In this document: in pieces, positions 1-64,000 of the stretch
Layout: every line of letters starts with the position of its first letter
How positions within the stretch are numbered: the stretch's first letter is position 1
NCBI RefSeq assembly: GCF_030652235.1
Contig: NZ_JAUSBA010000033.1
Location: forward strand, 1-64,000
Direction of reading: 5' to 3'
DNA from: Cypionkella sp.
GTDB taxonomy: Bacteria; Pseudomonadota; Alphaproteobacteria; Rhodobacterales; Rhodobacteraceae
Length of the DNA stretch: 64,000 bases
Translations under genes and position numbers: made by a program
The notes under the pieces: model-generated
Told to the model about the DNA's origin: nothing
Database searches by the model: none
The model's input: the letters and a program-made list of their open reading frames with translations, nothing else

Positions 1-1305
1 GGTTGCTGAGGGCATAACGCCGAAAATCGGCAACACACACGACGGCCGTTCGCGCCGAAGGGCCGGACAACAGGCTCACCAATCCAGCCGAAGGAAAACC
101 GTTCCAGTTCCCAGACTATTTCAGCGGCCTGTTAATGCTGCCATCCGCCACAGCGCGGAACATATCAACCGCCTTTAGCCCCGGCTTTTGTGCCATTGCA
201 GGGCTGTGCCAGAAGGTTTGCACAGCGTCGCGGTGGCTTTGGTGCTCAATATCCAGATGGCAGGCGAGCATATTGGCGAGGCCCCCGACCTCGCGCCCGC
301 CCATCGCATTGGGCTGACCTGTGACCGAAAACGGCCCCATGCCGGGGCGACCGATGCGCCCGGTGGCAAGATGGCAATTGATGATCGCGTTGACCTTATC
401 GCTGCCCGACGAGGACTGGTTTATGCCTTGGCTATAGACGGTGACGACCTTTTCTGTGCTGGTCCACAGCCGCAAGAATGCGGCCAAATCGGCTGCGGGC
501 AGGTTCGTCTCTGTGGGATCACTGGCACAGGCGGCGGCCAGGGCCTCGGGGTAGCCTGGACGTTGGCGAGATAGTTAAGGTCAACCGCCCCCGTGTCTGC
601 AATCGCTACCAGCAGCGCGTTGAACAAGGCCGCATCCGATCCCGGCGCTATCGCCAAATGCTGGTCAGCAATGTCGCAGGTGGCGGTGCGCCTAGGGTCG
701 ATCACTACGATTTTCATCGCAGGGCGGGCAGCTTTGGCGGCCGCAATGCGCTGATAGAGCACCGGATGACACCACGCGAGGTTCGATCCGGTCAGCACCA
801 CCAGATCGGCCAACTCCAAGTCTTCATAAAGCCCCGGCACGGTATCAGAGCCAAACGCGCGCTTGTGTCCCGCGACCGAGGACGCCATGCAAAGTCTTGA
901 ATTGGTGTCAATATTGGCGGATCCGACGAAACCCTTCATCAGTTTGTTGGCGACATAGTAATCTTCGGTCAAAAGCTGCCCCGAGACATAAAACGCCACT
1001 GCATCCGGGCCATGATCGGCGATCACCTTGGAAAACCGCTTGGCAACCACGCCCAAAGCATCGTCCCAAGCCACATCTTGCCCGAACACGCGGGGGGCCA
1101 GCAAGCGCCCCTCCAGCCCCACGGTTTCGCCCAAAGCGCTGCCCTTGGAACACAGTCGCCCCTTGTTCGCCGGATGATCGGGGTCGCCCTTCACACTTAA
1201 CCCGCCCTTGCCATCTGCCGCAGCCAAGATGCCACAGCCGACGCCGCAATAGGGGCAGGTGGTGCGAATCTGGCCGGGTTCCAGCGAGAGAGGCTGCAGA
1301 GTCAT
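1..1305 (-). pseudogene. nasA: Assimilatory nitrate reductase catalytic subunit, broken
   Basis: Remnant of the cytoplasmic Mo-bis-MGD/[4Fe-4S] enzyme that reduces nitrate to nitrite. The ATG at 1303-1305 overlaps the repaired nirD stop as ATGA. Residues 1 to about 250 look normal: the iron-sulfur motif CPYCGVGC starts at residue 17, with a fourth Cys in GRLCSKG. Near 555 one base is missing (GG where GGG would keep frame). The protein then continues in another frame for about 145 residues, including LRLWTSTEK and NAMGGREVGG. Similarity ends near 130; that frame meets TAG at 116-118, and 1-115 resembles NasA in no frame I read. NasA is usually about 870 aa, so most of it is absent or lies beyond the left edge. 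Last gene of the nas operon. Confidence 0.85.
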
Positions 1306-1633
1306 ACGGCTGTCCTGCGGCCCAAACGGCTGGCATCCAGCAAAATCCGCCCCGCTTCGATCCGCGCCGGATAGCTGCTTACAAACCCTTCATCCCCCCC
1401 TGCGCCATGCCGGTTTCCAAGCTGAAAACCCAAGCGTGCAACGGGCAGGTGACGGAAGTGCCATGCACGATGCCTTCCGACAGCGGCCCGCCCTTGTGCG
1501 GACAACTATCGTCAATCGCGAACTCCCTATCTTTGGCGGTGCGGAACACCGCCACGCAGCCCTGAGCCGTCTTCACCACCCGCGCGCCTTGCTGCGGGAT
1601 GTCGGCCAATGCGCCAATGTCGATCCAGTTCAT
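1302..1633 (-). pseudogene. nirD: Nitrite reductase small subunit, frameshifted in a G run
   Basis: Rieske-like small subunit of the NAD(P)H nitrite reductase, partner of NirB. The ATG at 1631-1633 overlaps the nirB stop as ATGA. The motifs CPHKG and CPLHAW are present. As written, the frame stops at 1379 just after AQGG, about 84 aa in. Adding one G to the run of seven at 1394-1400 restores ADEGF-type sequence and a normal C-terminus ending at 1302, where TGA overlaps the nasA ATG. That restored coupling argues the longer frame is ancestral. A homopolymer indel can be a true mutation or an assembly error. Confidence 0.85.
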
Positions 1634-4065
1634 TCGGCGGCCTCCAGCGAAAGATCGGCCATCGGGGCCCATTGCGCCAGCCGATCGGGTTTGGTCAGCT
1701 CCGCCCATGGGTCAACCTGATAGACCGATTGCGACAGCATAAAGCGGTCATACAAAGCGTGGCGCACCGTCAGATCGGCTATCTGCTCTTGGCACCAGCC
1801 AAGCCCCACCTTGGCCACCCATTTGTAAATCCGGTGCAGATAGCGGCTGTTTTCACGGTAAAGCTGCACGAAGGCGGCGATGATTTCCATGGTTTCCGCC
1901 TCGGTAATGGCGTTGCAAAGAAATTCGGTTTCGCGCACATCCATGCCTGCGGCACCTGCCACCGAAATCTCATAACCACTATCGACGCAGACCACGCCCA
2001 CATCCTTGCAGGTCGCTTCCGCACAGTTGCGCGGGCAGCCGGACACGCCGAGTTTCACCTTCGCAGGCGTCCAGGACCCCCACAAAAGCTTCTCCAGCTT
2101 GATGCCCAGACCGGTAGAATCCTGCGTGCCAAAGCGGCAGAAATCAGTGCCGACACAGGTTTTCACCGTCCGCAGGCCCTTGGCATAGGCGTGGCCCGAC
2201 ACCATCCCCGCCGCGTTCAAATCCTGCCACATCGCGGGCAGATCTTGCTTTTTCACCCCTAACAAATCAATCCGCTGCCCGCCCGTCACCTTCACCAGCG
2301 GCACATTGTATTTATCCGCCGCATCCGCAATCGCGCGCAATTCATCTGGCGTCGTCACCCCACCCCACATCCGTGGCACCACCGAATAGGTGCCATCCTT
2401 CTGAATATTGCCGTGGTTGCGCTCGTTCACAAAACGGCTTTGGCGGTCATCGACATATTCGGTCGGCCAATCGGCGATCAGGTAGTAATTCAGTGCCGGA
2501 CGACACGAAGCACAGCCGCCGACCGAGCGCCAACCAAGCTCCTGCATCACCGCCGGGATCGACTTCAACCCTATCGACTTGATCAAACGCCGCACATCCT
2601 CATGTGTGTGATCGGTGCATTTGCACATCGTCGGGTTGGCGTTGGCGGTAAAGCTGTCGCCCAGCGTCACCGCCATCACTTGTTCCACCAGCCCGGTGCA
2701 AGTGCCGCAACTGGAGCTGGCTTTCGTCGTCGCCCGCACCAGGTCCAAAGTAGTGGCCCCACCGAGGATCGCATCAACGATTTTACCCTTACAAACGCCG
2801 TTACAGCCACAAATCTCCGCGCTAAGAGGCAAGGCTGCAACGGCTGCCATAGGGTCCGCTTGGGCACCCCCTTGATAGGCCGGGCCGAAGATTAAAGTTT
2901 CCCGCATCGGGGTTACATCAGTGCCATCTTTGATCAGCCCGAAGAACCAGTTGCCGTCGGCGGTATCGCCATACATCACCGCACCCAGCAGCTTGTCGCC
3001 CTCAATCACCAGCCGCTTGTAAACGCCGCGCGCCGGGTCGCGGAACACGATATCCTCGCGCCCCGGACCGTCGGCGAAATCGCCAGCCGAGAACAGATCG
3101 CAGCCCGTCACCTTCAGCTTGGTCGCGGTCTGCACTGGACGGAACGCGCTGTCCTGCCCCAGCAAAGCCTGCGCCAGAACCTTCGCTTGGTCATACAAAG
3201 GCGCCACAAGCCCGAACAACTGCTTGTTATGCTCCACACATTCGCCCACCGCCCAGATCGACGGATCGCTGGTCTGCATCGCATCATTGACGGTGATGCC
3301 GCGCCCTACATCCAGATGCGCGTCATTCGCCAGCCGCACTTCTGGCCGGATGCCAACCGCCATGCACACGATATCGGCGTCATAAACTGTGCCATCCTCA
3401 AGCAGAACGGCCTCTACCCGCTCATGCCCAAGGATAGCCTTGGTCGCCCCCTTGCAGTGGATTTTCATCCCCCGCGCCTCCAGCGACTTTTGCAGCAAAT
3501 AGCCCGCAGCGGGGTCGAGTTGCCGCTCCATCAGATGGCCCATGATGTGAATGACCACCACCTCCATGCCGCGCAATTGCATCCCGGCAGCGGCCTCAAG
3601 CCCCAGCAAACCGCCGCCGATCACCACTGCCTTTGCCCCCGGTTTGGCCGCCGCGATCATCGCATTGGTATCTTCCAGGTCGCGGTAGGTGACCACGCCG
3701 GGCAGTTTGTGCCCCTGCACTGGAATGATGAACGGCGCGGATCCGGTGGCGATGATCAACTGATCATAGTGGGTCTCCACCCCGGCGCTGGTCACGGTTT
3801 TGGCGTCGCGGTCGATCTTGGTGACGGCATGACCCAGCACGGTTTTCACCCCGCGCGTGGCATACCATGCCTCATCATGGGTGACGATTTCCGCGTAGGT
3901 TTTCTCACCTGAAAGCACCGGCGACAGCATGATGCGGTTGTAATTTCCGCGCGGCTCGGCGTTGAACAAAGTGATATCAAATGCATCCGGTGCCAGTTCC
4001 GTCAGGCTTTCCAGCACCCGGCCCGAGGCCATGCCCGCACCGATGACGACAAGTTTCTGTTTCAT
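1630..4065 (-). CDS. nirB: Nitrite reductase [NAD(P)H] large subunit
   Basis: Cytoplasmic siroheme enzyme that reduces nitrite to ammonium with NAD(P)H. The 811 aa are the family's usual length and the gene is intact. In order it has an N-terminal Rossmann FAD/NAD(P) part (VVIGAGMASGR at the start, VVIGGGLLGLE near 150), two BFD-like [2Fe-2S] segments (CGCNGVC with SSCGTC, then MCKCTD with GGCASC), and the siroheme/[4Fe-4S] region with TDFCRFG and SGCPRNCAEA. Start and preceding nrtC stop share one base (TGATG); its stop overlaps nirD as ATGA. It is complete although genes on both sides are damaged. Confidence 0.96.
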   Translation of the reverse strand: MKQKLVVIGAGMASGRVLESLTELAPDAFDITLFNAEPRGNYNRIMLSPVLSGEKTYAEIVTHDEAWYATRGVKTVLGHAVTKIDRDAKTVTSAGVETHYDQLIIATGSAPFIIPVQGHKLPGVVTYRDLEDTNAMIAAAKPGAKAVVIGGGLLGLEAAAGMQLRGMEVVVIHIMGHLMERQLDPAAGYLLQKSLEARGMKIHCKGATKAILGHERVEAVLLEDGTVYDADIVCMAVGIRPEVRLANDAHLDVGRGITVNDAMQTSDPSIWAVGECVEHNKQLFGLVAPLYDQAKVLAQALLGQDSAFRPVQTATKLKVTGCDLFSAGDFADGPGREDIVFRDPARGVYKRLVIEGDKLLGAVMYGDTADGNWFFGLIKDGTDVTPMRETLIFGPAYQGGAQADPMAAVAALPLSAEICGCNGVCKGKIVDAILGGATTLDLVRATTKASSSCGTCTGLVEQVMAVTLGDSFTANANPTMCKCTDHTHEDVRRLIKSIGLKSIPAVMQELGWRSVGGCASCRPALNYYLIADWPTEYVDDRQSRFVNERNHGNIQKDGTYSVVPRMWGGVTTPDELRAIADAADKYNVPLVKVTGGQRIDLLGVKKQDLPAMWQDLNAAGMVSGHAYAKGLRTVKTCVGTDFCRFGTQDSTGLGIKLEKLLWGSWTPAKVKLGVSGCPRNCAEATCKDVGVVCVDSGYEISVAGAAGMDVRETEFLCNAITEAETMEIIAAFVQLYRENSRYLHRIYKWVAKVGLGWCQEQIADLTVRHALYDRFMLSQSVYQVDPWAELTKPDRLAQWAPMADLSLEAAE

Positions 4066-5717
4066 CAGGCTACGTCCTTCTTCTTGTGGCCGTGTTCGTA
4101 TTCTTCAAGGAATGAAAGCACTTCACTGCGGTAGTGATAGTAATCTGGATGTTCCAGTAAGCTGCGGCGACTGCGCGGGCGCGGCAGTTTAACTTCCGTG
4201 ATCTTGCCGATTGTGGCGTTCGGTCCGTTGGTCATCATCACCACGCGATCGGCCAACATAATCGCCTCATCGACATCATGCGTCACACACACCGCAGTGA
4301 CTTTGGTGCGGCTCCACACCTCCATCAGCACTTCTTGAAGCTCCCACCGGGTCAGGCTGTCGAGCATTCCAAAAGGTTCATCCAGCAGCAGCAGTTTGGG
4401 TGACAGCGCAAAAGCCCGCGCAATACCAACCCGTTGCCGCATCCCGTTCGACATGTCGGTGGCTTGGCGATTCATCGAGTCGGCTAAACCGACACGCTCC
4501 AGATAGTATTCGACTACCTCTTGCCGCTCGACTTGCGTCGATTTCGGGTAAACCTTATCCACCCCAATCGCGACGTTTTCCTTCGCGGTCAGCCAGGGAA
4601 ACAGGTTCGGCGATTGGAACACAACGGCGCGTTCGGGGTCGGTGCCTTCAACGTGGGTGCCGTCCAGCGTGATCGCCCCCTTCGAGATTGCGTTCAGCCC
4701 CGCAGTCATCGTCAACACGGTGGATTTGCCGCAACCGGAATGGCCGATCAGGCTGACGAACTCGGCCTTCTTCAGCACCAGATTGAAATCCTCAACCACC
4801 GTCAAAGGCCCCTTTGGCGTCGCATAGACCTTGTGCAACTGCGAATAGCGCAGATAGCGCGCGTCCATCGCCGAATTGGCGGCCTTTGCATAGGCGCTGG
4901 GCAAAGCGTGGCGCGGGGTCAAAGCTGGCAGCAGGCGGGTTTCCGGCAGCTTTGATTTGATGCCGACATCCATGAGGTAAGCGGTGACATCAGCGCGCAG
5001 GGCTTTGAAATCATTGCTCTCGTTCATCGCATTGCGGTCGCGGGGTCGCGGCAGATTGACCGGGAAAGCCGCACCCAAAGTGCCATCAGGGTTCAGGCAC
5101 AGGATGCGGTCGGCCAGCACCAAAGCCTCATCCACATCATTGGTGATCAGCACGACCGTGCGCTTATCCGCCGCCCAGATCGCCTCAATTTCCGTGGCTA
5201 CATTGCCCCGTGTCAACGCGTCTAGCGCCGACAAAGGTTCGTCCATCAGCAGCACTTCGGGCTGCATCGCTAAGGCGCGGGCCACTGCAACGCGCTACCG
5301 CATCCCACCGGAAAGTTCCGCTGGGCGCCGATCTGCGGCGTGCCCCAAACCGACCATCTGGATCTATTTCTGCACCAGCGCGGCGCGTTCAACCTTGCTG
5401 CCTTTCGACACCGCATCCACCGCCAGCCCGATATTGCCCGCGACTGTCAGCCACGGCATCAGCGCATAGGATTGAAACACCAAACCGCGCTCTGGCCCCG
5501 GCCCCGTCACCGGCGCACCCTTGAAATTGACCTCACCGCGATCCGGTAAAGTCAGGCCCGCCATCAGGTTGATCAGCGTGGTTTTACCCGAGCCAGAGAA
5601 CCCAAGGATCGCCAGAAACTCTCGATCTTGCACCTGAAAGCTTAGGTTGCGCAGCACGGGCTTATCGCCGTAGCCCTTGGAAACGTTGTTGAATTCTAGG
5701 ATGCCCATCTCGCTCAC
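4065..5717 (-). pseudogene. nrtC: Nitrate ABC transporter, tandem ATPase protein, two in-frame TAG codons
   Basis: Fused double-ATPase subunit of a nitrate/nitrite/cyanate importer. The frame is open over 551 codons except for TAG at 5364-5366 (codon 118, in context LVQK*IQMVGLG) and TAG at 5295-5297 (codon 141, in context SGGMR*RVAVARA). The second sits in the ABC signature of the first ATPase and replaces the expected Gln (CAG). The first ATPase has Walker A GFSGSGKTT and Walker B VLLMDEPLS. The second has GHSGCGKST, a signature with Asn (MSNGMRQRV) and LLLLDEPFG. A GTG at 5285 could restart translation, but only for a fragment without the first Walker A. The start overlaps the nrtB stop as ATGA. 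Confidence 0.88.
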
Positions 5718-6799
5718 CGATTGTTCGAGAAGGTGAGCAGCGATTGCAGCGCAAACATCACCCGGTCCAGCAGGAAGCCGATCACGCCAATCGTCAGCAC
5801 CGCGACCATGATCTTGGCCAGTGATTGTTCTGACCCGTTCTGAAACTCATCCCAGACGAACTTGCCCAACCCCGGATTCTGCGCCAGCATTTCCGCCGCA
5901 ATCAGCACCATCCAGCCCACCCCCAAAGACAGCCGCAGCCCGGTGAAAATCAGCGGGAAGGCCGAGGGCAACACCAACCGCGTGATCTTTTTCCACAGTG
6001 ACAGTTTCAGCACCCGGCTGACGTTCACCAAATCCTTGTCAATCGAGGCGACGCCCAAAGAGGTGTTGATCAGCGTCGGCCACAGCGAACACAACGTCAC
6101 CGTAAACGCCGAAACGATGAAGCTTTTTGGCAGATCGCCATCAGTATACACCGCCGAAACCACCATCGTCACAATCGGCAACCAAGCCAACGGCGATACC
6201 GGTTTGAACAGTTGTACCAGCGGGTTGATCGCGGCGTTTGCGGTCGCTGACAGCCCCGCCAAAATCCCCAATGGCACGGCGATGATCGTTCCAATCAAGA
6301 ACCCCGCGAACACGGTTTTGATCGAGGTAAAAATCTGCGCGTAATAAGTTGGCTTGCCGGTATAGGCCGGGGTTTTCACTTGATCCGGCTTGCCTGCCGC
6401 CACCAAAGCCGCGTTTTTCGCGGCCTGTTTGGCGTAGAATTCCTGCCCTTTCACGCCCTCAGCCGCAGCACTCGCGTCCAAAGCAACGGCTTGCTCCCAG
6501 ACCTGCATAGGCCCCGGAATAGCGCCAAGCGACGTCTGCACCATCGGCGCTAGGCTGGCCCACAGCGCTAAAAATGCGGCAATCGCCAGCACCGGCACCA
6601 CCGCCAACCGCCAGATTTCCGGCACTTGGCCCCGCGGGTTATCCCCGGCCAAAACCCGCCAGATCGGTGTCATCCAGGCCAGCCCCAGCAGCTTGAACCA
6701 CTTGTCGCATGTGCTGATCAAACGATACAGCTTGTCCAGCCGCAGCGCACGGTCGGCATTTGGTTCTTCTGGCAAAGCGGCGGGGTCAAGCAGGGTCAT
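5714..6799 (-). CDS. nrtB: Nitrate ABC transporter permease
   Basis: Inner-membrane subunit of the nitrate importer, acting with NrtA (substrate binding) and NrtC (ATPase). I chose the start at MTLLDPAAL because GGAGA lies about 8 bases upstream; two in-frame ATG codons further up lack this. The protein is 361 aa. A long N-terminal part is followed by the BPD transport core with several hydrophobic segments and an EAA-type loop ([19 protein letters not shown]). Intact. The stop overlaps the nrtC ATG, so the two were probably translationally coupled. Confidence 0.92.
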
Positions 6800-6864
6800 T
6801 TCAGTCTCCATCAGCGGCGGCGTTGTCAGGCGCATCCGCCAGACAATTCAGAGGGGGTATTGGT

Positions 6865-8223
<1,359 letters not shown>

Positions 8224-8475
8224 ATCTGGTTCCCGAAAAGCCCCGCAACGGGGGCGTTGAAATGCAAAAAGCCGCCAGATCCCATGCCAACAGAGGCAGT
8301 GGATCGAGCGGCGGTGCTCGGCTTTTCCCAACTTTGGGGGCAGGCGGTGAAGGCGTCATTGCCTTCGTGCTTGGATTAAATTTGCCGATGCCGCGCTGCG
8401 GCGTCAACAAAACGATGTCGGATTTTGTGCGAATTGTGACGATTTCGCAGTTGCAGCATTGCGCTGCCACTTTTT
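8224..8475 (-). promoter_or_regulatory. nas operon leader with predicted NasT antitermination target
   Basis: This gene-free 252 bases between nasS and nrtA, read on the minus strand, contains three hairpins. The first (8366-8349) is GAAGGC-AATGAC-GCCTTC, a perfect 6-bp stem with a six-base loop carrying A at position 1 and G at position 4, as known for ANTAR-protein targets. The second (8338-8327) is weaker, CCC-AAAGTT-GGG, and its six-base loop again has A1 and G4. The third (8255-8240) is a GC-rich stem followed by TTTT, a terminator 12 bases before the nrtA ATG. This order matches known NasT-controlled leaders. That it functions here is inference. Confidence 0.75.
8236..8255 (-). terminator. 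Leader terminator upstream of nrtA
   Basis: On the minus strand GCCCC-CGTTGC-GGGGC is followed at once by TTTT, the shape of an intrinsic terminator. Its place just before the nrtA ribosome binding site suggests conditional attenuation, released when NasT binds the hexaloop hairpins upstream. The T tract is short, so basal read-through is possible. Confidence 0.65.
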
Positions 8476-9648
8476 TCAGCGCGCAGGCACGGTCAGGTCG
8501 AAGATCCGGGCATCAAAAAAGCGGTCAGCGGGCAGAATCAGTTGGCCACGCTCGGCGGGAACGGCTGTGGGCTGCGCCAAAGCCCCCTCTAGTTTCTCGA
8601 ACGCTCCGGGCAGAATGGCCCCTGCTGGGCGCAGATGCAAGCGATACAAATCGCTCCGGAACACGTCAGCGGCGGCATCTGCGGCCTCTGCCACATCCAG
8701 CCCATGCCGCCCCGCCAAAGACGCCCCAATCCACGCCGCCTGACTGTGCCACGGAAAGCCCGCAGCACCCTCAAAGAAGGTGATCAGCTTCGGCGTCAGG
8801 TGCTCGGTGCCATCCGGTGCGGTCACAATCCGACCGGACAACGCCCGCTCCACCAGCTCCGCCGACACCGCAATGCGCCCCTGCGCCGTCAGCATCTCGG
8901 CCGCGATGATGTGGTTTTCCGCCCGCCCCAGCCAACGCCCCGCCCGCTACAGCGCCCGCAGTAACGGCCCCGCCAGCGCGGGTTCAGCTTTCGCCCAGCC
9001 GGCCCGAGTCGCGAGAACCTTCTCCGGTGCCCGCGCCCACATGGCCGAGGTCGGCAACAGCAGCGTGCCGGAACCGTTTTCCACAGCGACAGAACCCCAA
9101 GGCTCGCCGACGCAGAACAGGTCAATTTCACCAGCCTGCAGCGCCTCGGCCATGCGCGGCGGCGGCACGGTGCGGATGTCCAGTTGCGCCGCACTCGCGC
9201 CCGAGGCGGCCAGCCAATACTGCAGCAACTCGCGGTGCATTGAAAACGTGTAGGGGACGCCGATGCGCAGGTTTGGCGCAGCCGCCAGCAAAGCCCGCCC
9301 CGCCGCAGCCGCATCCACGAAATCAAAGCCATACCCTGCGCTTGCCATCATGACGGCCAGCGCATTGGAGATCCCAATTACATGGCCATTCAGGTTCAGC
9401 ACACAAAGTGCCTCAAACCGCACCGGGCCACGCCCCAAGCCCAACGCCATCGCCACGGGCACCGGAGCCAACATCTGCGCCGCATCGACCTGACCCACCG
9501 CCAGCATATCGCGCAACGCCGCCCAACTGGGGGCGGTGTGCAGATCCAACGTCAGGACCTCCTCCTCGGCAAAACCCAAGGCCTCAGCGATGATCACGGG
9601 CGCAGCATCCAACAGCGGCACATATCCAAGGCGCAGGGTCACGCTCAT
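8476..9648 (-). pseudogene. nasS: Nitrate sensor NasS with in-frame TAG
   Basis: Cytoplasmic NrtA-like nitrate/nitrite sensor that, in characterised systems, holds NasT inactive when nitrate is absent. It has no signal peptide, which separates it from NrtA. The frame is open for about 390 codons except TAG at 8947-8949 (codon 234), in context LLRAL*RAGRWLGRAENH. Relatives commonly have Trp here, so TGG to TAG is the likely change. The part after the stop is still well preserved, which points to a recent lesion. The start overlaps the nasT stop as ATGA. If NasS is non-functional, NasT might be released and the operon constitutive. Confidence 0.85.
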
Positions 9649-10229
9649 TTGAGCAAATCCGCCGCCAGCACCAGCGCACTTGCCACATCGGCCAGCTTGC
9701 GGCCTTGATCCATCGCGGTTTTGCGCAGCAGGGCGTAGGCTTCTTCCTCGGACAACCCGCGCGCGCGCATCAAAATCCCCTTTGCACGGTCGATCGCCTT
9801 GCGGTCTTCCAGTGCTTTGCGGGTTTCCGACAGTTCAATCCGCATCTTTTGCAGCATATGAAACCGCGCGATGGCGGCATCGAGGATCGGCTTGATCCGA
9901 TCCGCCCGCAATCCATCGACGACATAGGCCGACATTCCCGCCTCAATCGCCGCCTTGGTCAGGCTGCCGTCGCTTTGATCAACAAGCATCGCGACCGGGC
10001 GCTCGGTCGGCCCGGTCGCCAAAGCCAGTTCTTCAAGCACATCGCGTGACGGATTGCCGGCATCAATCAGCACCAGATCCGGGTTGCGCTGGGCGATCCG
10101 ACGCGCAAGCCCGGTCTCCTCTGCAATCACCATCACATCAAAATCGCGCGCATCGCGCAGGCCATCGACGATCAGCATTGCGCGGGCGCGATCTTTTTCG
10201 ACCACAATAATGGAAAGCCGTTGTGCCAT
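9645..10229 (-). CDS. nasT: ANTAR-domain antiterminator NasT
   Basis: Predicted RNA-binding antitermination factor of the nitrate assimilation genes. The 194 aa start at MAQRLSIIVVEKDRA; an upstream ATG would add about 57 residues unlike the family. Residues 1 to about 120 form a receiver-like domain (DLVLIDAGN around the usual Asp), and 125-190 form the ANTAR helices (KAIDRAKGILMRARGLSEEEAYALL). It precedes and overlaps nasS, the usual sensor/effector pair, and its likely target is the leader at 8224-8475. Intact. The upstream 287 bases are shared with the divergent deoR-like gene. Confidence 0.93.
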   Translation of the reverse strand: MAQRLSIIVVEKDRARAMLIVDGLRDARDFDVMVIAEETGLARRIAQRNPDLVLIDAGNPSRDVLEELALATGPTERPVAMLVDQSDGSLTKAAIEAGMSAYVVDGLRADRIKPILDAAIARFHMLQKMRIELSETRKALEDRKAIDRAKGILMRARGLSEEEAYALLRKTAMDQGRKLADVASALVLAADLLK

Positions 10230-10473
10230 GTTATTGGAAGACGGCGGTGTGGCGCGCGAGGAAAGCGCAACTGCAGTCAACAGGGCCAGCATCAGCTCAT
10301 AGCGCAGGTATGTGATTAAATAATTAGCAAATTCCGGAAGTACGCGATGAAAATATGCAAAACGACAAGGCAGGTCGAAGCCCCTCGCCCTTCGCTGCAA
10401 TCAGCGAAATAACGGGCGGCAGATAAGCGCGTGGCTGTTTGTTTCATAACAAAAGTTGAAAATCCGCCAGTAA

Positions 10474-10489
10474 TGTTATAAACATAACA
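10474..10489. promoter_or_regulatory. DeoR operator upstream of deoR
   Basis: TGTTATAAACATAACA is a 16-bp element with perfect 6-bp arms, ending 27 bases before the regulator start. It closely resembles the E. coli DeoR operator, TGTTAGAATACTAACA. It suggests autoregulation by the adjacent DeoR-family protein. Confidence 0.65.
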
Positions 10490-10515
10490 CGGCATGACTG
10501 CCAGGGGGCTACAAA

Positions 10516-11247
10516 ATGACTGCAAAAGATCGCCGCATCATGGCGCTATCGCTGGCTTTGGCAGAGCGAAGGGTGATCCATCTCAAGGAAGCTGCAGCTT
10601 TGATGCTGGTGTCAGAAATGACGGTGCGGCGCGATGTAGCCGAAAACCCTGACTTGTTCGGCACGCTCGGCGCACATATCATCCCGGCAGGCAGGCCCGA
10701 TCTGGAAGCCCCCTATGCCATCGACCGCGCTGCAGAAAGCCATTCCGTCGCCAAGCGGCAAGCCTCGATTTACGCTTTGCGCTATTTGCAACCGGATGAA
10801 ACCGTGTTCATAGATTGCGGCAGCACGCTGACCCATCTTGTTGATTTGATCCCGGCCGACACCCGTCTTACAGTGGTCTGCTATGCTTTCAACACCGCAG
10901 ATCGTCTGATTGCAAAGCCAAATATCACACTCATTCTGCTGGGCGGCGTCTATCACCCCACCTCTGCTTCCTTCGCCGGGGCCTCTGGGGCGGACACGCT
11001 GAGCGCCTTGGGTATCAATGCTGCCTTCCTCTCCGCCTCTGGTGTAGACCAGCAGCGCGGCGTGTCGTGTGAGCAGTTCCATGAGGTGCCGATTAAGCGC
11101 AAAGCGATGCAGATGGCCCAGCGCCGCTATCTGGTCTGCGACCAAAGCAAGATCGGTCGTGTGCGGCCGGCGCATTTTGCGGATATCGACGATTTTGATG
11201 CCATTATCACCGAAACCGGGGAGATGCCGCTGAACACCAAAGCTTGA
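10516..11247 (+). CDS. deoR: DeoR-family transcriptional repressor
   Basis: Predicted repressor of the deoxyribose 5-phosphate genes that follow. The 243 aa have an N-terminal DeoR helix-turn-helix (VIHLKEAAALMLVSEMTVRRDVAE) and a C-terminal sugar-phosphate-sensing domain (FIDCGSTLTHLVDLIP, MAQRRYLVCDQSKIGR). The ATG is preceded by AGGGGG at about 8 bases. Its identity as a functional DeoR is supported by deoC downstream and by E. coli-like operators before this gene and before deoC. Deoxyribose 5-phosphate as effector is inferred from E. coli. Confidence 0.85.
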   Translation: MTAKDRRIMALSLALAERRVIHLKEAAALMLVSEMTVRRDVAENPDLFGTLGAHIIPAGRPDLEAPYAIDRAAESHSVAKRQASIYALRYLQPDETVFIDCGSTLTHLVDLIPADTRLTVVCYAFNTADRLIAKPNITLILLGGVYHPTSASFAGASGADTLSALGINAAFLSASGVDQQRGVSCEQFHEVPIKRKAMQMAQRRYLVCDQSKIGRVRPAHFADIDDFDAIITETGEMPLNTKA

Positions 11248-11271
11248 CTCAATCCCTCACTCTAAAACCAT

Positions 11272-11310
11272 TGTTGTAAAAATAACAAAAATAATGATAC
11301 AAAAATAACG
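11272..11310. promoter_or_regulatory. Two DeoR operator-like sites before deoC
   Basis: TGTTGTAAAAATAACA (11272-11287) matches the site at 10474 at 14 of 16 positions. A degenerate copy, TGATACAAAAATAACG, follows at 11295-11310. The stretch is strikingly AT-rich against its surroundings. Two spaced sites fit repression of deoC by the same DeoR protein. Confidence 0.55.
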
Positions 11311-11389
11311 AAAGAGCGCAAAGCCGCGAATCGTGTCGAAAGACCCGGGCCGGATTGCCTCGGGAATTTCGCGCAGCGGAGGGCGTTCG

Positions 11390-12400
11390 GTGACGATAGT
11401 GCAACCGGAAACACAGGCCAAGATCGCCTTGGTGCAGCAGGCGGTGGGCCATTCTGCGCGCAACGCGGGCATGCCGCTTGATCTGGAATGGATCGCCCAA
11501 ACACGGGTCAACCAATCTGCCACAGACAGGCGCGTCATCAGTCTGCCCGGTCGCCGTAGCGTGAAAAAGGATGCGCAGGCGGCATGGCTGCTGAAGGCCC
11601 TCACCTGCATCGACCTCACCACGCTCAGCGGTGATGACACAGCAGGCCGCGTCCGCAGGCTTTGCGCCAAAGCCGCACAACCACTGACCCCCGCCCTACA
11701 AGAAGCCCTCGGCATGACAGACCGTCGCATCACCACGGGCGCGGTTTGCGTCTATCACCGCTTCGTCGCCACGGCGGTGCAAGCCCTTGCGGGCACCGGG
11801 ATTCCCGTCGCCGCCGTCTCCACCGGCTTTCCCGCAGGCCTTGCCCCGCATGATGTGAAGCTGCGTGAGATCGCGGCCTCGGTTGCCGACGGTGCCGCTG
11901 AAATCGACATCGTGATCACCCGCGAACATGTGCTGACCGGCAACTGGCAGGCATTATACGACGAGATGCGCGATTTCCGCGCCGCTTGTGGTGACGCCCA
12001 TGTCAAAGCCATCCTCGCCACCGGAGAGTTGAAAACCCTACGCAACGTCGCGCAAGCCAGCCTTGTTTGTATGATGGCGGGCGCGGATTTTATCAAAACC
12101 TCGACCGGGAAAGAGGCCGTCAACGCCACGCCCGCCGTGACCCTGACGATGATCCGCACCATTCGCGATTACCATGACCGCACCGGATATCGTGTTGGCT
12201 ACAAACCCGCAGGCGGCATTGCCACCACCAAAGACGTGCTGATGCAGCAGTTCTTGATGAAGGAAGAATTGGGCCGCCCGTGGCTGGAACCCGACCTTTT
12301 CCGCATTGGTGCCTCCAGCCTTCTGGCCGACATCGAACGCCAACTCGAAACCCATGTCACCGGCGGCTATTCTGCCTTCAACCGTCACCCGATCGGATAA
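11390..12400 (+). CDS. deoC: Deoxyribose-phosphate aldolase
   Basis: Class I aldolase that splits 2-deoxyribose 5-phosphate into acetaldehyde and glyceraldehyde 3-phosphate. The start is GTG at 11390 (VTIVQPETQ), with GGAGGG ideally spaced upstream; an in-frame ATG at 11333 lacks a ribosome site. The 336 aa include the catalytic motifs VKAILATGEL and the Schiff-base lysine in FIKTSTGK. The N-terminus is about 80-90 aa longer than short bacterial DeoC, as in the long form. It stops 3 bases before the next gene, whose product can remove the acetaldehyde. Confidence 0.93.
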   Translation: MTIVQPETQAKIALVQQAVGHSARNAGMPLDLEWIAQTRVNQSATDRRVISLPGRRSVKKDAQAAWLLKALTCIDLTTLSGDDTAGRVRRLCAKAAQPLTPALQEALGMTDRRITTGAVCVYHRFVATAVQALAGTGIPVAAVSTGFPAGLAPHDVKLREIAASVADGAAEIDIVITREHVLTGNWQALYDEMRDFRAACGDAHVKAILATGELKTLRNVAQASLVCMMAGADFIKTSTGKEAVNATPAVTLTMIRTIRDYHDRTGYRVGYKPAGGIATTKDVLMQQFLMKEELGRPWLEPDLFRIGASSLLADIERQLETHVTGGYSAFNRHPIG

Positions 12401-12403
12401 CCG

Positions 12404-14782
12404 ATGAACATCGCAAAGTATTTCGACGATATGTCCTATGGTCTTTCGCCAGAATCCGACACCGAGGCCCGCGCTTGGCTGGCCCGCCACGATCACAGCT
12501 TTGGCCATTTCATCGCGGGCAATTTCACCGCGCCCGAGCACAGCTTTGAAACCTTTGAACCGGCCACGGGCAAGCCATTGGCAAAACTGGCACGCGGCAC
12601 TGCCACCGATGTCGATGCCGCCGTCACAGCCGCCCGCAAAGCCCAAAGCCCTTGGGCGAAACTCACAGGCCATGCTCGCGCGCGCCACCTTTATGCGCTC
12701 GCCCGGATGATCCAGCGCCATGCTCGTATGATCGCGGTGGTCGAGGCCATCGACAACGGCAAACCCATCCGCGAAACCCGCGACATCGACGTCCCCCTCG
12801 CCGCCCGTCATTTCACCCACCACGCCGGCTGGGCGCAACTGCAAGCCACCGCCTTCCCCAATCATGCGCCCGTGGGCGTGGTCGGCCAGATCATCCCGTG
12901 GAACTTTCCGTTCCTGATGCTGGCATGGAAACTCGCCCCCGCGCTGGCTTTGGGCAACACCGTGGTGCTGAAACCCGCCGAATACACCTCGCTGACCGCC
13001 CTGCTGTTTGCCGAATTGGCCCAAGCGGCTGGCCTGCCCGCAGGCGTGCTGAACATCGTCACAGGCGAAGGCGACACCGGGGCGCTGATCGTCGATCACC
13101 CCAGCATCGACAAAGTCGCCTTCACCGGATCAACCGAGGTCGGTCGCCTGATCCGCCAACGCACCGCAGGTACGGGCAAGTCGCTGACACTGGAACTCGG
13201 CGGCAAATCTCCGTTCATCGTGTTCAACGATGCCGATCTTGATGGCGCTGTCGAAGGCGTCGTCGATGCGATCTGGTTCAACCAAGGCCAAGTTTGCTGC
13301 GCCGGATCGCGCCTGTTGCTGCAAGAGGGCATCGCAGACGATTTCATCCGCCGCCTGAAACGCCGGATGGATACCTTGCGGCTGGGCTCCCCGCTGGACA
13401 AATCCATCGACATGGGCGCCATCGTCGCCCCGGTGCAAGCCGACCGCATCCGCGCAATGGTCGCGCAAGGTGTTGCCGAAGGGGCAACGCTTTATCAGGC
13501 TGCGATTGAGCTGCCCGAAAACGGCTGCTTCTATCCGCCCACCCTGCTGACCAACGTGCAGCCCGCCCACACCGTCGCGCAGGAGGAAATTTTCGGCCCC
13601 GTTGCCGTCACCATGACCTTTCGCACTCCAGATGAGGCCATTCAACTCGCCAATCACTCGCGCTACGGCCTGTCGGCAAGCATTTGGAGCGAATCCATCA
13701 GCCTTGCGCTGCAAGTCGCGGCCAAGGTCGAGGCTGGCGTGGTCTGGGTCAATGCCACCAACCTGTTCGATGCAGCCGTCGGCTTCGGTGGCCGCAAGGA
13801 ATCCGGCTTTGGCCGTGAGGGCGGTCGCGAAGGCGCTTATGAGTACCTCAAACCCAAAGCTATGGCAGGCCGCAAACTGCGCCCAGAGCCGCCGCTGATC
13901 GCTGCCCGCGCGGTATCCAAAACCGAATTCACTGCCCCAACCATCGACCGCACCGCCAAGCTGTTCATCGCAGGCAAACAGGCCCGCCCCGATGGCAACT
14001 ATTCCCGCCCGGTGCTGACCCGGAAAGGCGCCGTGATCGCCGAAGTCGGTGAAGGCAACCGCAAAGACATCCGCAACGCCGTCGCCGCCGCGCGCAAGGC
14101 CGATGGATGGGCCAGCTCCACCGCCCACAACCGCGCGCAAGTGCTGTATTACATCGCCGAAAACCTCTCGGCCCGCGCCACCGAATTCGCCGCCCGCATC
14201 AGCGCCATGACAGGCCAAAGCACAGCCAAAGCTGATGCCGAAGTCGCAGCCTCGATTGACCGCCTCTTCAGCTATGCCGCTTGGGCCGATAAATACGAAG
14301 GCACCGTCCATGCCCCACCCCTGCGCGGCGTTGCACTGGCGATGGTTGAGCCGATCGGCGTTGTCGGCGTGATCTGCCCGCCCGAAGCCCCCTTGCTGGG
14401 CCTGATCAGCCTGACCGCCCCGCTGATCGCCATGGGCAACCGTGTCATTGCCGTGCCATCCGCGCCGCATCCACTGTCGGCGACCGATTTCTACGCGGTG
14501 CTGGAAACCTCCGATCTGCCGGACGGCGTCTTGAACATCGTTACCGGCGATCCGCAGCCCTTGGCGGAAGTCCTCGCCACCCATGCCGATGTTGACGCGC
14601 TCTGGGCTTTTGGCTCCGAATCCCTATCCGAAACCGTCGAACGCCTCTCCGCCAGCAACCTCAAACGCAGCTTTGTCGATCACGGACGACTCACTGACTG
14701 GCGCCACCCCAGCGCCGAAGGTGCCGATTGGTTGCGCCACGCCACCGAGGTGAAGAACATCTGGATTCCCTACGGCGTGTAG
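12404..14782 (+). CDS. Two-domain aldehyde dehydrogenase, ALDH16 type
   Basis: NAD(P)-dependent aldehyde dehydrogenase fused to a second, degenerate ALDH module; 792 aa against about 500 for normal ALDHs. Domain one (about 30-490) is complete, with IIPWNFPFLM, the general-base Glu in LELGGKSP and the nucleophile in NQGQVCCAGSR. Domain two (about 515-790) keeps the fold pattern (IGVVGVICPPEAPLLG) but I see no catalytic Cys motif. This matches family ALDH16, known from animals and from bacteria including Rhodobacterales. Co-transcription with deoC suggests acetaldehyde from deoxyribose 5-phosphate as substrate (inference). It ends in two stops, TAG TGA. Confidence 0.88.
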   Translation: MNIAKYFDDMSYGLSPESDTEARAWLARHDHSFGHFIAGNFTAPEHSFETFEPATGKPLAKLARGTATDVDAAVTAARKAQSPWAKLTGHARARHLYALARMIQRHARMIAVVEAIDNGKPIRETRDIDVPLAARHFTHHAGWAQLQATAFPNHAPVGVVGQIIPWNFPFLMLAWKLAPALALGNTVVLKPAEYTSLTALLFAELAQAAGLPAGVLNIVTGEGDTGALIVDHPSIDKVAFTGSTEVGRLIRQRTAGTGKSLTLELGGKSPFIVFNDADLDGAVEGVVDAIWFNQGQVCCAGSRLLLQEGIADDFIRRLKRRMDTLRLGSPLDKSIDMGAIVAPVQADRIRAMVAQGVAEGATLYQAAIELPENGCFYPPTLLTNVQPAHTVAQEEIFGPVAVTMTFRTPDEAIQLANHSRYGLSASIWSESISLALQVAAKVEAGVVWVNATNLFDAAVGFGGRKESGFGREGGREGAYEYLKPKAMAGRKLRPEPPLIAARAVSKTEFTAPTIDRTAKLFIAGKQARPDGNYSRPVLTRKGAVIAEVGEGNRKDIRNAVAAARKADGWASSTAHNRAQVLYYIAENLSARATEFAARISAMTGQSTAKADAEVAASIDRLFSYAAWADKYEGTVHAPPLRGVALAMVEPIGVVGVICPPEAPLLGLISLTAPLIAMGNRVIAVPSAPHPLSATDFYAVLETSDLPDGVLNIVTGDPQPLAEVLATHADVDALWAFGSESLSETVERLSASNLKRSFVDHGRLTDWRHPSAEGADWLRHATEVKNIWIPYGV

Positions 14783-14795
14783 TGAATCCAGCCGC

Positions 14796-15758
14796 TCAGG
14801 CCAAACAACGCGCCACAACCCCGCCCTGTTGGCTCCATGCTGCATACCAAGTCGTGAACAGCTTGAACTGCGCCTCGGCATAGCCGCGCTGGCTGGCGCT
14901 CAAGACGTCGGTTTCGTTAAAATGCAGCGCATATTCGACCTCGCCCTGCAACTCCAACATGTACTTAAAATACAAAGCCAAATCCGGGCCCTCATCGAAC
15001 GATGACAGCACAGCAAACGCCGCTTCCAAATCCAAAGCCTTCTGCCGTGCCTCTACATCCCCTGCAGCAGCCGCCCGCGACAGGTTGCACAGGGTCAGCA
15101 CCGGGCGCGGCAACACGCAACCAATCCCGGTAATCGCCCCCGATGCCCCACAGTTGACAAACCCGTTCACCACCCCGGTATCCACCCCAACCATCAGCGT
15201 CGCCCCATCCCCCGCCGAGGTGATGAACTCCCCCGCATGGCGCATCTCAGCAGGGCCACCGAATTCCTTGAAACCCACCAGATTGGTATGCTCGGCCCGC
15301 AGCACATTGAACAGATCGGCGCGGGTGACAAAGCCGTAATACGGGCTGTTATAGATCACCGCAGGCAGATCTGGCGCCGCAGACAAAATCGCCTTGAAAT
15401 GTGCTTTCTGCGCGCTGGGCGAAGGCCCACGTGACAGCACGCGGGGAATAACCATCAGCCCATGCGCCCCCACGTCCGCCGCATGATGCGCAATCGCCAC
15501 GGCAGAGGCGGTGTTGATCGCCCCGGTGCCGACCACAACCTTGATGCCTGCCGCCACCAGCCGCGCCACGCCTTCCATCCGCTGCGCATCGGTCAGCAGC
15601 GGCCAATCCCCCATCGAGCCGCAATAGACCACAGCCGACATTCCCGCCGCGACCAACTCCCGCGCCTTGCGCACCAAAGCGTCAAAATCCGGCGCGCGGT
15701 CGGGCGTGCAAGGCGTCATCAAGGCGGGGATCACCCCTGAAAAGATCTCGGCCTGCAT
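14796..15758 (-). CDS. DapA-family (dihydrodipicolinate synthase-like) lyase
   Basis: Class I aldolase/lyase of the DHDPS/N-acetylneuraminate lyase family, 320 aa. The start MQAEIFSGVIPALMTPC has AGGGAA upstream. The Schiff-base lysine is probably that in LVGFKEFGG, and the Tyr lies in VIYNSPYYGF. The phosphate/carboxylate loop reads YCGSMGDWPLLT, unusual beside the GT(T/S)GE of true DapA, so lysine synthesis is unlikely. A GntR regulator follows in the same orientation upstream. A paralogous lyase-GntR pair lies at 43330-45084 in a hydroxyproline cluster, so a pyrroline-hydroxycarboxylate deaminase or related 2-keto acid lyase is plausible. Confidence 0.75.
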   Translation of the reverse strand: MQAEIFSGVIPALMTPCTPDRAPDFDALVRKARELVAAGMSAVVYCGSMGDWPLLTDAQRMEGVARLVAAGIKVVVGTGAINTASAVAIAHHAADVGAHGLMVIPRVLSRGPSPSAQKAHFKAILSAAPDLPAVIYNSPYYGFVTRADLFNVLRAEHTNLVGFKEFGGPAEMRHAGEFITSAGDGATLMVGVDTGVVNGFVNCGASGAITGIGCVLPRPVLTLCNLSRAAAAGDVEARQKALDLEAAFAVLSSFDEGPDLALYFKYMLELQGEVEYALHFNETDVLSASQRGYAEAQFKLFTTWYAAWSQQGGVVARCLA

Positions 15759-15831
15759 CTGGTTATTCCCTGTCAAAGCTGTCGCTGGACGCAATGCAGC
15801 ACCTGCCGCAGGAATCACTCTGCGCATAAAT

Positions 15832-15839
15832 ATACGTAT
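15832..15839. promoter_or_regulatory. Possible GntR operator
   Basis: The AT-rich gap between the GntR gene and the DapA-like gene contains ATACGTAT inside a TA-rich run, a short palindrome of the kind bound by FadR-type GntR proteins. Only a sequence-pattern suggestion. Confidence 0.3.
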
Positions 15840-15893
15840 TGTATTTTATTTGTCCACAGTGAGCCGCAAAGGGCCACAATGGGCGTAGTAAGT

Positions 15894-16598
15894 CTACAAG
15901 GCAATATCCTGCCGCTGATCCCGCGCCATCAGCCGCTGAATTTGTCCCACAATCTGATCCGCATGCGCCTTCGCCAGCACATCCGCGCGCGCCACATCCC
16001 GCGCCGCAATCGCCGCGATGATGTCCTCGTGCTCGGTGATCACCGAAGCCGGAGGGCAGTTGTCAAACGATTGATAATACAGCCGAAAAATCCGCCGTCC
16101 CTCATCCAGCAACCGCAAAAACAGCGCCAAATAATAGGGGTTCCGCCCTGCCTCAGCGATCGCCGCATGAAAGTCGCGGTTGGTGCCGATCATCGCCAAA
16201 GCATCATGCGCCTCAAACGCCGCACGATAATCCACCTGATACCCCCGGATCACCTCCAGATCGCCCGCCCGCCAATTCTGCGCCGCCAGCCGCGTCGTCA
16301 CCCGGTACATCAGCGTGATCGCATCGAAAAACGTGTGCAGGTTCACAAAGTCGATCTGCGACACCATGGTAGAGCGGTTCGGCAAGGTGTCGATCAGCCC
16401 TTCCGCCGCCAACCGCGCCAAAGCCTCGCGGATGGGCGTGCGCGAGATCGCAAACCGTTCAGCCAGTTGCACCTCATCAATCGAACTGCCCGGCGGCATC
16501 ACCAGATCAAGGATATCATCGCGCAGCAGATCATAGACCATCTTAACGCCCGACCCGCGCTTACGTTCAGCCGGTGGAGCAGGGGGCGTGTTGTGCAT
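15894..16598 (-). CDS. GntR-family regulator (FadR subfamily, FCD domain)
   Basis: DNA-binding regulator of 234 aa with an N-terminal winged helix (LAERFAISRTPIREALARLAAEGLI) and a helical FCD ligand domain (HAAIAEAGRNPYYLALFLRLLDEGRR, with the usual His/Asp metal-ligand pattern). It lies upstream of the DapA-like lyase on the same strand, separated by 135 bases, and probably controls it. It is clearly paralogous to the GntR protein at 44371-45084; both end with the pattern RGAD-type helix and share the NPY and LLDEGRR/LLDQGRR stretches. Confidence 0.88.
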   Translation of the reverse strand: MHNTPPAPPAERKRGSGVKMVYDLLRDDILDLVMPPGSSIDEVQLAERFAISRTPIREALARLAAEGLIDTLPNRSTMVSQIDFVNLHTFFDAITLMYRVTTRLAAQNWRAGDLEVIRGYQVDYRAAFEAHDALAMIGTNRDFHAAIAEAGRNPYYLALFLRLLDEGRRIFRLYYQSFDNCPPASVITEHEDIIAAIAARDVARADVLAKAHADQIVGQIQRLMARDQRQDIAL

Positions 16599-16657
16599 GG
16601 CGCGTTCCTTCTGTGACCCACACAGTTACGCTGACACGCCCCCGCCGATCAACCGCA

Positions 16658-17341
16658 TCACGCACCGAAATCAGCCCGAATATTTTCCAGACGGCGCTTC
16701 TGGTTGCCGCTTTCATCGAAGTTATCCGGCGCAAGCCACGCCTCATAGGCAGGCTTCAGCGCCACCCAATCCTTGTCGATCATCGCAAACCAAGCGGTAT
16801 CCCGGTTCAGCCCTTTGATCACGAAATGCTGGCGAAACAGCCCCTCATACTGAAAGCCAAACCGCAGTGCCGCCTGCTTTGACGGCAGATTGTCGTTGTT
16901 GCACTTCCACTCAAACCGCCGATACGCCAGCGTATCGAATGCATAGCGCGCGAACAGGAACAACGCCTCGGTCGCCGCCGCCTTGCGCGCGATCAGTGGC
17001 CCCCAATAGATGTTGCCGATCTCGACCACCCCATTGGCCGGATCAATCCGCATCAAGGTCTGCCGCCCCGCGACTTTCCCCGTCGCCTTGTCGATGATGG
17101 CAAAAAACAGCGGGTCTGAGCTGCCTGATACCTTCTCGACCCAAGCCGCGAAGCCATCCCGGTCTTGCGGTGGCATTTCGGGCAGCCAGGTGAATCTGGC
17201 ATCGGCATCCGTCACGGTCGAAGCGTCGTAAAGCTGATCCGCGTGCCGCGGTTCCAGCTTTTCCAGCCGCACATAGCGCCCCTCCAGCGGCACCGCTTCC
17301 GGGCGCGGGCGCGGCGTCCAATGCTGCATATTTTCGGCCAT
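16658..17341 (-). CDS. GNAT-family N-acetyltransferase
   Basis: Acetyl-CoA-dependent N-acetyltransferase of the RimJ/RimL-like branch, 227 aa. I start it at MAENMQHWTPRP because GAGGAA lies 9 bases upstream. Typical features are YVRLEKLEPRHAD, the acetyl-CoA-binding stretch GNIYWGPLIARKAAATEA, and the C-terminal EWKCNNDNLPSKQAALRFGFQYEGLFRQ. Proteins of this type are often described as acetylating small amines or protein N-termini; no substrate can be named here. It sits alone upstream of the GntR gene. Confidence 0.85.
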   Translation of the reverse strand: MAENMQHWTPRPRPEAVPLEGRYVRLEKLEPRHADQLYDASTVTDADARFTWLPEMPPQDRDGFAAWVEKVSGSSDPLFFAIIDKATGKVAGRQTLMRIDPANGVVEIGNIYWGPLIARKAAATEALFLFARYAFDTLAYRRFEWKCNNDNLPSKQAALRFGFQYEGLFRQHFVIKGLNRDTAWFAMIDKDWVALKPAYEAWLAPDNFDESGNQKRRLENIRADFGA

Positions 17342-17518
17342 CGTCACACTTCCTCTACAAGGCAAGCACAAACGCTAAAGCGTTCCCCGCCAGATAGACA
17401 GGGCCAGTGGCAACATCCCGGTCAGGCCAGAATGGCAAGGTTCAGCATTCCTTACGGCTACGGGATTGCCGTTTTCCGTCCACCGCTCTAGGGTCCACCC
17501 CTCGCGATGGAGCCCCTG

Positions 17519-18162
17519 ATGAAACCGCTGGTTTTTGCAACAATGCTGCTGTGCTGGACGCAAACCGCCCAAGCCCATCCGCATGTCTTCATCGACACCG
17601 GGCTAGAACTGATCTTCGACACCCAGCACCGCGCCACGGGCCTGCGCATCACCTGGAGCTATGATGATCTGACCTCGTTGCAGATCATCACCGACAAGGG
17701 CCTTGATCCCGATTTCGACGGTAACCTGACGCCCGAGGAAACCACGCAACTGAACGGCTTTGATATGCACTGGGACGCAGGCTATCCCGGCGACACTTAT
17801 GCGTCGATGGCAGGCCAACCCTTGCCGCTCTCGGCCCCCTCGGATTGGACCATCGCCTATAAAGATGCCAGAATCCTCTCCACCCACTACCGCAGTTTTG
17901 CCACCCCCATTGAGATCAGCCAACCGCTGCGTATCCAAGTCTATGATCCAACCCTGTACGTCGCCTACGACCTGAAACTTGGCACCGTCCTGACCAACGC
18001 CGCAGATTGCACCGCCCGCATCCTGCTGCCCGATCTTGACGCCGCCCGCGCCAAACTCGACGCCGCCATCGCCGCCCTGCCACAAGATGCCGAAGCCGCC
18101 TATCCAGAACTCGGGGCGATTTCGCCGAGGCTATGGAGGTTACATGCCACCCACCGTCCTGA
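17519..18162 (+). CDS. DUF1007 periplasmic protein, probable C-terminal frameshift
   Basis: Exported protein of the DUF1007 family, usually paired with nickel/cobalt/zinc transporters. The start MKPLVFATMLL follows GGAG and yields a signal peptide cut near AQA-HPHVF. The HPHVFID opening and AYDLKLGTVL are typical. As written the frame runs on to 18310 through unlikely Pro/Arg-rich sequence deep inside the next gene. One extra G in the run at 18113-18116 would give GDFAEAMEVTCHPPS and a stop at 18160-18162, a normal family end that slightly overlaps the transporter. I give the repaired end. Confidence 0.75.
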
Positions 18163-19103
18163 GCCGCCCAATCATCAGCCCCAAACTGAAACGCAGCCTT
18201 CTCAGCCTCGGCGCGCTCCTCGCGCTGATCCTGCTGGCGCTCTGGCTCTCCGGTGGCCTGTTGACTCTGGACCGCTGGGTGATCGAGGCCCAACGCGCCA
18301 TCCAAAATGAACTTGCCGCCGGGGTGCGCGCCATCAAGCAGGGTAGGCCGGGCGCACTTTCCGCTCTGCTGGCGGTTTGTTTCAGTTACGGCGTGCTGCA
18401 CGCCGCAGGGCCCAACCATGGCAAGGTGCTGATCGGCGGCTACGGCATGGGCCGCCGCGTCGCATTCTGGTCGCTGGCCAGCATTTCGCTCGCCGCCAGT
18501 CTTCCGCAAAGCTTGGTCGCGGTGGCCTTGGTCTACGCCGGGGTTGCGGTTCTGGGCTGGACCCGAGACGCCGCCCAAAATGTCGCGCAAGACGTGATGG
18601 CCCCGATCGGCACATTGGCAATCGTGGCGGTGGGTCTGTGGCTGGCAGCACGCGGGTTGCGCAAAATCTGGCGGCAAGCGGTCAGGCATCCGCCACGGGC
18701 GCACGACCATGATCACGCCCATCAAGACCATCCCCATCATGACGCCGACTGCGGCCATTCCCACGGCCCCAGCCTCGCCGAAGTCGAACGCGCCACCAGT
18801 TGGAAAGACCGCGCCGCCTTGATCATCGGCGTGGCCCTGCGCCCCTGCTCGGGTGCCTTATTCCTGCTGATCCTGACATGGCAACTCGGCATCGCGCTGG
18901 CGGGCATCGCAGGCGCTTTTGCGATGGGGCTTGGCACTTCGGTGATCACTGTCGCAGTCGCAGGCATGGCCGTCTGGGCGCGCGAGGGTGCCTTGGCCAA
19001 CCTTTCATTCCACCGCGTGGCGCAGATATTGCCATGGGTCGAGGTATTGGCAGGCTGCCTGATCACCCTCATCGCCCTCACCCTGCTGACGCAGGTACTG
19101 TAA
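18144..19103 (+). CDS. Nickel/cobalt-type transporter (RcnA/NiCoT superfamily)
   Basis: Integral membrane metal transporter of 319 aa with about six hydrophobic segments. The start MPPTVLSRP follows GGAGGT at 5-6 bases. The family motif HAAGPNHGKVLIGGY lies in an early helix, a second conserved segment reads RPCSGALFLL, and between them is a His-rich cytoplasmic or periplasmic loop (HDHDHAHQDHPHHD) suited to metal binding. It is paired with the DUF1007 gene just upstream. Whether it imports or exports, and which metal, cannot be told from sequence. Confidence 0.85.
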   Translation: MPPTVLSRPIISPKLKRSLLSLGALLALILLALWLSGGLLTLDRWVIEAQRAIQNELAAGVRAIKQGRPGALSALLAVCFSYGVLHAAGPNHGKVLIGGYGMGRRVAFWSLASISLAASLPQSLVAVALVYAGVAVLGWTRDAAQNVAQDVMAPIGTLAIVAVGLWLAARGLRKIWRQAVRHPPRAHDHDHAHQDHPHHDADCGHSHGPSLAEVERATSWKDRAALIIGVALRPCSGALFLLILTWQLGIALAGIAGAFAMGLGTSVITVAVAGMAVWAREGALANLSFHRVAQILPWVEVLAGCLITLIALTLLTQVL

Positions 19104-19453
19104 CGCCGCCCACCCCTGTCTTTCACCATTTTCTCACCCGAATCCGGGCCAGCCCAGCCGCCAGATCTCCCCATAAAGTCGTCCTCTGTGCAGTTGCAGC
19201 ACGACTTGCTCCTATATGCGGCAGTTTCTCGCGCATCTCACCACCCTGTGATGGCCGCGAACACATCAGGAATTGACCTTTTGCGCATCCTCCCCCATCT
19301 GAGATCATCAATGGGTCTAGGCATCGCGTCAGGCATCCTTTGCGTTTGCAGCATGGCAGGATTGCTCTGGCTGCATAGCATGCGATCTGGCGCGACCTCC
19401 GATAACCTGCGAATTACGTTATGTTTTCCCCGAATCGGGGATCAGGAGTGAAT
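19104..19453 (+). other. Gene-free 350-base region before opgG
   Basis: No supported gene. An 87-codon frame at 19188-19451 has no ribosome site and overlaps the opgG start, so I reject it. The only clear structure is a small hairpin at 19428-19440 (CCCCG-AAT-CGGGG), preceded by TTTT and placed just before the AGGAG of opgG; it may affect opgG translation or mRNA stability. The opg promoter must lie here but I cannot place it. Confidence 0.5.
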
Positions 19454-21070
19454 ATGCCGGGTCAGCCGGGTTTGTCCGCGATCGTCCACCGCCGTTCTGT
19501 CCTGGCTTTGCTGGGGACGGCGGCACTGCTGCAATGCAGCACAAGCCTGTCCAACGCCGCTTGGGCCGACACCGCAGCCCCCGCTGCGGCGACCCCGGAA
19601 GTCGTCAACTCAGAGCCGTTCAGCTTTGACATTCTCACTGCTGCAATGCAGCAACGGGCGACCACGCCGCATCAATCCCCCGACAAAGTTGAAGGCTTCT
19701 TCACCAGCTTCACTTACGACGATTACCAAGCCGTGCAGTTCAACCCGGAGCGTGGACGCTGGGCTGGCCCGAAGGCGGGCTTCAACGTGCAGGCTTTTCA
19801 TTTGGGTTGGCTGTTCGCCGAACCCGTGCTGATGTTTGAGACCAAAGACGGCATGGCCCGCCCGATGACCTTCTCGACCGACGATTTCCGCTATTACGAC
19901 CGCGTCGCCGCCCGTGTGCCGAAACACGAACCGCTGCCGGGTGTCGCTGGCTTCCGTCTGAATGCGCCGCTGAACCGCGCCGATCTGTTCGACGAAGTCG
20001 TGGCCTTCCTTGGTGCCAGCTATTTCCGCGCTTTGGGCCGCGATAACGCTTACGGTCTGTCGGCGCGTGGTCTTGCGATCAACACCGGCCTTGGCAAGCC
20101 CGAGGAATTCCCGCGCTTCTCGAAATTCTGGCTGGAAACCCCGGCACCTTTTGCCCGCGAAGTGGCGGTCTATGCAGCTCTCGAAAGCGAAAGCTGCACC
20201 GGGGCTTACCGTTTTGTGATCCGTCCGGGGGCCGAGACCGAAATCGACGTCACCGCCCGGCTGTTCTTCCGCAACGCGGTCGATCAGATCGGCATCGCGC
20301 CCTTGACCTCGATGTTCCTGTTCTCGGAAAAAAACCGCGCAGCCTTCGACGATTACCGCCCGAACGTGCACGACAGTGACGGCCTTGCGATTTATCGCGG
20401 CGATGGCGACCACATTTGGCGTCCGCTGAACAATCCGCCTCGGCTGTCGGAATCGTATTTCGCCGAAACCAGCCCGCGCGCCTTCGGTCTGATGCAGCGC
20501 GACCGCAACTTTGAAAGCTACCAAGACGCCGGCGCGCATTACGAACGCCGCCCGTCGCTGTTGGTCGAGCCTTTGGGCGATTGGGGTAAAGGCGCTGTGC
20601 GTCTGGTCGAAATCCCCAGCGCCCTAGAGGTCAATGACAACATCGTCACCTTCTGGGTGCCCGAGGCCAAACCCGTCCCCGGCACGATGATGGAATTCAG
20701 CTACCGCCTGCGTTGGGGCGCTTTGGCGCCTGATGTCACTTCGGACATCGCCTTCGTCAAAGAAACCCGCGCGGGGGTTGGCGGCGTCTCTGGCGTCGAT
20801 AACGCCGATGGCACCCGCAAATTCGTGGTGGATTTTGAAGGCGGCCTGCTCGCCTCGCTGCCGCCCGAAGCCGAAGTCAAAGCCATCGTCACCATCTCCG
20901 GCGGCGAAATCGCGCATCAGGCGCTGTCTGAGATCCCCGGCACGGATTTTTGGCGTCTGGTGCTGGACGTCTCCACCACCGAGGGTGCCACGGTGGAACT
21001 GGGCGCCCATATCACCGGATATGGCCGCAAACTGTCCGAAAACTGGCTTTATCAATGGGTAAGTGCATGA
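19454..21070 (+). CDS. opgG: Periplasmic glucan biosynthesis protein OpgG/OpgD
   Basis: Periplasmic protein for osmoregulated periplasmic glucan synthesis, thought to branch or modify the glucan backbone. The 538 aa start at MPGQPGLSAI, six bases after AGGAG. The leader contains HRRSVLALLGTAALL, a twin-arginine-like signal, which favours OpgD-type export. Family features include PEVVNSEPFSFDILTA, GARG-type SARGLAINTG and the ending GYGRKLSENWLYQWV. Its TGA overlaps the start of a small ORF as ATGA, and opgH and opgC follow. Confidence 0.9.
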   Translation: MPGQPGLSAIVHRRSVLALLGTAALLQCSTSLSNAAWADTAAPAAATPEVVNSEPFSFDILTAAMQQRATTPHQSPDKVEGFFTSFTYDDYQAVQFNPERGRWAGPKAGFNVQAFHLGWLFAEPVLMFETKDGMARPMTFSTDDFRYYDRVAARVPKHEPLPGVAGFRLNAPLNRADLFDEVVAFLGASYFRALGRDNAYGLSARGLAINTGLGKPEEFPRFSKFWLETPAPFAREVAVYAALESESCTGAYRFVIRPGAETEIDVTARLFFRNAVDQIGIAPLTSMFLFSEKNRAAFDDYRPNVHDSDGLAIYRGDGDHIWRPLNNPPRLSESYFAETSPRAFGLMQRDRNFESYQDAGAHYERRPSLLVEPLGDWGKGAVRLVEIPSALEVNDNIVTFWVPEAKPVPGTMMEFSYRLRWGALAPDVTSDIAFVKETRAGVGGVSGVDNADGTRKFVVDFEGGLLASLPPEAEVKAIVTISGGEIAHQALSEIPGTDFWRLVLDVSTTEGATVELGAHITGYGRKLSENWLYQWVSA

Positions 21071-21255
21071 ACGTAACCATTCAAACCGGGGCAAAGCCCG
21101 CAGCCAAGCAAATCACGCTGGCCGATCTGATGGCTCCACCGTGCGCCGCCCTTGCCATGCCAAAGCAAGTGCTGACAGCGTCGCCGGGCAGCCTCATGCG
21201 GTCCCTGCGCCGCTTGCTTTGGGCCGTAGCCCCGGGCCTGCGCCGCCTCGGCTGA
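21067..21255 (+). CDS. Small ORF between opgG and opgH, possible detached OpgH N-terminus
   Basis: 62 codons from an ATG that overlaps the opgG stop, ending 4 bases before the opgH ATG. The sequence contains LADLMAPPCAALAMPKQVLTASP, trimmed here to the point that APLAMP-Q-L patterns occur near the N-terminus of many OpgH proteins. The C-terminal half is basic (SLMRSLRRLLWAVAPGLRRLG). It is either a separate small protein coupled to opgH translation or the N-terminus of opgH split by a frame change (the two frames differ by one). I cannot decide. Confidence 0.45.
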   Translation: MNVTIQTGAKPAAKQITLADLMAPPCAALAMPKQVLTASPGSLMRSLRRLLWAVAPGLRRLG

Positions 21256-21259
21256 TCCG

Positions 21260-23047
21260 ATGGCCCAAAATGCCCCCACCCGCGACCGCACCGTCAGCGC
21301 CCGCGCTTTGGCTATTGCCGCAAGCGTTCTGGCCGCCGCAGCCGCGGGCATGGTGTTTCAGATATACGGCGCAGCGGATGGCGTGGGCTTTCTGGACGTG
21401 CTGCGCAGCACCTTGATCTTTTTCTCCACTTGGTGGCTGGCTTGGGGTGCAGCCACCGCACTGCTGGGTCTGACCTCACGCCAACGCAACCCGGTTGCCC
21501 GCACCAGCGGCGCAATCTTGGGCCGCACCGTGGTGATAGTCCCCGTCTATAACGAAGACCCCCGCATCACCTTCGCCCGCATCGCCGCGATGGATGCCTC
21601 GATCCAAGCCACCCACACCAGCGCACAAGTCGATTTCGCCGTACTGTCCGACACCCGCGACGACAAAATCGCGTTGCAAGAACAGCATTGGTTCGCCCGC
21701 CTGCTGGCCCGCCAACATGGCGAAGGCCGGATGTTCTACCGCAGGCGTGAGAAAAACACCGGCCGCAAGGCCGGCAACATCGAAGAATTCATCACCTCCT
21801 CTGGGGCGGCATGGGATTACGCCGTGATCCTCGATGCCGACAGCCTGATGGAAGGCGACACCATCATCGAGATGATCCGCCGGATTGAGGCAGCCCCCAA
21901 GCTTGCCCTGTTGCAAACCCTGCCGCGCGTCGTCGGCGCCACCACCCGCTTTGGCCGCGCCATGCAATTCGCCGCAGGCTTCCACTCGCCAATCTTCGCG
22001 CGCGGCCTTGCTGCCACCCAAGGCCGCACGGGCCCATTCTGGGGCCACAATGCCATCGTCCGCATCCGGGCTTGGGCCGAAAGCTGCGGTCTGCCCGAAC
22101 TGCCCGGCCCCGCGCCCTTCGGCGGCCATATCATGAGCCACGATTATGTCGAGGCCGCCTTGCTCGCCCGTGCGGGCTGGCTGGTGCGGCTGGATGATGA
22201 CCTTGAAGGCTCGTATGAGGAAGGCCCCGAAAATATCATCGACCACGCCAAGCGTGATCGCCGCTGGTGCCAAGGCAATCTGCAACATGCCAAACTGGTA
22301 CTCGCCCCCAGCCTGAAACCATGGAGCCGCTTTGTCTTCGTCCAAGGCATCTTCGCCTATGTAGCCCCGCTGATTTGGCTGGCTTTCATCGCGGCCTCGA
22401 TTGCCGCCGTCTATTGGGTCGAAACCCCCGATTACTTCCCCGAGGCCAACTGGCCGTTCCCAACCTTCCCCAACGACCAAACCCCCAAAGCCATCGGCCT
22501 TGCCGTCGGCGTGTTCGGCCTGCTGGTGATGCCTAAACTGTTGGTGGCGCTGGACGCCATCTTCACCCGACGCGCACGCGGTTTTGGCGGCATCGGCGGA
22601 TCCTTGCGCGCGGTTTTAACCGAACTGGCGCTTTCGTCGCTCATCGCGCCGATTCTGATGGCATTTCAAAGCCGTTCGGTTTTACAGGTGCTTCTGGGAC
22701 GAGACGGTGGCTGGCCACCAAACAACCGGGGGGACGGCGGGTTGGATATTTCAGAGGCTTGGGCAGCCGGAAGCTGGATCTCTTGGCTTGGTCTTTCGGG
22801 TTTGATTGCCACGCATTTGATGGCCCCGGTCCTGACGCTGTGGTTATTGCCGGTCGGGCTGCCGATGGTGGCGGCACCGCTGCTGATCTGGTGGACCTCG
22901 CGCATCGCAGGCCCGCAGGCGTTTCCGGTGCCCGAAGATACCACGATCCCGCCAATCCTAACCCGCCACAATGCCGTGCTGACCGCATGGTCGATCGCGG
23001 CCTCCGCCCCCAATGCCACGCCGCTGGCGGAGGCCAAGCTTGGCTGA
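21260..23047 (+). CDS. opgH: Glucans biosynthesis glucosyltransferase
   Basis: Inner-membrane GT2 glucosyltransferase that makes the beta-1,2-linked glucan backbone from UDP-glucose. The 595 aa have N-terminal hydrophobic segments, a cytoplasmic GT-A domain with VVIVPVYNEDPRITFARI, DADSLMEGDTI and the RRWCQGNLQH motif (Q-x-x-R-W type), then several C-terminal membrane helices. No good ribosome site precedes ATG 21260, so it may depend on coupling to the small ORF that ends 4 bases before. Shorter than E. coli OpgH (about 850 aa), mainly at the ends. Confidence 0.92.
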   Translation: MAQNAPTRDRTVSARALAIAASVLAAAAAGMVFQIYGAADGVGFLDVLRSTLIFFSTWWLAWGAATALLGLTSRQRNPVARTSGAILGRTVVIVPVYNEDPRITFARIAAMDASIQATHTSAQVDFAVLSDTRDDKIALQEQHWFARLLARQHGEGRMFYRRREKNTGRKAGNIEEFITSSGAAWDYAVILDADSLMEGDTIIEMIRRIEAAPKLALLQTLPRVVGATTRFGRAMQFAAGFHSPIFARGLAATQGRTGPFWGHNAIVRIRAWAESCGLPELPGPAPFGGHIMSHDYVEAALLARAGWLVRLDDDLEGSYEEGPENIIDHAKRDRRWCQGNLQHAKLVLAPSLKPWSRFVFVQGIFAYVAPLIWLAFIAASIAAVYWVETPDYFPEANWPFPTFPNDQTPKAIGLAVGVFGLLVMPKLLVALDAIFTRRARGFGGIGGSLRAVLTELALSSLIAPILMAFQSRSVLQVLLGRDGGWPPNNRGDGGLDISEAWAAGSWISWLGLSGLIATHLMAPVLTLWLLPVGLPMVAAPLLIWWTSRIAGPQAFPVPEDTTIPPILTRHNAVLTAWSIAASAPNATPLAEAKLG

Positions 23048-24182
23048 ACCCGCGCGCGTCCGGGATTACCGGATAGATCTGCTGCGCGGTATCGCGCTGG
23101 TGATGATCTATATCAACCATATCCCCGGCACGATCTACGAGAGTTTCACCTCGCGCAACTTCGGTTTTTCCGATGGCGCCGAAGGCTTCGTGCTGATGTC
23201 GGGCATGGCCACCGGGCTGGCCTATGGCGCGGTGTTCCTGCGCGGCGCAAGCTGGCCCGAGGCACTACGGCCATGGCGGCGGGCTTTCACCCTATGGTGG
23301 GTGCATGTGCTGGTGGTGGCCTGCATCTTGGCGCTGTTCGCCTTCACCCAGCACGATTCCGAAGTTGCCAAAATGGCGATCAAGCGCAACATCGCCCCGG
23401 CACTAGAAAACATGGACGGCTTCGCGCTGCCACTCTCTACCCTTGGCCATCAATTCGCCTATGCCGACATCCTGCCGCTCTATGTCGTGCTGATGCTCTG
23501 GGCCCCGGGCCTGTTGGCCTTGGCCGTGCGCTGGCCGAAAGCCTTGATGGCAGGTTCTTTGCTGGTGTGGTTTCTGGCAGGTCTGGCCCGCTTCACCATG
23601 CCAACATGGCCTTTGTCGAACGGCTGGTTCTTCAATCCATTCTCGTGGCAGGTGCTGTTTGTGGCCGGGATGCTCACCGGCATCGCCATCCGCCAAAACC
23701 GCCGCTGGTTGGCCGTACGCAAATGGCCGCTGTGCTTGGCTTGGGCGTTTCTGATCCTCGCCGCCCTCTGGGTGCAAATCGGCTGGGTGGCAAATTGGGG
23801 CGGCCACACCCTTTGGCTGCTGCACGAATACGCCTATTTCCCGGCCGTGTTCACCTCGTTCGAGAAAAGCTTCATCTTCCTGCCGCGCCTGTTGCATATT
23901 CTGGCCCTCGCTTATGCCCTCAGCGCCTTGCCCGTGCTGAAAACTGTAGCCAACAGTCCGAAGGCGTCTGGCCTGATCTTGCTCGGTCAACACTCGCTGC
24001 CAGTGTTCGCCACCAGCACGGTACTGGCCTATGTAGCCCAAGTCACCAAGGCGATGAACCCACCCTCGTTCCTGCTCGACACCGCCCTGATCGGTGGCGG
24101 CTTGGTGATCCTGTACGGCGTGGCATGGCTGCGCGACGGTCAAAAGCGCCAGCAGCAAATCCGGGCCGCAGACACGCTCTAA
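23040..24182 (+). CDS. opgC: OpgC-type membrane protein (glucan succinyl/acyl transferase)
   Basis: Polytopic inner-membrane protein of the OpgC family, which adds succinyl or similar groups to periplasmic glucans. I place the start at TTG 23040 (reads LAEPARVRDYR), with GGAGG six bases upstream and overlap with the opgH stop; the ATG at 23013 lies inside opgH with no ribosome site. The opening RIDLLRGIALVMIYINHIPG is the family signature, followed by about ten hydrophobic helices across 380 aa. Last gene of the opg cluster, ending at a palindrome. Confidence 0.88.
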   Translation: MAEPARVRDYRIDLLRGIALVMIYINHIPGTIYESFTSRNFGFSDGAEGFVLMSGMATGLAYGAVFLRGASWPEALRPWRRAFTLWWVHVLVVACILALFAFTQHDSEVAKMAIKRNIAPALENMDGFALPLSTLGHQFAYADILPLYVVLMLWAPGLLALAVRWPKALMAGSLLVWFLAGLARFTMPTWPLSNGWFFNPFSWQVLFVAGMLTGIAIRQNRRWLAVRKWPLCLAWAFLILAALWVQIGWVANWGGHTLWLLHEYAYFPAVFTSFEKSFIFLPRLLHILALAYALSALPVLKTVANSPKASGLILLGQHSLPVFATSTVLAYVAQVTKAMNPPSFLLDTALIGGGLVILYGVAWLRDGQKRQQQIRAADTL

Positions 24183-24200
24183 AAGCATTTGCTCTTTTTA

Positions 24201-24257
24201 AAATACTCCCGCCGGAGGCACCTGCGGCCACCCAAAAAGCCTCCGGCGGGGATATTT
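24201..24257. repeat. Inverted repeat of the AAATACTCC family, likely terminator
   Basis: AAATACTCCCGCCGGAGGC (24201-24219) and its near-perfect inverse (24239-24257, 17 of 19 matching) flank a short loop. It lies between opgC and the next transcription unit, as a terminator would. Related elements are at 52950, 56695 and 61936. Confidence 0.75.
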
Positions 24258-24506
24258 GAGCACAGAGGATGATCCAAACCGTGCGTGCCCGCTATCTTGT
24301 GCCTGCGCCATAGCCGGGCCAAACCCACGACGCCTCTGGGAGCATTTCTTGACTAGGCAGGAATGGGCGCGTGTAACCCATTGATTTATAAATGCCGAAA
24401 AAGCGCCACGCGTGGACACGCCCACACCGCGCCGCCACACTTGAATTATTCCTCCCAAGCGACATACTCCTACCAGTCCAACCTCCTCGACCGGAGTGTC
24501 CCCCCG

Positions 24507-25454
24507 ATGATCCCACGCGGCACCGAAAATCACCTCACCACCATCGAGACCGCCCTCGCCCGCGGTGAGGCTGCCCGGTCCCCCGTGGTCGCCTCATGGA
24601 GCCGGTCTGCCCGCCTGCACGGCCTTGACCCCACCAAGCCCAGCCAACCTGATCGGATGACCGCGCAAGAACTTAGCCGGGCCCGCGACCGCACCGCCCC
24701 CCTGATCCGCGCCGCCTCCCCGAACCTTGATCGGCTGTTCCAAGCCGTCGGGGCCGTCGGCTGCTGCGTCCTGCTTGCAGATCTTGACGGTGTGCCCTTG
24801 GAACGTCGCGGCGCTGCCGTCGATGATACCGTGTTTTCCGACTGGGGTCTCTGGCCCGGCACCCGCTGGTCCGAAGCCCAGCAAGGCACCAACGGCATCG
24901 GCACCTGTCTGGTCGAAGAACGTGTCGTCACCATCCACCGCGACCAACATTTCTTCACCCGCAACACCATCCTGTCCTGCATGAGCGCGCCGATCTACGG
25001 CCCGCAAGGCAAACTCGCCGGGGTGCTGGATGTCTCGTCGGCCCGCAACGACCTGACCGAAGGTTTCATGGTGTTGATCAGCCAATCCGTCACCGAAACC
25101 GCCCAAAAGATCGAAGCCCAAGCCTTCCGCGACGCCTTCCCCACCGCTCGTATGGTGCTGGTCCCCGGCGATCGCGCTTCGGGTGGCCTGCTTGCCGTCG
25201 ACCCCGATGATCTGGTGATCGGCGCCACCCGCGCCGCCCGCCACCACCTTGGCCTGACTGGCGACCTTGCCCGCCAACCCCGCCCGGCCGCCGATGTGCT
25301 GGGCCATTTCCAGCATGAAACGCTGGAAGACGGTGAGCGTGCCGTTCTGATGCGCGCCCTTGCCCGTGCAGGCGGCAATGTCTCGGCTGCCGCGCGCGAC
25401 CTTGGCATCAGCCGCGCCACCTTCCACCGCAAGCTGGGGCCGCGTCTGATCTAG
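24507..25454 (+). CDS. AcoR-like regulator, GAF plus Fis-type HTH, no AAA+ domain
   Basis: Transcription factor of 315 aa. The start MIPRGTENHL has GGAG 11 bases upstream; a longer frame from 24363 lacks one. It has an N-terminal AcoR-like region (SWSRSARLHGLDP), a GAF sensor domain (about 55-190, with GTRWSEAQQGTNGIGTCL) and a C-terminal Fis helix-turn-helix (AGGNVSAAARDLGISRATFHRKLG). The central sigma-54-interacting AAA+ domain of AcoR is missing, so it probably acts without sigma-54. It precedes an aldehyde dehydrogenase gene and likely controls it through the palindrome at 25500. Confidence 0.88.
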   Translation: MIPRGTENHLTTIETALARGEAARSPVVASWSRSARLHGLDPTKPSQPDRMTAQELSRARDRTAPLIRAASPNLDRLFQAVGAVGCCVLLADLDGVPLERRGAAVDDTVFSDWGLWPGTRWSEAQQGTNGIGTCLVEERVVTIHRDQHFFTRNTILSCMSAPIYGPQGKLAGVLDVSSARNDLTEGFMVLISQSVTETAQKIEAQAFRDAFPTARMVLVPGDRASGGLLAVDPDDLVIGATRAARHHLGLTGDLARQPRPAADVLGHFQHETLEDGERAVLMRALARAGGNVSAAARDLGISRATFHRKLGPRLI

Positions 25455-25499
25455 GCCCGCCCAATCTGGGCCACTTCGATGTAAGTTCCCCCCCTGACC

Positions 25500-25517
25500 T
25501 GTCGCATCCTTGCGACA
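25500..25517. promoter_or_regulatory. Palindromic operator candidate upstream of aldB
   Basis: TGTCGCA-TCCT-TGCGACA is a perfect 7-bp inverted repeat, 107 bases before the aldehyde dehydrogenase start and 46 bases after the regulator stop. It resembles the symmetrical sites bound by Fis-type HTH domains of AcoR-like proteins. No -24/-12 (GG-N10-GC type) sigma-54 promoter was found between it and the gene, in keeping with the missing AAA+ domain. Confidence 0.55.
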
Positions 25518-25623
25518 ACTTCCCCCAGCATCGCTTTCCCCCCGGCTGACACAAGCCGCCCTAAAGCGCAGCCTAAGTCCAGTGCCGCGAGGAGGCGGCC
25601 GCACAGTCTGGGAGGACTTAGCA

Positions 25624-27141
25624 ATGAATATGGTGGAACATTTCCGCACCTCTAAATCGCCATTCAAGGCGACCTACGGCAACTTTATCGGCGGCAAATG
25701 GGTGCCTGCCCAATCCGGCCGCACCTTCGACAACACCTCGCCGATCACCGGCGAAATAATCTGCAAAATCCCGCGCTCTGAGGCGGCGGATGTTGAGGCA
25801 GCCCTCGACGCCGCACACGCTGCCAAGACCGCTTGGGGCAATTCCTCGGTCGCCACCCGCGCGGTGATCCTGAACAAGATCGCCGACGTGATGGAGCAAA
25901 ACCTTGGCCTGCTGGCTTTGGCCGAGACATGGGACAACGGCAAGCCGATCCGCGAAACCACCTATGCCGATCTGCCCTTGGCCATCGACCACTTCCGCTA
26001 TTTCGCAGGCGCCATCCGCGCGCAGGAAGGCAGCCTGTCGGAAATCGACCACGACACCGTCGCCTACCACTTCCACGAACCCCTTGGCGTCGTTGGCCAG
26101 ATCATCCCGTGGAATTTCCCGCTGCTGATGGCGGTCTGGAAACTGGCCCCGGCGCTGGCCGCAGGCAACTGCGTGGTGCTGAAACCTGCCGAGCAAACCC
26201 CGGCCTCGATCCTGATCTTCGCCGAACTGATCGCCGATCTGCTGCCGCCCGGCGTGTTGAACATCGTCAATGGCTTCGGGCTTGAAGCAGGCAAACCGCT
26301 GGCCTCCTCCAACCGCATAGCCAAGATCGCCTTCACCGGCGAGACCACCACTGGCCGCCTGATCATGCAATACGCCAGCCAAAACCTGATCCCGGTCACG
26401 CTGGAACTGGGCGGCAAATCCCCCAATATCTTCTTCAAAGACGTCTGCGCCGAGGATGACGATTACTTCGACAAAGCCATCGAAGGCTTCGTCATGTTCG
26501 CGCTGAACCAGGGCGAGGTCTGCACCTGCCCCAGCCGCGCCCTGATCCACGAGTCGATCTACGATCAATTCATGGAAAAAGCCCTGAAACGTGTGGCCGC
26601 GATCACAGCAGGCGACCCGCTTGATCCCACCACGATGATCGGCGCGCAGGCTTCCAGCGAACAGCTTGAGAAAATCCTGTCCTACATGGACATCGGCAAA
26701 CAGGAAGGCGCACAAATTCTGGCAGGCGGTGCCCGGCGTGAGATGGAGGGTGGCCTTGCGGGCGGTTTCTACATGCAGCCCACCGTCTTCAAGGGCAACA
26801 ACAAGATGCGGGTGTTTCAGGAAGAAATCTTTGGCCCGGTGGTTTCGGTCACCACCTTCAAGGATGACGACGAGGCGCTTTCGATTGCCAATGACACGCT
26901 CTACGGTCTGGGCGCTGGGGTGTGGAGCCGTTCGGCCAACACCTGCTACCGCTTTGGCCGTGCGGTTCAAGCAGGCCGGGTTTGGACCAACTGCTACCAC
27001 GCCTATCCCGCCCATGCGGCCTTCGGCGGCTATAAGCAGTCGGGCATCGGGCGCGAAAACCACAAGATGATGCTGGACCACTACCAGCAGACGAAGAATA
27101 TGTTGGTCAGCTACTCTCCCAAGAAGCTAGGCTTCTTCTGA
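25624..27141 (+). CDS. aldB: NAD-dependent aldehyde dehydrogenase (AldB/ExaC type)
   Basis: Oxidises aldehydes, most likely acetaldehyde, to the acid in the cytoplasm. The 505 aa start at [11 protein letters not shown], with GGAGG upstream. It has [10 protein letters not shown], general base Glu in LELGGKSP, the nucleophile in [11 protein letters not shown] and the C-terminal [12 protein letters not shown] typical of AldB. The trio AcoR-like regulator, AldB/ExaC and DUF779 recurs in alpha- and betaproteobacteria in ethanol or acetoin metabolism (established gene neighbourhood). A second acetaldehyde-type enzyme, ALDH16, is at 12404. Confidence 0.93.
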
Positions 27142-27192
27142 TCAACAGGGCGCGAGGTTCGCCTTGCGCCCACATTTTACCGGGAGGCTTCT

Positions 27193-27534
27193 ATGACCGA
27201 AATTCTCGACAAAGTCACTGCCACGCCCGCGGCCTTGCAGCTGCTGGCCGAGATCGTCGCCGACCACGGCCCGGTGATGTTTCACCAATCGGGCGGCTGC
27301 TGTGATGGCTCGTCGCCGATGTGCTACCCGGTGGGGGATTTCCTGTTGGGCGACCGCGATGTCAAACTGGGCGAAATTGGTGGGATGCCGTTCTATATCT
27401 CGGGCAGCCAGTATGAACTGTGGAAGCACACTGATCTGATCATTGATGTCGTCAAGGGCCGCGGCGGGATGTTCAGTTTAGACAATGGCCGTGAGCAAAG
27501 GTTTTTGACACGGTCCGAGGTCTGCGCGATTTGA
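27193..27534 (+). CDS. DUF779 protein
   Basis: Small conserved protein of 113 aa, cytoplasmic, function unknown. It starts at MTEILDKVTATP after GGGAGG. The region MFHQSGGCCDGSSPMCYP carries a Cys-rich signature (CC-x5-C) that could bind metal or protect an enzyme thiol. It is almost always next to AldB/ExaC-type aldehyde dehydrogenases, as here (51 bases downstream), so a supporting role for that enzyme is likely. A strong terminator follows 8 bases after the stop. Confidence 0.88.
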   Translation: MTEILDKVTATPAALQLLAEIVADHGPVMFHQSGGCCDGSSPMCYPVGDFLLGDRDVKLGEIGGMPFYISGSQYELWKHTDLIIDVVKGRGGMFSLDNGREQRFLTRSEVCAI

Positions 27535-27541
27535 TTGCACC

Positions 27542-27566
27542 AAGGTCCCAACTCGGGACCTTTTTT
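27542..27566 (+). terminator. Intrinsic terminator after DUF779 gene
   Basis: AAGGTCCC-AACTC-GGGACCTT followed by a T run: an 8-bp stem with a U tract. The same hairpin, loop included, ends ilvE on the other strand at 58408-58432. Confidence 0.92.
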
Positions 27567-27602
27567 ATAGTTGATAAATCAGATGGTTAGGGTGGACGTT
27601 TT

Positions 27603-27620
27603 AAGTCTTTGTTAAGACTT
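27603..27620. promoter_or_regulatory. Inverted repeat upstream of the ThDP-HyuAB operon
   Basis: AAGTCTT-TGTT-AAGACTT is a perfect 7-bp inverted repeat 149 bases before the first gene of the operon, in an otherwise featureless gap. It could be an operator, for example for the operon's own LysR protein. Inferred from position only. Confidence 0.35.
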
Positions 27621-27768
27621 TCTTGCAGTCTACCATCGTTTTGATCCGGCGGCTTCGCATCGCCACGTCGGCATATAGACAAGTAAAACTTGCCCATCGC
27701 TTACACTTCTTGATTTCCCTTTGCCCCGCGCCAGCGCAGGATGCCCGCAAGTGATGAAGGGGCGGGCG

Positions 27769-29427
27769 ATGCAAAACGGCGGGCAGATACTGGTTTCCTC
27801 TTTGGTGGCCTTGGGCGCATCCAAGGCCTTTGGCGTGCCCGGCGAAAGCTATCTCGCGGTTCTGGACGCCCTGCACGACACCCCAGGCCAGCTTGATTTC
27901 ATCCTGTGCCGCAACGAAGGCGGTGCGGCGTTCATGGCCTCGGCCTACGGCAAGCTGACTGGAATCCCCGGCATTTGCATGGTCACACGTGGGCCGGGGG
28001 CGACCAATGCGTCGATCGGCGTGCACACCGCGATGCAGGATTCATCGCCGATGATCCTGTTTGTCGGCCAAGTCGGCACCGATATGAAGGGGCGCGAGGC
28101 GTTTCAGGAACTCGACTACCGCGCGGTATTCGGCACGATGGCGAAATGGGCGGTCGAGATTGATCGGGTTGAGCGTATCCCGGAAATTCTGGCGCGGGCT
28201 TGGGTGACGGCCACCACAGGCCGCCCCGGCCCGGTGGTGATCGCGCTGCCAGAGGATATGTTGACAAGCCTGACCGATACCCCGGCGCTGACCGCTCCCG
28301 CGCGTGTTGCAGAACCCGCACCCGCGCCCGAAACCGTTGCCGAAACGCTGGCCCTTCTGGCCGCAGCCTCGCGCCCGTTGATCCTGATGGGCGGCACCAA
28401 CTGGACGGATACAGGCCGCACCGCCTTGCAGCATTTCGCCGAATCCTCCGACATTCCCGTGCTGGCGGCGTTTCGCTTCCAAGACCAGTTCGACAACTTC
28501 TCGCCCGTCTTTACAGGCGAGGCTGGCGTCGGGATGCTGCCCCATGCCAAAGCCCTGATCCGCAACGCCGATGTGATCCTTGCGATCAACGTCCGGTTTG
28601 GTGAAATGACAACCGACGGCTATACGCTGCTTTCCGTCCCGAACCCCGTGCAGCATTTGATCCATGTGCATGGCTCGGATCGCGAGATTGGCAAGATTTA
28701 TCAACCGATCTTGGGCATCCACTCCGGCCCCAACGCCTTCGCCCGCGCCCTGACTTCGGTGCAAGGCGCATGGGCGGATTGGCGCAGCAAAGCCCGCACC
28801 GCCTATGACGCCAGCTTCACCACCCCCGCCCAGCCTTCCCCGGTGGATATGGCCGCAGTCACCGCCCATCTGCGCGACATTTTGCCGGAAGATGTGATCC
28901 TGACCAACGGGGCGGGCAATTTTACCGTCTGGCCGAATAAATTTTTCAAATTCGGAAAAAATGCCCGTCTGCTCGCGCCACAATCGGGTGCGATGGGTTA
29001 CGGTGTGCCCGCCGCGATTGCCGCCAGGGTGGCATACCCTGCCCGCCGCGTGGTCTGCTTTGCCGGAGATGGCGATTTCCAGATGAACTGTCAGGAACTC
29101 GCCACCGCGATGCAAGCAGGCGCTCAGCCGATCATTCTGATCATAAACAACGGCATTTACGGCACCATTCGCGCGCATCAGGAACGCCATTATCCGGCGC
29201 GGGTGTCGGGGACGACGATGCTGAACCCCGACTTTTCCGCCCTCGCGCGCGCCTATGGTTTTCACGCCGAACGGGTGGAGCGCACCGAAGATTTTGCCGC
29301 CGCCTTCGCCCGGGCTTTGGCCTCGGGCACCGGTGCCGTGCTGGATCTGAACGTTTCGCCCGAAGCCATCACGCCGCACCAAACCCTGTCGCAACTGCGC
29401 GCCGCAGCGCAGGCGGCGCAGGCATGA
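27769..29427 (+). CDS. Thiamine-diphosphate-dependent enzyme (decarboxylase/synthase family)
   Basis: 552-aa ThDP enzyme of the acetolactate synthase/benzoylformate decarboxylase family. I start it at MQNGGQILVSSL, with AAGGGG about 8 bases upstream; an ATG 15 bases earlier is possible. The catalytic Glu is in CRNEGGAAFMA (residue 50), and the ThDP/Mg motif is GDGDFQMN followed by NNGIYGT. No partner regulatory subunit is present, so branched-chain amino acid synthesis is unlikely. It opens a nine-gene run and overlaps hyuA by 4 bases. Decarboxylation of a 2-keto acid made by the aminotransferase or FAD enzyme is one reasonable guess. Confidence 0.85.
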   Translation: MQNGGQILVSSLVALGASKAFGVPGESYLAVLDALHDTPGQLDFILCRNEGGAAFMASAYGKLTGIPGICMVTRGPGATNASIGVHTAMQDSSPMILFVGQVGTDMKGREAFQELDYRAVFGTMAKWAVEIDRVERIPEILARAWVTATTGRPGPVVIALPEDMLTSLTDTPALTAPARVAEPAPAPETVAETLALLAAASRPLILMGGTNWTDTGRTALQHFAESSDIPVLAAFRFQDQFDNFSPVFTGEAGVGMLPHAKALIRNADVILAINVRFGEMTTDGYTLLSVPNPVQHLIHVHGSDREIGKIYQPILGIHSGPNAFARALTSVQGAWADWRSKARTAYDASFTTPAQPSPVDMAAVTAHLRDILPEDVILTNGAGNFTVWPNKFFKFGKNARLLAPQSGAMGYGVPAAIAARVAYPARRVVCFAGDGDFQMNCQELATAMQAGAQPIILIINNGIYGTIRAHQERHYPARVSGTTMLNPDFSALARAYGFHAERVERTEDFAAAFARALASGTGAVLDLNVSPEAITPHQTLSQLRAAAQAAQA

Positions 29428-31511
29428 ACGCGCCCATTCGCTTGGGCGCCGATATCGGCGGCACTTTCACCGATATCGCGCTGGACTGTGGCGGGCGGAT
29501 GTTCTCGACCAAGCTGCTGACCACCTACGCCGCCCCCGAGCAGGCGATTTTAGACGGCATCGACGTGGTGCTGGCCGAGGCTGAAATCACCCTTGCCGAT
29601 CTGGATATCGTCATCCACGGCACCACTTTGGCGACCAATGCGTTGATCGAACGCCGGGGCGCAAAGACGGCGTTTGTGACCACCGAAGGCTTTCGGGATG
29701 TCATTGAAATGCGCACGGAAAACCGCTTTGCGCAGTATGATCTGAACATGGTCCTGCCCAAGCCCTTGATCCCGCGCGAGGATCGGTTTGCCATCAAGGG
29801 CCGCATCGGCGCGCAGGGTCAGGAACTTGCCGCGTTGGATGAGGCGGCGCTTGAGACGCTCGCCGATCAGATCACAGCGCAGGGCTTTGGCGCTGTGGCG
29901 ATTGGCTTCATCCATTCCTACATGAACCCTGTGCACGAACAGCGCGCGCGCGAAATCATCGCTGCGAAAACCAGTGTTCCGATCAGCATTTCCAGCGAAG
30001 TTTCGCCACAGATGCGCGAGTTTGAACGGTTCAACACCGTCTGCGCCAATGCTTATGTCCGCCCGCAAATGGCGGATTATCTGACCCGCCTGCAAGCCCG
30101 CCTAAAAACCTTGGGTGCGACCTGCCCGGTGTTCATGATCCACTCGGGCGGTGGTTTGATTTCTGTGGAAACCGCTGCAGAATTCCCGGTGCGTTTGGTG
30201 GAAAGCGGGCCTGCGGGCGGTGCGATTTTCGCCGCCGACGTGGCGCAAAAGTTTGGCCTGCAAAAGGTCGTCAGCTATGACATGGGCGGCACCACGGCAA
30301 AGATTTGTCTGATCGAAGACTACGCCCCCAAAACCGCCCGCAGCTTTGAAGTCGCGCGCACCACCCGTTTCGCCAAAGGCTCGGGTATGCCGATTTCCAT
30401 TCCGGTGATCGAGATGATTGAAATCGGCGCGGGCGGCGGATCTCTGGCTTGGGTCGATGCGACGGGGCGCATTCAGACCGGCCCGGAATCGGCGGGGTCA
30501 GAGCCGGGGCCTGCCTGCTACCAGCGCGGCGGCAGCCGTCCGGCGATCACCGATGCCGATCTGGTGCTGGGCAAGCTGGATGCCGAAAACTTCGCAGGCG
30601 GCGCGATCAGGCTTTCCACCGAAGCCGCACAGACAGCGATTTTGCGCAATGTGGGCGACAAGCTGGGTCTTGCGGCGGAAGCCGCCGCCTTCGGGATCTG
30701 CGAAGTGGTCGATGAGAATATGGCCAATGCTGCCCGTGTTCACGCCGTGGAAAACGGCAAGAACATCTCCGACAACGTGATGATCGCTTTTGGCGGGGCA
30801 GCCCCCCTGCACGCGGCCCGTCTGTGCGAAAAATTGGGCATTGAACGCTGTCTGATCCCGGTTGGCGCGGGTGTCGGCTCGGCCATCGGTTTCCTGAAAG
30901 CGCCGTTTGGCTACGAGGCTTTGGCCTCGAACATCCTCGCCCTGTCGGCGTTCAACGCGGCGGCAGTGAACGCCCTGATCGCAGGCTTGAAAGCCACCGC
31001 GACAGGCTTTGTGCGCGCAGGCACCAGCGCCCCGATCCACAGCGAAGTCACCGCCTTCATGCGCTATGTCGGGCAGGGCTGGGAAATTCCCGTCACCCTG
31101 CCGGACCGTAATTTCACCGATGCCGACGCCGAAATGCTGCGCAGCAATTTCTGCGAAAACTACGCCCGGTTTTTTGGCCGCGCGATCGCAGGCCTCGACG
31201 GGCTGGAAATTGAAATCGTCACATGGTCGGTCAAGTCGCAAGATCAGCGCGCCAAACCCGTCCAAATCGCGCTTTCCTTGGGCGGGGCGCAGGCCCAGCA
31301 CAAGCTCTCACGCCCGGTGTTCGACCCGTCTCGGGGTGTGTTCGTAGCTACCGCGATCATAACCCGCAGCGACCTAACCCCCGGCGCGCGCGTCCAGGGC
31401 CCCGCGATAATCGTCGAACGCGAAACCTCCACCGTCGTCACCACCCCGTTCGATGTGGTGATGCAATCCGACGGCAGCCTGCTGCTGATCCGCAAGGGGG
31501 CCACAGCATGA
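29424..31511 (+). CDS. hyuA: Hydantoinase/oxoprolinase-family protein, subunit A
   Basis: ATP-dependent amidohydrolase or carboxylase subunit of the HyuA/N-methylhydantoinase A family, 695 aa. It has the N-terminal acetate-kinase-like phosphate motif GADIGGTFTDIAL, HGTTLATNALIERRGA, SGGGLIS and the second nucleotide motif SYDMGGTTAK, all typical. Partners with HyuB, encoded next with ATGA overlap. Known family members open hydantoins or 5-oxoproline, or carboxylate ketones (acetone, acetophenone); the exact substrate cannot be told. The start overlaps the ThDP gene stop by 4 bases. Confidence 0.9.
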   Translation: MNAPIRLGADIGGTFTDIALDCGGRMFSTKLLTTYAAPEQAILDGIDVVLAEAEITLADLDIVIHGTTLATNALIERRGAKTAFVTTEGFRDVIEMRTENRFAQYDLNMVLPKPLIPREDRFAIKGRIGAQGQELAALDEAALETLADQITAQGFGAVAIGFIHSYMNPVHEQRAREIIAAKTSVPISISSEVSPQMREFERFNTVCANAYVRPQMADYLTRLQARLKTLGATCPVFMIHSGGGLISVETAAEFPVRLVESGPAGGAIFAADVAQKFGLQKVVSYDMGGTTAKICLIEDYAPKTARSFEVARTTRFAKGSGMPISIPVIEMIEIGAGGGSLAWVDATGRIQTGPESAGSEPGPACYQRGGSRPAITDADLVLGKLDAENFAGGAIRLSTEAAQTAILRNVGDKLGLAAEAAAFGICEVVDENMANAARVHAVENGKNISDNVMIAFGGAAPLHAARLCEKLGIERCLIPVGAGVGSAIGFLKAPFGYEALASNILALSAFNAAAVNALIAGLKATATGFVRAGTSAPIHSEVTAFMRYVGQGWEIPVTLPDRNFTDADAEMLRSNFCENYARFFGRAIAGLDGLEIEIVTWSVKSQDQRAKPVQIALSLGGAQAQHKLSRPVFDPSRGVFVATAIITRSDLTPGARVQGPAIIVERETSTVVTTPFDVVMQSDGSLLLIRKGATA

Positions 31512-33130
31512 CTGATCCAACCCGCGATATTCGCATGCAAGTGATGTGGAACCGCCTGATTTCGGTGGTGGAAGAACAGGCGCTGACCCTGCTGCGCACC
31601 GCGTTTTCCACCTCTGTCCGCGAGGCCGGCGATCTGTCCGCCGGAGTCTTCGACCCACAGGGCCGGATGCTGGCGCAGGCGGTGACGGGAACCCCCGGCC
31701 ATGTCAACACCATGGCCGAGGCGGTGCTGCATTTCATCGCCGAAATTGGTCGCGAAAACATGTTCGCGGGCGATACCTATGTGACCAATGACCCGTGGAA
31801 GGGCACCGGGCATCTGCATGATATCACGATGGTTTCGCCCTCGTTCCTGGGCGATGATCTGGTCGGCTTCTTCGCCTGTACCGCCCATGTCGTCGATGTT
31901 GGTGGCCGTGGATTTGGTGCCGATGCCAAATCGGTCTATGAGGAAGGCATCCAGATCCCGATCATGAAATTCGCCGATCGCGGCGTGGTCAATGCCGACC
32001 TGATCCGCCTGATCCGCGCCAATGTGCGCGAGGCCAATCAGGTGGTCGGTGATTTCTACTCGCTCGCCGGCTGCAACGATGTCGGCCACCGCCGCCTGAT
32101 CGCGATGATGCAGGAAATCGGCCTGACCGCGCTCGATGCTTTAGCCGAGTTTATCTTCACCCGCACTTATGCCGCGACGTTGCAGCGCATCCGCGCGCTG
32201 CCGCAGGGCGCTTGGACGAACACGCTGCTGACCGATGGCTACGACACCCCCGTCAAATTGGCAGCCCAAGTGGCAATCAACGGCGATCAGGTCAACGTCG
32301 ATTTCGCAGGCTCTGACCCCGCCAGCCGCTATGGCATCAACGTGCCGATCATCTACACCAAAGCCTATGCCTGCTACGCGCTGAAATGTGTGATTGCGCC
32401 GGATATCCCGAACAACTGGGCCTCGCTGGCCCTGTTCACCATCTCGTCGCCGGAAAACATCCTGAACGCCCCGCGCCCTGCGCCTGTCGCGGTGCGGCAT
32501 GTCATCGGCCATCTGGTGCCCGATCTGGTGCTGGGCGCTTTGGCCAAAGCCCTGCCGGGGCAGGTGCTGGCCGAAGGCGCTGCGGCCCTGTGGAACATTC
32601 ACATGTCGGTGCGCCCTGTCACTGGCACCACAGGCAAGCGCGCCGAAATCCTGATGTTCAACTCGGGCGGCATGGGCGCACGTCCCACGCGCGACGGGTT
32701 GTCGGCCACCGCTTTCCCCTCCGGCGTGATGACGATGCCGATTGAGGCGACCGAGCATACCGGCCCCATCGTGGTCTGGCGCAAGGAACTGCGGCCCGAC
32801 TCGGGCGGCGATGGCCAGTATCGCGGCGGCCTCGGCCAGATCATCGAAATCGAACCCGCGCCGGGGTACGAATTCGACTTCTCGGCGATGTTTGATCGCG
32901 TCCACCACCCGGCAGCGGGCCGCGATGGCGGTGGGGCAGGGGCGGCGGGGATTGTGGCGCTGGACGATGGCACGCGGTTGAAGCCGAAAGGCTGGCAGCA
33001 TGTGCCGCAGGGGCGACGGTTGATCCTTCATCTTCCCGGCGGCGGCGGTTACGGTGCGCCAGAAATGCGTTCAGCGGATGCGCAGGCAGAGGATATTCTG
33101 CGCGGCTATGTGACAGGGAATAAACCATGA
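31508..33130 (+). CDS. hyuB: Hydantoinase B/oxoprolinase-family protein, subunit B
   Basis: Second subunit of the HyuAB-type enzyme, 540 aa, starting MTDPTRDIRMQVMWN at an ATG overlapping the hyuA stop. Typical motifs are REAGDLSAGVFDPQGRMLAQ, GHVNTMAEAV, FVTNDPW-type YVTNDPWKGTGHLHD and the Gly-rich ending LPGGGGYGAPEMR. Its length is normal for HyuB. It forms a complex with HyuA in the characterised enzymes. A longer frame upstream lies wholly inside hyuA and is not used. Confidence 0.9.
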   Translation: MTDPTRDIRMQVMWNRLISVVEEQALTLLRTAFSTSVREAGDLSAGVFDPQGRMLAQAVTGTPGHVNTMAEAVLHFIAEIGRENMFAGDTYVTNDPWKGTGHLHDITMVSPSFLGDDLVGFFACTAHVVDVGGRGFGADAKSVYEEGIQIPIMKFADRGVVNADLIRLIRANVREANQVVGDFYSLAGCNDVGHRRLIAMMQEIGLTALDALAEFIFTRTYAATLQRIRALPQGAWTNTLLTDGYDTPVKLAAQVAINGDQVNVDFAGSDPASRYGINVPIIYTKAYACYALKCVIAPDIPNNWASLALFTISSPENILNAPRPAPVAVRHVIGHLVPDLVLGALAKALPGQVLAEGAAALWNIHMSVRPVTGTTGKRAEILMFNSGGMGARPTRDGLSATAFPSGVMTMPIEATEHTGPIVVWRKELRPDSGGDGQYRGGLGQIIEIEPAPGYEFDFSAMFDRVHHPAAGRDGGGAGAAGIVALDDGTRLKPKGWQHVPQGRRLILHLPGGGGYGAPEMRSADAQAEDILRGYVTGNKP

Positions 33131-34332
33131 CTTACGTTGCAGATCGCTTGGCAGCGGTTAAACCCTCGGCCTCTATGGCGGTATCCATGGCCGCCAAGGC
33201 GTTGCGGGCGCAGGGCGTCGATGTGATCGACCTTGGCTTGGGCGAGCCGGATTTCCCAACCCCCCCCCACATCGTTGAGGCCGCCTTCAAGGCCGCCGCA
33301 GCGGGTGAAACCCTATATACCGCCTCCGCAGGCACCCCCACCCTGCGCGCTGCGATTGCCGAGAAATTCAAACGTGAGAACGGCCTAGACTACTTACAGG
33401 ATGAAATCACCGTCGCCAACGGTGCCAAGCAGATCATCTTCAACGCTCTGCTCGCCACCCTCAACCCCGGCGACGAAGCCATCTTGCCGACCCCCTATTT
33501 CGTGTCCTACCCCGAGATGGTCAAACTCCTTGGCGGCGTGCCAGTCACCCCCGCTTGCCCCGCTGACACAGGTTTCCGCCTGACGCCCGAAGTGCTGCAA
33601 GCCGCGATCACCCCCCGCACCAAATGGCTGTTTCTGAACATGCCCGGCAACCCTTCTGGTGCGGTATACGCGGCCACAGAATTGCAAGCCTTGGGCGCAG
33701 TCCTCGCCCAACACCCACACATCCTGATCCTGTCCGATGAAATCTACGAACACATCCTGTTCGATGGCCGCACCTTCGTAAGCTTCGGCGCAGCCTGCCC
33801 CGATCTTCGCGACCGCAGCCTGATCGTCAACGGCGTGGCGAAAGCCTACGCGATGACCGGCTGGCGTATAGGCTATGCCGCAGGCCCCGCACCGCTCATC
33901 AAAGCCATGAACACCGTGCAAAGCCAATCCGTCACCTCGGTCGCGGCCCCGATGCAAGCCGCCGCCCTCGCCGCCCTGAACGGCCCGCAAGACTGCATCG
34001 CCCAGTTCCGCGCAGCATTTGAGCGTCGCCGCGATCTCGTCGTCGCAGGCATCGCCACCATTCCCGGCCTCACCCTTGCCCCGCCCGAAGGCGCATTCTA
34101 CGCCTATATCGGTTGCGCCGCGCTGATCGGAAAACGCACGGCCAAAGGCGAAACCCTCACCGACGATACCGCCGTCACCCAATACCTGCTGACCAGTGGC
34201 GTCGCCGCCGTCCCCGGCACCGCCTATGGCCTCTCACCCTTCTTCCGCATCTCCACCGCCACCTCTGACGCGGTGTTGACCGAGGCCATCGCCCGCATCA
34301 AAGCAGCCGTCGCGGCGCTGGAGCCGAAATGA
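33127..34332 (+). CDS. PLP-dependent aminotransferase, class I (aspartate aminotransferase-like)
   Basis: Transfers an amino group between an amino acid and a 2-keto acid, using pyridoxal phosphate. The 401 aa include the substrate-binding LGLGEPDFPTP, NPSGAVY, the PLP-ring stretch ILSDEIYEHI, and the Schiff-base lysine in VNGVAKAYAMTGWRIGYAAG. Subgroup I-gamma/beta like. ATGA overlaps on both sides place it inside the ThDP-HyuAB unit, so it probably handles an intermediate there and is not the main aspartate enzyme. Confidence 0.88.
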   Translation: MTYVADRLAAVKPSASMAVSMAAKALRAQGVDVIDLGLGEPDFPTPPHIVEAAFKAAAAGETLYTASAGTPTLRAAIAEKFKRENGLDYLQDEITVANGAKQIIFNALLATLNPGDEAILPTPYFVSYPEMVKLLGGVPVTPACPADTGFRLTPEVLQAAITPRTKWLFLNMPGNPSGAVYAATELQALGAVLAQHPHILILSDEIYEHILFDGRTFVSFGAACPDLRDRSLIVNGVAKAYAMTGWRIGYAAGPAPLIKAMNTVQSQSVTSVAAPMQAAALAALNGPQDCIAQFRAAFERRRDLVVAGIATIPGLTLAPPEGAFYAYIGCAALIGKRTAKGETLTDDTAVTQYLLTSGVAAVPGTAYGLSPFFRISTATSDAVLTEAIARIKAAVAALEPK

Positions 34333-35144
34333 CCCCGCGCTTTGACTCCATCCTGATCACGGGTGCTGCGGGCCGCTTGGGCACCGAATTGCGCCGGGGT
34401 CTGGCCCCTTTGGCGCGCCGCCTGCGCCTCTCCGACATCACCGAAATCCAAAACCTGCAACCCAACGAAGACGCCATAATCTGCGATCTGGCGGACGAAT
34501 CCGCAATCCTATCCCTCACCCAAGGTGTTGATGCGATTGTGCATTTCGGCGGCATCCCGATGGAGCGCACCTGGGATAGCATCCTGAACGCCAACATTCG
34601 CGGCAGCTACCACATCTACGAAGGCGCGCGCAAAGCCGGCGTCAAGCGCGTGATCTACGCCTCCTCTGTCCACGCCATCGGCTATCATGATCTCGAATCC
34701 CAGATCGACGCCAACGCACCGCACCGCCCGGATGGCCTTTACGGCCTGTCGAAGTGCTTTGTCGAAGATCTGGGCCGCCTTTACTGGGACAAATTCGGCA
34801 TTGAAACCGCCGCCCTGCGCATCTTTTCCTCCTTCCCCGAACCACAAGACCGCCGCATGCTGTGGTCCTACCTGTCCTTCGACGATTGCATCCGCCTTGT
34901 CACCGCTGCCCTGACCGCCCCGCGCATAGGTTTCACCGTCAGTTTTGGGATGTCGGATAACACCGTCAAACCCGTCGACAACCGCCTTGCAGCCCACCTT
35001 GGCTATCAGGCAAAAGACACTTCCGAGCCCTTCCGCGCAGGCGTAGAAGCGCGCAGCGATCCGCCCGACCCAAAAGCGCCTGCGGTGCGGCATTTGGGCG
35101 GCTGGTTTGTAGATCTGGGACACCCCGACGAGGATACGAAATGA
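34329..35144 (+). CDS. NAD-dependent epimerase/dehydratase family, uronate dehydrogenase-like
   Basis: Rossmann-fold NAD(P)-dependent oxidoreductase of 271 aa, close in pattern to uronate dehydrogenase: ILITGAAGRLGTELRRGL, HFGGIPMERTWDSILNANIRGSYHIYEGAR, YASSVHAIGYH and the catalytic Y-x3-K in LYGLSKCFVED. True uronate dehydrogenases oxidise glucuronate or galacturonate, but no sugar-acid genes are nearby, so another hydroxy substrate is likely. The start and stop overlap the neighbours by 4 bases each. Confidence 0.82.
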   Translation: MTPRFDSILITGAAGRLGTELRRGLAPLARRLRLSDITEIQNLQPNEDAIICDLADESAILSLTQGVDAIVHFGGIPMERTWDSILNANIRGSYHIYEGARKAGVKRVIYASSVHAIGYHDLESQIDANAPHRPDGLYGLSKCFVEDLGRLYWDKFGIETAALRIFSSFPEPQDRRMLWSYLSFDDCIRLVTAALTAPRIGFTVSFGMSDNTVKPVDNRLAAHLGYQAKDTSEPFRAGVEARSDPPDPKAPAVRHLGGWFVDLGHPDEDTK

Positions 35145-36346
35145 AGACGCAGTATGATGTGGTGATTGTGGGCGGCGCAGTAATCGGCTCTGCCGTCGCG
35201 TATTTCCTGATGGCGAACCCCGATTTCGATGGATCGGTGTTGGTGGTGGAGCGTGACCCGACCTATGCCAAAGCCTCGACCTCGCTGTCGGCAGCCTCGA
35301 TCCGCACCCAGTTTTCCAACGCGATCAACGTCAAGATCAGCCAGTTCGGCTATCAATTCATCAAAGATTTCCCCGAAACCATGCAGGTCGGCGATGACAA
35401 GCCCGACCTGAATTTCCACTCGGGCGGCTACCTGTATCTTGCAGGCACCTCTGAGCAGGAACAAATCCTGCGCGAAAGCCACGAGGTGCAGCGCGCCTGC
35501 GGGGCTGATACCGTGCTGTGGGATCAAAACCAACTGGCGACAGCCTTTCCGCATCTGAATGTCGAAGACATCCGCCTCGCGTCCTACGGCCAATCCGGTG
35601 AAGGCTGGTTCAACAACACTGGCATTATGTCCGGGTTTCGCAACAAAGCCCGCGCCTTGGGGGCCGAAGTCATCTCCGATGAGGTCACAGCCATTGGCCG
35701 CACGGGCGATACGATAACCTCTGTCACCCTCAAATCCGGTGCCACTCTTCAGGCGGGCACGGTGGTAAACGCCTCTGGCCCCCGCGCCGCCCTCACAGCC
35801 CGCATGGCTGGCCTCGACGTGCCCGTAGAACCCCGCAAACGCACCCTGTTCGTGTTCGATTGCGCCAAAACCCCCGAAGGCAGCGCCACCGTCAACCAAG
35901 GCCGCCTGCCGCTGATGATCGACCCCTCCGGCGTATTCTGCCGCCCCGAAGGCCGCTTCTTTTTGACCGGAGCCGTCCCCATCGAAGATCCCGCCGTCGA
36001 TTGGGACGATTTCGAACCGCGTTATGAGGAATTCGAAGACATCATCTGGCCCGCGCTGGCCAACCGCGCGCAGGGGTTTGAGGCGATTAAAGTCGTCAAT
36101 CAATGGGCGGGTCACTACGATTTCAACACCCTCGATCATAACCTGATCGTCGGTCGCCACCCAGACGTGCGCAACTTTGTCTTCGCCAACGGCTTCTCGG
36201 GCCACGGGTTGCAACAAGGCCCTGCCGCAGGCCGTGCTGTGTCCGAACTGATCATCTACGGCGGCTACCGCACGCTGGATATGTCCGAAGTCGGCTTTGA
36301 GCGCATTGTTGAGAACCGCCCCTTCCTCGAAAAAGCGATCATTTAA
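35141..36346 (+). CDS. FAD-dependent oxidoreductase (DAO family)
   Basis: 401-aa flavoprotein of the D-amino-acid/sarcosine oxidase (DAO) superfamily. The FAD-binding GGAVIGSAVAYFLM and a glycine-rich region KASTSLSAASIRTQFS are N-terminal; the C-terminal FANGFSGHGLQQGPAAGRAVSELI completes the FAD site. The family oxidises secondary or D-amino acids. Sixth gene of the run, overlapping the previous by 4 bases. With an aminotransferase and HyuAB beside it, the pathway probably breaks down an amino-acid-derived compound. Confidence 0.87.
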   Translation: MKTQYDVVIVGGAVIGSAVAYFLMANPDFDGSVLVVERDPTYAKASTSLSAASIRTQFSNAINVKISQFGYQFIKDFPETMQVGDDKPDLNFHSGGYLYLAGTSEQEQILRESHEVQRACGADTVLWDQNQLATAFPHLNVEDIRLASYGQSGEGWFNNTGIMSGFRNKARALGAEVISDEVTAIGRTGDTITSVTLKSGATLQAGTVVNASGPRAALTARMAGLDVPVEPRKRTLFVFDCAKTPEGSATVNQGRLPLMIDPSGVFCRPEGRFFLTGAVPIEDPAVDWDDFEPRYEEFEDIIWPALANRAQGFEAIKVVNQWAGHYDFNTLDHNLIVGRHPDVRNFVFANGFSGHGLQQGPAAGRAVSELIIYGGYRTLDMSEVGFERIVENRPFLEKAII

Positions 36347-36350
36347 ACAA

Positions 36351-37262
36351 ATGAACCGCCCGCCGCGCCTTCCCCCCCTGAACGCGCTGCGGGTGTTTCA
36401 AACCGTGATGCGCCACCGCAGCTTTCGCGGTGCGGCGGATGAGCTGACCGTCACCCCGCAAGCCGTCAGCCAGCAAATCAAACTGTTGGAGGACACGCTC
36501 GCGCTGGAATTGTTCACCCGCCAAGGCCGCGCCATCGAGCCAACCGAGCAAGCCATCCTGCTCGCCCATTACATCCAAGCAGGTTTCGATGAATTTGCCG
36601 AAGGCATCCGTCGCGTCACCAAATTGGGCCAGCGCAACCGCATCAATCTGAACGCCAGCCCGTATTTTGCCACCCGCTTTCTGCTGGATCGCCTGTCAAA
36701 CTTTCGCGCCATCATGCCGGGGGCCGACCTGCGCTTGACCACCATGGTCGAACTGCCCGATTTCATCGCCGATGATGTCGACGTGGCGATCCAATGGGGC
36801 TTCGGCGCTTGGAGCAATCACGAGCAGACACTTCTACTACGAGACATCAAGGTGATCTGCTGCACCCCCGCCCTTGCCGCCAAACTCCATACCCCCAATG
36901 ATCTGCGCAACCTTCCCCTGCTGCACTCTGTCCTCGCCGACCTCTGGACCCCGGTTCTCGCCCATCTGAACGTCTCAGGTGCCCCGCAAGACAGCGCCTT
37001 GCGCTTCCAAGACGCCGCCACCATGCGCCGCGCGACTTTGGCGGGGCTGGGCGTCGGCCTGCTGTCCACCATCGACGCCGAAGAAGACCTCGCCTCGGGT
37101 AAACTGGTCGCCCCCTTTGGCCTCAACATCATGGCCGAGATGCCCCAAGCCCAGATCCCCGGCTTCTATCTGGTGCTGCCGAAAGCCCACCGCCGCGTCA
37201 AATCCATTGCCGCGTTTTGTGATTGGGTGGCGCACGAAAATTGGGCCATGCCCGTTGTTTAA
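36351..37262 (+). CDS. LysR-family regulator (GcvA-like)
   Basis: 303-aa LysR transcription factor with an N-terminal winged helix (LPPLNALRVFQTVMRHRSFRGAADELTV, shortened here, then QAVSQQIKLLE) and a C-terminal ligand-binding domain. The opening PPLNALR is characteristic of the GcvA/AmpR branch. It begins 4 bases after the FAD gene, so it is embedded in the operon it probably controls. The ATG follows TTTAAACAA without a clear Shine-Dalgarno; coupling to the gene before is likely. Confidence 0.88.
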   Translation: MNRPPRLPPLNALRVFQTVMRHRSFRGAADELTVTPQAVSQQIKLLEDTLALELFTRQGRAIEPTEQAILLAHYIQAGFDEFAEGIRRVTKLGQRNRINLNASPYFATRFLLDRLSNFRAIMPGADLRLTTMVELPDFIADDVDVAIQWGFGAWSNHEQTLLLRDIKVICCTPALAAKLHTPNDLRNLPLLHSVLADLWTPVLAHLNVSGAPQDSALRFQDAATMRRATLAGLGVGLLSTIDAEEDLASGKLVAPFGLNIMAEMPQAQIPGFYLVLPKAHRRVKSIAAFCDWVAHENWAMPVV

Positions 37263-37271
37263 GGAGCCGAC

Positions 37272-37988
37272 ATGGCACAAGCCCTCGTCACAGGCGCGAC
37301 CAGCGGCATAGGCCGCGCAATCGCCATAGCCTTGCACACCGCAGGCCATGAAGTCGTGGCTTTGGGCCGCAACGCGCAGGCCTTGGCCGAACTGTCCGCA
37401 CTGGGCCTGCAAACCCGGCAGCTTGATCTGACCGACCCGGCGGGCCTTGCCACCCTGGCCGACCTTACCCCCGATATTCTGGTCAATAACGCAGGCCTAA
37501 TGCCGCCCTTGGGCAATTTCTGCGACGCCGACCCCGCCGACATGGATCAAGCGATCAACACCAACTTGCGCGCGCCTCTCGCCCTGACCCGCGCCATAGC
37601 CCCCGGAATGCGCGCGCGCGGCCACGGCCATATCTTCTTCACCGGATCGACCGCAGGCCACGCCCCCTTCGCCAATCTGGCGGTCTATTGCGCCACCAAA
37701 GCGGCCATCGGCGGCTTCGCCCAAGCCCTGCGGCTCGACATGGCCCCGCACAACGTCCGCGTCACCGAAATCGTCGCGGGGCGGGTGGAAACCAGCCTTT
37801 ACAACGCCCTGCTTCCGGCCGAGGCCCGTGCGGCGATGTACGCAGGCAACGCCGCCGTACAGCCCGAAGACGTGGCCGCGATGCTGCTGGCGGTGCTCGC
37901 CCTGCCGCAATCCGTCGATGTCGCGCGGTTTGATATTCTTCCCACCTATCAAGGGGTCGCCACAGGCACCCCAAAGAAAGAGGCTTAA
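37272..37988 (+). CDS. Short-chain dehydrogenase/reductase (YdfG-like)
   Basis: NAD(P)-dependent SDR of 238 aa. It has the cofactor motif GATSGIGRAIA, NNAG at residue ~72 and the catalytic Y-x3-K as YCATKAA. The patterns after the active site (RVTEIVAGRVETSLYNALL) fit the YdfG 3-hydroxy acid dehydrogenase group. Preceded by AAGGAG close to the ATG; 9 bases after the LysR gene and 1 base before the next SDR, so part of the same unit. Substrate unknown. Confidence 0.85.
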   Translation: MAQALVTGATSGIGRAIAIALHTAGHEVVALGRNAQALAELSALGLQTRQLDLTDPAGLATLADLTPDILVNNAGLMPPLGNFCDADPADMDQAINTNLRAPLALTRAIAPGMRARGHGHIFFTGSTAGHAPFANLAVYCATKAAIGGFAQALRLDMAPHNVRVTEIVAGRVETSLYNALLPAEARAAMYAGNAAVQPEDVAAMLLAVLALPQSVDVARFDILPTYQGVATGTPKKEA

Positions 37989-37989
37989 G

Positions 37990-38739
37990 ATGAAGGGTTT
38001 ATCGGTTGTAATCATCGGCGGCGGCGCAGGCTTGGGCGCGCTGCTGGCCGAAATGGCGGTGGCCGAGGGGGCTTCCGCCTTGGGCATCATCGACCTGAAC
38101 GCCAGCGCCGCCGAAGCCGCCTTGGCCCCCGCCCGCGCCGCTGGCATCCCCCACGCCTTCGCTGCCTGCGACATCCGCACCTCCGATGCCGCCCACGCTG
38201 CCTTCGCCCAAGTCGCCGCCAGTTTGGGCCGTGTCGATACCCTGATCAACTCTGCCGCGATCTATCCGCGCAAACCGATCCTGGAAATCAGCGATGCCGA
38301 TTGGGATGCCTCAAACGCCATCAACGTCAAAGGCACCTATCACATGATGGTCGCCGCCATCCGCCAGATGAAGCGCCAAGACCAGATCGGCCATATCCGC
38401 GGCCGCATCGTCAACATCACCTCGGTCGATGCCTTCAAAGCCCACCCGCAAAACGCCCATTATGCGGCGACCAAAGCGGCGGTGGTGTCCTTGACCAAAA
38501 GCATGGCGCAAGAGGTTGCCCCCGATGGCATCCTCGTCAACTCCGTCGCTCCCGCAGGTATGGCCACCGAAAAAGCCCGCGAGTCGGGTTTCTTAGCCGA
38601 GCTTGCCAAAGCCAGTCCGCTGGGGCGTGGCGGAGAGCCACGCGAAATGGCTGAATGGGTGCTGATGGCAGGCGGTCCGCGCAACACCTATATGACCGGC
38701 GAGAACATCATCGTCTCGGGCGGCTATATCTACGCTTGA
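37990..38739 (+). CDS. Short-chain dehydrogenase/reductase
   Basis: Second SDR of the run, 249 aa, starting MKGLSVVIIGGGAGLG one base after the previous stop. The cofactor loop GGGAGLGALLAE, SAA in place of NNAG (LINSAAIYP) and the catalytic HYAATKAAVVS are visible. The C-terminus GENIIVSGGYIYA is normal. Its stop lies only 5 bases from the stop of the convergent ProC-like gene, so the two operons meet tail to tail with no room for a private terminator. Confidence 0.85.
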   Translation: MKGLSVVIIGGGAGLGALLAEMAVAEGASALGIIDLNASAAEAALAPARAAGIPHAFAACDIRTSDAAHAAFAQVAASLGRVDTLINSAAIYPRKPILEISDADWDASNAINVKGTYHMMVAAIRQMKRQDQIGHIRGRIVNITSVDAFKAHPQNAHYAATKAAVVSLTKSMAQEVAPDGILVNSVAPAGMATEKARESGFLAELAKASPLGRGGEPREMAEWVLMAGGPRNTYMTGENIIVSGGYIYA

Positions 38740-38744
38740 AGGAT

Positions 38745-39509
38745 TTACGCCCAACCCTGCACGCGGTTGAAGGCTGCCGTCAAAGCGGCCTCCATCGCCG
38801 CCCCGCCGCCACCTTGCACGAAGCGTTGAAAAATCATTTCGTTTAACCCGCCCTTGGTTGAATGATCTTCCCGCAACTGCGCCAACGCGGCGGGCTTTTC
38901 GCGCAACACATCGCCCAAACTGCCAAACAATCCGCGCAAATACCGCGCCGCATCCGCCTCGGAAAGCCCCTGCGCCACCATCCAGGCGCAGGCCTTCTCC
39001 AGCAAACCAAAATAGCTGCCCATCAAGGCACTTCCCGCCGCATAGGCATCATAGGCCGCTAGGTCATGTACCGGCAAAGCCGTGCCCAAAGCCGCGAAAA
39101 TCTGCATCGCGGCGGGCTGTGGCGGGAACACCGGGGTCACCCCCTGATGCCGTTCCACAAACGGCAAAGGGATCGCGCGGCAGATATCCTGCGCCCCGGT
39201 CCAATCGGCCAAGGTCGCGATATGCAGCCCCGCGATCAGGCTGACCACCGGGCGCGTGGGCGGGATAGCCAAAGGCCGGATCACCGCCTCGGCCACCTGC
39301 GGACGCACGGCAAGGATCAGCAAATCGCACGCATCGACCACCGCCTGATTGCTTGCGGCCACCGTCACCCGCGGCAACAAAGCCAGTTCCGCCGCCACCG
39401 CCTCATTGCGCGAAGACAGCACAATCGGCCACTCCGCCAGCGCCGAGGCCTTCAGCCCCCGCACCATATGCGCAGTGATCGTGCCGGTGCCAATAAACCC
39501 TAACCGCAT
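38745..39509 (-). CDS. Pyrroline-5-carboxylate reductase-family protein
   Basis: NAD(P)H-dependent reductase of the ProC family, 254 aa, start MRLGFIGTGTITAHMV (GGGGGA immediately upstream). It has the Rossmann motif GFIGTGTIT and the ProC dimer region TKGGLNEMIFQRF in place of the usual TPGG-T. The surrounding hydroxyproline-type genes suggest it reduces a pyrroline carboxylate other than P5C, or works in the reverse direction. Divergence from housekeeping ProC at the C-terminal motif supports a specialised role. Last gene of a six-gene minus-strand cluster. Confidence 0.8.
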   Translation of the reverse strand: MRLGFIGTGTITAHMVRGLKASALAEWPIVLSSRNEAVAAELALLPRVTVAASNQAVVDACDLLILAVRPQVAEAVIRPLAIPPTRPVVSLIAGLHIATLADWTGAQDICRAIPLPFVERHQGVTPVFPPQPAAMQIFAALGTALPVHDLAAYDAYAAGSALMGSYFGLLEKACAWMVAQGLSEADAARYLRGLFGSLGDVLREKPAALAQLREDHSTKGGLNEMIFQRFVQGGGGAAMEAALTAAFNRVQGWA

Positions 39510-39525
39510 CATTCCCCCGTAAGCC

Positions 39526-40278
39526 CTAAGCGACCGCCTGCGCCCCGGTGATTTCCACCAAAGACCCGCACATGAACGCCGCCTCATCCGAGGCCAGAAA
39601 CGCCACCAAGGCCGCGACTTCCTCTGGCCGTCCAATCCGGCCATAAGGCACCATCCGGTCCAGATCGGCAATCGTGCGACCCGCGCGTTTCACCCCCGCC
39701 TCCAGCATCGGCGTGTGAATTTCACCGGGGCAGACCGCATTGACGCGTACTTTCTGCGCTGCATAGTCCCGCGCAAGGTTCTGGGTGAAACTTGCCACCG
39801 CCGCTTTGGTGACGTTATAGGCGATGTGGTTTGGCGCGGGGTGCAAACCCCATTGTGAAGCGGTGTTCACAATCGCCCCACCCCCTGCCGCGATCATATG
39901 CGGCAAGGCGGCTTGGCACAGATGAAACATCGCGTCGATGTTGATGGCAAAGGAAATATTCCAATCCTCCGCCGTCAGCGACAGCAGGTTGCCGCGTCGA
40001 TTTACCCCGGCATTGTTGCACAACACATCAATCCGCGCCTCAACCGCCATCACATCGGCAATCACTGCGCGACACCCCTCAACCGTGCCAATATCCGCCG
40101 CAAAGCTGCGCGCGCGACCGCCAGCGCCCCGGATGTCAGCAGCGGTTTTCTCGGCCCCTTCGGCATTCACATCCGTCACCACCACCAACGCCCGTTCAGA
40201 CGCAAACCGCTGGCAAATCGCCGAGCCAATGCCGCCGGCCGCCCCCGTCACCACCACCACTTTGTCTTGAAACCGCAT
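39526..40278 (-). CDS. Short-chain dehydrogenase/reductase
   Basis: Classical SDR of 250 aa: cofactor loop VVVTGAAGGIGSAI, NNAG, and catalytic Ser/Tyr/Lys in NTASQWG and AYNVTKAAV. An acidic residue after the second strand (VVVTDVN) points to NAD preference. In the hydroxyproline-type cluster it could oxidise a ring or open-chain hydroxyl group. It lies 16 bases upstream of the ProC-like gene. Confidence 0.85.
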   Translation of the reverse strand: MRFQDKVVVVTGAAGGIGSAICQRFASERALVVVTDVNAEGAEKTAADIRGAGGRARSFAADIGTVEGCRAVIADVMAVEARIDVLCNNAGVNRRGNLLSLTAEDWNISFAINIDAMFHLCQAALPHMIAAGGGAIVNTASQWGLHPAPNHIAYNVTKAAVASFTQNLARDYAAQKVRVNAVCPGEIHTPMLEAGVKRAGRTIADLDRMVPYGRIGRPEEVAALVAFLASDEAAFMCGSLVEITGAQAVA

Positions 40279-40287
40279 CCCGTCCCC

Positions 40288-41055
40288 CTAGCGCAAATAA
40301 CTGCCGCCGTTCACATCCAGCACCGCCCCGTTCAATGACGCCTGCGACGGCCGCAGCACAAAAGCCACCAACGCGCCAATCTCCGCCGCCTCTGCCATCG
40401 CGCCAATCGGGATGCCGCTTAAAGCCGCCGCCTCGCCATGCTGGGCGATAAACGCTTCCGCCATATCCGTTCGCACCCAGCCCGGCGCAATCGCCACCGC
40501 CGTGATCGCCTCGGCCCCATAACTTTGCGCCACCGATTTCGTCAGGTTGATCAGCGCGGCTTTGCTCGCCCCATAAGCCATCGCGTTAGCGGCATAGCCG
40601 CGCTGCCCGGCCCGGCTGGCCATATTCACAATGCGCCCGCTGCCCTGCGCCCGAAAGTGCGGGATCGCCGCTTTTGTCAGATCAACGGCAGCAAAGAAAT
40701 TCACCCGAAACTCGCGCTCCCACACCGCCTGCCAGTGATCCAACGGCGCATCGACCGCCACTTCAGACCGGATGCCAGCATTGTTCACCAAGCCATGCAA
40801 CCGCCCCGCCAAAGCCTGCGCCTGATCCCAAAGCGCGGTTGCCGCTTCCGGCTCCGCCAAATCTGCCCCCACGCACCAACCCGCGCCGCCGATCTGCGCC
40901 AGCAGTGCCTTGGCGGCGGCATGATTGCGCCCGTAGTGGATCACCACCCGCGCCCCCTCCGCGACCAAGGCCGCGCAAATCGCCTGCCCAATCGCCCCGG
41001 TCGCGCCCGTCACCAGCACATTGCGCCCCGCCAGACTCTGCCCCGCCAACGTCAT
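40288..41055 (-). CDS. Short-chain dehydrogenase/reductase (FabG-like)
   Basis: SDR of 255 aa starting MTLAGQSLAGRNVLVT; the ATG overlaps the stop of the racemase-family gene, and an upstream ATG lies inside that gene. It has GATGAIGQAI, NNAGIRSE, NMASRAG and the catalytic YGASKAAL. It differs from the neighbouring SDR in the cofactor region (HYGRNHAA), suggesting NADP. Two unlike SDRs side by side imply two oxidation/reduction steps in the pathway. Confidence 0.85.
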   Translation of the reverse strand: MTLAGQSLAGRNVLVTGATGAIGQAICAALVAEGARVVIHYGRNHAAAKALLAQIGGAGWCVGADLAEPEAATALWDQAQALAGRLHGLVNNAGIRSEVAVDAPLDHWQAVWEREFRVNFFAAVDLTKAAIPHFRAQGSGRIVNMASRAGQRGYAANAMAYGASKAALINLTKSVAQSYGAEAITAVAIAPGWVRTDMAEAFIAQHGEAAALSGIPIGAMAEAAEIGALVAFVLRPSQASLNGAVLDVNGGSYLR

Positions 41056-42083
41056 AGCGCCCCCACTTGCGAGCCCCAAGTATCCGACAGCGCGAAACCG
41101 CGCGCAAAAGGATCATCCGCACTCATCCGCAACTGCTCGCGTCCATAAACCCAGCCCTGCCCGGTGATGCGCGGCAGCACGGCGCGACGGTTGCCCACCA
41201 CCGCCTCACCAATCGCTTCCGCCGTAAACGTCCCGCCGATGATCGAGCGGGAGACCCGCACATCGCCCACTACCACCTCACTGCGCGCGAACATCACCGC
41301 CAAATTCGCCGAAGACCCGGTGCCACAAGGCGAGCGATCCACCCGCCCCGGTTTCAAAGTGGTGCAGGTGCGGATCGTCCCATCAGCTTCCTTCGAACGA
41401 AACATCACATAGGCCACATCATCCAAGCCCGGAATATCCGGGTGGCTGACCGCAATCTGGCCCTGCAAATCCGCCTTGATCGCAATCCCCGCCTCGGCCA
41501 GCGCGCGGGCATTGTCCGGCACAATCGCAAGCCCAACCTGATCGGCGTCAACCAACGCATAAAACACCCCGCCAAAGGCGATATCGGCGCGGATCACGCC
41601 GAAATCGGTGGTCTTCACCTCGGCATCCAAGGCCAGCACAAAGGCCGGAACATTGTCCAAACTCACCGACACACAGCGCCCATTCTCACACCGCGCTCGC
41701 GCCACGATCAGCCCCGCCGCCGTATCCAGCCGCACCACCGTCTCGGGCTCCACCATCGCCACCCGCCCGCTTTCCAGCAAAGCCGTCACCACGCAAATGC
41801 AGTTGCTGCCTGACATCGGATGCGCCCGGTCCGGTTGCAGCACGATGAACGCCGCATCGGCATCCGGGCGCGTTGGCGGCAGCAGCAGATTGGTGCTCAT
41901 CGCGACGCCCGCGCGCGGCTCGAACGTCACAAAGCGACGCAAACTATCATCTACCGTGTTGATATAGTTCATCTTATCTAAGATCGTCGCCCCCGGAATC
42001 TCAGGCGCGCCGCCGACGATCACCTTGCCGATTTCACCCTGCGCATGGACCAGCAGCAGATCAAGCGTGTGTTCAAACTGCAT
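41052..42083 (-). CDS. Proline racemase/hydroxyproline epimerase family, Ser-Cys type
   Basis: 343-aa member of the proline racemase superfamily, which inverts or dehydrates proline and hydroxyproline at C2. Start MQFEHTLDLLL. The usual first catalytic Cys in M-C-G-H is Ser here (residues 90-94 read MSGSN), while the second is kept in RSPCGTGSSANL. Ser/Cys members are known; some act on hydroxyproline. With the FAD enzyme and DapA-like deaminase next to it, trans-4-hydroxy-L-proline to cis-4-hydroxy-D-proline epimerisation is the best guess. Overlaps the SDR start by 4 bases. Confidence 0.82.
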   Translation of the reverse strand: MQFEHTLDLLLVHAQGEIGKVIVGGAPEIPGATILDKMNYINTVDDSLRRFVTFEPRAGVAMSTNLLLPPTRPDADAAFIVLQPDRAHPMSGSNCICVVTALLESGRVAMVEPETVVRLDTAAGLIVARARCENGRCVSVSLDNVPAFVLALDAEVKTTDFGVIRADIAFGGVFYALVDADQVGLAIVPDNARALAEAGIAIKADLQGQIAVSHPDIPGLDDVAYVMFRSKEADGTIRTCTTLKPGRVDRSPCGTGSSANLAVMFARSEVVVGDVRVSRSIIGGTFTAEAIGEAVVGNRRAVLPRITGQGWVYGREQLRMSADDPFARGFALSDTWGSQVGAL

Positions 42084-42093
42084 GTTCAGCCTT

Positions 42094-43326
42094 TCAAAAG
42101 CGGTTAATGCGATAGGGGTGCAGGTCAATCTCTGGCCGCCCCCCAGTGATCAGATCGCCCATCAGCCGCGCCGTGGTCGCGGCATAAGTCAGCCCCAGAT
42201 GGCCATGCCCCACCGCGTAAAACACACCGCGCACCTTGGCCGAGACGGATATAATCGGCACCGTATCGGGCAGGGCAGGGCGATGCCCCATCCACTCGGT
42301 AAACTCCGCGCAGGCCAGTCCCGGCAGCGCCGTTTGCGCCCGTCGCACCGTCACTTTCGCGCGTCTGTAATCCGGCGGCGCATCCAAGCCCGCCATTTCC
42401 ACCGTGCCGCCCACCCGAATACCGCCCGCCGTCGGCGTCACCATGAACGCCCGCGCAGGCCAGATGATCGAGTGCTGCATCGTGATGCCCGGCGCCATGA
42501 TCTGCGTGTGATAGCCGCGCTCGGTTTCCAGCGGGATAGGCTCGTCCAGCAACTTCGATAGCCTGCTCGAGAACGCCCCCGCACAGATCACCACCTCATC
42601 CGCCGCAATCTCGCGCCCATCCGCCAGCTTGACCGCTGTAATCTGGTCACTGCGCGCAAACCCCACCACGTCGCCCCGCTCATTGTGCCCGCCCAAAGCG
42701 ACAAATCGCTCCGCCAAGGCCAGCACCAGCTTATACGGATCTTTCATCGAGCGGTTGTCGGGAAACCGCACCGCCATGCCGATCTTGTCCGACAAAGCAG
42801 GCTCCAACGCCCGCGCGGCAGCACCGTCGATCACCTCGTGCGCAAAGCCAAATCGTTCAAGAATTTCGATATGTTCGCGGTCGGCTTTGAACTCTGCCGC
42901 ATCGGTGTACAGCGACAAACACCCCTGTTCGCTGATCTGATCCTCAAGCTCGGTCTCGCGCAGCAAATCCAGCGTATCCGCCAGCGCCCGCCCACACAAA
43001 GCTGCCCCCTGCGCCTCTAACGCCCGCAACTTGGCAGGCCGAGACGCCGCAATGAACCGCAAGAACCACGGCACCAAGCGGGGCATATAGCTGGGCCGCA
43101 CCCGCACCGGGCCTTCCGGGTCCAGCATCCACCCCGGTATTTGCCGCCAGACCGAGGGGCGCGAGGCGGGCATAAACTCGGTCACCGCAATCGAGGCCAT
43201 ATTGCCAAAAGACGCGCCCTTGCCCGGCGCGTCGCGGTCCAGCAAAACCACCGACCGACCGCGCTTTTGCAGATCATACGCAATCGCGGTGCCGATGATG
43301 CCTGCGCCAATGACAACCGTGACCAT
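42094..43326 (-). CDS. FAD-dependent D-amino acid dehydrogenase
   Basis: 410-aa DadA-like flavoprotein. The N-terminal VVIGAGIIGTAIAYDLQKRG binds FAD; further hallmarks are GASFGNMASIAV and the C-terminal AVGHGHLGLTYAATTARLMGDLI. It probably oxidises cis-4-hydroxy-D-proline to the pyrroline-4-hydroxy-2-carboxylate, passing electrons to the respiratory chain. Its position between the epimerase-like gene (10 bases after) and the DapA-like deaminase (3 bases before) fits that order of steps. Confidence 0.87.
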   Translation of the reverse strand: MVTVVIGAGIIGTAIAYDLQKRGRSVVLLDRDAPGKGASFGNMASIAVTEFMPASRPSVWRQIPGWMLDPEGPVRVRPSYMPRLVPWFLRFIAASRPAKLRALEAQGAALCGRALADTLDLLRETELEDQISEQGCLSLYTDAAEFKADREHIEILERFGFAHEVIDGAAARALEPALSDKIGMAVRFPDNRSMKDPYKLVLALAERFVALGGHNERGDVVGFARSDQITAVKLADGREIAADEVVICAGAFSSRLSKLLDEPIPLETERGYHTQIMAPGITMQHSIIWPARAFMVTPTAGGIRVGGTVEMAGLDAPPDYRRAKVTVRRAQTALPGLACAEFTEWMGHRPALPDTVPIISVSAKVRGVFYAVGHGHLGLTYAATTARLMGDLITGGRPEIDLHPYRINRF

Positions 43327-43329
43327 GGC

Positions 43330-44214
43330 CTATTTCCAGTTGATAATCGGCTGCATCGCGGCCGCGAAATCCGCCTTTTCTTCGGGCGTCAGCGGGCCAA
43401 GCGGCATCCGACATTCCCCAACCGGAACCCCCTGCAATGCGCAGCCGTATTTCAGCTTCTGCACAAACTTACCCGACTCAAGAATGTTCATCGCGGTATA
43501 CAGCGTCGCCATCTGGGCCTTGGCCTTGATCAAATCGCCCGAGCGATAAGTGCGGTCCAGATCACACACCGCCTGCGCCATGCAATTCGCAGGCCCGCAA
43601 ATCCATGAATCCGCGCCCCAGAACATGAAATCCAACGCAATATCGTCCGACCCTGACACCAGCTGAATCCGCCCCTCATACCGCGTCGCAATGCCAATCG
43701 CGCGCTGCAACGAGCCCGAGCTTTCCTTGATCCCGATCACCCGCGGATGGTCGGCCAAAGCGTCCAAAACCTCCCAGCCCAACTCCACCCCATCCTTGTC
43801 GGGATAAGAATACAGCACGATATTCACATCCACCGCATCCAAAACGGCATTGAAATGCTTGATCAACTCGGCCTGCGTCGGCTTGGTGTAAAACGGCGTC
43901 GCCAGCAAAACTGTGTCATAGCCCAATGCTTTGGCGCGCTTGGTGTTGGCGATCACCCCCGCAGTATGCGGTGCATTGGTGCCTGCAATCAACGTCTCTT
44001 CTGGCCGCGCAAACGCCTTCACAAACGCCAGCACCTCCTCACGTTCCGCATCCGACATCAGGTTATATTCGCCCGACGACCCGCACGGCACCCAACCCGT
44101 CACCCCCGCCGCGCGCAACCCCTCAAGATGGGTTTTGAACGCGACAAAGTCGATCTGCCCCACCGCATCAAACGGCGTGACCAAGGCGGGCATGACGCCA
44201 GAAAGTTTCAGCAT
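43330..44214 (-). CDS. DapA-family deaminase/lyase, probable pyrroline-4-hydroxy-2-carboxylate deaminase
   Basis: 294-aa DHDPS-family class I enzyme, start MLKLSGVMPALVTPF with AAGGAT upstream. The Schiff-base lysine is in VIGIKESSG and the Tyr in IVLYSYPDKDG; the loop is PCGSSGEYNLM. In hydroxyproline degradation this family deaminates pyrroline-4-hydroxy-2-carboxylate to 2-oxoglutarate semialdehyde. No semialdehyde dehydrogenase gene is adjacent, so that step must be elsewhere or differ. First gene of the cluster, divergent from the GntR gene. Confidence 0.82.
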   Translation of the reverse strand: MLKLSGVMPALVTPFDAVGQIDFVAFKTHLEGLRAAGVTGWVPCGSSGEYNLMSDAEREEVLAFVKAFARPEETLIAGTNAPHTAGVIANTKRAKALGYDTVLLATPFYTKPTQAELIKHFNAVLDAVDVNIVLYSYPDKDGVELGWEVLDALADHPRVIGIKESSGSLQRAIGIATRYEGRIQLVSGSDDIALDFMFWGADSWICGPANCMAQAVCDLDRTYRSGDLIKAKAQMATLYTAMNILESGKFVQKLKYGCALQGVPVGECRMPLGPLTPEEKADFAAAMQPIINWK

Positions 44215-44283
44215 AAGACATCCTTTGCAAACGAATCGAGACCGCAATCGATGCGCGGCGCTGGCCCAATTCATGGCGACAGC

Positions 44284-44322
44284 GTGCCGACACGTCAAAT
44301 CAAAAATAATCTGTGTCGACAC
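44284..44322. promoter_or_regulatory. Paired operator candidate between the cluster and its GntR gene
   Basis: The 156-base divergent region contains GTGCCGACAC (44284-44293) and the perfect palindrome GTGTCGACAC (44313-44322), 29 bases apart centre to centre. The repetition and the position suit binding by the GntR protein controlling both directions. Confidence 0.5.
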
Positions 44323-44370
44323 CAAGCCCCTGAAACGCTATCGCTCAACAAACCACCGAAGGCTGCCCCA

Positions 44371-45084
44371 ATGGATGAAATCGAGATCAAACGCGCCAAG
44401 GGCACCGGCGCGAAATTCGCCTATGAGACGATCCGCGATGAAATCCTGTCGCTGGCGCTGCGGCCCGGTGCGCTGCTGGATGAAACCTCGCTGGCCGAAC
44501 GCTTTGCCATGTCACGCTCGCCGGTGCGCGAAGCCCTGATCCGGCTGGCGGGCGAAGATCTGGTGGTGATGCTGGCCAACCGCTCCACCATCGTCGCGCC
44601 GATTGATGTGACCAGCTTTCCGAAATACATCGAAGCGCTGGACATTGCGCAACGGATGAACACGCGTTTGGCGGCTGAATTGCGCACCGACGCCGATCTG
44701 CAAGCCATCGCCCAGCGGCAAAAGGAATTTGTCGCAGCGGTGAAGACGGGCGATCATCTGGCCATGTCCGAGGGCAATAAACTGTTCCACATGGCCGTGG
44801 CCGAGGCAGGCAAAAACCCCTATCTGACCGCCTTTTACGAACGCCTGCTCGACCAAGGTCGCCGCATGTTACATCTGCATTTTCAATACATTGAGCGCAC
44901 TCATGACGGCTATCTGTTGACCGACGAGCATGTCGAAATGCTGGAAGCCATCCGCGCCCGTGACATCAACCGCGCCGATGCCTTGGCCGCAGCCCACACC
45001 CGGCAATACCGCGACAACTTCCTGACCTTCATGCGGGAAAACTACTCGGCCGCAATGCCGCTGGGCGCGCCCAACGCGGCTTGA
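44371..45084 (+). CDS. GntR-family regulator (FadR subfamily, FCD domain)
   Basis: 237-aa regulator, start MDEIEIKRAKG with GAAGG upstream; a longer frame extends into the divergent lyase gene and is rejected. Winged helix LAERFAMSRSPVREALIRLAGEDLV, then a helical FCD domain with HMAVAEAGKNPYLTAFYERLLDQGRR. Divergent from the six-gene hydroxyproline-type cluster, and paralogous to the GntR at 15894, which also sits beside a DapA-like lyase. Probable ligand: a substrate or intermediate of that cluster. Confidence 0.9.
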   Translation: MDEIEIKRAKGTGAKFAYETIRDEILSLALRPGALLDETSLAERFAMSRSPVREALIRLAGEDLVVMLANRSTIVAPIDVTSFPKYIEALDIAQRMNTRLAAELRTDADLQAIAQRQKEFVAAVKTGDHLAMSEGNKLFHMAVAEAGKNPYLTAFYERLLDQGRRMLHLHFQYIERTHDGYLLTDEHVEMLEAIRARDINRADALAAAHTRQYRDNFLTFMRENYSAAMPLGAPNAA

Positions 45085-45147
45085 CGCCAGCGCCGTCCTG
45101 GTGTCGCATCCCCGCAAGGCCGGATTGGCCATAGCAAAGGACCGCAG

Positions 45148-46140
45148 ATGACGTTCAAAGCACTGGTTATCGAAAAAGACGCCGCAGGCGCGACCCATGC
45201 CGCCGTGAAAGACCTGACTTTGGCCGACCTGCCGCGCAGCGAGGTTCTGGTGGCTGTCGAGTATTCCACGGTGAACTACAAAGACGGCCTGTGCATGGAT
45301 GCAGGCGGTGGCATGGTGCGCAGTTACCCACATGTACCGGGGATTGATTTTGCAGGCACGGTCGAGGTGTCGGAAGATCCCCGCTACAAACCCGGCGATA
45401 AAGTGGTGCTGACCGGCTGGCGGGTGGGCGAATCCCATTGGGGCGGCTACGCCCAAAAAGCCCGCGTCAAAGCCGATTGGCTGGTGCCCTTGCCGCAGGG
45501 CCTGACCACGCGGGCGGCAATGGCTGTCGGCACGGCGGGCCTGACCGCGATGCTGGCGGTGATGGCTTTGGAAACCCACGGGCTTAAACCGGGGCAGGGG
45601 CCCGTGCTGGTGACGGGCGCGGCGGGCGGTGTCGGCTCGGTCGCCGTCACCATCCTTGCGCATCTGGGATATGAGGTGGCCGCCGTGACCGGGCGGCCCG
45701 AAACGGAAGCCTATCTGCGGGCCTTGGGTGCTGCCCAAATCATCCCACGCGATCAAATCAATGAGGTCGTCAAGCGCCCGTTGGAAACTGAAATCTGGTC
45801 CGGTTGCATTGATGCCGTCGGCGGTGCGATGCTTGCCCGTGTGCTGGGCCAGTTGAAATACGGCGCGTCGATTGCGGCGGTGGGTTTGGCGGGCGGATCG
45901 CAACTGCCTGCCAGCGTGATCCCGTTCCTTTTGCGCGGCGTCAATCTACTGGGCATTGATTCCGTGCTGCAACCCTACGCCAACCGCCAAACTGCTTGGG
46001 CACGCATCGCCACCGATCTGCCGCTGGATAAGCTTGATGCGATGGTGACGATGGCGACCCTCGCCGATCTGCCGCGCCTTGGCGTCGAAATTCTGGCAGG
46101 CCAGATCAAGGGCCGCTGCGTGATTGATGTGAATGCCTAA
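45148..46140 (+). CDS. acuI: Acrylyl-CoA reductase (NADPH), quinone oxidoreductase family
   Basis: 330-aa zinc-free medium-chain reductase, start MTFKALVIEK with AAAGGA upstream. Motifs: STVNYKDGL, HVPGIDFAGTV, the cofactor loop VTGAAGGVGSVAVTIL, and GRCVIDVNA at the end. These match AcuI/YhdH, which reduces acrylyl-CoA to propionyl-CoA; in Rhodobacterales it serves DMSP breakdown and the acrylate detoxification step (established). No dmdA or acuN/K genes are visible nearby, so general acrylyl-CoA detoxification is the safe call. Confidence 0.9.
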   Translation: MTFKALVIEKDAAGATHAAVKDLTLADLPRSEVLVAVEYSTVNYKDGLCMDAGGGMVRSYPHVPGIDFAGTVEVSEDPRYKPGDKVVLTGWRVGESHWGGYAQKARVKADWLVPLPQGLTTRAAMAVGTAGLTAMLAVMALETHGLKPGQGPVLVTGAAGGVGSVAVTILAHLGYEVAAVTGRPETEAYLRALGAAQIIPRDQINEVVKRPLETEIWSGCIDAVGGAMLARVLGQLKYGASIAAVGLAGGSQLPASVIPFLLRGVNLLGIDSVLQPYANRQTAWARIATDLPLDKLDAMVTMATLADLPRLGVEILAGQIKGRCVIDVNA

Positions 46141-46146
46141 AGCCGA

Positions 46147-46189
46147 TTTCGCCGGATTTTCTACCATATATAGTAGAAAATCGGCGAAA
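46147..46189. terminator. Long AT-rich hairpin between convergent acuI and hutC
   Basis: A 17-bp stem with one bulged G (TTTCGCC/GGCGAAA outer, GATTTTCTAC/GTAGAAAATC inner) and the loop CATATATA begins 7 bases after the acuI stop. T-rich on one arm and A-rich on the other, it can fold in both transcripts and probably ends both convergent units. Confidence 0.65.
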
Positions 46190-46245
46190 ACCTTGCGCTA
46201 CATACAAGTCTTTCCCAGCTGGGAATACATTGCACCAATGCCGCC

Positions 46246-46971
46246 TTAATACCGCGTCGTCATCCGGTAGCCGCGCCGATGCGCCAGCGTCACCAGCGTC
46301 ACGGCGGCGTTTTGCCACCATGTTGCACGCTCGACACAAAACACCGGATCGCCCAAGGCGTGATCCAGATGCGCCACCATCCCCGCATCCGCCGCCTGCG
46401 CCAGAAAGCTGATCTCTACTTCCGAAAACGGCACGGTGGCGACCAGCCATTCGTTTGGCCCCGACTCCGTGAAATCCTGCTGCAAAGCCTGCGGCAAAGC
46501 CCCGGCGTTGATCCAGCGATCCTCCAGCTGAAACGCCACCCCATCGGCAAAGTGCAAACACAGCAGATGGACCACGTGGGCGCGCGCCTTCAGCCCCATC
46601 CGAAGCCGCAGCCACTCCGGGGCCACAACCACCGCGCTGCTGACCAGTTGATAGCCATAAACCGCTCCGGTTTTCTCAATCTCAGCCCGTACCACCGGCA
46701 TCTCAAACCGCGCCTGCCTAATCGGTGCCATCCGCACCCGCGTTCCCGCCTTACGCTTGCGATCCAGAAACCCCAGCTCTGACACTTCGCGCAACGCCCG
46801 GTTCATCGTGGTGCGTGAACAGCCGAATGCTTCGGCCAGTTCGACCTCACCGGGCAGCAAAGTGCCCGGCCCCCAAGGCCCTTCGGTGATGCGCTGCACG
46901 ATCTCGGCCATCACCTCGCGGAAGGTTGTGGTCTCGGTCTTGGCAGTCCCGGTCCTTGTAATATCTGGCAT
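46246..46971 (-). CDS. hutC: Histidine utilization repressor
   Basis: 241-aa GntR-family repressor of the HutC type: winged helix LPGEVELAEAFGCSRTTMNRALREVSELGFL, followed by a UTRA domain binding urocanate in characterised homologues. It ends RRGYRMTTRY. Starts 18 bases after hutF on the same strand and faces acuI. Its likely operator is the palindrome at 48361-48376. Confidence 0.9.
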   Translation of the reverse strand: MPDITRTGTAKTETTTFREVMAEIVQRITEGPWGPGTLLPGEVELAEAFGCSRTTMNRALREVSELGFLDRKRKAGTRVRMAPIRQARFEMPVVRAEIEKTGAVYGYQLVSSAVVVAPEWLRLRMGLKARAHVVHLLCLHFADGVAFQLEDRWINAGALPQALQQDFTESGPNEWLVATVPFSEVEISFLAQAADAGMVAHLDHALGDPVFCVERATWWQNAAVTLVTLAHRRGYRMTTRY

Positions 46972-46989
46972 GCTGGCCTCCTCAGCGCC

Positions 46990-48348
46990 CTATAGCGCGT
47001 CCACCAGCCCCTGCACAGCTTTGCGCCAGCCCGCAACAATCTGATCGCGCTGCACATGCCGCCCGCCGCGCACCTGATGCCGCCCCGCCGACCACAGGTC
47101 AGTCACCACCGCATCCGAGGCTGCAAACGCCAACCCATCCAAAATCTGATCATTGCGCAACGCACACAGCGCCGGATGGCTCAGATCAATCGCCACCACA
47201 TCGGCCAGCATCCCCACCGCAATCGCCCCGGATTTGCGCCCCAAAGCCTGCGCCCCGCCCTTGGCAGCGCCCAGATAAACCGCCGCCCCAACGGATCCTT
47301 CGCCCAAAACCATCACATTGCGCGCAATGTCCCGCAGCCGCTGGCTATACTCCAAAGTCCGCAGTTCTTCCGTCAAGGAAATCCGCACATTGCTGTCCGA
47401 GCCAATCCCAAACGCCCCCCCAGCCGCCAGCCACCCCGGCCCATTAAACGGCCCATCGCCCAAATTCGCCTCTGTGATCGGGCAAAGCCCCGCCACAGCG
47501 CCGGATCGCGCCAAACCAATCGTCTCCTCCGCCGTCATATGCGTCGCATGGATAGCACACCAATCCGCGCCAATCGGCGTATGCGCCAGCAACCACTCCA
47601 CCGGACGCGCCCCCAACCAAGCCGAAATATCCGTGACCTCTTTCGGTTGCTCCGCCACATGAATATGCACCGGCCCCCCCGCCGCAATCGGCAAAGCCCG
47701 CAGCAAATCCCCCGGATTGGTCGCCCGCAACGAATGCGGTGCAATCCCCACCCGCGTGTCACTGGGCAAAGCCCGCGCCGAAACCCGCGCCGCCTCAACC
47801 AACCGCGCAAACCGATCCACATCATTGCCAAACCGCAACTGCCCCGCCGTCAGCGCCTGCTCGCCCGCCCCGCCATAGGTATACAGCACCGGCAGATGCG
47901 TCAGCCCGATCCCGGTCAAATCCGCCGCCGCAAAAATCCGCCCCGACAGCTCGGCAATATCCGCATAAACCGCCCCACCGGGCTGATGATGCACATAGTG
48001 GAACTCTCCGACCGAGGCATAGCCCGCCTCCTGCATCTCCATAAACACCAGCGCCGCAATCGCCTGCATCTGTTCGGGCGTCAAACGGTCCAAAAACCGA
48101 TACATCAGATCACGCCAGGTCCAGAAACTGTCGCGCCCGGCGATGCGATGCTCGGTCATCCCCGCCATCGCGCGCTGAAACGCGTGGCTGTGCAGGTTCG
48201 CCAGCGCAGGCAGCAGCGCCGACACCAGCACATCGCCCGCCTGCGCCTTGGCGCCAACGGTGATGGCGCTGATATGGCCATCCGCCACAGTGATCCTGAC
48301 ATTCTCAGCCCAACCTTGGGGCAGCAAAGCGCGGGTTGCAAAAATCAC
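46990..48348 (-). CDS. hutF: Formimidoylglutamate deiminase
   Basis: 452-aa amidohydrolase converting N-formimidoyl-L-glutamate to N-formyl-L-glutamate and ammonia. Metal-binding NLHSHAFQRAMAG near residue 50, HIHVAEQ and FGIGSDSNVRISL are the family landmarks. Its presence shows the five-step HutF branch of histidine degradation; the next enzyme, HutG (formylglutamate deformylase), is not in this window. Divergent from hutI, co-oriented with hutC. Confidence 0.93.
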   Translation of the reverse strand: MIFATRALLPQGWAENVRITVADGHISAITVGAKAQAGDVLVSALLPALANLHSHAFQRAMAGMTEHRIAGRDSFWTWRDLMYRFLDRLTPEQMQAIAALVFMEMQEAGYASVGEFHYVHHQPGGAVYADIAELSGRIFAAADLTGIGLTHLPVLYTYGGAGEQALTAGQLRFGNDVDRFARLVEAARVSARALPSDTRVGIAPHSLRATNPGDLLRALPIAAGGPVHIHVAEQPKEVTDISAWLGARPVEWLLAHTPIGADWCAIHATHMTAEETIGLARSGAVAGLCPITEANLGDGPFNGPGWLAAGGAFGIGSDSNVRISLTEELRTLEYSQRLRDIARNVMVLGEGSVGAAVYLGAAKGGAQALGRKSGAIAVGMLADVVAIDLSHPALCALRNDQILDGLAFAASDAVVTDLWSAGRHQVRGGRHVQRDQIVAGWRKAVQGLVDAL

Positions 48349-48360
48349 GAGGGCGACTCC

Positions 48361-48376
48361 TTATGTGTAGACATAA
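48361..48376. promoter_or_regulatory. HutC operator candidate
   Basis: TTATGT-GTAG-ACATAA is a perfect 6-bp inverted repeat in the 81-base gap between divergent hutF and hutI. HutC sites in other bacteria have similar dyads around TGT/ACA. One site could serve both directions. Confidence 0.6.
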
Positions 48377-48429
48377 TAAACATACTCGCATAAACATCCT
48401 TCAGGCAATAGCTATTGACGAGGCATCCC

Positions 48430-49641
48430 GTGCATCCTTCCCCGATCACCTTAGTTGGTCTGCAAGCCGCCACGATGCTGGGAAAATCAGACCCCTACGG
48501 CCTGATCCCAGACGCGGCTTTGGTGCTGTCCAAAGGCCGAATCGCATGGATCGGCCTCCGCACCGACCTGCCCGCCGCACACGCCGCCCTGCCGCAAGCA
48601 GACATGGGCGGACGCCTGATCACCCCGGCCCTGATCGACTGTCACACCCATGTCGTCCACGGCGGCAACCGCGCCACCGAGTTCGAGATGCGCCTGCAAG
48701 GCGCGACTTACCAAGAAGTCGCGCGCGCCGGCGGCGGCATCATTTCCACCGTCAAAGCCACCCGCACCGCCAGCCAAGCCGATCTGGTGGCCCAAGCCCT
48801 CCCATTCGTCGACGCAATGATCGCCGAGGGCGTCGCGGTGATCGAGATCAAATCTGGCTACGGCCTGAACCAAGACACCGAACTGCGCATGCTCCGCGCC
48901 GCCCGCGAAATCGCCACCCTGCGCCAGATCACGGTGAAAACCAGCTACCTCGCCGCCCACGCCATCCCGCCCGAATACAAAGACCGCGCCGATGCCTATA
49001 TCGACGAGGTCGCCATCCCTGCCCTGCACGCCGCCCATGCCGAAGGCTTGGTCGATGCCGTAGACGGCTTCTGTGAAGGCATCGCGTTTTCCCCCGCCCA
49101 GATCGAACGCCTGTTCACAATCGCTGCCCAACTGAACATCCCGGTCAAACTCCACGCCGAGCAACTCTCCAACCTCGGCGGCGCAGCCCTCGCTGCCCGC
49201 TTCAACGCCCTCTCCGCCGACCATCTGGAATACCTCGACGAAGCCGGAGTCATCGCCATGGCCCAATCCGGCACCGTCGCCGTGATCCTGCCCGGCGCAT
49301 TCTATACCCTGCGCGAAACCCAAATGCCCCCCATTGCGCTGCTCAGAAAACACAACGTCCCGATGGCCGTCGCCACCGACATGAACCCCGGTTCCTCCCC
49401 CATGTCATCCCTGCTCTTGGCGATGAACATGGCCTGCACCCTATTCCGCATGACCCCCGCCGAAGCCCTCGCGGGGGCCACCATAAACGCCGCCCTCGCC
49501 CTGAACTTGCCCACCCACGGCACCCTAGCCCCCGGCCAAACCGCCGACCTCGCCATCTGGAACGCCCAACACCCCGCCGAACTCGCCTATCGCATCGGCT
49601 TCAACCCCCTTCATCAACGCATCATCGGAGGCGCGCTTTGA
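48430..49641 (+). CDS. hutI: Imidazolonepropionase
   Basis: 403-aa metal-dependent hydrolase converting 4-imidazolone-5-propionate to formimidoylglutamate. I use GTG 48430 ([10 protein letters not shown]) with GAGG six bases upstream; TTG 48415 is the alternative. Landmarks are [29 protein letters not shown] and [10 protein letters not shown]. It overlaps hutH by 4 bases. Third enzyme in the histidine pathway. Confidence 0.94.
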
Positions 49642-51170
49642 CCGCACTGACCCTCATCCCCGGCCAAACCACCCTCGAACAACTGGTCCGCATCTATCGC
49701 GAGGAACTGCCCGTCACCTTGAGCCGCGCCGCGAAACCCGGCATCGAATGCGCCGCCGCAGCGATCAAAGCCGCCGCTGCCGGTGACGTTCCGGTTTACG
49801 GCGTCAACACCGGTTTCGGCAAACTCGCCAGCATGCGCATCGCCCCCGAAGATACCGCCACCCTGCAACGCAACCTGATCCTGTCGCATTGCTGCGGCGT
49901 GGGCGAGGCCATCCCCCGCCGCCACGCCCGCCTGCTGATGGTCTTGAAACTGCTCAGCTTTGGTCGCGGAGCCTCCGGCATCCGTTGGGAATTCATTGAA
50001 CTCCTCGAATCCATGCTGGCCCGTGGCGTCACCCCGCAAATTCCCGCCCAAGGCTCTGTCGGTGCCTCCGGCGATCTTGCCCCGCTCGCCCATATGACCG
50101 CCGTGATCATCGGCGAGGGCGAAGCCGAATACCAAGGCCAGATTCTCCCCGGAGCCAAAGCTCTCGCCGCCGCTGGCCTGAAACCCCTGCAACTCGGCCC
50201 GAAAGAAGGCCTCGCCTTCATCAACGGCACGCAATTCTCCACCGCCTTTGCGCTGGCAGGCCTGTTCGACGGCTGGAACGCCGCGCAATCTGCGCTGGTC
50301 ACGTCGGCGCTGTCCACCGACGCCATCATGGGCTCCACCGCGCCGCTGCAACCCGAAATCCACTCGCTTCGCGGCCACGCAGGCCAGATCGAAGCCGCCG
50401 CCTTCATGCGCGCTTTGCTCTCCGGTTCCGAAATCCGCGAAAGCCACATCGAGGGCGACGCCCGCGTGCAAGACCCCTACTGCATCCGCTGCCAGCCCCA
50501 AGTCACCGGGGCCGCGATGGATGTGCTGCGCCAAGCCGCCACCACGCTGGAGATCGAAGCCAACGCCGCCACCGACAACCCCCTCGTGTTGACCGAAGCT
50601 GGCCTGATCGTCTCCGGCGGCAATTTCCACGCCGAACCGGTGGGCTTCGCCGCCGATATGATCGCCCTCGCGCTGGCTGAAATCGGTGCCATCGCCCAAC
50701 GCCGCGTCGCGCTGATGGTAGACCCGGTGCTGTCGTTCAACCTGCCGCCGTTCCTGACCCCACGCCCCGGCCTGAACTCTGGCCTGATGATCGCCGAAGT
50801 CACCACCGCAGCCCTCATGTCCGAAAACAAACACATCGCCATGCCTTGCGTGACCGACAGCACCCCCACCTCGGCCAACCAGGAAGACCATGTCAGCATG
50901 GCCGCCCACGGCGCCGTCCGCCTTGGTAAAATGGTGCAAAACCTCAACGTCATCCTCGGCGTGGAAGCCATCTGCGCCGCCCAAGGCGTCGATTTCCGCG
51001 CCCCCCTGCAAACCTCGCCCCCCCTGCAAGCTGTCGTCGCGCGCCTGCGCCAAGACGTCGCCACCTTGGGCGATGACCGCTACCTCGCCCCCGATCTGAT
51101 CGCCGCCGCCAACCTGATCGCCAGCGGAGCCCTCACCGCCGCCTCCGCCCTCCCCCTTCCCACCTTGTAA
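49638..51170 (+). CDS. hutH: Histidine ammonia-lyase
   Basis: 510-aa MIO-dependent lyase converting histidine to urocanate and ammonia. The start is TTG at 49638, overlapping the hutI stop (TTGA), with GGAGG seven bases upstream. The self-cyclising Ala-Ser-Gly is in [15 protein letters not shown]. Other landmarks: [11 protein letters not shown] and [11 protein letters not shown]. Length is normal. First chemical step of the pathway but second in gene order. Confidence 0.95.
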
Positions 51171-51182
51171 CCCGAGGCTGAT

Positions 51183-52880
51183 ATGACCAAACCGCTCGAC
51201 AACTCCCGCCACAATATGCGCGACATTTACCCCGCCACCGGCACCGAGATCACCGCGAAATCCTGGCAGACCGAAGCCGCCATGCGGATGCTGATGAACA
51301 ACCTGCATCCCGATGTGGCTGAGAACCCGCACGAACTGGTGGTCTACGGCGGCATCGGTCGCGCCACCCGCACTTGGGGCGATTTTGACCGCATCGTCGC
51401 CACCCTGAAAGACCTTGAAGACGATGAGACTTTGGTGGTGCAATCCGGTCGCCCCGTCGCCGTCGTGCGCACCCACAAAGACGCCCCCCGCGTGCTGATC
51501 GCCAACTCCAACCTCGTGCCGCATTGGGCGACTTGGGACCATTTCAACGCGCTCGATAAAAAGGGCCTGATGATGTACGGGCAGATGACCGCTGGCTCGT
51601 GGATCTACATCGGCACCCAAGGCATCGTGCAGGGCACCTATGAAACCTTCGCCGAGGCAGGCCGTCAGCACTACAACGGCAGCCTCAAGGGTAAATGGAT
51701 CCTCACCGGCGGTTTGGGCGGCATGGGCGGCGCCCAACCCCTTGCCGCCGTGATGGCAGGCGCCTGCTGTCTGGCGGTCGAATGTGACGAAACCCGCATC
51801 GATTTCCGCCTGCGCACCCGCTACGTCGATGCCAAGGCGCATACCCTTGATGAAGCCTTGGCGATGATCGCCGAGTGGACCGCTGCCGGAGAAGCCAAAT
51901 CGGTCGGCCTGCTGGGCAACGCCGCCGACATCTTCCCCGAACTGGTCCGCCGCATGAAGGCAGGCACCGCGCGCCCCGATATCGTCACCGACCAAACCTC
52001 GGCCCACGACCCGCTGCACGGCTACCTGCCGCAAGGCTGGAACGTCGCCGAATGGCGCGCAAAACAGGAAACCGACCCGGCGGCGGTGCAAAAAGCCGCC
52101 CGCGCCTCGATGCGCACCCATGTCGCGGCGATGGTCGATTTCTGGAACGCAGGCGTGCCAACCTTGGATTACGGCAACAACATCCGCCAAGTCGCCCTCG
52201 AAGAAGGCCTGGAAAACGCCTTCGCCTTCCCCGGTTTCGTCCCCGCCTACATCCGCCCCTTGTTCTGCAAAGGCATCGGCCCGTTCCGCTGGGTGGCCCT
52301 TAGCGGAGACCCGGAAGACATCTACAAAACCGACGCCGCTATGAAGAAACTGTTCCCGGATAACGACCACCTGCACCGCTGGCTGGACATGGCCGCCGAC
52401 CGTATCGCCTTCCAAGGCCTGCCCGCCCGCATCTGCTGGATTGGCCTAGGGGATCGTCACCGCGCGGGCCTGATGTTCAACGAGATGGTCAAATCTGGCG
52501 AGCTGAAAGCCCCCATCGTCATTGGCCGCGATCACCTTGATTCCGGCTCCGTCGCCTCGCCGAACCGCGAAACCGAAAGCATGATGGACGGCTCGGATGC
52601 CGTGTCGGATTGGCCGTTGCTGAACGCCCTCGTCAACACCGCCTCGGGCGCGACTTGGGTTTCGATCCACCACGGCGGTGGCGTTGGCATGGGCTTTTCG
52701 CAACACTCCGGTGTGGTGATCGTCGCCGATGGCACCGACGACGCCGCAAAACGGTTGGAGCGTGTGCTGTGGAACGACCCCGCTTCTGGTGTCTGGCGTC
52801 ATGCCGATGCAGGCTATGAGACCGCCATCGACTGCGCCAAAGAGCAGGGGCTTCGCCTGCCGACGATTTTGGGTAACTGA
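51183..52880 (+). CDS. hutU: Urocanate hydratase
   Basis: 565-aa NAD-dependent urocanase converting urocanate to imidazolone propionate. Signature [20 protein letters not shown] (NAD binding) and [13 protein letters not shown]; length matches the family. Starts 12 bases after hutH with a GAGG-like site; followed by a strong hairpin, so it ends the hutIHU unit. Confidence 0.96.
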
Positions 52881-52894
52881 AGCACAAGCACACA

Positions 52895-52920
52895 GGACCA
52901 GAGGAGCAATCCTCTGGTCC
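52895..52920 (+). terminator. Hairpin after hutU
   Basis: GGACCAGAGGA-GCAA-TCCTCTGGTCC, an 11-bp perfect stem 14 bases after the hutU stop. No T tract follows, so it may stabilise mRNA or work with Rho. Confidence 0.7.
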
Positions 52921-52949
52921 CCAATACTATCTAAAACTTACCTAAAATT

Positions 52950-53003
52950 GTTTCATCTTGGCCTAAATACTCCACCGGGGTCCGGGGGTGTGAAACCCCC
53001 GGC
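52950..53003. repeat. AAATACTCC-family element with hairpin
   Basis: TTTCATCTTGGC and AAATACTCC lead into a hairpin, CCGGGGG-TGTGAAA-CCCCCGG (52982-53002). It sits between hutU and the convergent ohrR gene. Related copies at 24201, 56695 and 61936. Confidence 0.65.
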
Positions 53004-53025
53004 GCTCACCCAGAAAACTGACGCG

Positions 53026-53463
53026 TCAAGCCCCGCGCAACTGATCCCGCAGCGCATTCACCTGATCGCGCAACGCCGTCAGGCCTGCCAAACTCATCCC
53101 CGACCGCTCCAGAATACACCCCGGAATCCCCGCCGCGCGCGCTTGCATCTCGCGTCCCGCTGTACTCAACGACACCCGCACCTGCCGCTCATCCTTGGCA
53201 TCGCGCGCCCGCGCTACCAATCCCTGCGCCTCCATACGCTTCAACAGCGGCGTCAACGTATTGCTCTCCAACTGCAACGCTTGCCCCAACTGCCCCACCG
53301 TCTGGCCATCCGAGCCCCATAAAGCCACCAGCACCAGATATTGCGGATAGGTCAGCCCCAACGCTTCCAGAAGCGGCTTATAGGCGTGCTGCATCGCATG
53401 AGTCGCAGAATACAGTGCGAAACAGATCATGTCCGAAGTCGGTAGGCTGGGCTTAGGATCCAT
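53026..53463 (-). CDS. ohrR: MarR-family organic peroxide sensor
   Basis: 145-aa MarR/OhrR repressor, start MDPKPSLPTSDM with AAAGGAG 10 bases upstream. The reactive Cys expected near the N-terminus is present in SDMICFALYSATHAM, followed by the winged helix QLESNTLTPLLKRMEAQGLVARARDAKDERQ. Divergent from ohr, which it probably represses until organic peroxide oxidises its Cys. Control boxes in the shared region are described separately. Confidence 0.92.
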   Translation of the reverse strand: MDPKPSLPTSDMICFALYSATHAMQHAYKPLLEALGLTYPQYLVLVALWGSDGQTVGQLGQALQLESNTLTPLLKRMEAQGLVARARDAKDERQVRVSLSTAGREMQARAAGIPGCILERSGMSLAGLTALRDQVNALRDQLRGA

Positions 53464-53490
53464 CGGTGGCACTCCTTTCCCGCAAACTAT

Positions 53491-53622
53491 ATCGCGCGCG
53501 ATTAGATCGCAAGCTGCGCGGGAACCAATTCGACACAAAAGCATTGTCCAAAGCAGGCAAACTGCCGGGGTTGACGCCTGCAGCGACTCGCGTTAAATGC
53601 ATCGCACACGATTTAATCGCAA
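53491..53622. promoter_or_regulatory. Paired OhrR boxes in the ohrR-ohr intergenic region
   Basis: Two related 22-base elements, at 53491-53512 and 53601-53622, agree at 18 positions. Each has the core CGATT-ATCG-like dyad (CGATTAGATCG; CGATTTAATCG). They are 110 bases apart; one lies before each gene and the second touches the ohr ribosome site. Fit for OhrR binding at both promoters. Confidence 0.55.
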
Positions 53623-53632
53623 AGGATACATC

Positions 53633-54061
53633 ATGCCGACGAAAGTAGTATACTCCACCGAAGCCACCGCAACCGGCGGCGGCCGTGATGGCAAATCGGC
53701 CACCAAAGACGGCGCTTTGGCCGTCACCCTGGCGGTGCCGAAAGAAATGGGCGGCACCGGGGCGGGCAACAACCCTGAACAGCTGTTCGCCGTCGGCTAT
53801 GCCGCCTGCTACCTCGGCGCGATGCGCTTTGCCGCCAGCAGCGAAAAACTGGGCACGGTCCCGGATACCGCCACCGTCACCTCAACCGTCGGCATTGGCC
53901 CGCGCGCGGAAGGCGGCTTCGGCATCCAAGTGGCGCTGGCCGTCTCGATGCCCGGTGTCGATCACGAAACCGCGCAGAAAATCGTCGACCGTGGACATTT
54001 CATCTGCCCCTACTCGAACGCCATCAAAGGCAATGTCGACGTGACCACCACGCTTCTCTAA
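53633..54061 (+). CDS. ohr: Organic hydroperoxide resistance protein
   Basis: 142-aa thiol peroxidase of the Ohr family, which reduces organic hydroperoxides with lipoylated partners. Start MPTKVVYSTEA after AAAGGA. The two catalytic Cys are in AVGYAACYLGAMRF and HFICPYSNAI; the family Arg/Glu residues are expected in the N-terminal half. Divergent from ohrR. Length normal. Confidence 0.94.
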   Translation: MPTKVVYSTEATATGGGRDGKSATKDGALAVTLAVPKEMGGTGAGNNPEQLFAVGYAACYLGAMRFAASSEKLGTVPDTATVTSTVGIGPRAEGGFGIQVALAVSMPGVDHETAQKIVDRGHFICPYSNAIKGNVDVTTTLL

Positions 54062-54118
54062 TCGCTTGAACCTACCCCTTGCCCTGCTAGGCTGCGGCCA
54101 ACAGGGCAGGGGGCTTCT

Positions 54119-54883
54119 ATGAATCGGCTAAAAGGCAAAACCGCAATCATCTCAGGCGGGGCAACGGGCATCGGAGCCGCCGCCGCCCGCCTGTTCGCCG
54201 CTGAAGGTGCTGCGGTGGGCATCATCGACCGTAACGTAGATGCAGGCCAAGCCCTCGCCTTTGACCTCGTGCAACAAGGCCACCGCGCCTGTTTTGCCAC
54301 CGCCGATGTCAGCCAAAAATCCCAAGTTGACGCCGCAGTCGCCACCGTGAAGGCGCAACTCGGCCCGGTCAACGTGCTGTTCAATCACGCGGGCACCATC
54401 GTCATCAAGCCCTTCCTTGAGACCGAGGAATCCGATTGGGACATGCTGTTCGATGTGAACGTCAAAAGCATGTATCTGATGACCCGCGCCGTCCTTCCTA
54501 TGATGCTTGAACAAGGCAAGGGCAGCATCGTCTGCACCTCCAGCATTTCCGCCGTCTACGCCACCCCAATGGAGGTGCTGTATGACGCCACCAAAGGTGC
54601 GTGCCACATGTTCGCCCGCGCCATCGCGGTGGAATTCCGCGACAAAGGCATCCGCTGCAACGCCGTCTGCCCCGGCTTCATCGAAACCCCGCACGGCCTG
54701 CGCGAAGTGGCCGAACTTACCGCGCTGGGCGTCGATGCCTCTGATACCGCAATCAAAGCCGCGCAAGGCCGCTTCGGCCAACCCGAAGACATCGCCCGCG
54801 CCGCGCTCTACCTCGCCTCCGACGACGCCGAATTCGTCACCGGCACGCAACTGTTCGTCGATGGCGGCTTTTCGGCGGTCTGA
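54119..54883 (+). CDS. Short-chain dehydrogenase/reductase
   Basis: 254-aa classical SDR: cofactor loop SGGATGIGAAAARLF, Asp after strand two (GIIDRNVD) indicating NAD, a variant NHAG motif, and catalytic YDATKGAC. The C-terminus GTQLFVDGGFSAV is typical. Preceded by AGGGGG at 6-7 bases. It stands alone, and a broken deiminase-like gene follows only 21 bases later, so it may once have been paired with that enzyme. Confidence 0.85.
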   Translation: MNRLKGKTAIISGGATGIGAAAARLFAAEGAAVGIIDRNVDAGQALAFDLVQQGHRACFATADVSQKSQVDAAVATVKAQLGPVNVLFNHAGTIVIKPFLETEESDWDMLFDVNVKSMYLMTRAVLPMMLEQGKGSIVCTSSISAVYATPMEVLYDATKGACHMFARAIAVEFRDKGIRCNAVCPGFIETPHGLREVAELTALGVDASDTAIKAAQGRFGQPEDIARAALYLASDDAEFVTGTQLFVDGGFSAV

Positions 54884-54903
54884 CCCCTCGCAAAGGCCCA
54901 AAC

Positions 54904-55291
54904 CTGTCAAACCCGCATTGGATCTACACCCAAACCGTCAAACATTGCGCCGCCGGGGCCGAACGGCATTTTCGGGACCCCGCCGCATTGATGGCGTCTT
55001 GGGGCGCGGTCCGGGGCCTTGATAACGACGTCGGCCGCATCCGCTCGATCCTGATGCACCGCCCCGGCCCGGAAATGAACGTGGTCGATCCCGCCCACCG
55101 CCTGCCCGAGATCGGCTCTTACGGCGATCCCGTGACGGGGTGGTCTTTCCAACCCGACAGCCTCCCCGACCTGCCCCAGATGCAACAACAGAACGACGCC
55201 TTCGTGACCAAACTGCAAGCCGAGGGCGTGGACATCCACCACCTCGACGGCGACATGGGCATCCGCCTGAAGCAAGTCTACACCCGCGATC
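54904..55291 (+). pseudogene. Truncated arginine deiminase/amidinotransferase-like gene
   Basis: N-terminal fragment of a guanidino-group-modifying enzyme (arginine deiminase/dimethylargininase superfamily). The frame reads SNPHWIYTQTVKHCAAG..., then GLDNDVGRIRSILMHRPGPEM and LKQVYTRDP, the last a family landmark. After TRDPL (about 55291) similarity stops and the frame runs into unrelated sequence. The codon where a start is expected is CTG (54904) with AAAGG before it; the first ATG in frame is 54991, inside conserved sequence. So the 3' two-thirds is gone and the start may be altered too. Confidence 0.65.
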
Positions 55292-55366
55292 CGCTTGAAC
55301 GCCACTGGCCAGATTTCGGCCCCAGATCGCCGAATTCCTGCCACGATCCGGCGCTACTCCAGCGCC

Positions 55367-55810
55367 ATGATCACAAACCTCCTCACCCCCGGCACCACAG
55401 CTTTCGCAGCGCTTTGCCTCGCAGGCTATATCCTGCTGGCCAACGCCCTCGCCTACACAGCCTTTGCGGTGGACAAATCCCGCGCCATAAACGCGCAAAG
55501 CCGCATCCCCGAGCGCAGCTTGCTGATCCTCGCCACCTTGGGCGGCTGGATCGGGGCGAAAATAGCCCAACACCGCCTGCGCCACAAAACCCGCAAACAG
55601 CCGTTCGGTATTCTGCTGAACCTGTCGGGGCTGATCATCCCCGGAGCCATCGCCACAATGCTCGTGCTGCAATCAGACATCAACTGGGCAAGCCTGCCCA
55701 CCCACGTCAGCACAAAAGCCCAATCGCTGCTTGGCTCCAGCACAACCGCCGACGCCCCAGCCCTGCCGCACCGCTTCGGCCCCGGCAGCGACACCGCCGA
55801 AGCCCCGTAA
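55367..55810 (+). CDS. DUF1294 membrane protein
   Basis: 147-aa small inner-membrane protein, start MITNLLTPGTTAF. A long N-terminal hydrophobic stretch (ALCLAGYILLANALAYTAFAV) is followed by the DUF1294 signature DKSRAINAQSRIPERSLLILATLGGWIGAKIAQHRLRHKTRK, abbreviated here to its ends, and a second hydrophobic segment. The last 40 residues are low-complexity. Function unknown; upstream sequence has been rearranged by the deiminase truncation. Confidence 0.82.
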   Translation: MITNLLTPGTTAFAALCLAGYILLANALAYTAFAVDKSRAINAQSRIPERSLLILATLGGWIGAKIAQHRLRHKTRKQPFGILLNLSGLIIPGAIATMLVLQSDINWASLPTHVSTKAQSLLGSSTTADAPALPHRFGPGSDTAEAP

Positions 55811-55815
55811 GCGAC

Positions 55816-56517
55816 CTAACGCACGATCACCGCATAGGGGTCATAGCCCGTGCCCTGCAAATCCATCAGCGGATAAGCGGTCAGCTCGATACTCCCCACC
55901 CCCTGCGGCAGCGAATTGTTCACCCGCAGCATCTGCCGATAGGGCTCGCCCGCCGAAAACAAACCGCTACCGACCACCGCATGCTTGCCGCCGTTCACCC
56001 AATCACCGACCAAAATGATTGGCCCGCGATACAGATGCGGCATCAAAGCATCCAGATTGCGCGGCACATTGCCCAACAGCCGCATCCCCAAAGACTGCGC
56101 GTAAAGCTCCAGATTGGCCCGGCTTGGCCCCAGACCGCCGCCATTCGGAATGTCGCCCGGATCAAACTGCGCCTGCCCCGGAATAGCGCTGGTCATCCGC
56201 CCCGAGGCCAGCCCCCCCGCCACCACCCAACAGGTCATCCCGGTATTCTGCCCGATCCGCGGCAAAGGATGCGAGATTTCGGTGCTTAGCCCCAGCGCGC
56301 GCCAGCTCATCGGCCCCGGCACGCCATCCTGCACCAACCGCCCGACAGGTCCGGTATAGCGCGCCTGAAACCGCCGCAACGCCGCATCGGTTTTCTGCCC
56401 GAACACCGAATCCTCGTCCAATGCAGCCAAACCGCGATCGGTGTTCAGGAAATGGTTCAGCAGGCGCTGCAGGAAACGAACATGCGGATCATGACTGCCC
56501 ATGCGCAAAGTAATCAT
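55816..56517 (-). CDS. Peptidoglycan-binding domain plus papain-like cysteine peptidase
   Basis: 233-aa two-domain protein. Start MITLRMGSHD with GGAG eight bases upstream; a longer frame from 56652 has no site. Residues 8 to about 75 form a PG_binding_1 domain (VRFLQRLL, DSVFGQKTDAALRRFQ). Residues 90-233 look like a papain-like peptidase (C70/C39 pattern): Cys96 in GMTCWVVAGG, His179 in GGKHAVVGSG and Asn200 in LRVNNSLP. No signal peptide is visible, so export, if any, would be by another route. Substrate unknown. Confidence 0.7.
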   Translation of the reverse strand: MITLRMGSHDPHVRFLQRLLNHFLNTDRGLAALDEDSVFGQKTDAALRRFQARYTGPVGRLVQDGVPGPMSWRALGLSTEISHPLPRIGQNTGMTCWVVAGGLASGRMTSAIPGQAQFDPGDIPNGGGLGPSRANLELYAQSLGMRLLGNVPRNLDALMPHLYRGPIILVGDWVNGGKHAVVGSGLFSAGEPYRQMLRVNNSLPQGVGSIELTAYPLMDLQGTGYDPYAVIVR

Positions 56518-56899
56518 CGGAATACTCCAAAATCGAAGGTCCAAAATAGGTCGTAAAAATCTGCCGTAAAACTGCGCAAAGGCTAACACAGCTTTCACCG
56601 CCGCCAAGCAGATTTTTCCCAAGCCAAGTGGCAGCCAAACCGCCGCCGTCACCCCGGTTCAAACCCCACAGAGATCATCCGGGCTGCCCCCGGCTTTCAT
56701 CTTGGCAAAAATACTCCCGCCGGAGGCATCCTCCGCGCGCCATAAGACAGGGCGGATCAAGCATCGGCAAGCGTAGGGTGGGGTTCCACCCCACCACGCC
56801 ATAGGCCAATCCCCGCCCCCATCCGCGCCAGCGCTAGGGCCTGCCGCCCATCCGTGCTAATCTCAGCAAACCCAAGTCATAGCGCAACAAGAGGCCCTG
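56518..56899. other. Gene-free region with two palindromic elements
   Basis: 382 bases without a gene. It holds an AAATACTCC-family copy at 56695-56728 (TTTCATCTTGGC followed by ATACTCCCGCCGGAGGC) and a hairpin at 56777-56795, GGTGGGG-TTCCA-CCCCACC, preceded by CGTAGG. The hairpin resembles one at 58274-58305. No promoter is recognised. Confidence 0.55.
56695..56728. repeat. AAATACTCC-family element
   Basis: Shares TTTCATCTTGGC and ATACTCC with the element at 52950, and CTCCCGCCGGAGGC with that at 24201, but has no inverse partner as long as at 24201. Confidence 0.6.
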
Positions 56900-57085
56900 A
56901 TGACCAAACATCTTGTCGATCACCGCACCGCATCCGAAGGCGGCCGTTTGCAAAACTTCCTGCGTCTGGAGCGCAGCCAATCCGCGACAGCCCCCCGCAC
57001 CCTGCACCAACGCCCGCAAACCCGCAGCAACGCCAACTCCCGCCTGCAACACTACCTGCGCATCGAGCGCGGCGAGCAGGTCTGA
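56900..57085 (+). CDS. Small basic protein with a duplicated motif
   Basis: 61 codons from ATG 56900, with AGAGG six bases upstream. The product MTKHLVDHRT... carries RLQNFLRLER (residues 16-25) and RLQHYLRIER (48-57), an internal repeat joined by a Ser/Arg/Gln-rich linker. I know no family. The good ribosome site and the in-frame repeat argue for a real gene; its short length and lack of neighbours argue for caution. Confidence 0.5.
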   Translation: MTKHLVDHRTASEGGRLQNFLRLERSQSATAPRTLHQRPQTRSNANSRLQHYLRIERGEQV

Positions 57086-57148
57086 TCAGCAGCGGTAGGG
57101 GGCGTGGTTCCTGCTGAAAGCAAGGTTCACGCACCGCCCGCACTCGCA

Positions 57149-58222
57149 TTAAATCGCGCGATCCGAATGCCTGTGCCGATGGTGCAAATCCGGATAGTGC
57201 GGATGTTTGTGCCGCATCGGTTCATGTCGGTGCCAATGCGAATGTGGCTCGGTTACCGCGCCGTCATGCGCGTGTTGATGATGCGCGTCGTGACTGTGCA
57301 AATGATCATGTTCCAGCGCTTCGTGATCATGCGTGTGGTCATGCCGCTCTGACAGATGCAGCCACAACCCCAAAGCCATCAGCAAACCCGCGGCCAGCAG
57401 CGACACCGTCAGCGCCTCGTTGAACAGCAGCAGTGCAAGCACCGCCCCGATGAACGGCGCCAGCGAAAAATAGGCCCCTGTCCGCGCGGTTCCCAAATGC
57501 CGCAATCCCAGCATGAACATCACAAGGCTGATCCCAACGCCCAGAAAGCCCACAACCGCGCCCGCCACCAAAAACTTTGCATCCGGCAGCACGGCCCCCA
57601 GCCACAGCGCCAGCGCAAAATTCACGCAGCCCGCCACCAGCCCTTTGATCATCGCAATCTGCACCGGGTCCGCCGCCGACAGCTTGCGTGTCAGATTATT
57701 ATCAATGCCCCAGCACAGACAGGCCCCGGCGATCAACATCCCGCCGCGATCCATCTGAAAGCCCTGCCCGTTCCAAGACAGCAAAACCGCCCCGCACAGG
57801 ATAGCCGCAGCACCCAGCAGCAAGCGCCGATCCACATTCTCGCGAAACACCAGCCAAGCGATCGCCATCGTCGCCAGCCCCTCAAGGTTCAACAGCAGCG
57901 CCCCCGAAGCCGCCGAGCTGCGCGACAACCCCAGCATCAACAACAACGGCCCCAACATGCCACCAAACAGCACCACGGCCGCCAACCACGGCAGATCAGC
58001 CCGCTGCAACTTAGCCTCGGCGCTGGGCAAGCCAATCCGCGCCCGCCCCCATGTCACCAAAGCCAACCCCACACCCGCGCCCAGATACAAAATCCCCGCC
58101 AAAAGCCACGGGTCCACCGATCCCATCAGCAGTTTCGACAAGGGCGCAGAGGCCCCGAACAAAATAGCCGCCCCAAGCGCCAAAGGCACGCCGGGCCACA
58201 GATGGGAGTGAGGTTTGGTCAT
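57149..58222 (-). CDS. EamA/DMT-family transporter with His-rich C-terminal tail
   Basis: 357-aa inner-membrane protein with ten predicted helices (two EamA repeats: ALGAAILFGASAPLSKLLM and GGMLIAGACLCWGIDNNLTRKL). After the last helix (LLAAGLLMALGLWLHL) comes a 60-residue tail with over 25 His, such as HDHTHDHEALEHDH and HPHYPDLHHRHRH. Start MTKPHSHLWPG; an ATG two codons earlier is possible. The tail suggests metal (Zn/Ni/Co) binding; substrate unknown. Confidence 0.85.
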   Translation of the reverse strand: MTKPHSHLWPGVPLALGAAILFGASAPLSKLLMGSVDPWLLAGILYLGAGVGLALVTWGRARIGLPSAEAKLQRADLPWLAAVVLFGGMLGPLLLMLGLSRSSAASGALLLNLEGLATMAIAWLVFRENVDRRLLLGAAAILCGAVLLSWNGQGFQMDRGGMLIAGACLCWGIDNNLTRKLSAADPVQIAMIKGLVAGCVNFALALWLGAVLPDAKFLVAGAVVGFLGVGISLVMFMLGLRHLGTARTGAYFSLAPFIGAVLALLLFNEALTVSLLAAGLLMALGLWLHLSERHDHTHDHEALEHDHLHSHDAHHQHAHDGAVTEPHSHWHRHEPMRHKHPHYPDLHHRHRHSDRAI

Positions 58223-58273
58223 GTGCAAAGCTTAGCACGCACCTGCAAGCTTGCAAGCTCAGCCCGTAGGGCG

Positions 58274-58305
58274 GGTGGGTCCTGCGCAAGCAGGGTGGAC
58301 CCACC
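58274..58305. repeat. Hairpin of the CGTAGGG type
   Basis: GGTGGGTCC and GGACCCACC enclose a smaller CTGC-GCAA-GCAG hairpin. Preceded by CGTAGGGC. Similar in form to 56777-56795. Lies between the transporter gene start and the ilvE terminator. Confidence 0.55.
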
Positions 58306-58407
58306 TTTGCTTTGCACGATGTAGGGTATGCTTCAGCGCACCTCACCTACCTTAATCCTTAACAAACCCTTAAAGCCACACCCCTAACTCCTTGACTCCA
58401 AACACAT

Positions 58408-58432
58408 AAAAAAGGTCCCGAGTTGGGACCTT
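58408..58432 (-). terminator. Intrinsic terminator after ilvE
   Basis: On the minus strand AAGGTCCC-AACTC-GGGACCTT then TTTTT. Identical to the terminator at 27542-27566. Lies 33 bases after the ilvE stop. Confidence 0.92.
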
Positions 58433-58464
58433 CCTCATTTCGCCAAAATCAAAAGCCTAAGCCC

Positions 58465-59331
58465 TCAGGCCCGCACCAGCTTTTCATACTGATCCGAGAC
58501 CCCCAAAGTCAGCGCCCCGACCTCAAAGGTATAGTCCCCGATTTGCCCCACCGGAGTCACCTCCGCCGCCGTCCCGGTCAGCCAGCATTGCTGGAAGCCC
58601 TCCAACTCGGCGGGCAGGATGTGCCGCTCATGCACGGTCACGCCCTGCTCCCGCAGCATCCCGATCACCGTCTGCCGGGTGATGCCATTCAGGAACGCAT
58701 CCGCCAGCGGCGTGTGAACCTCGCCATCCTTCACAAAGAAGATATTCGCCCCGGTCGCCTCGGCCACATAGCCGCGATAGTCGAACATCATCGCATCCGA
58801 ACAGCCCTTCGCTTCGGCGGCATGTTTTGACATCGTGCAGATCATGTAAAGCCCCGCCGCCTTCGCTTCATGCGGGATCGTCTCAGGCGAGGGCCGTTTC
58901 CACTTGGCGATGTCCAGCTTCGCCCCCTTGGTCTTGGCGTCGCCATAATAATTTCCCCAAGACCACACCGCTACCGCCATCCGGATCGGGTTTTTCTTCG
59001 ACGCAACGCCCATATCCTCGCCAGCCCCACGCCAAGCCAAGGCCCGCACATAGGCATCGGTCAGCCCATTCGCCTTCAGAGTGGCTTCCTTCGCCGCCTC
59101 AATCTCGGCCACCGAATAGGGCAGCTCCATATCTAAGAGCGCCCCCGACTTCCGCAGCCGTTCCGAATGCTGCACCGATTTGAAGATTTTGCCGTTATAG
59201 CACCGCTCGCCCTCAAACACCGAACTTGCATAGTGCAACGCATGGGTCAGGATATGCACGTTGGCCGAACGCCATTCCACCAGCTTGCCATCCATCCAGA
59301 TGAACCCGTCCCGATCGTCATACCCAGCCAT
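58465..59331 (-). CDS. ilvE: Branched-chain amino acid aminotransferase
   Basis: 288-aa PLP fold-IV aminotransferase, last step of valine, leucine and isoleucine synthesis. I start at MAGYDDRDGF, which has GGAGG six bases upstream; two earlier ATGs add N-terminal residues without one. Landmarks: HALHYASSVFEGERCYNG, the PLP Lys in WKRPSPETIPHEAKAAGLY, EATGANIFFV and GITRQTVI. Single-gene unit ending in a strong terminator; divergent from petP. Confidence 0.93.
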   Translation of the reverse strand: MAGYDDRDGFIWMDGKLVEWRSANVHILTHALHYASSVFEGERCYNGKIFKSVQHSERLRKSGALLDMELPYSVAEIEAAKEATLKANGLTDAYVRALAWRGAGEDMGVASKKNPIRMAVAVWSWGNYYGDAKTKGAKLDIAKWKRPSPETIPHEAKAAGLYMICTMSKHAAEAKGCSDAMMFDYRGYVAEATGANIFFVKDGEVHTPLADAFLNGITRQTVIGMLREQGVTVHERHILPAELEGFQQCWLTGTAAEVTPVGQIGDYTFEVGALTLGVSDQYEKLVRA

Positions 59332-59469
59332 CGCAGCCTCCATATTTGCGAATGTTGCGCTGCATAGGTCCAAATAGGACGTAATATTGCGCTAAATCAC
59401 GAATTCGCTAAACCTTATGTCTTGGAATGTCAATAACCCTGACGTATCTTGCACCGCGAGGAGACTTCC

Positions 59470-59970
59470 ATGGCCGAACAAAGCACCAGCGGCGAAAGCC
59501 TGTTGTTCCTGACCGATGAGAACCTGCGTAAGGGCATCGAGGCGATGTTCTTCGCCTATCGCGGCTTCACGGCCGACCCCGACCGCATCCTTGAGGATAT
59601 GGACTATGGCCGCGCTCATCACCGCGCCGTGCATTTTATCAACCGCAGCCCCGGCACCACTGTCGGTAACCTGCTGACCATCCTCGGCGTCACCAAACAA
59701 TCGCTGAACCGCGTGTTGCGCACCTTGTTCGAAGATGGGCTTGTCGAGGCCCGCGTCGGCAAACAGGACAAGCGCGAGCGTCACCTTTACCTGACCGACA
59801 AAGGCCACGCTCTGGAACGCGCCCTGTCCGACGCCCAACGCGCCCGGATGCGCGCCGCTTACCGTGCCGCTGGTCCCAGCGCCGTCCAGGGGTTTCGCAC
59901 CGTACTAGAGGCAATGATGGACGCCGAGCAACGCCGCCAGTATCAAGGCCTAAAAGAGGGCAGCACATGA
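59470..59970 (+). CDS. petP: MarR-family regulator PetP
   Basis: 166-aa MarR protein, start MAEQSTSGESL with GGAG upstream. Winged helix PGTTVGNLLTILGVTKQSLNRVLRTLFEDGLVEAR, abbreviated here. Its stop overlaps the ATG of an OmpR-type response regulator, the arrangement known as petP-petR in Rhodobacter, where it lies upstream of the cytochrome bc1 genes. The bc1 genes are not adjacent here; a different gene follows. Confidence 0.85.
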   Translation: MAEQSTSGESLLFLTDENLRKGIEAMFFAYRGFTADPDRILEDMDYGRAHHRAVHFINRSPGTTVGNLLTILGVTKQSLNRVLRTLFEDGLVEARVGKQDKRERHLYLTDKGHALERALSDAQRARMRAAYRAAGPSAVQGFRTVLEAMMDAEQRRQYQGLKEGST

Positions 59971-60668
59971 TCGAATTACCCGCTCACCTGCTGGTCGTGG
60001 ACGACGACGAACGCATCCGTGGCCTGTTGCAGAAATTTCTGATCCGCAACGGGTTTCTGGTGTCCACCGCCCGCGATGCAGCCCAAGCCCGCCGCCTGCT
60101 GGCCGGGCTGGAATTTGACATGCTGGTGCTGGATGTGATGATGCCGGGCGAAGACGGCATCAGCCTCACCCGCGCCCTGCGCGCCACGCTGACCGTGCCG
60201 ATCCTGCTGCTGACCGCCAAGGGCGAGACCAACAACCGCATCGAAGGCTTTGAAGCCGGCGCCGACGATTACCTGATCAAACCGTTCGAGCCGAAAGAGC
60301 TGCTGCTGCGTATCAACGCCATTCTGCGCCGTGTGCCTGCCGCCAAAGCCTCCAGTCCCGCGCCAAAAGTCCTGCACATGGGCCCGGTGCGCTACGACAT
60401 GGATCGCGGCGAGCTGTGGCGCGGCCAAGAGCTGATTCGCCTGACCTCCACCGAGGCCGCCTTGATGCGGATCTTCTCGGCGCAACCCGGCACAGCGATG
60501 TCACGCGATAAGCTCGTCGGCGATATGCCGCGCGAAGACAGCGCGGGCCAAGAACGCGCCGTTGATGTGCAAATCACCCGTCTGCGTCGCAAGATCGAAG
60601 ACGATCCGAAATCCCCGCGCTACCTGCAAACCGTGCGCGGTGAGGGCTACATGTTGCAAACCGACTGA
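59967..60668 (+). CDS. petR: OmpR-family response regulator PetR
   Basis: 233-aa two-component response regulator: receiver domain with acidic pocket DDDER, phospho-acceptor Asp in LVLDVMMPGEDG and Lys in YLIKPFEP, then an OmpR-type winged helix (RGQELIRLTSTEAALMRIF, AVDVQITRLRRKIEDDP). Overlaps petP by 4 bases. Characterised homologues are needed for bc1 complex and growth. No histidine kinase gene is beside it, as in Rhodobacter. Confidence 0.88.
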   Translation: MIELPAHLLVVDDDERIRGLLQKFLIRNGFLVSTARDAAQARRLLAGLEFDMLVLDVMMPGEDGISLTRALRATLTVPILLLTAKGETNNRIEGFEAGADDYLIKPFEPKELLLRINAILRRVPAAKASSPAPKVLHMGPVRYDMDRGELWRGQELIRLTSTEAALMRIFSAQPGTAMSRDKLVGDMPREDSAGQERAVDVQITRLRRKIEDDPKSPRYLQTVRGEGYMLQTD

Positions 60669-60736
60669 CGTAGCCAGCCACAGTTCCGTAACAATTTCCT
60701 GCCAGTTTGGCCAAACAACAACCTTTGGGAGAGACT

Positions 60737-61234
60737 ATGACCCTGCTGAAAATCGCCACCGCCTGCGGCCTTGCCTTGCTGTCCACCGCCGCCGCAGCGC
60801 AAGACCTCGTGCCGTATTCCGAGGCCGGTGGCTGGAGTGTGGAGGTTGACCCGACTTTGGGCAACGGTTGCCTGCTGTCTTCGGATTTTGAAGACGGCTC
60901 TCACGTCCGCATCGGTTTTGACCGCACCGCAGGCAATGGCTATGTAATCGCCGCCAACACCGCTTGGGGTGAGATCACCGATGGCACCGATTATCCGATC
61001 AGCTTCATGCTCGATGATCAGAAATACGACGGCAGCGCCAAAGGCCTGCATCTAGATGATCTGCCCGGCGTCATGGTCACCTTTGACAGCATGGATTTCC
61101 TGACCGACTTGGCCGCGAAAACCACCATGACGCTGCAAAGCGAAGGCGCTGATGTGATGTCGATTGACCTTTCGGGCACCGATGAAGCGATCAACGAAAC
61201 CATCGCCTGCCAAGAAGAACAAGAAAAGGGCTGA
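60737..61234 (+). CDS. Secreted protein of unknown function
   Basis: 165 aa with a Sec signal peptide (MTLLKIATACGLALLSTAAAAQ), start after GGGAGA. The mature part is small and mostly beta-patterned, with two Cys (GNGCLLSS and ETIACQEE) that could form a disulfide. I recognise no family. It follows petR by 68 bases on the same strand, but a functional link is not shown. Confidence 0.7.
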   Translation: MTLLKIATACGLALLSTAAAAQDLVPYSEAGGWSVEVDPTLGNGCLLSSDFEDGSHVRIGFDRTAGNGYVIAANTAWGEITDGTDYPISFMLDDQKYDGSAKGLHLDDLPGVMVTFDSMDFLTDLAAKTTMTLQSEGADVMSIDLSGTDEAINETIACQEEQEKG

Positions 61235-61295
61235 TCCCGAAATCAGCTTTGGCGCGGGGGGCATCGGCTTTCCGCGCCGCTAAACGGAGCGCACC

Positions 61296-61706
61296 ATGAC
61301 CCTCGACCACCCCCTGCTGGGCGTCCAGCCCCCCTTTGCCGATCATCTTGGTTTGCGCATCCTGTCCGCCCAATCTGATCGGATAGAGGCTGAAATGCTG
61401 GCCTCGCCGCAGCTGATCAACCGCAACGGCACGCTGCATGGTGGGGCGGTGATGGGCCTGGCCGATCATCTTGGCGGGCTTGGGGCGTTTCTGAACATAG
61501 GCCCCACCGAAAGCACCGCCACGGTGGAAAGCAAAACCAACTTCTTCCGCGCCATCCCAGCGGGCGATCTGCTGCACGGCGTCGCCGTTCTGTTACACGG
61601 TGGGCGGCAAACCATGGTCTGGCAGACCACACTGACCCGCAGCGATGGCAAGATGGCCGCGATGGTGACGCAAACGCAGATCGTGCTGCGCGATCCGAAG
61701 TTCTGA
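61296..61706 (+). CDS. PaaI-family thioesterase (hotdog fold)
   Basis: 136-aa hotdog-fold acyl-CoA thioesterase, start MTLDHPLLGVQPP. The motif LINRNGTLHGGAVMGLADHLGG contains the conserved HGG-x-x-x-x-x-D pattern of the PaaI/YdiI group. Single gene, 61 bases after the secreted protein; substrate unknown. Confidence 0.87.
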   Translation: MTLDHPLLGVQPPFADHLGLRILSAQSDRIEAEMLASPQLINRNGTLHGGAVMGLADHLGGLGAFLNIGPTESTATVESKTNFFRAIPAGDLLHGVAVLLHGGRQTMVWQTTLTRSDGKMAAMVTQTQIVLRDPKF

Positions 61707-62067
61707 CGCGATTTGCGCCGAAAAGCCTTCCCCAGCGCGCCCACTATTCTCGTTTCGCCCGCGCGCGCCCGCTTCGCGCGCCAACCGCAAAGCACCCTTT
61801 TCGTTTAAGGCACAGCCAACAGTGATGTCATCGGCCTGCGGGGGCAGGGATGGAGTGGCCCGCGTATCATCGAGAGATCCTTGGCGCCCGAAGCCCCTCA
61901 GCATAGCTAAACCCATAAAATTTAACTAAAATTTTCTTTCACATTGGCGCAAATACTCTCTGGGGGTCCGGGGGGCGAAGCGCCCCCGGCGGCTGGCCTC
62001 GAAAACTGCCCATTTCCGTTCTGCGGTGCCTGCACTATCTTGCCTATACCGCAGCCAAAGGCCCCGC
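61707..62067. other. Gene-free region with an AAATACTCC-family element
   Basis: 361 bases with no supported gene. A low-complexity GCGCGC-rich stretch lies at about 61755-61785. At 61936-61999 is a copy of the AAATACTC-type element, with TTTCACATTGGC, AAATACTCTC and a hairpin CCGGGGGGC-GAAG-CGCCCCCGG. Confidence 0.55.
61936..61999. repeat. AAATACTCC-family element with hairpin
   Basis: Fourth copy, closest to 52950: TTTCA..TTGGC, AAATACTC, GGGGGTCCGGGGG and a CCCCCGGC arm. Sits between the thioesterase and HDAC-like genes, both on the plus strand, so likely a terminator. Confidence 0.65.
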
Positions 62068-62994
62068 ATGACCACCCTTCTCATCAACTCCCCCCAATCT
62101 GAAAATCACCTCACACCCCCCGGTCACCCCGAGCAGGTCGCGCGTTACGCCGCCGTGCAGGCTGGCCTCAAGGGCCTCGATCTGCTCCACCGCGATGCCC
62201 CTTTGGCCGAGGATGCAGACATCCTGCGCGCGCATCCCGCCCGCTATCTCGCCAAGGTCCGCGCTGCATCGCCGGTCGCTGGATGGGCGCAACTTGATGG
62301 CGACACCTATCTCTCGCCCGGATCGGTTGCGGCTGCCCTGCACGCGGTTGGCGGAGCCTGCGCTGCCGTTGATGCCGTGCTGTCAGGCGAAGTTAGCAAC
62401 GCCTTCCTTGCCGCCCGTCCCCCCGGCCACCATGCCGAATCTGAAACCGCGATGGGGTTTTGTATCTTCGGAACTGTCTCTATTGCCGCACTCAGAGCCC
62501 TAAATCACCACACCCTTTCCCGCATCGCCGTGGTCGATTTCGACGTGCATCATGGCAATGGCACGCAAGATCTGCTCTGGAACCAACCCCGCGCGCTGTT
62601 TTGTTCCAGCCACCAGATGCCACTGTATCCCGGCACGGGCAGCGCCTCGGAAATCGGCGCGCATGGCCAAATCCTCAACGTCCCGCTCAGCGAACACACA
62701 GGCTCCGGCCCGATGCGCGAGGCCTACGAGAGCCTGATCTTCCCGCGCATCGCCGCGTGGAAACCCGATCTGATCCTGATTTCCGCAGGCTTTGACGCGC
62801 ATCAAGCCGACCCCCTCGCGGGCCTGGACTGGCAGACCGAAGACTACGCCTGGCTCACCCACCGCCTCTGCGATTTGGCTGACAGCCATTGCGCGGGCCG
62901 GGTGGTATCCTGCCTTGAGGGCGGCTATGATCTGCCCGCGTTGACCGCTTCGGTAAACGCACATGTGGGTGTTTTGCAGGAGCGCGGCCGATGA
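62068..62994 (+). CDS. Histone deacetylase-family protein (acetylpolyamine amidohydrolase-like)
   Basis: 308-aa zinc hydrolase of the class II HDAC/AcuC superfamily, start MTTLLINSPQSENH. Active-site residues: ARPPGHHAESETAMGFCIF (tandem His and Gly), VVDFDVHHGNGTQ (Asp-His Zn ligands), and LISAGFDAHQADPL (Asp). Bacterial members deacetylate polyamines or small amides. The order HDAC-like, xseB, ispA is usual in Rhodobacteraceae. Overlaps xseB by 4 bases. Confidence 0.9.
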   Translation: MTTLLINSPQSENHLTPPGHPEQVARYAAVQAGLKGLDLLHRDAPLAEDADILRAHPARYLAKVRAASPVAGWAQLDGDTYLSPGSVAAALHAVGGACAAVDAVLSGEVSNAFLAARPPGHHAESETAMGFCIFGTVSIAALRALNHHTLSRIAVVDFDVHHGNGTQDLLWNQPRALFCSSHQMPLYPGTGSASEIGAHGQILNVPLSEHTGSGPMREAYESLIFPRIAAWKPDLILISAGFDAHQADPLAGLDWQTEDYAWLTHRLCDLADSHCAGRVVSCLEGGYDLPALTASVNAHVGVLQERGR

Positions 62995-63230
62995 CCGATA
63001 AACCCGTAGCGGATATGTCCTTCGAGGAAGCCATGGCCGCCCTCGAATCCGTCGTGACCCAGTTGGAACGCGGCGAAGTCGCGTTGGAACAAAGCATCGC
63101 TCTGTACGAACGCGGCGCACTGTTGAAAGCCCATTGCGCCGCCAAACTGAAATCCGCCGAGGAAAAAGTCGAACTGATCCGCGCCGCTGAAGGCCGCGCG
63201 GTTGGCACCACCCCGGTGGAGGGGATGTGA
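62991..63230 (+). CDS. xseB: Exodeoxyribonuclease VII small subunit
   Basis: 79-aa small subunit of exonuclease VII, start MTDKPVADMSFEEAMAAL. Conserved LESVVTQLERGEVALEQSIALYERG, abbreviated here, matches XseB. ATGA overlap with the HDAC-like gene and GTGA overlap with ispA show tight coupling. Confidence 0.93.
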   Translation: MTDKPVADMSFEEAMAALESVVTQLERGEVALEQSIALYERGALLKAHCAAKLKSAEEKVELIRAAEGRAVGTTPVEGM

Positions 63231-64000
63231 GCTTCCCGACCCTTCTTGCCGCCGACGCAGGCCTGATCCAAGCCCGCCTGAACGCCGCTTTCGCCCAACT
63301 CTCCGACCAACCCGTGATCCACGCCATGGCCTATGCCTGCACTGGCGGCAAACGCCTGCGCGGGTTCCTCACCTTGGAATCCGCTCGGATGCTGGGCGTT
63401 TCTCCCACCACTTCGATCTCCGCCGCAGCCGCAGTGGAGGCCCTGCACGCCTATTCCCTCATCCACGACGATCTGCCCGCGATGGACAACGACACCCTGC
63501 GCCGTGGCCAACCCACTGTTCATATCAAATGGGATGAAGCCACCGCCATCCTCGCCGGAGACGCTCTGCAAACCCTCGCGTTTGAGCTGCTCACCGACCC
63601 CGCTTTAGGCCCCGCCGACATCCGCCTCAAACTGATCGCGGGCCTCACAAAGGCCTCCGGCGCCGAAGGCATGGTTCTTGGCCAAGCCTTGGACATCGCC
63701 GCCGAATCTGTCCCTGATCCGCTGACGCTCGACCAAATCACTCAGCTGCAAGCCGGAAAAACCGGCGCTTTGATCCGCTTTGCCGCCGAATCCGGGGCCA
63801 TTCTTGCCGAGCAAAACCCAAGACCCCTACGCGCCTATGCCACCGCCCTCGGCCTCGCCTTCCAGATCGCCGATGATATTCTCGACGTGACCGGAGACGC
63901 CGCAAAAGCTGGAAAACGCCTGCAAAAAGACGCAGCCGCAGGCAAAGCCACGTTCGTCTCCTTGCTGGGGCTTGATGCCGCACGCGCACGCGCCAAATCT
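63227..64000 (+). CDS. ispA: Farnesyl diphosphate synthase, cut by right edge
   Basis: Polyprenyl synthase making farnesyl diphosphate from IPP and DMAPP. It starts at GTG 63227, overlapping the xseB stop (GTGA), and stays open for 258 codons to the window end, so the last part is missing. First aspartate-rich motif SLIHDDLPAMDND, second QIADDILDVTGD, and GGKRLRGFL near residue 45. Normal length is about 290 aa. Confidence 0.92.
   Translation, partial: MSFPTLLAADAGLIQARLNAAFAQLSDQPVIHAMAYACTGGKRLRGFLTLESARMLGVSPTTSISAAAAVEALHAYSLIHDDLPAMDNDTLRRGQPTVHIKWDEATAILAGDALQTLAFELLTDPALGPADIRLKLIAGLTKASGAEGMVLGQALDIAAESVPDPLTLDQITQLQAGKTGALIRFAAESGAILAEQNPRPLRAYATALGLAFQIADDILDVTGDAAKAGKRLQKDAAAGKATFVSLLGLDAARARAKS

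Follow-up and report, generated by a model that had tools for sequence, protein, structure and literature searches.

A conserved HyuAB operon in Cypionkella that looks like an undescribed pathway, possibly for hydroxylated cyclic imino acids

The window analyzed here, a 64,000-nucleotide stretch of Cypionkella sp. contig NZ_JAUSBA010000033.1, carries nine plus-strand genes between positions 27,769 and 38,739, all of them at the coordinates originally predicted. The first encodes a ThDP-dependent enzyme of 552 aa (27,769–29,427; Pfam TPP_enzyme N/M/C) belonging to NCBIfam NF006052/PRK08199, whose name is merely "thiamine pyrophosphate protein". It is followed by the alpha and beta subunits of the ATP-dependent lactamase/hydantoinase family, HyuA (695 aa, 29,424–31,511; Hydant_A_N and Hydantoinase_A) and HyuB (540 aa, 31,508–33,130; Hydantoinase_B); a class I, aspartate aminotransferase-like aminotransferase (AT, 401 aa, 33,127–34,332; Aminotran_1_2); a uronate dehydrogenase-family enzyme with altered substrate-recognition positions (UDH, 271 aa, 34,329–35,144; Epimerase); a DAO-family flavoenzyme closest to the sarcosine oxidase group (FAD, 401 aa, 35,141–36,346; DAO, 181.8 bits); a GcvA-like LysR regulator (303 aa, 36,351–37,262; PRK11139, 245 bits, below the cut-off of 288); and two short-chain dehydrogenases of the adh_short family, SDR8 (238 aa, 37,272–37,988) and SDR9 (249 aa, 37,990–38,739). 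Four-base ATGA overlaps join ThDP/HyuA, HyuA/HyuB, HyuB/AT, AT/UDH, and UDH/FAD, and the FAD/LysR, LysR/SDR8, and SDR8/SDR9 junctions are gaps of 4, 9, and 1 bases, exactly the nine-gene arrangement that had been proposed.

Upstream, a terminator-like hairpin on the plus strand (27,542–27,562; 8 pairs, T-run) separates the operon from an aldehyde dehydrogenase/DUF779 gene pair. The region holds six terminator-like sites, fewer than shuffled sequences do (11.1), and as a scan this is weak. Because the hairpin intervenes and the pair adjoins the operon at just 3 of 114 mapped loci (L048, L080, and L081), co-transcription with the pair was rejected. Downstream, a convergent minus-strand cluster (38,745–44,325), possibly related to the operon, ends 5 bases past it and encodes a P5C reductase (P5CR)-like protein, two SDRs, a proline racemase family protein, a D-amino acid dehydrogenase-like DAO, and a DHDPS family protein. 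The P5CR, SDR, racemase, and DAO genes of this cluster also adjoin the operon in Cypionkella psychrotolerans (L081), as do its P5CR, SDR, and racemase genes in congener G247 (L048); in G178 (L052) a different proline-racemase/DAO pair flanks the operon. No 4-hydroxyproline epimerase or trans-3-hydroxyproline dehydratase model reaches its cut-off in the cluster, the scores being 332 against 550 (T3LHypDht), 225.5 against 540 (TransHydProDhtase), 209.5 against 376 (PRK13971), and 153.6 against 450 (HdxProlEpimProt). The sole match of the DHDPS-family gene at E 1e-40 is dapA (184.6, cut-off 206).

Domains of the hydantoinase/oxoprolinase superfamily exceed their cut-offs in both HyuA (Hydant_A_N, 164 bits; Hydantoinase_A, 266 bits) and HyuB (Hydantoinase_B, 479 bits), and the closest solved relatives of HyuA are N-methylhydantoinase (7hk5, 1.5e-106) and 5-oxoprolinase (6yra, 4e-95). 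HyuAB is predicted to be an ATP-dependent member of this superfamily that opens a lactam or imide ring at the expense of ATP. Two narrower identities were rejected, caprolactamase CapAB (HyuA, 459.2 bits; HyuB, 176.5 bits; NCBIfam cut-off 1,000 each) and acetophenone carboxylase (HyuA, 249.6/1,500 for ApcC and 157.7/1,250 for ApcA; HyuB, 62.5/1,500 for ApcD). AT scores 521 bits with PRK06107, under the cut-off of 617, and is nearest among solved structures to aspartate aminotransferases B and A (3e-135 and 3e-129). The ThDP enzyme scores 774.8 bits with NF006052 (cut-off 539), no other model being above cut-off among the best 25 of 54, and its closest solved relatives are acetohydroxyacid synthases (about 1e-68). 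Acetolactate synthase identity was rejected (TIGR00118, 354.9 against 538; other such models, among those listed, are also under cut-off). We infer that AT is a dicarboxylic amino acid transaminase and that the ThDP enzyme is a 2-oxo-(hydroxy)dicarboxylate decarboxylase.

The label "uronate dehydrogenase-like" holds for UDH because its four nearest solved sequences are all uronate dehydrogenase entries (6mfh, 3ay3, 3rft, and 3rfx; 4e-79 to 5e-70, with 3ay3 at 4.7e-77 and 3rft at 2.7e-71), after which the next match drops to just 1e-13. The structure file of 3ay3 names that protein merely "NAD-dependent epimerase/dehydratase". In Agrobacterium numbering, the window enzyme retains Ser110 and His112 and has Pro, Val, and Phe in place of Ser74, Asn111, and Gly163, the residues of uronate dehydrogenase (EC 1.1.1.203) given substrate-recognition roles in the accessible part of PMC4476818. 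All 105 HyuB-linked UDH rows retain Ser110, His112, the Tyr of YxxxK, and the Arg of RML; Asn111 has given way to Val or Ile in 101 of them, and 100 have a residue other than Ser at position 74. Unlinked UDHs retain Asn111 in 26 of 36 cases, and 25 unlinked Asn/Gly rows form a single clade (support 99) with zero linked members. The characterized UdhOg of Oceanicola granulosus carries Ile at position 111 and Phe at position 163; its efficiency on glucuronate is 0.10 per s per mM against 829 for the Agrobacterium enzyme (approximately 8,000-fold poorer), its Km is near 60 mM, and its authors suspected another natural substrate (PMC4476818, accessible part).

The closest solved relative of FAD is chain B of 1y56, "sarcosine oxidase" (3e-24), followed by 3vqr/3axb, "putative oxidoreductase" (2e-14). 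Sarcosine oxidase is a secondary-amine enzyme, which we counted in favor of reading FAD as a putative cyclic imino acid dehydrogenase.

Linkage was compared across 114 mapped HyuAB loci (111 after de-duplication). The order ThDP-HyuA-HyuB-AT-UDH-FAD recurs on one strand at 17 of the 111, with 0–49 bases between matched stretches and one exception of 197, which goes beyond chance. The original prediction had named lack of conserved linkage in other genomes as grounds for refutation; that refutation fails, because linkage elsewhere is strong. Hosts of the operon are rhizobia, Paracoccus, Mesorhizobium, Paraburkholderia, and Pseudomonas. Ten loci have ThDP-HyuA-HyuB-AT-UDH but no FAD on the same strand, and at least two of these (L050 and L098) are cut by the stretch end; ThDP is placed at the end at 9 of 111, and HyuA-HyuB occurs with UDH and FAD, without AT or ThDP, at 29 of 111. 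HyuA-HyuB with both UDH and FAD is present at 66 of 111 loci, in two gene orders, and the most constant partners of HyuAB are the UDH relative and the sarcosine oxidase-type flavoenzyme. At 17 of 111 loci, of which several are truncated at a contig end, HyuAB has no core partner at 40% identity. SDR8 is present at 38 and SDR9 at 41 of the 111, and ETF genes occur at 6 of the 114 (L040, L063, L129, L136, L149, and L150). That the unit contains no transporter is true of the window operon; its relatives, however, carry an amino acid-type solute-binding protein at 38 of 114 loci (at least 40% identity to one of five reference types). Around two UDH-FAD pairs without HyuAB (L248 and L251), nine scanned ORFs included no clear substitute ring-opening enzyme.

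The ThDP, KdgD, and HpaI families are all known to act on 2-oxo acids. They are found at 45, 8, and 9 of the 111 loci, respectively (HpaI at 50% identity or more), and never together. With a looser HpaI threshold (35%), ThDP and an HpaI relative coincide at 1 of 80 and 2 of 114 loci, and in these (L054 and L090) the HpaI relatives sit outside the FAD-UDH interval. KdgD is absent from all 45 ThDP loci, and AT is present at just one of nine HpaI loci. Seven of the eight KdgD loci carry HyuAB and AT yet no UDH at 40% identity. The expectation that every KdgD-type genome has UDH and FAD elsewhere failed for UDH: a homologue at E 1e-30 was found in three of seven genomes (two of the six with KdgD) and was absent from four of the six KdgD genomes searched, or four of seven counting sister locus L115. 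HyuAB in those four must therefore obtain its substrate another way. The R. phaseoli-type FAD, used as a query against the seven KdgD-type genomes, was found only in R. phaseoli itself.

In L061, KdgD is followed by an aldehyde dehydrogenase (ALDH) scoring best with KGSA dehydrogenase. For neighboring ALDHs, the top-scoring models are those of 2,5-dioxovalerate/KGSA dehydrogenase or, in Pseudomonas, of SSADH, whose subfamily cut-off the Pseudomonas variant exceeds (691 against 646); for ALDHs beside ThDP, every KGSA-model score is below the NCBIfam cut-off. D-2-hydroxyglutarate dehydrogenases (D-2-HGDH) occur at 14 of 45 ThDP loci and at none of the 66 others (Fisher p = 8e-7, uncorrected for kinship). 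They are of two types, YdiJ (the one tested, L037, is over the cut-off, 1,450 against 1,350) and GlcD type, whose L034 member has mitochondrial D-2-HGDH as its closest function-named solved relative (2e-72). Distant GlcD relatives (30–34%) lie at L083, L087, L126, and L148, three of the four without ThDP. D-2-HGDH and KGSA-type ALDH are absent from the window operon, and homologues elsewhere in the window genome are 41–44% and 39–43% identical, respectively.

What was observed directly is which genes are present, how far they are conserved, how the branches are structured, and which residues have changed; from here on, every reaction and substrate is read from protein family and gene context. 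With a probability of roughly 0.4, the operon would serve the catabolism of a cyclic, hydroxylated imino acid, the likeliest candidate being a six-membered-ring acid resembling 5-hydroxypipecolate. The flavoenzyme would form an imine by oxidizing the N-C6 bond of the ring, and the hydrated imine, a cyclic hemiaminal that would be the aza-analogue of a uronic acid pyranose, would be converted with NAD to a delta-lactam by the UDH relative. HyuAB, with ATP, would open the lactam to 2-amino-5-hydroxyadipate, which AT would turn into 5-hydroxy-2-oxoadipate and the ThDP enzyme would decarboxylate to 2-hydroxy-5-oxopentanoate. An aldehyde dehydrogenase would then yield 2-hydroxyglutarate, and a D-2-HGDH 2-oxoglutarate; candidate genes for these two steps lie at 13 and 14 of the relatives' 111 loci, respectively, and not in the window operon. 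The two SDRs may adjust hydroxyl stereochemistry. UDH and the sarcosine oxidase-type FAD are the most constant partners, and together they suggest an intracellular origin of the lactam, with a cyclic imino acid as its precursor.

A broader proposal, which we regard as doubtful, sees in the operon a single branch of an "aza-uronate" pathway built from modules. Hydroxylated pipecolic acids, as nitrogen mimics of uronic acids, would be made into lactams by the flavoenzyme and UDH and be opened by HyuAB, and the 2-oxo acid would then go to D-2-hydroxyglutarate through the ThDP decarboxylase, to KGSA through KdgD, or through an HpaI-type aldolase. KdgD would receive precisely its usual substrate, provided that the acid were 4,5-dihydroxypipecolate or, with the D-serine dehydratase-like enzyme of R. 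phaseoli, a trihydroxypipecolate.

A five-membered ring treated by the same mechanism, with (di)hydroxyproline passing by oxidation through a hydroxy-5-oxoproline lactam, by ring opening through hydroxyglutamate, and by transamination and decarboxylation through malate semialdehyde to malate, seems unlikely, even though the enzymes needed as far as malate would be the same. The proline racemase-family/D-amino acid dehydrogenase-like/DHDPS/P5CR cluster 5 bases past the operon, the racemase/DAO pair of G178, and the above-cut-off SSADH of Pseudomonas speak for it, as does the ability of D-2-HGDHs to bind D-malate (PMC7801405, accessible part). Outside Pseudomonas, however, the ALDHs beside ThDP score best with C5 semialdehyde models, and both dehydrogenase types belong by name to the D-2-HGDH family. 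Moreover, the known substrates of uronate dehydrogenases are six-membered rings, and KdgD, which stands in the place of ThDP at some loci, requires a C6 keto-diacid. Slightly less likely again is that the nutrient itself is a lactam, hydantoin, or cyclic imide, with HyuAB acting first and FAD, UDH, and the SDRs on the ring-opened product. This would suit the solved relatives of HyuA, the KdgD loci and genomes without UDH, and, in L063, an M20-family hydrolase located about 9 kb away from HyuB, carbamoyl amino acid hydrolases being of that family; it sits poorly with the constancy of UDH and FAD, with the cyclic hemiacetal-like substrate that a uronate dehydrogenase relative requires, and with the lack of any carbamoylase annotated inside the conserved core among the annotated records examined. 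The constancy of UDH and FAD as partners was the reason for setting aside degradation of hydantoin, 5-oxoproline, or creatinine. Of the route first guessed, HyuAB ring opening, oxidation and transamination, and ThDP decarboxylation are favored comparatively; the less likely part is a nutrient resembling hydantoin, 5-oxoproline, or creatinine.

It is improbable that FAD cleaves a sugar-acid or opine-like N-substituted amino acid, UDH oxidizes the freed uronic sugar, and HyuAB opens a pyroglutamate-type product. UDH is a named uronate enzyme, many HyuB-bearing plasmids are of rhizobial origin, and opine dehydrogenases belong to the DAO superfamily (PMC4575208, accessible part), but the linked UDHs lack Asn111 and Ser74, the similarly substituted UdhOg is a very poor glucuronate enzyme (PMC4476818, accessible part), and D-2-HGDH and ThDP are left unaccounted for. 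We give marginally less credit to a loose assembly of genes in which the ThDP enzyme is an acetolactate synthase-like carboligase of a biosynthetic route; acetohydroxyacid synthases are its closest solved relatives, but its scores fall far under the acetolactate synthase cut-offs, and many loci are flanked by amino acid importers and degradative dehydrogenases.

The statement that no known route uses this gene set still stands, as no published pathway of this kind was found in the open-licence PMC literature (titles and abstract starts), nor any open-licence paper combining a hydantoinase with uronate dehydrogenase. A homarine lead gave nothing usable among the papers listed. Several known systems resemble the proposed imino acid route in part. 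Caprolactam degradation places transamination after lactam opening and is not known to include UDH or a ThDP enzyme. In Pseudomonas jessenii it likewise uses a HyuA/HyuB-family ATP-dependent lactamase, CapAB (PMC8453981 and PMC6061476, accessible parts); there, however, the lactam is the nutrient, whereas in the window operon it is a proposed intermediate, and the window subunits score far below the cut-offs for CapA and CapB. The oxidative uronate pathway (uronate dehydrogenase, KdgD, and KGSA dehydrogenase; PMC4476818 and PMC5114784, accessible parts) has the UDH family in common with the operon. Its KdgD adjoins HyuAB at 8 of 111 loci, but the window type has ThDP in place of KdgD, changed UDH recognition residues, an aminotransferase, and, as proposed, a nitrogen ring and ATP-dependent lactam opening. 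Trans-4-hydroxyproline degradation (HypE, HypO, HypD, and KGSA dehydrogenase) resembles it in a flavoenzyme acting on a cyclic imino acid, a proline racemase-family neighbor, and 2-oxoglutarate as end product; there the imine is deaminated directly (DHDPS family) and no lactam is known to form, whereas the window operon is proposed to form one. The pipecolate/lysine route similarly leads from a cyclic imino acid through a 2-aminoadipate-type acid to 2-oxoadipate and D-2-hydroxyglutarate, but its P6C opens to a semialdehyde, which an aldehyde dehydrogenase oxidizes, and no lactam, ATP, or ThDP decarboxylase is known to take part. N-methyl-2-pyrrolidone degradation (nmp genes) employs HyuAB, an amino acid oxidase, and SSADH on a pyrrolidone.

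Hydroxypipecolic acids and iminosugar acids, ring-shaped hydroxylated amino acids, occur in legumes; no description of their bacterial breakdown was found in the open-licence literature. As judged from sequence, the operon looks like an undescribed pathway whose chemistry would be a variant of known enzyme types. If the imino acid reading is true, it would give a function to a conserved operon, with hydroxypipecolic acids/iminosugar acids as the substrate class, and a role to NF006052, the ThDP family whose name states no function. The puzzle of UdhOg, a "uronate dehydrogenase" that bears substitutions of the same kinds, may find its explanation here too, and, should the "aza-uronate" proposal be true, the UDH branch would represent a novel enzyme, a lactam-forming dehydrogenase of cyclic hemiaminals.

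The nine-gene operon on the forward strand (27769-38739) encodes a ThDP enzyme, HyuA, HyuB, a class I aminotransferase (AT), a uronate-dehydrogenase-family enzyme (UDH, P0005), a DAO-family flavoenzyme (FAD), LysR and two SDRs (SDR8 and SDR9). Family models bore out the genes and families of the original prediction, and its junctions also held: five 4-base ATGA overlaps are followed by gaps of 4, 9 and 1 bases. The genome comprises 4.8 Mb in 76 contigs, and the closest named relatives of its HyuB, among the matches listed, are from Cypionkella (91-92%). A terminator-like hairpin (27542-27562) separates the operon from the aldehyde dehydrogenase (ALDH)/DUF779 pair upstream of it; this pair stands with a GAF/Fis-type regulator gene, apart from the operon (24363-27534, forward strand). 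On the reverse strand, a convergent cluster (38745-44325) encoding a P5C-reductase-like protein, two SDRs, a proline-racemase-family protein, a D-amino-acid-dehydrogenase-like DAO and a DHDPS-family protein ends 5 bases past the operon's last stop codon. Its P5C-reductase-like gene exceeds the cut-off of PRK06476 (263 bits against 254); the proline-racemase-family, DAO and DHDPS-family genes reach no cut-off among the named models listed. The presumed substrate of this cluster is a cyclic imino acid. At L052, a relative's locus, the operon is flanked by another racemase/DAO pair. The window also contains genes for osmoregulated periplasmic glucans (MdoG family, OpgC and a glycosyltransferase; 19421-24182, forward strand) and for histidine utilisation (UTRA regulator, two amidohydrolases, one of them HutF-type, urocanase and an aromatic amino acid lyase; 46246-52880).

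Compared with solved structures, UDH matched 3ay3 (5e-77) and 3rft (3e-71), with the next match at 1e-13; judged by sequence, it is a member of the uronate dehydrogenase family. The nearest solved relatives of FAD are 1y56 chain B (3e-24; entry name "sarcosine oxidase"), then 3vqr/3axb (2e-14; "putative oxidoreductase"), all of which we take to be archaeal proline dehydrogenases. Among solved structures, N-methylhydantoinase and 5-oxoprolinase come closest to HyuA, and aspartate aminotransferases to AT. The ThDP enzyme exceeded the cut-off of NF006052 alone (best 25 of 54 matched models), whose name states no function. In the open-licence literature, covered mostly as titles and opening lines of abstracts among the papers listed, we found no described pathway that uses these genes together; absence there is not proof.

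Uronate dehydrogenases act on a six-membered ring with a carboxylate at C5, oxidising its C1 hydroxyl. A hydrated 5-hydroxypiperideine carboxylate would present the same pattern, with nitrogen replacing the ring oxygen, and its oxidation would give a lactam. Opening a lactam, in contrast to a lactone, would take an ATP-driven hydrolase, for instance HyuAB. We infer a pathway in which FAD would convert a cyclic imino acid to the imine, UDH would form the lactam and HyuAB would open it, leading to a 2-oxo acid with three fates. An acid with a 5-hydroxyl would, in the ThDP branch, end as 2-hydroxyglutarate. With 4,5-hydroxyls, transamination would yield exactly the substrate of KdgD, and with an additional 3-hydroxyl the same compound would arise through a beta-eliminating dehydratase like the one at L133.

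Relatives were sought with the window HyuB. Matches were found in 251 plasmid records (tblastn, E 1e-60) and in 118 of the 295 genomes of the family (E 1e-100); from a scan of named genomes, the best 80 of 580 confirmed stretches were used as loci. Reference proteins were mapped on 114 loci, made up of these 80 from named genomes (L080-L159) and a further 34 from plasmids and family genomes (L034-L067); the default thresholds were E 1e-12, 40% identity and 35% coverage. Removal of three duplicate pairs left 111, which still include near relatives and many of which are cut by contig ends. UDH accompanied HyuB at 80 of them and FAD at 68, the two together at 66; AT was present at 52, ThDP at 45, SDR9 at 41, SDR8 at 38 and KdgD at 8. 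On the HyuB strand, the order ThDP-HyuA-HyuB-AT-UDH-FAD was found at 17/111 loci, HyuA-HyuB-UDH-FAD at 16, HyuA-HyuB-FAD-UDH at 13, ThDP-HyuA-HyuB-AT-UDH with FAD absent from that strand at 10, and HyuA-HyuB-AT-UDH-FAD-ThDP at 9 (Rhizobium, Sinorhizobium, Pararhizobium, Pseudomonas); HyuA-HyuB stood alone, with no core partner at 40% identity, at 17, and every remaining order was rarer. Given these orders and partner counts, HyuA-HyuB-UDH-FAD is the fixed centre, which AT and ThDP extend. Binding proteins for amino acids (Aap, HisJ or LivK type) occur at 38 of the 114 loci. At L247 and L250, ThDP and UDH (at L250 also FAD) are in place with no long open frame at the HyuA, HyuB and AT positions; these copies have apparently decayed. 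A second module (FAD paralogue, 50-54% identical; shikimate-dehydrogenase-domain protein; SDR; FadR-type regulator) adjoins the operon at L051/L088, L054, L085 and L090.

Among the 111 loci, ThDP (45), KdgD (8) and HpaI-type aldolases with at least 50% identity (9) were mutually exclusive. The chance probability of zero ThDP/KdgD overlap is 0.05 for the 80 named loci and 0.01 for the 114, kinship ignored, so this exclusion is suggestive, not strong; once the aldolase threshold is set at 35%, ThDP and a distant aldolase stand together at two loci. The KdgD of L061 scored 412.6 (cut-off 374), and the ALDH after it matched best KGSA dehydrogenase, below cut-off (544.7 against 770). The L128 aldolase matched best HpaI (301 of 369), and AT was present at one of the nine HpaI loci. 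At the KdgD-type locus L133 of Rhizobium phaseoli (734-13454), a D-serine-dehydratase-like protein takes the place of AT, alongside a DAO flavoenzyme, PALP enzyme, UDH and ALDH; the UDH there is 46% identical to that of the window and keeps Ser74 and Gly163, with Val at 111. Among seven genomes searched (six with KdgD, and their sister L115), four, all with KdgD, lacked a UDH homologue at E 1e-30; HyuAB there must therefore get its lactam another way. This counts against the proposed pathway, as do the rarity of AT at the HpaI loci and the 17 loci where HyuAB has no core partner. In the L115 genome, a UDH of the window type (66% identical) lies on a different contig (C8:200265-201071).

Two unlike types of D-2-hydroxyglutarate dehydrogenase (D-2-HGDH) were found near the operon. 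One, YdiJ, belongs to rhizobia (L035, L037, L040, L067, L109); the other, of GlcD type, occurs in Paracoccus, Pararhodobacter, Mesorhizobium, Paraburkholderia and one further genome. The one YdiJ tested (L037) exceeded the D-2-hydroxyglutarate dehydrogenase cut-off (1450 against 1350); the GlcD type of L034 is nearest to 3pm9 ("putative oxidoreductase", 1e-102), then to mitochondrial D-2-hydroxyglutarate dehydrogenase (2e-72), with D-lactate dehydrogenase further off (2e-47). Counted at ≥60% (YdiJ) and ≥50% (GlcD type) identity, they occur at 14/45 ThDP loci, five of them Mesorhizobium, versus 0/66 others (Fisher p 8e-7, kinship ignored), 52 bases to 8.2 kb from the operon. More remote relatives of the GlcD type (30-34%) occur at L083, L087, L126 and L148, with ThDP at L083 only. 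ALDH (≥50%) or SSADH (≥60%) was found at 12 ThDP loci and one other, the KdgD locus L061. This distribution fits the proposed ThDP branch, which should need these enzymes, whereas the other two branches should not. Against the proposal, neither ALDH nor D-2-HGDH is encoded in the window operon itself; their best homologues elsewhere in its genome are 39-43% and 41-44% identical, respectively, and no YdiJ there reaches the cut-off. The substrate may instead be a five-membered (C5, proline) ring acid, which the neighbouring proline-racemase cluster (38745-44325) would fit. D-2-HGDHs are also able to bind D-malate (PMC7801405), so a C5-ring acid is a plausible, though less likely, substrate.

We also compared UDH recognition positions. 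In the Agrobacterium enzyme, as described by Pick et al. (PMC4476818), Ser110 and His112 contact the substrate, Asn111 stabilises the carboxyl group, Ser74 faces the C2 hydroxyl and Gly163 is conserved. Our 143 rows comprised 105 linked to HyuB (matched within the same stretch or, in the case of 20 short rows, close by in the family-genome search), 36 unlinked (no HyuB place close by in that search) and two with FAD but no HyuB; family rows were hand-picked, non-randomly (60 of 150 places), some linked rows repeat one locus, and those of L247 and L250 contain only pieces of HyuB. All 105 linked rows kept Ser110 and His112 as well as the YxxxK Tyr and the RML-motif Arg. Asn111 was Val or Ile in 101 (the four exceptions are Pseudomonas), Ser74 was replaced in 100, and Gly163 was replaced in 82, kept in 22 and gapped in one. 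The unlinked rows kept Asn111 in 26, Gly163 in 26 and Ser74 in 24; the two FAD-only rows have Val/Phe and Asn/Phe at 111/163. In a tree of 138 distinct rows (100 linked, 38 not), 25 unlinked Asn/Gly rows formed one clade (support 99) with no linked row, and of 10 unlinked Val/Ile rows seven fell among linked rows and three in their own clade. The residue shift is thus a clade marker rather than many independent events.

UdhOg of Oceanicola granulosus, published as a very poor uronate dehydrogenase, carries the same kinds of substitution (Ile at 111, Phe at 163; PMC4476818), and the exact Ile/Phe pair was absent from the linked rows compared. The same paper gives, on glucuronate, a Km of 64 mM and kcat/Km of 0.10 per s per mM for UdhOg, and 0.20 mM and 829 per s per mM for the Agrobacterium enzyme in Tris buffer; its authors suspected that the natural substrate of UdhOg is another compound. 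The true substrate of UdhOg may be that of the pathway proposed here.
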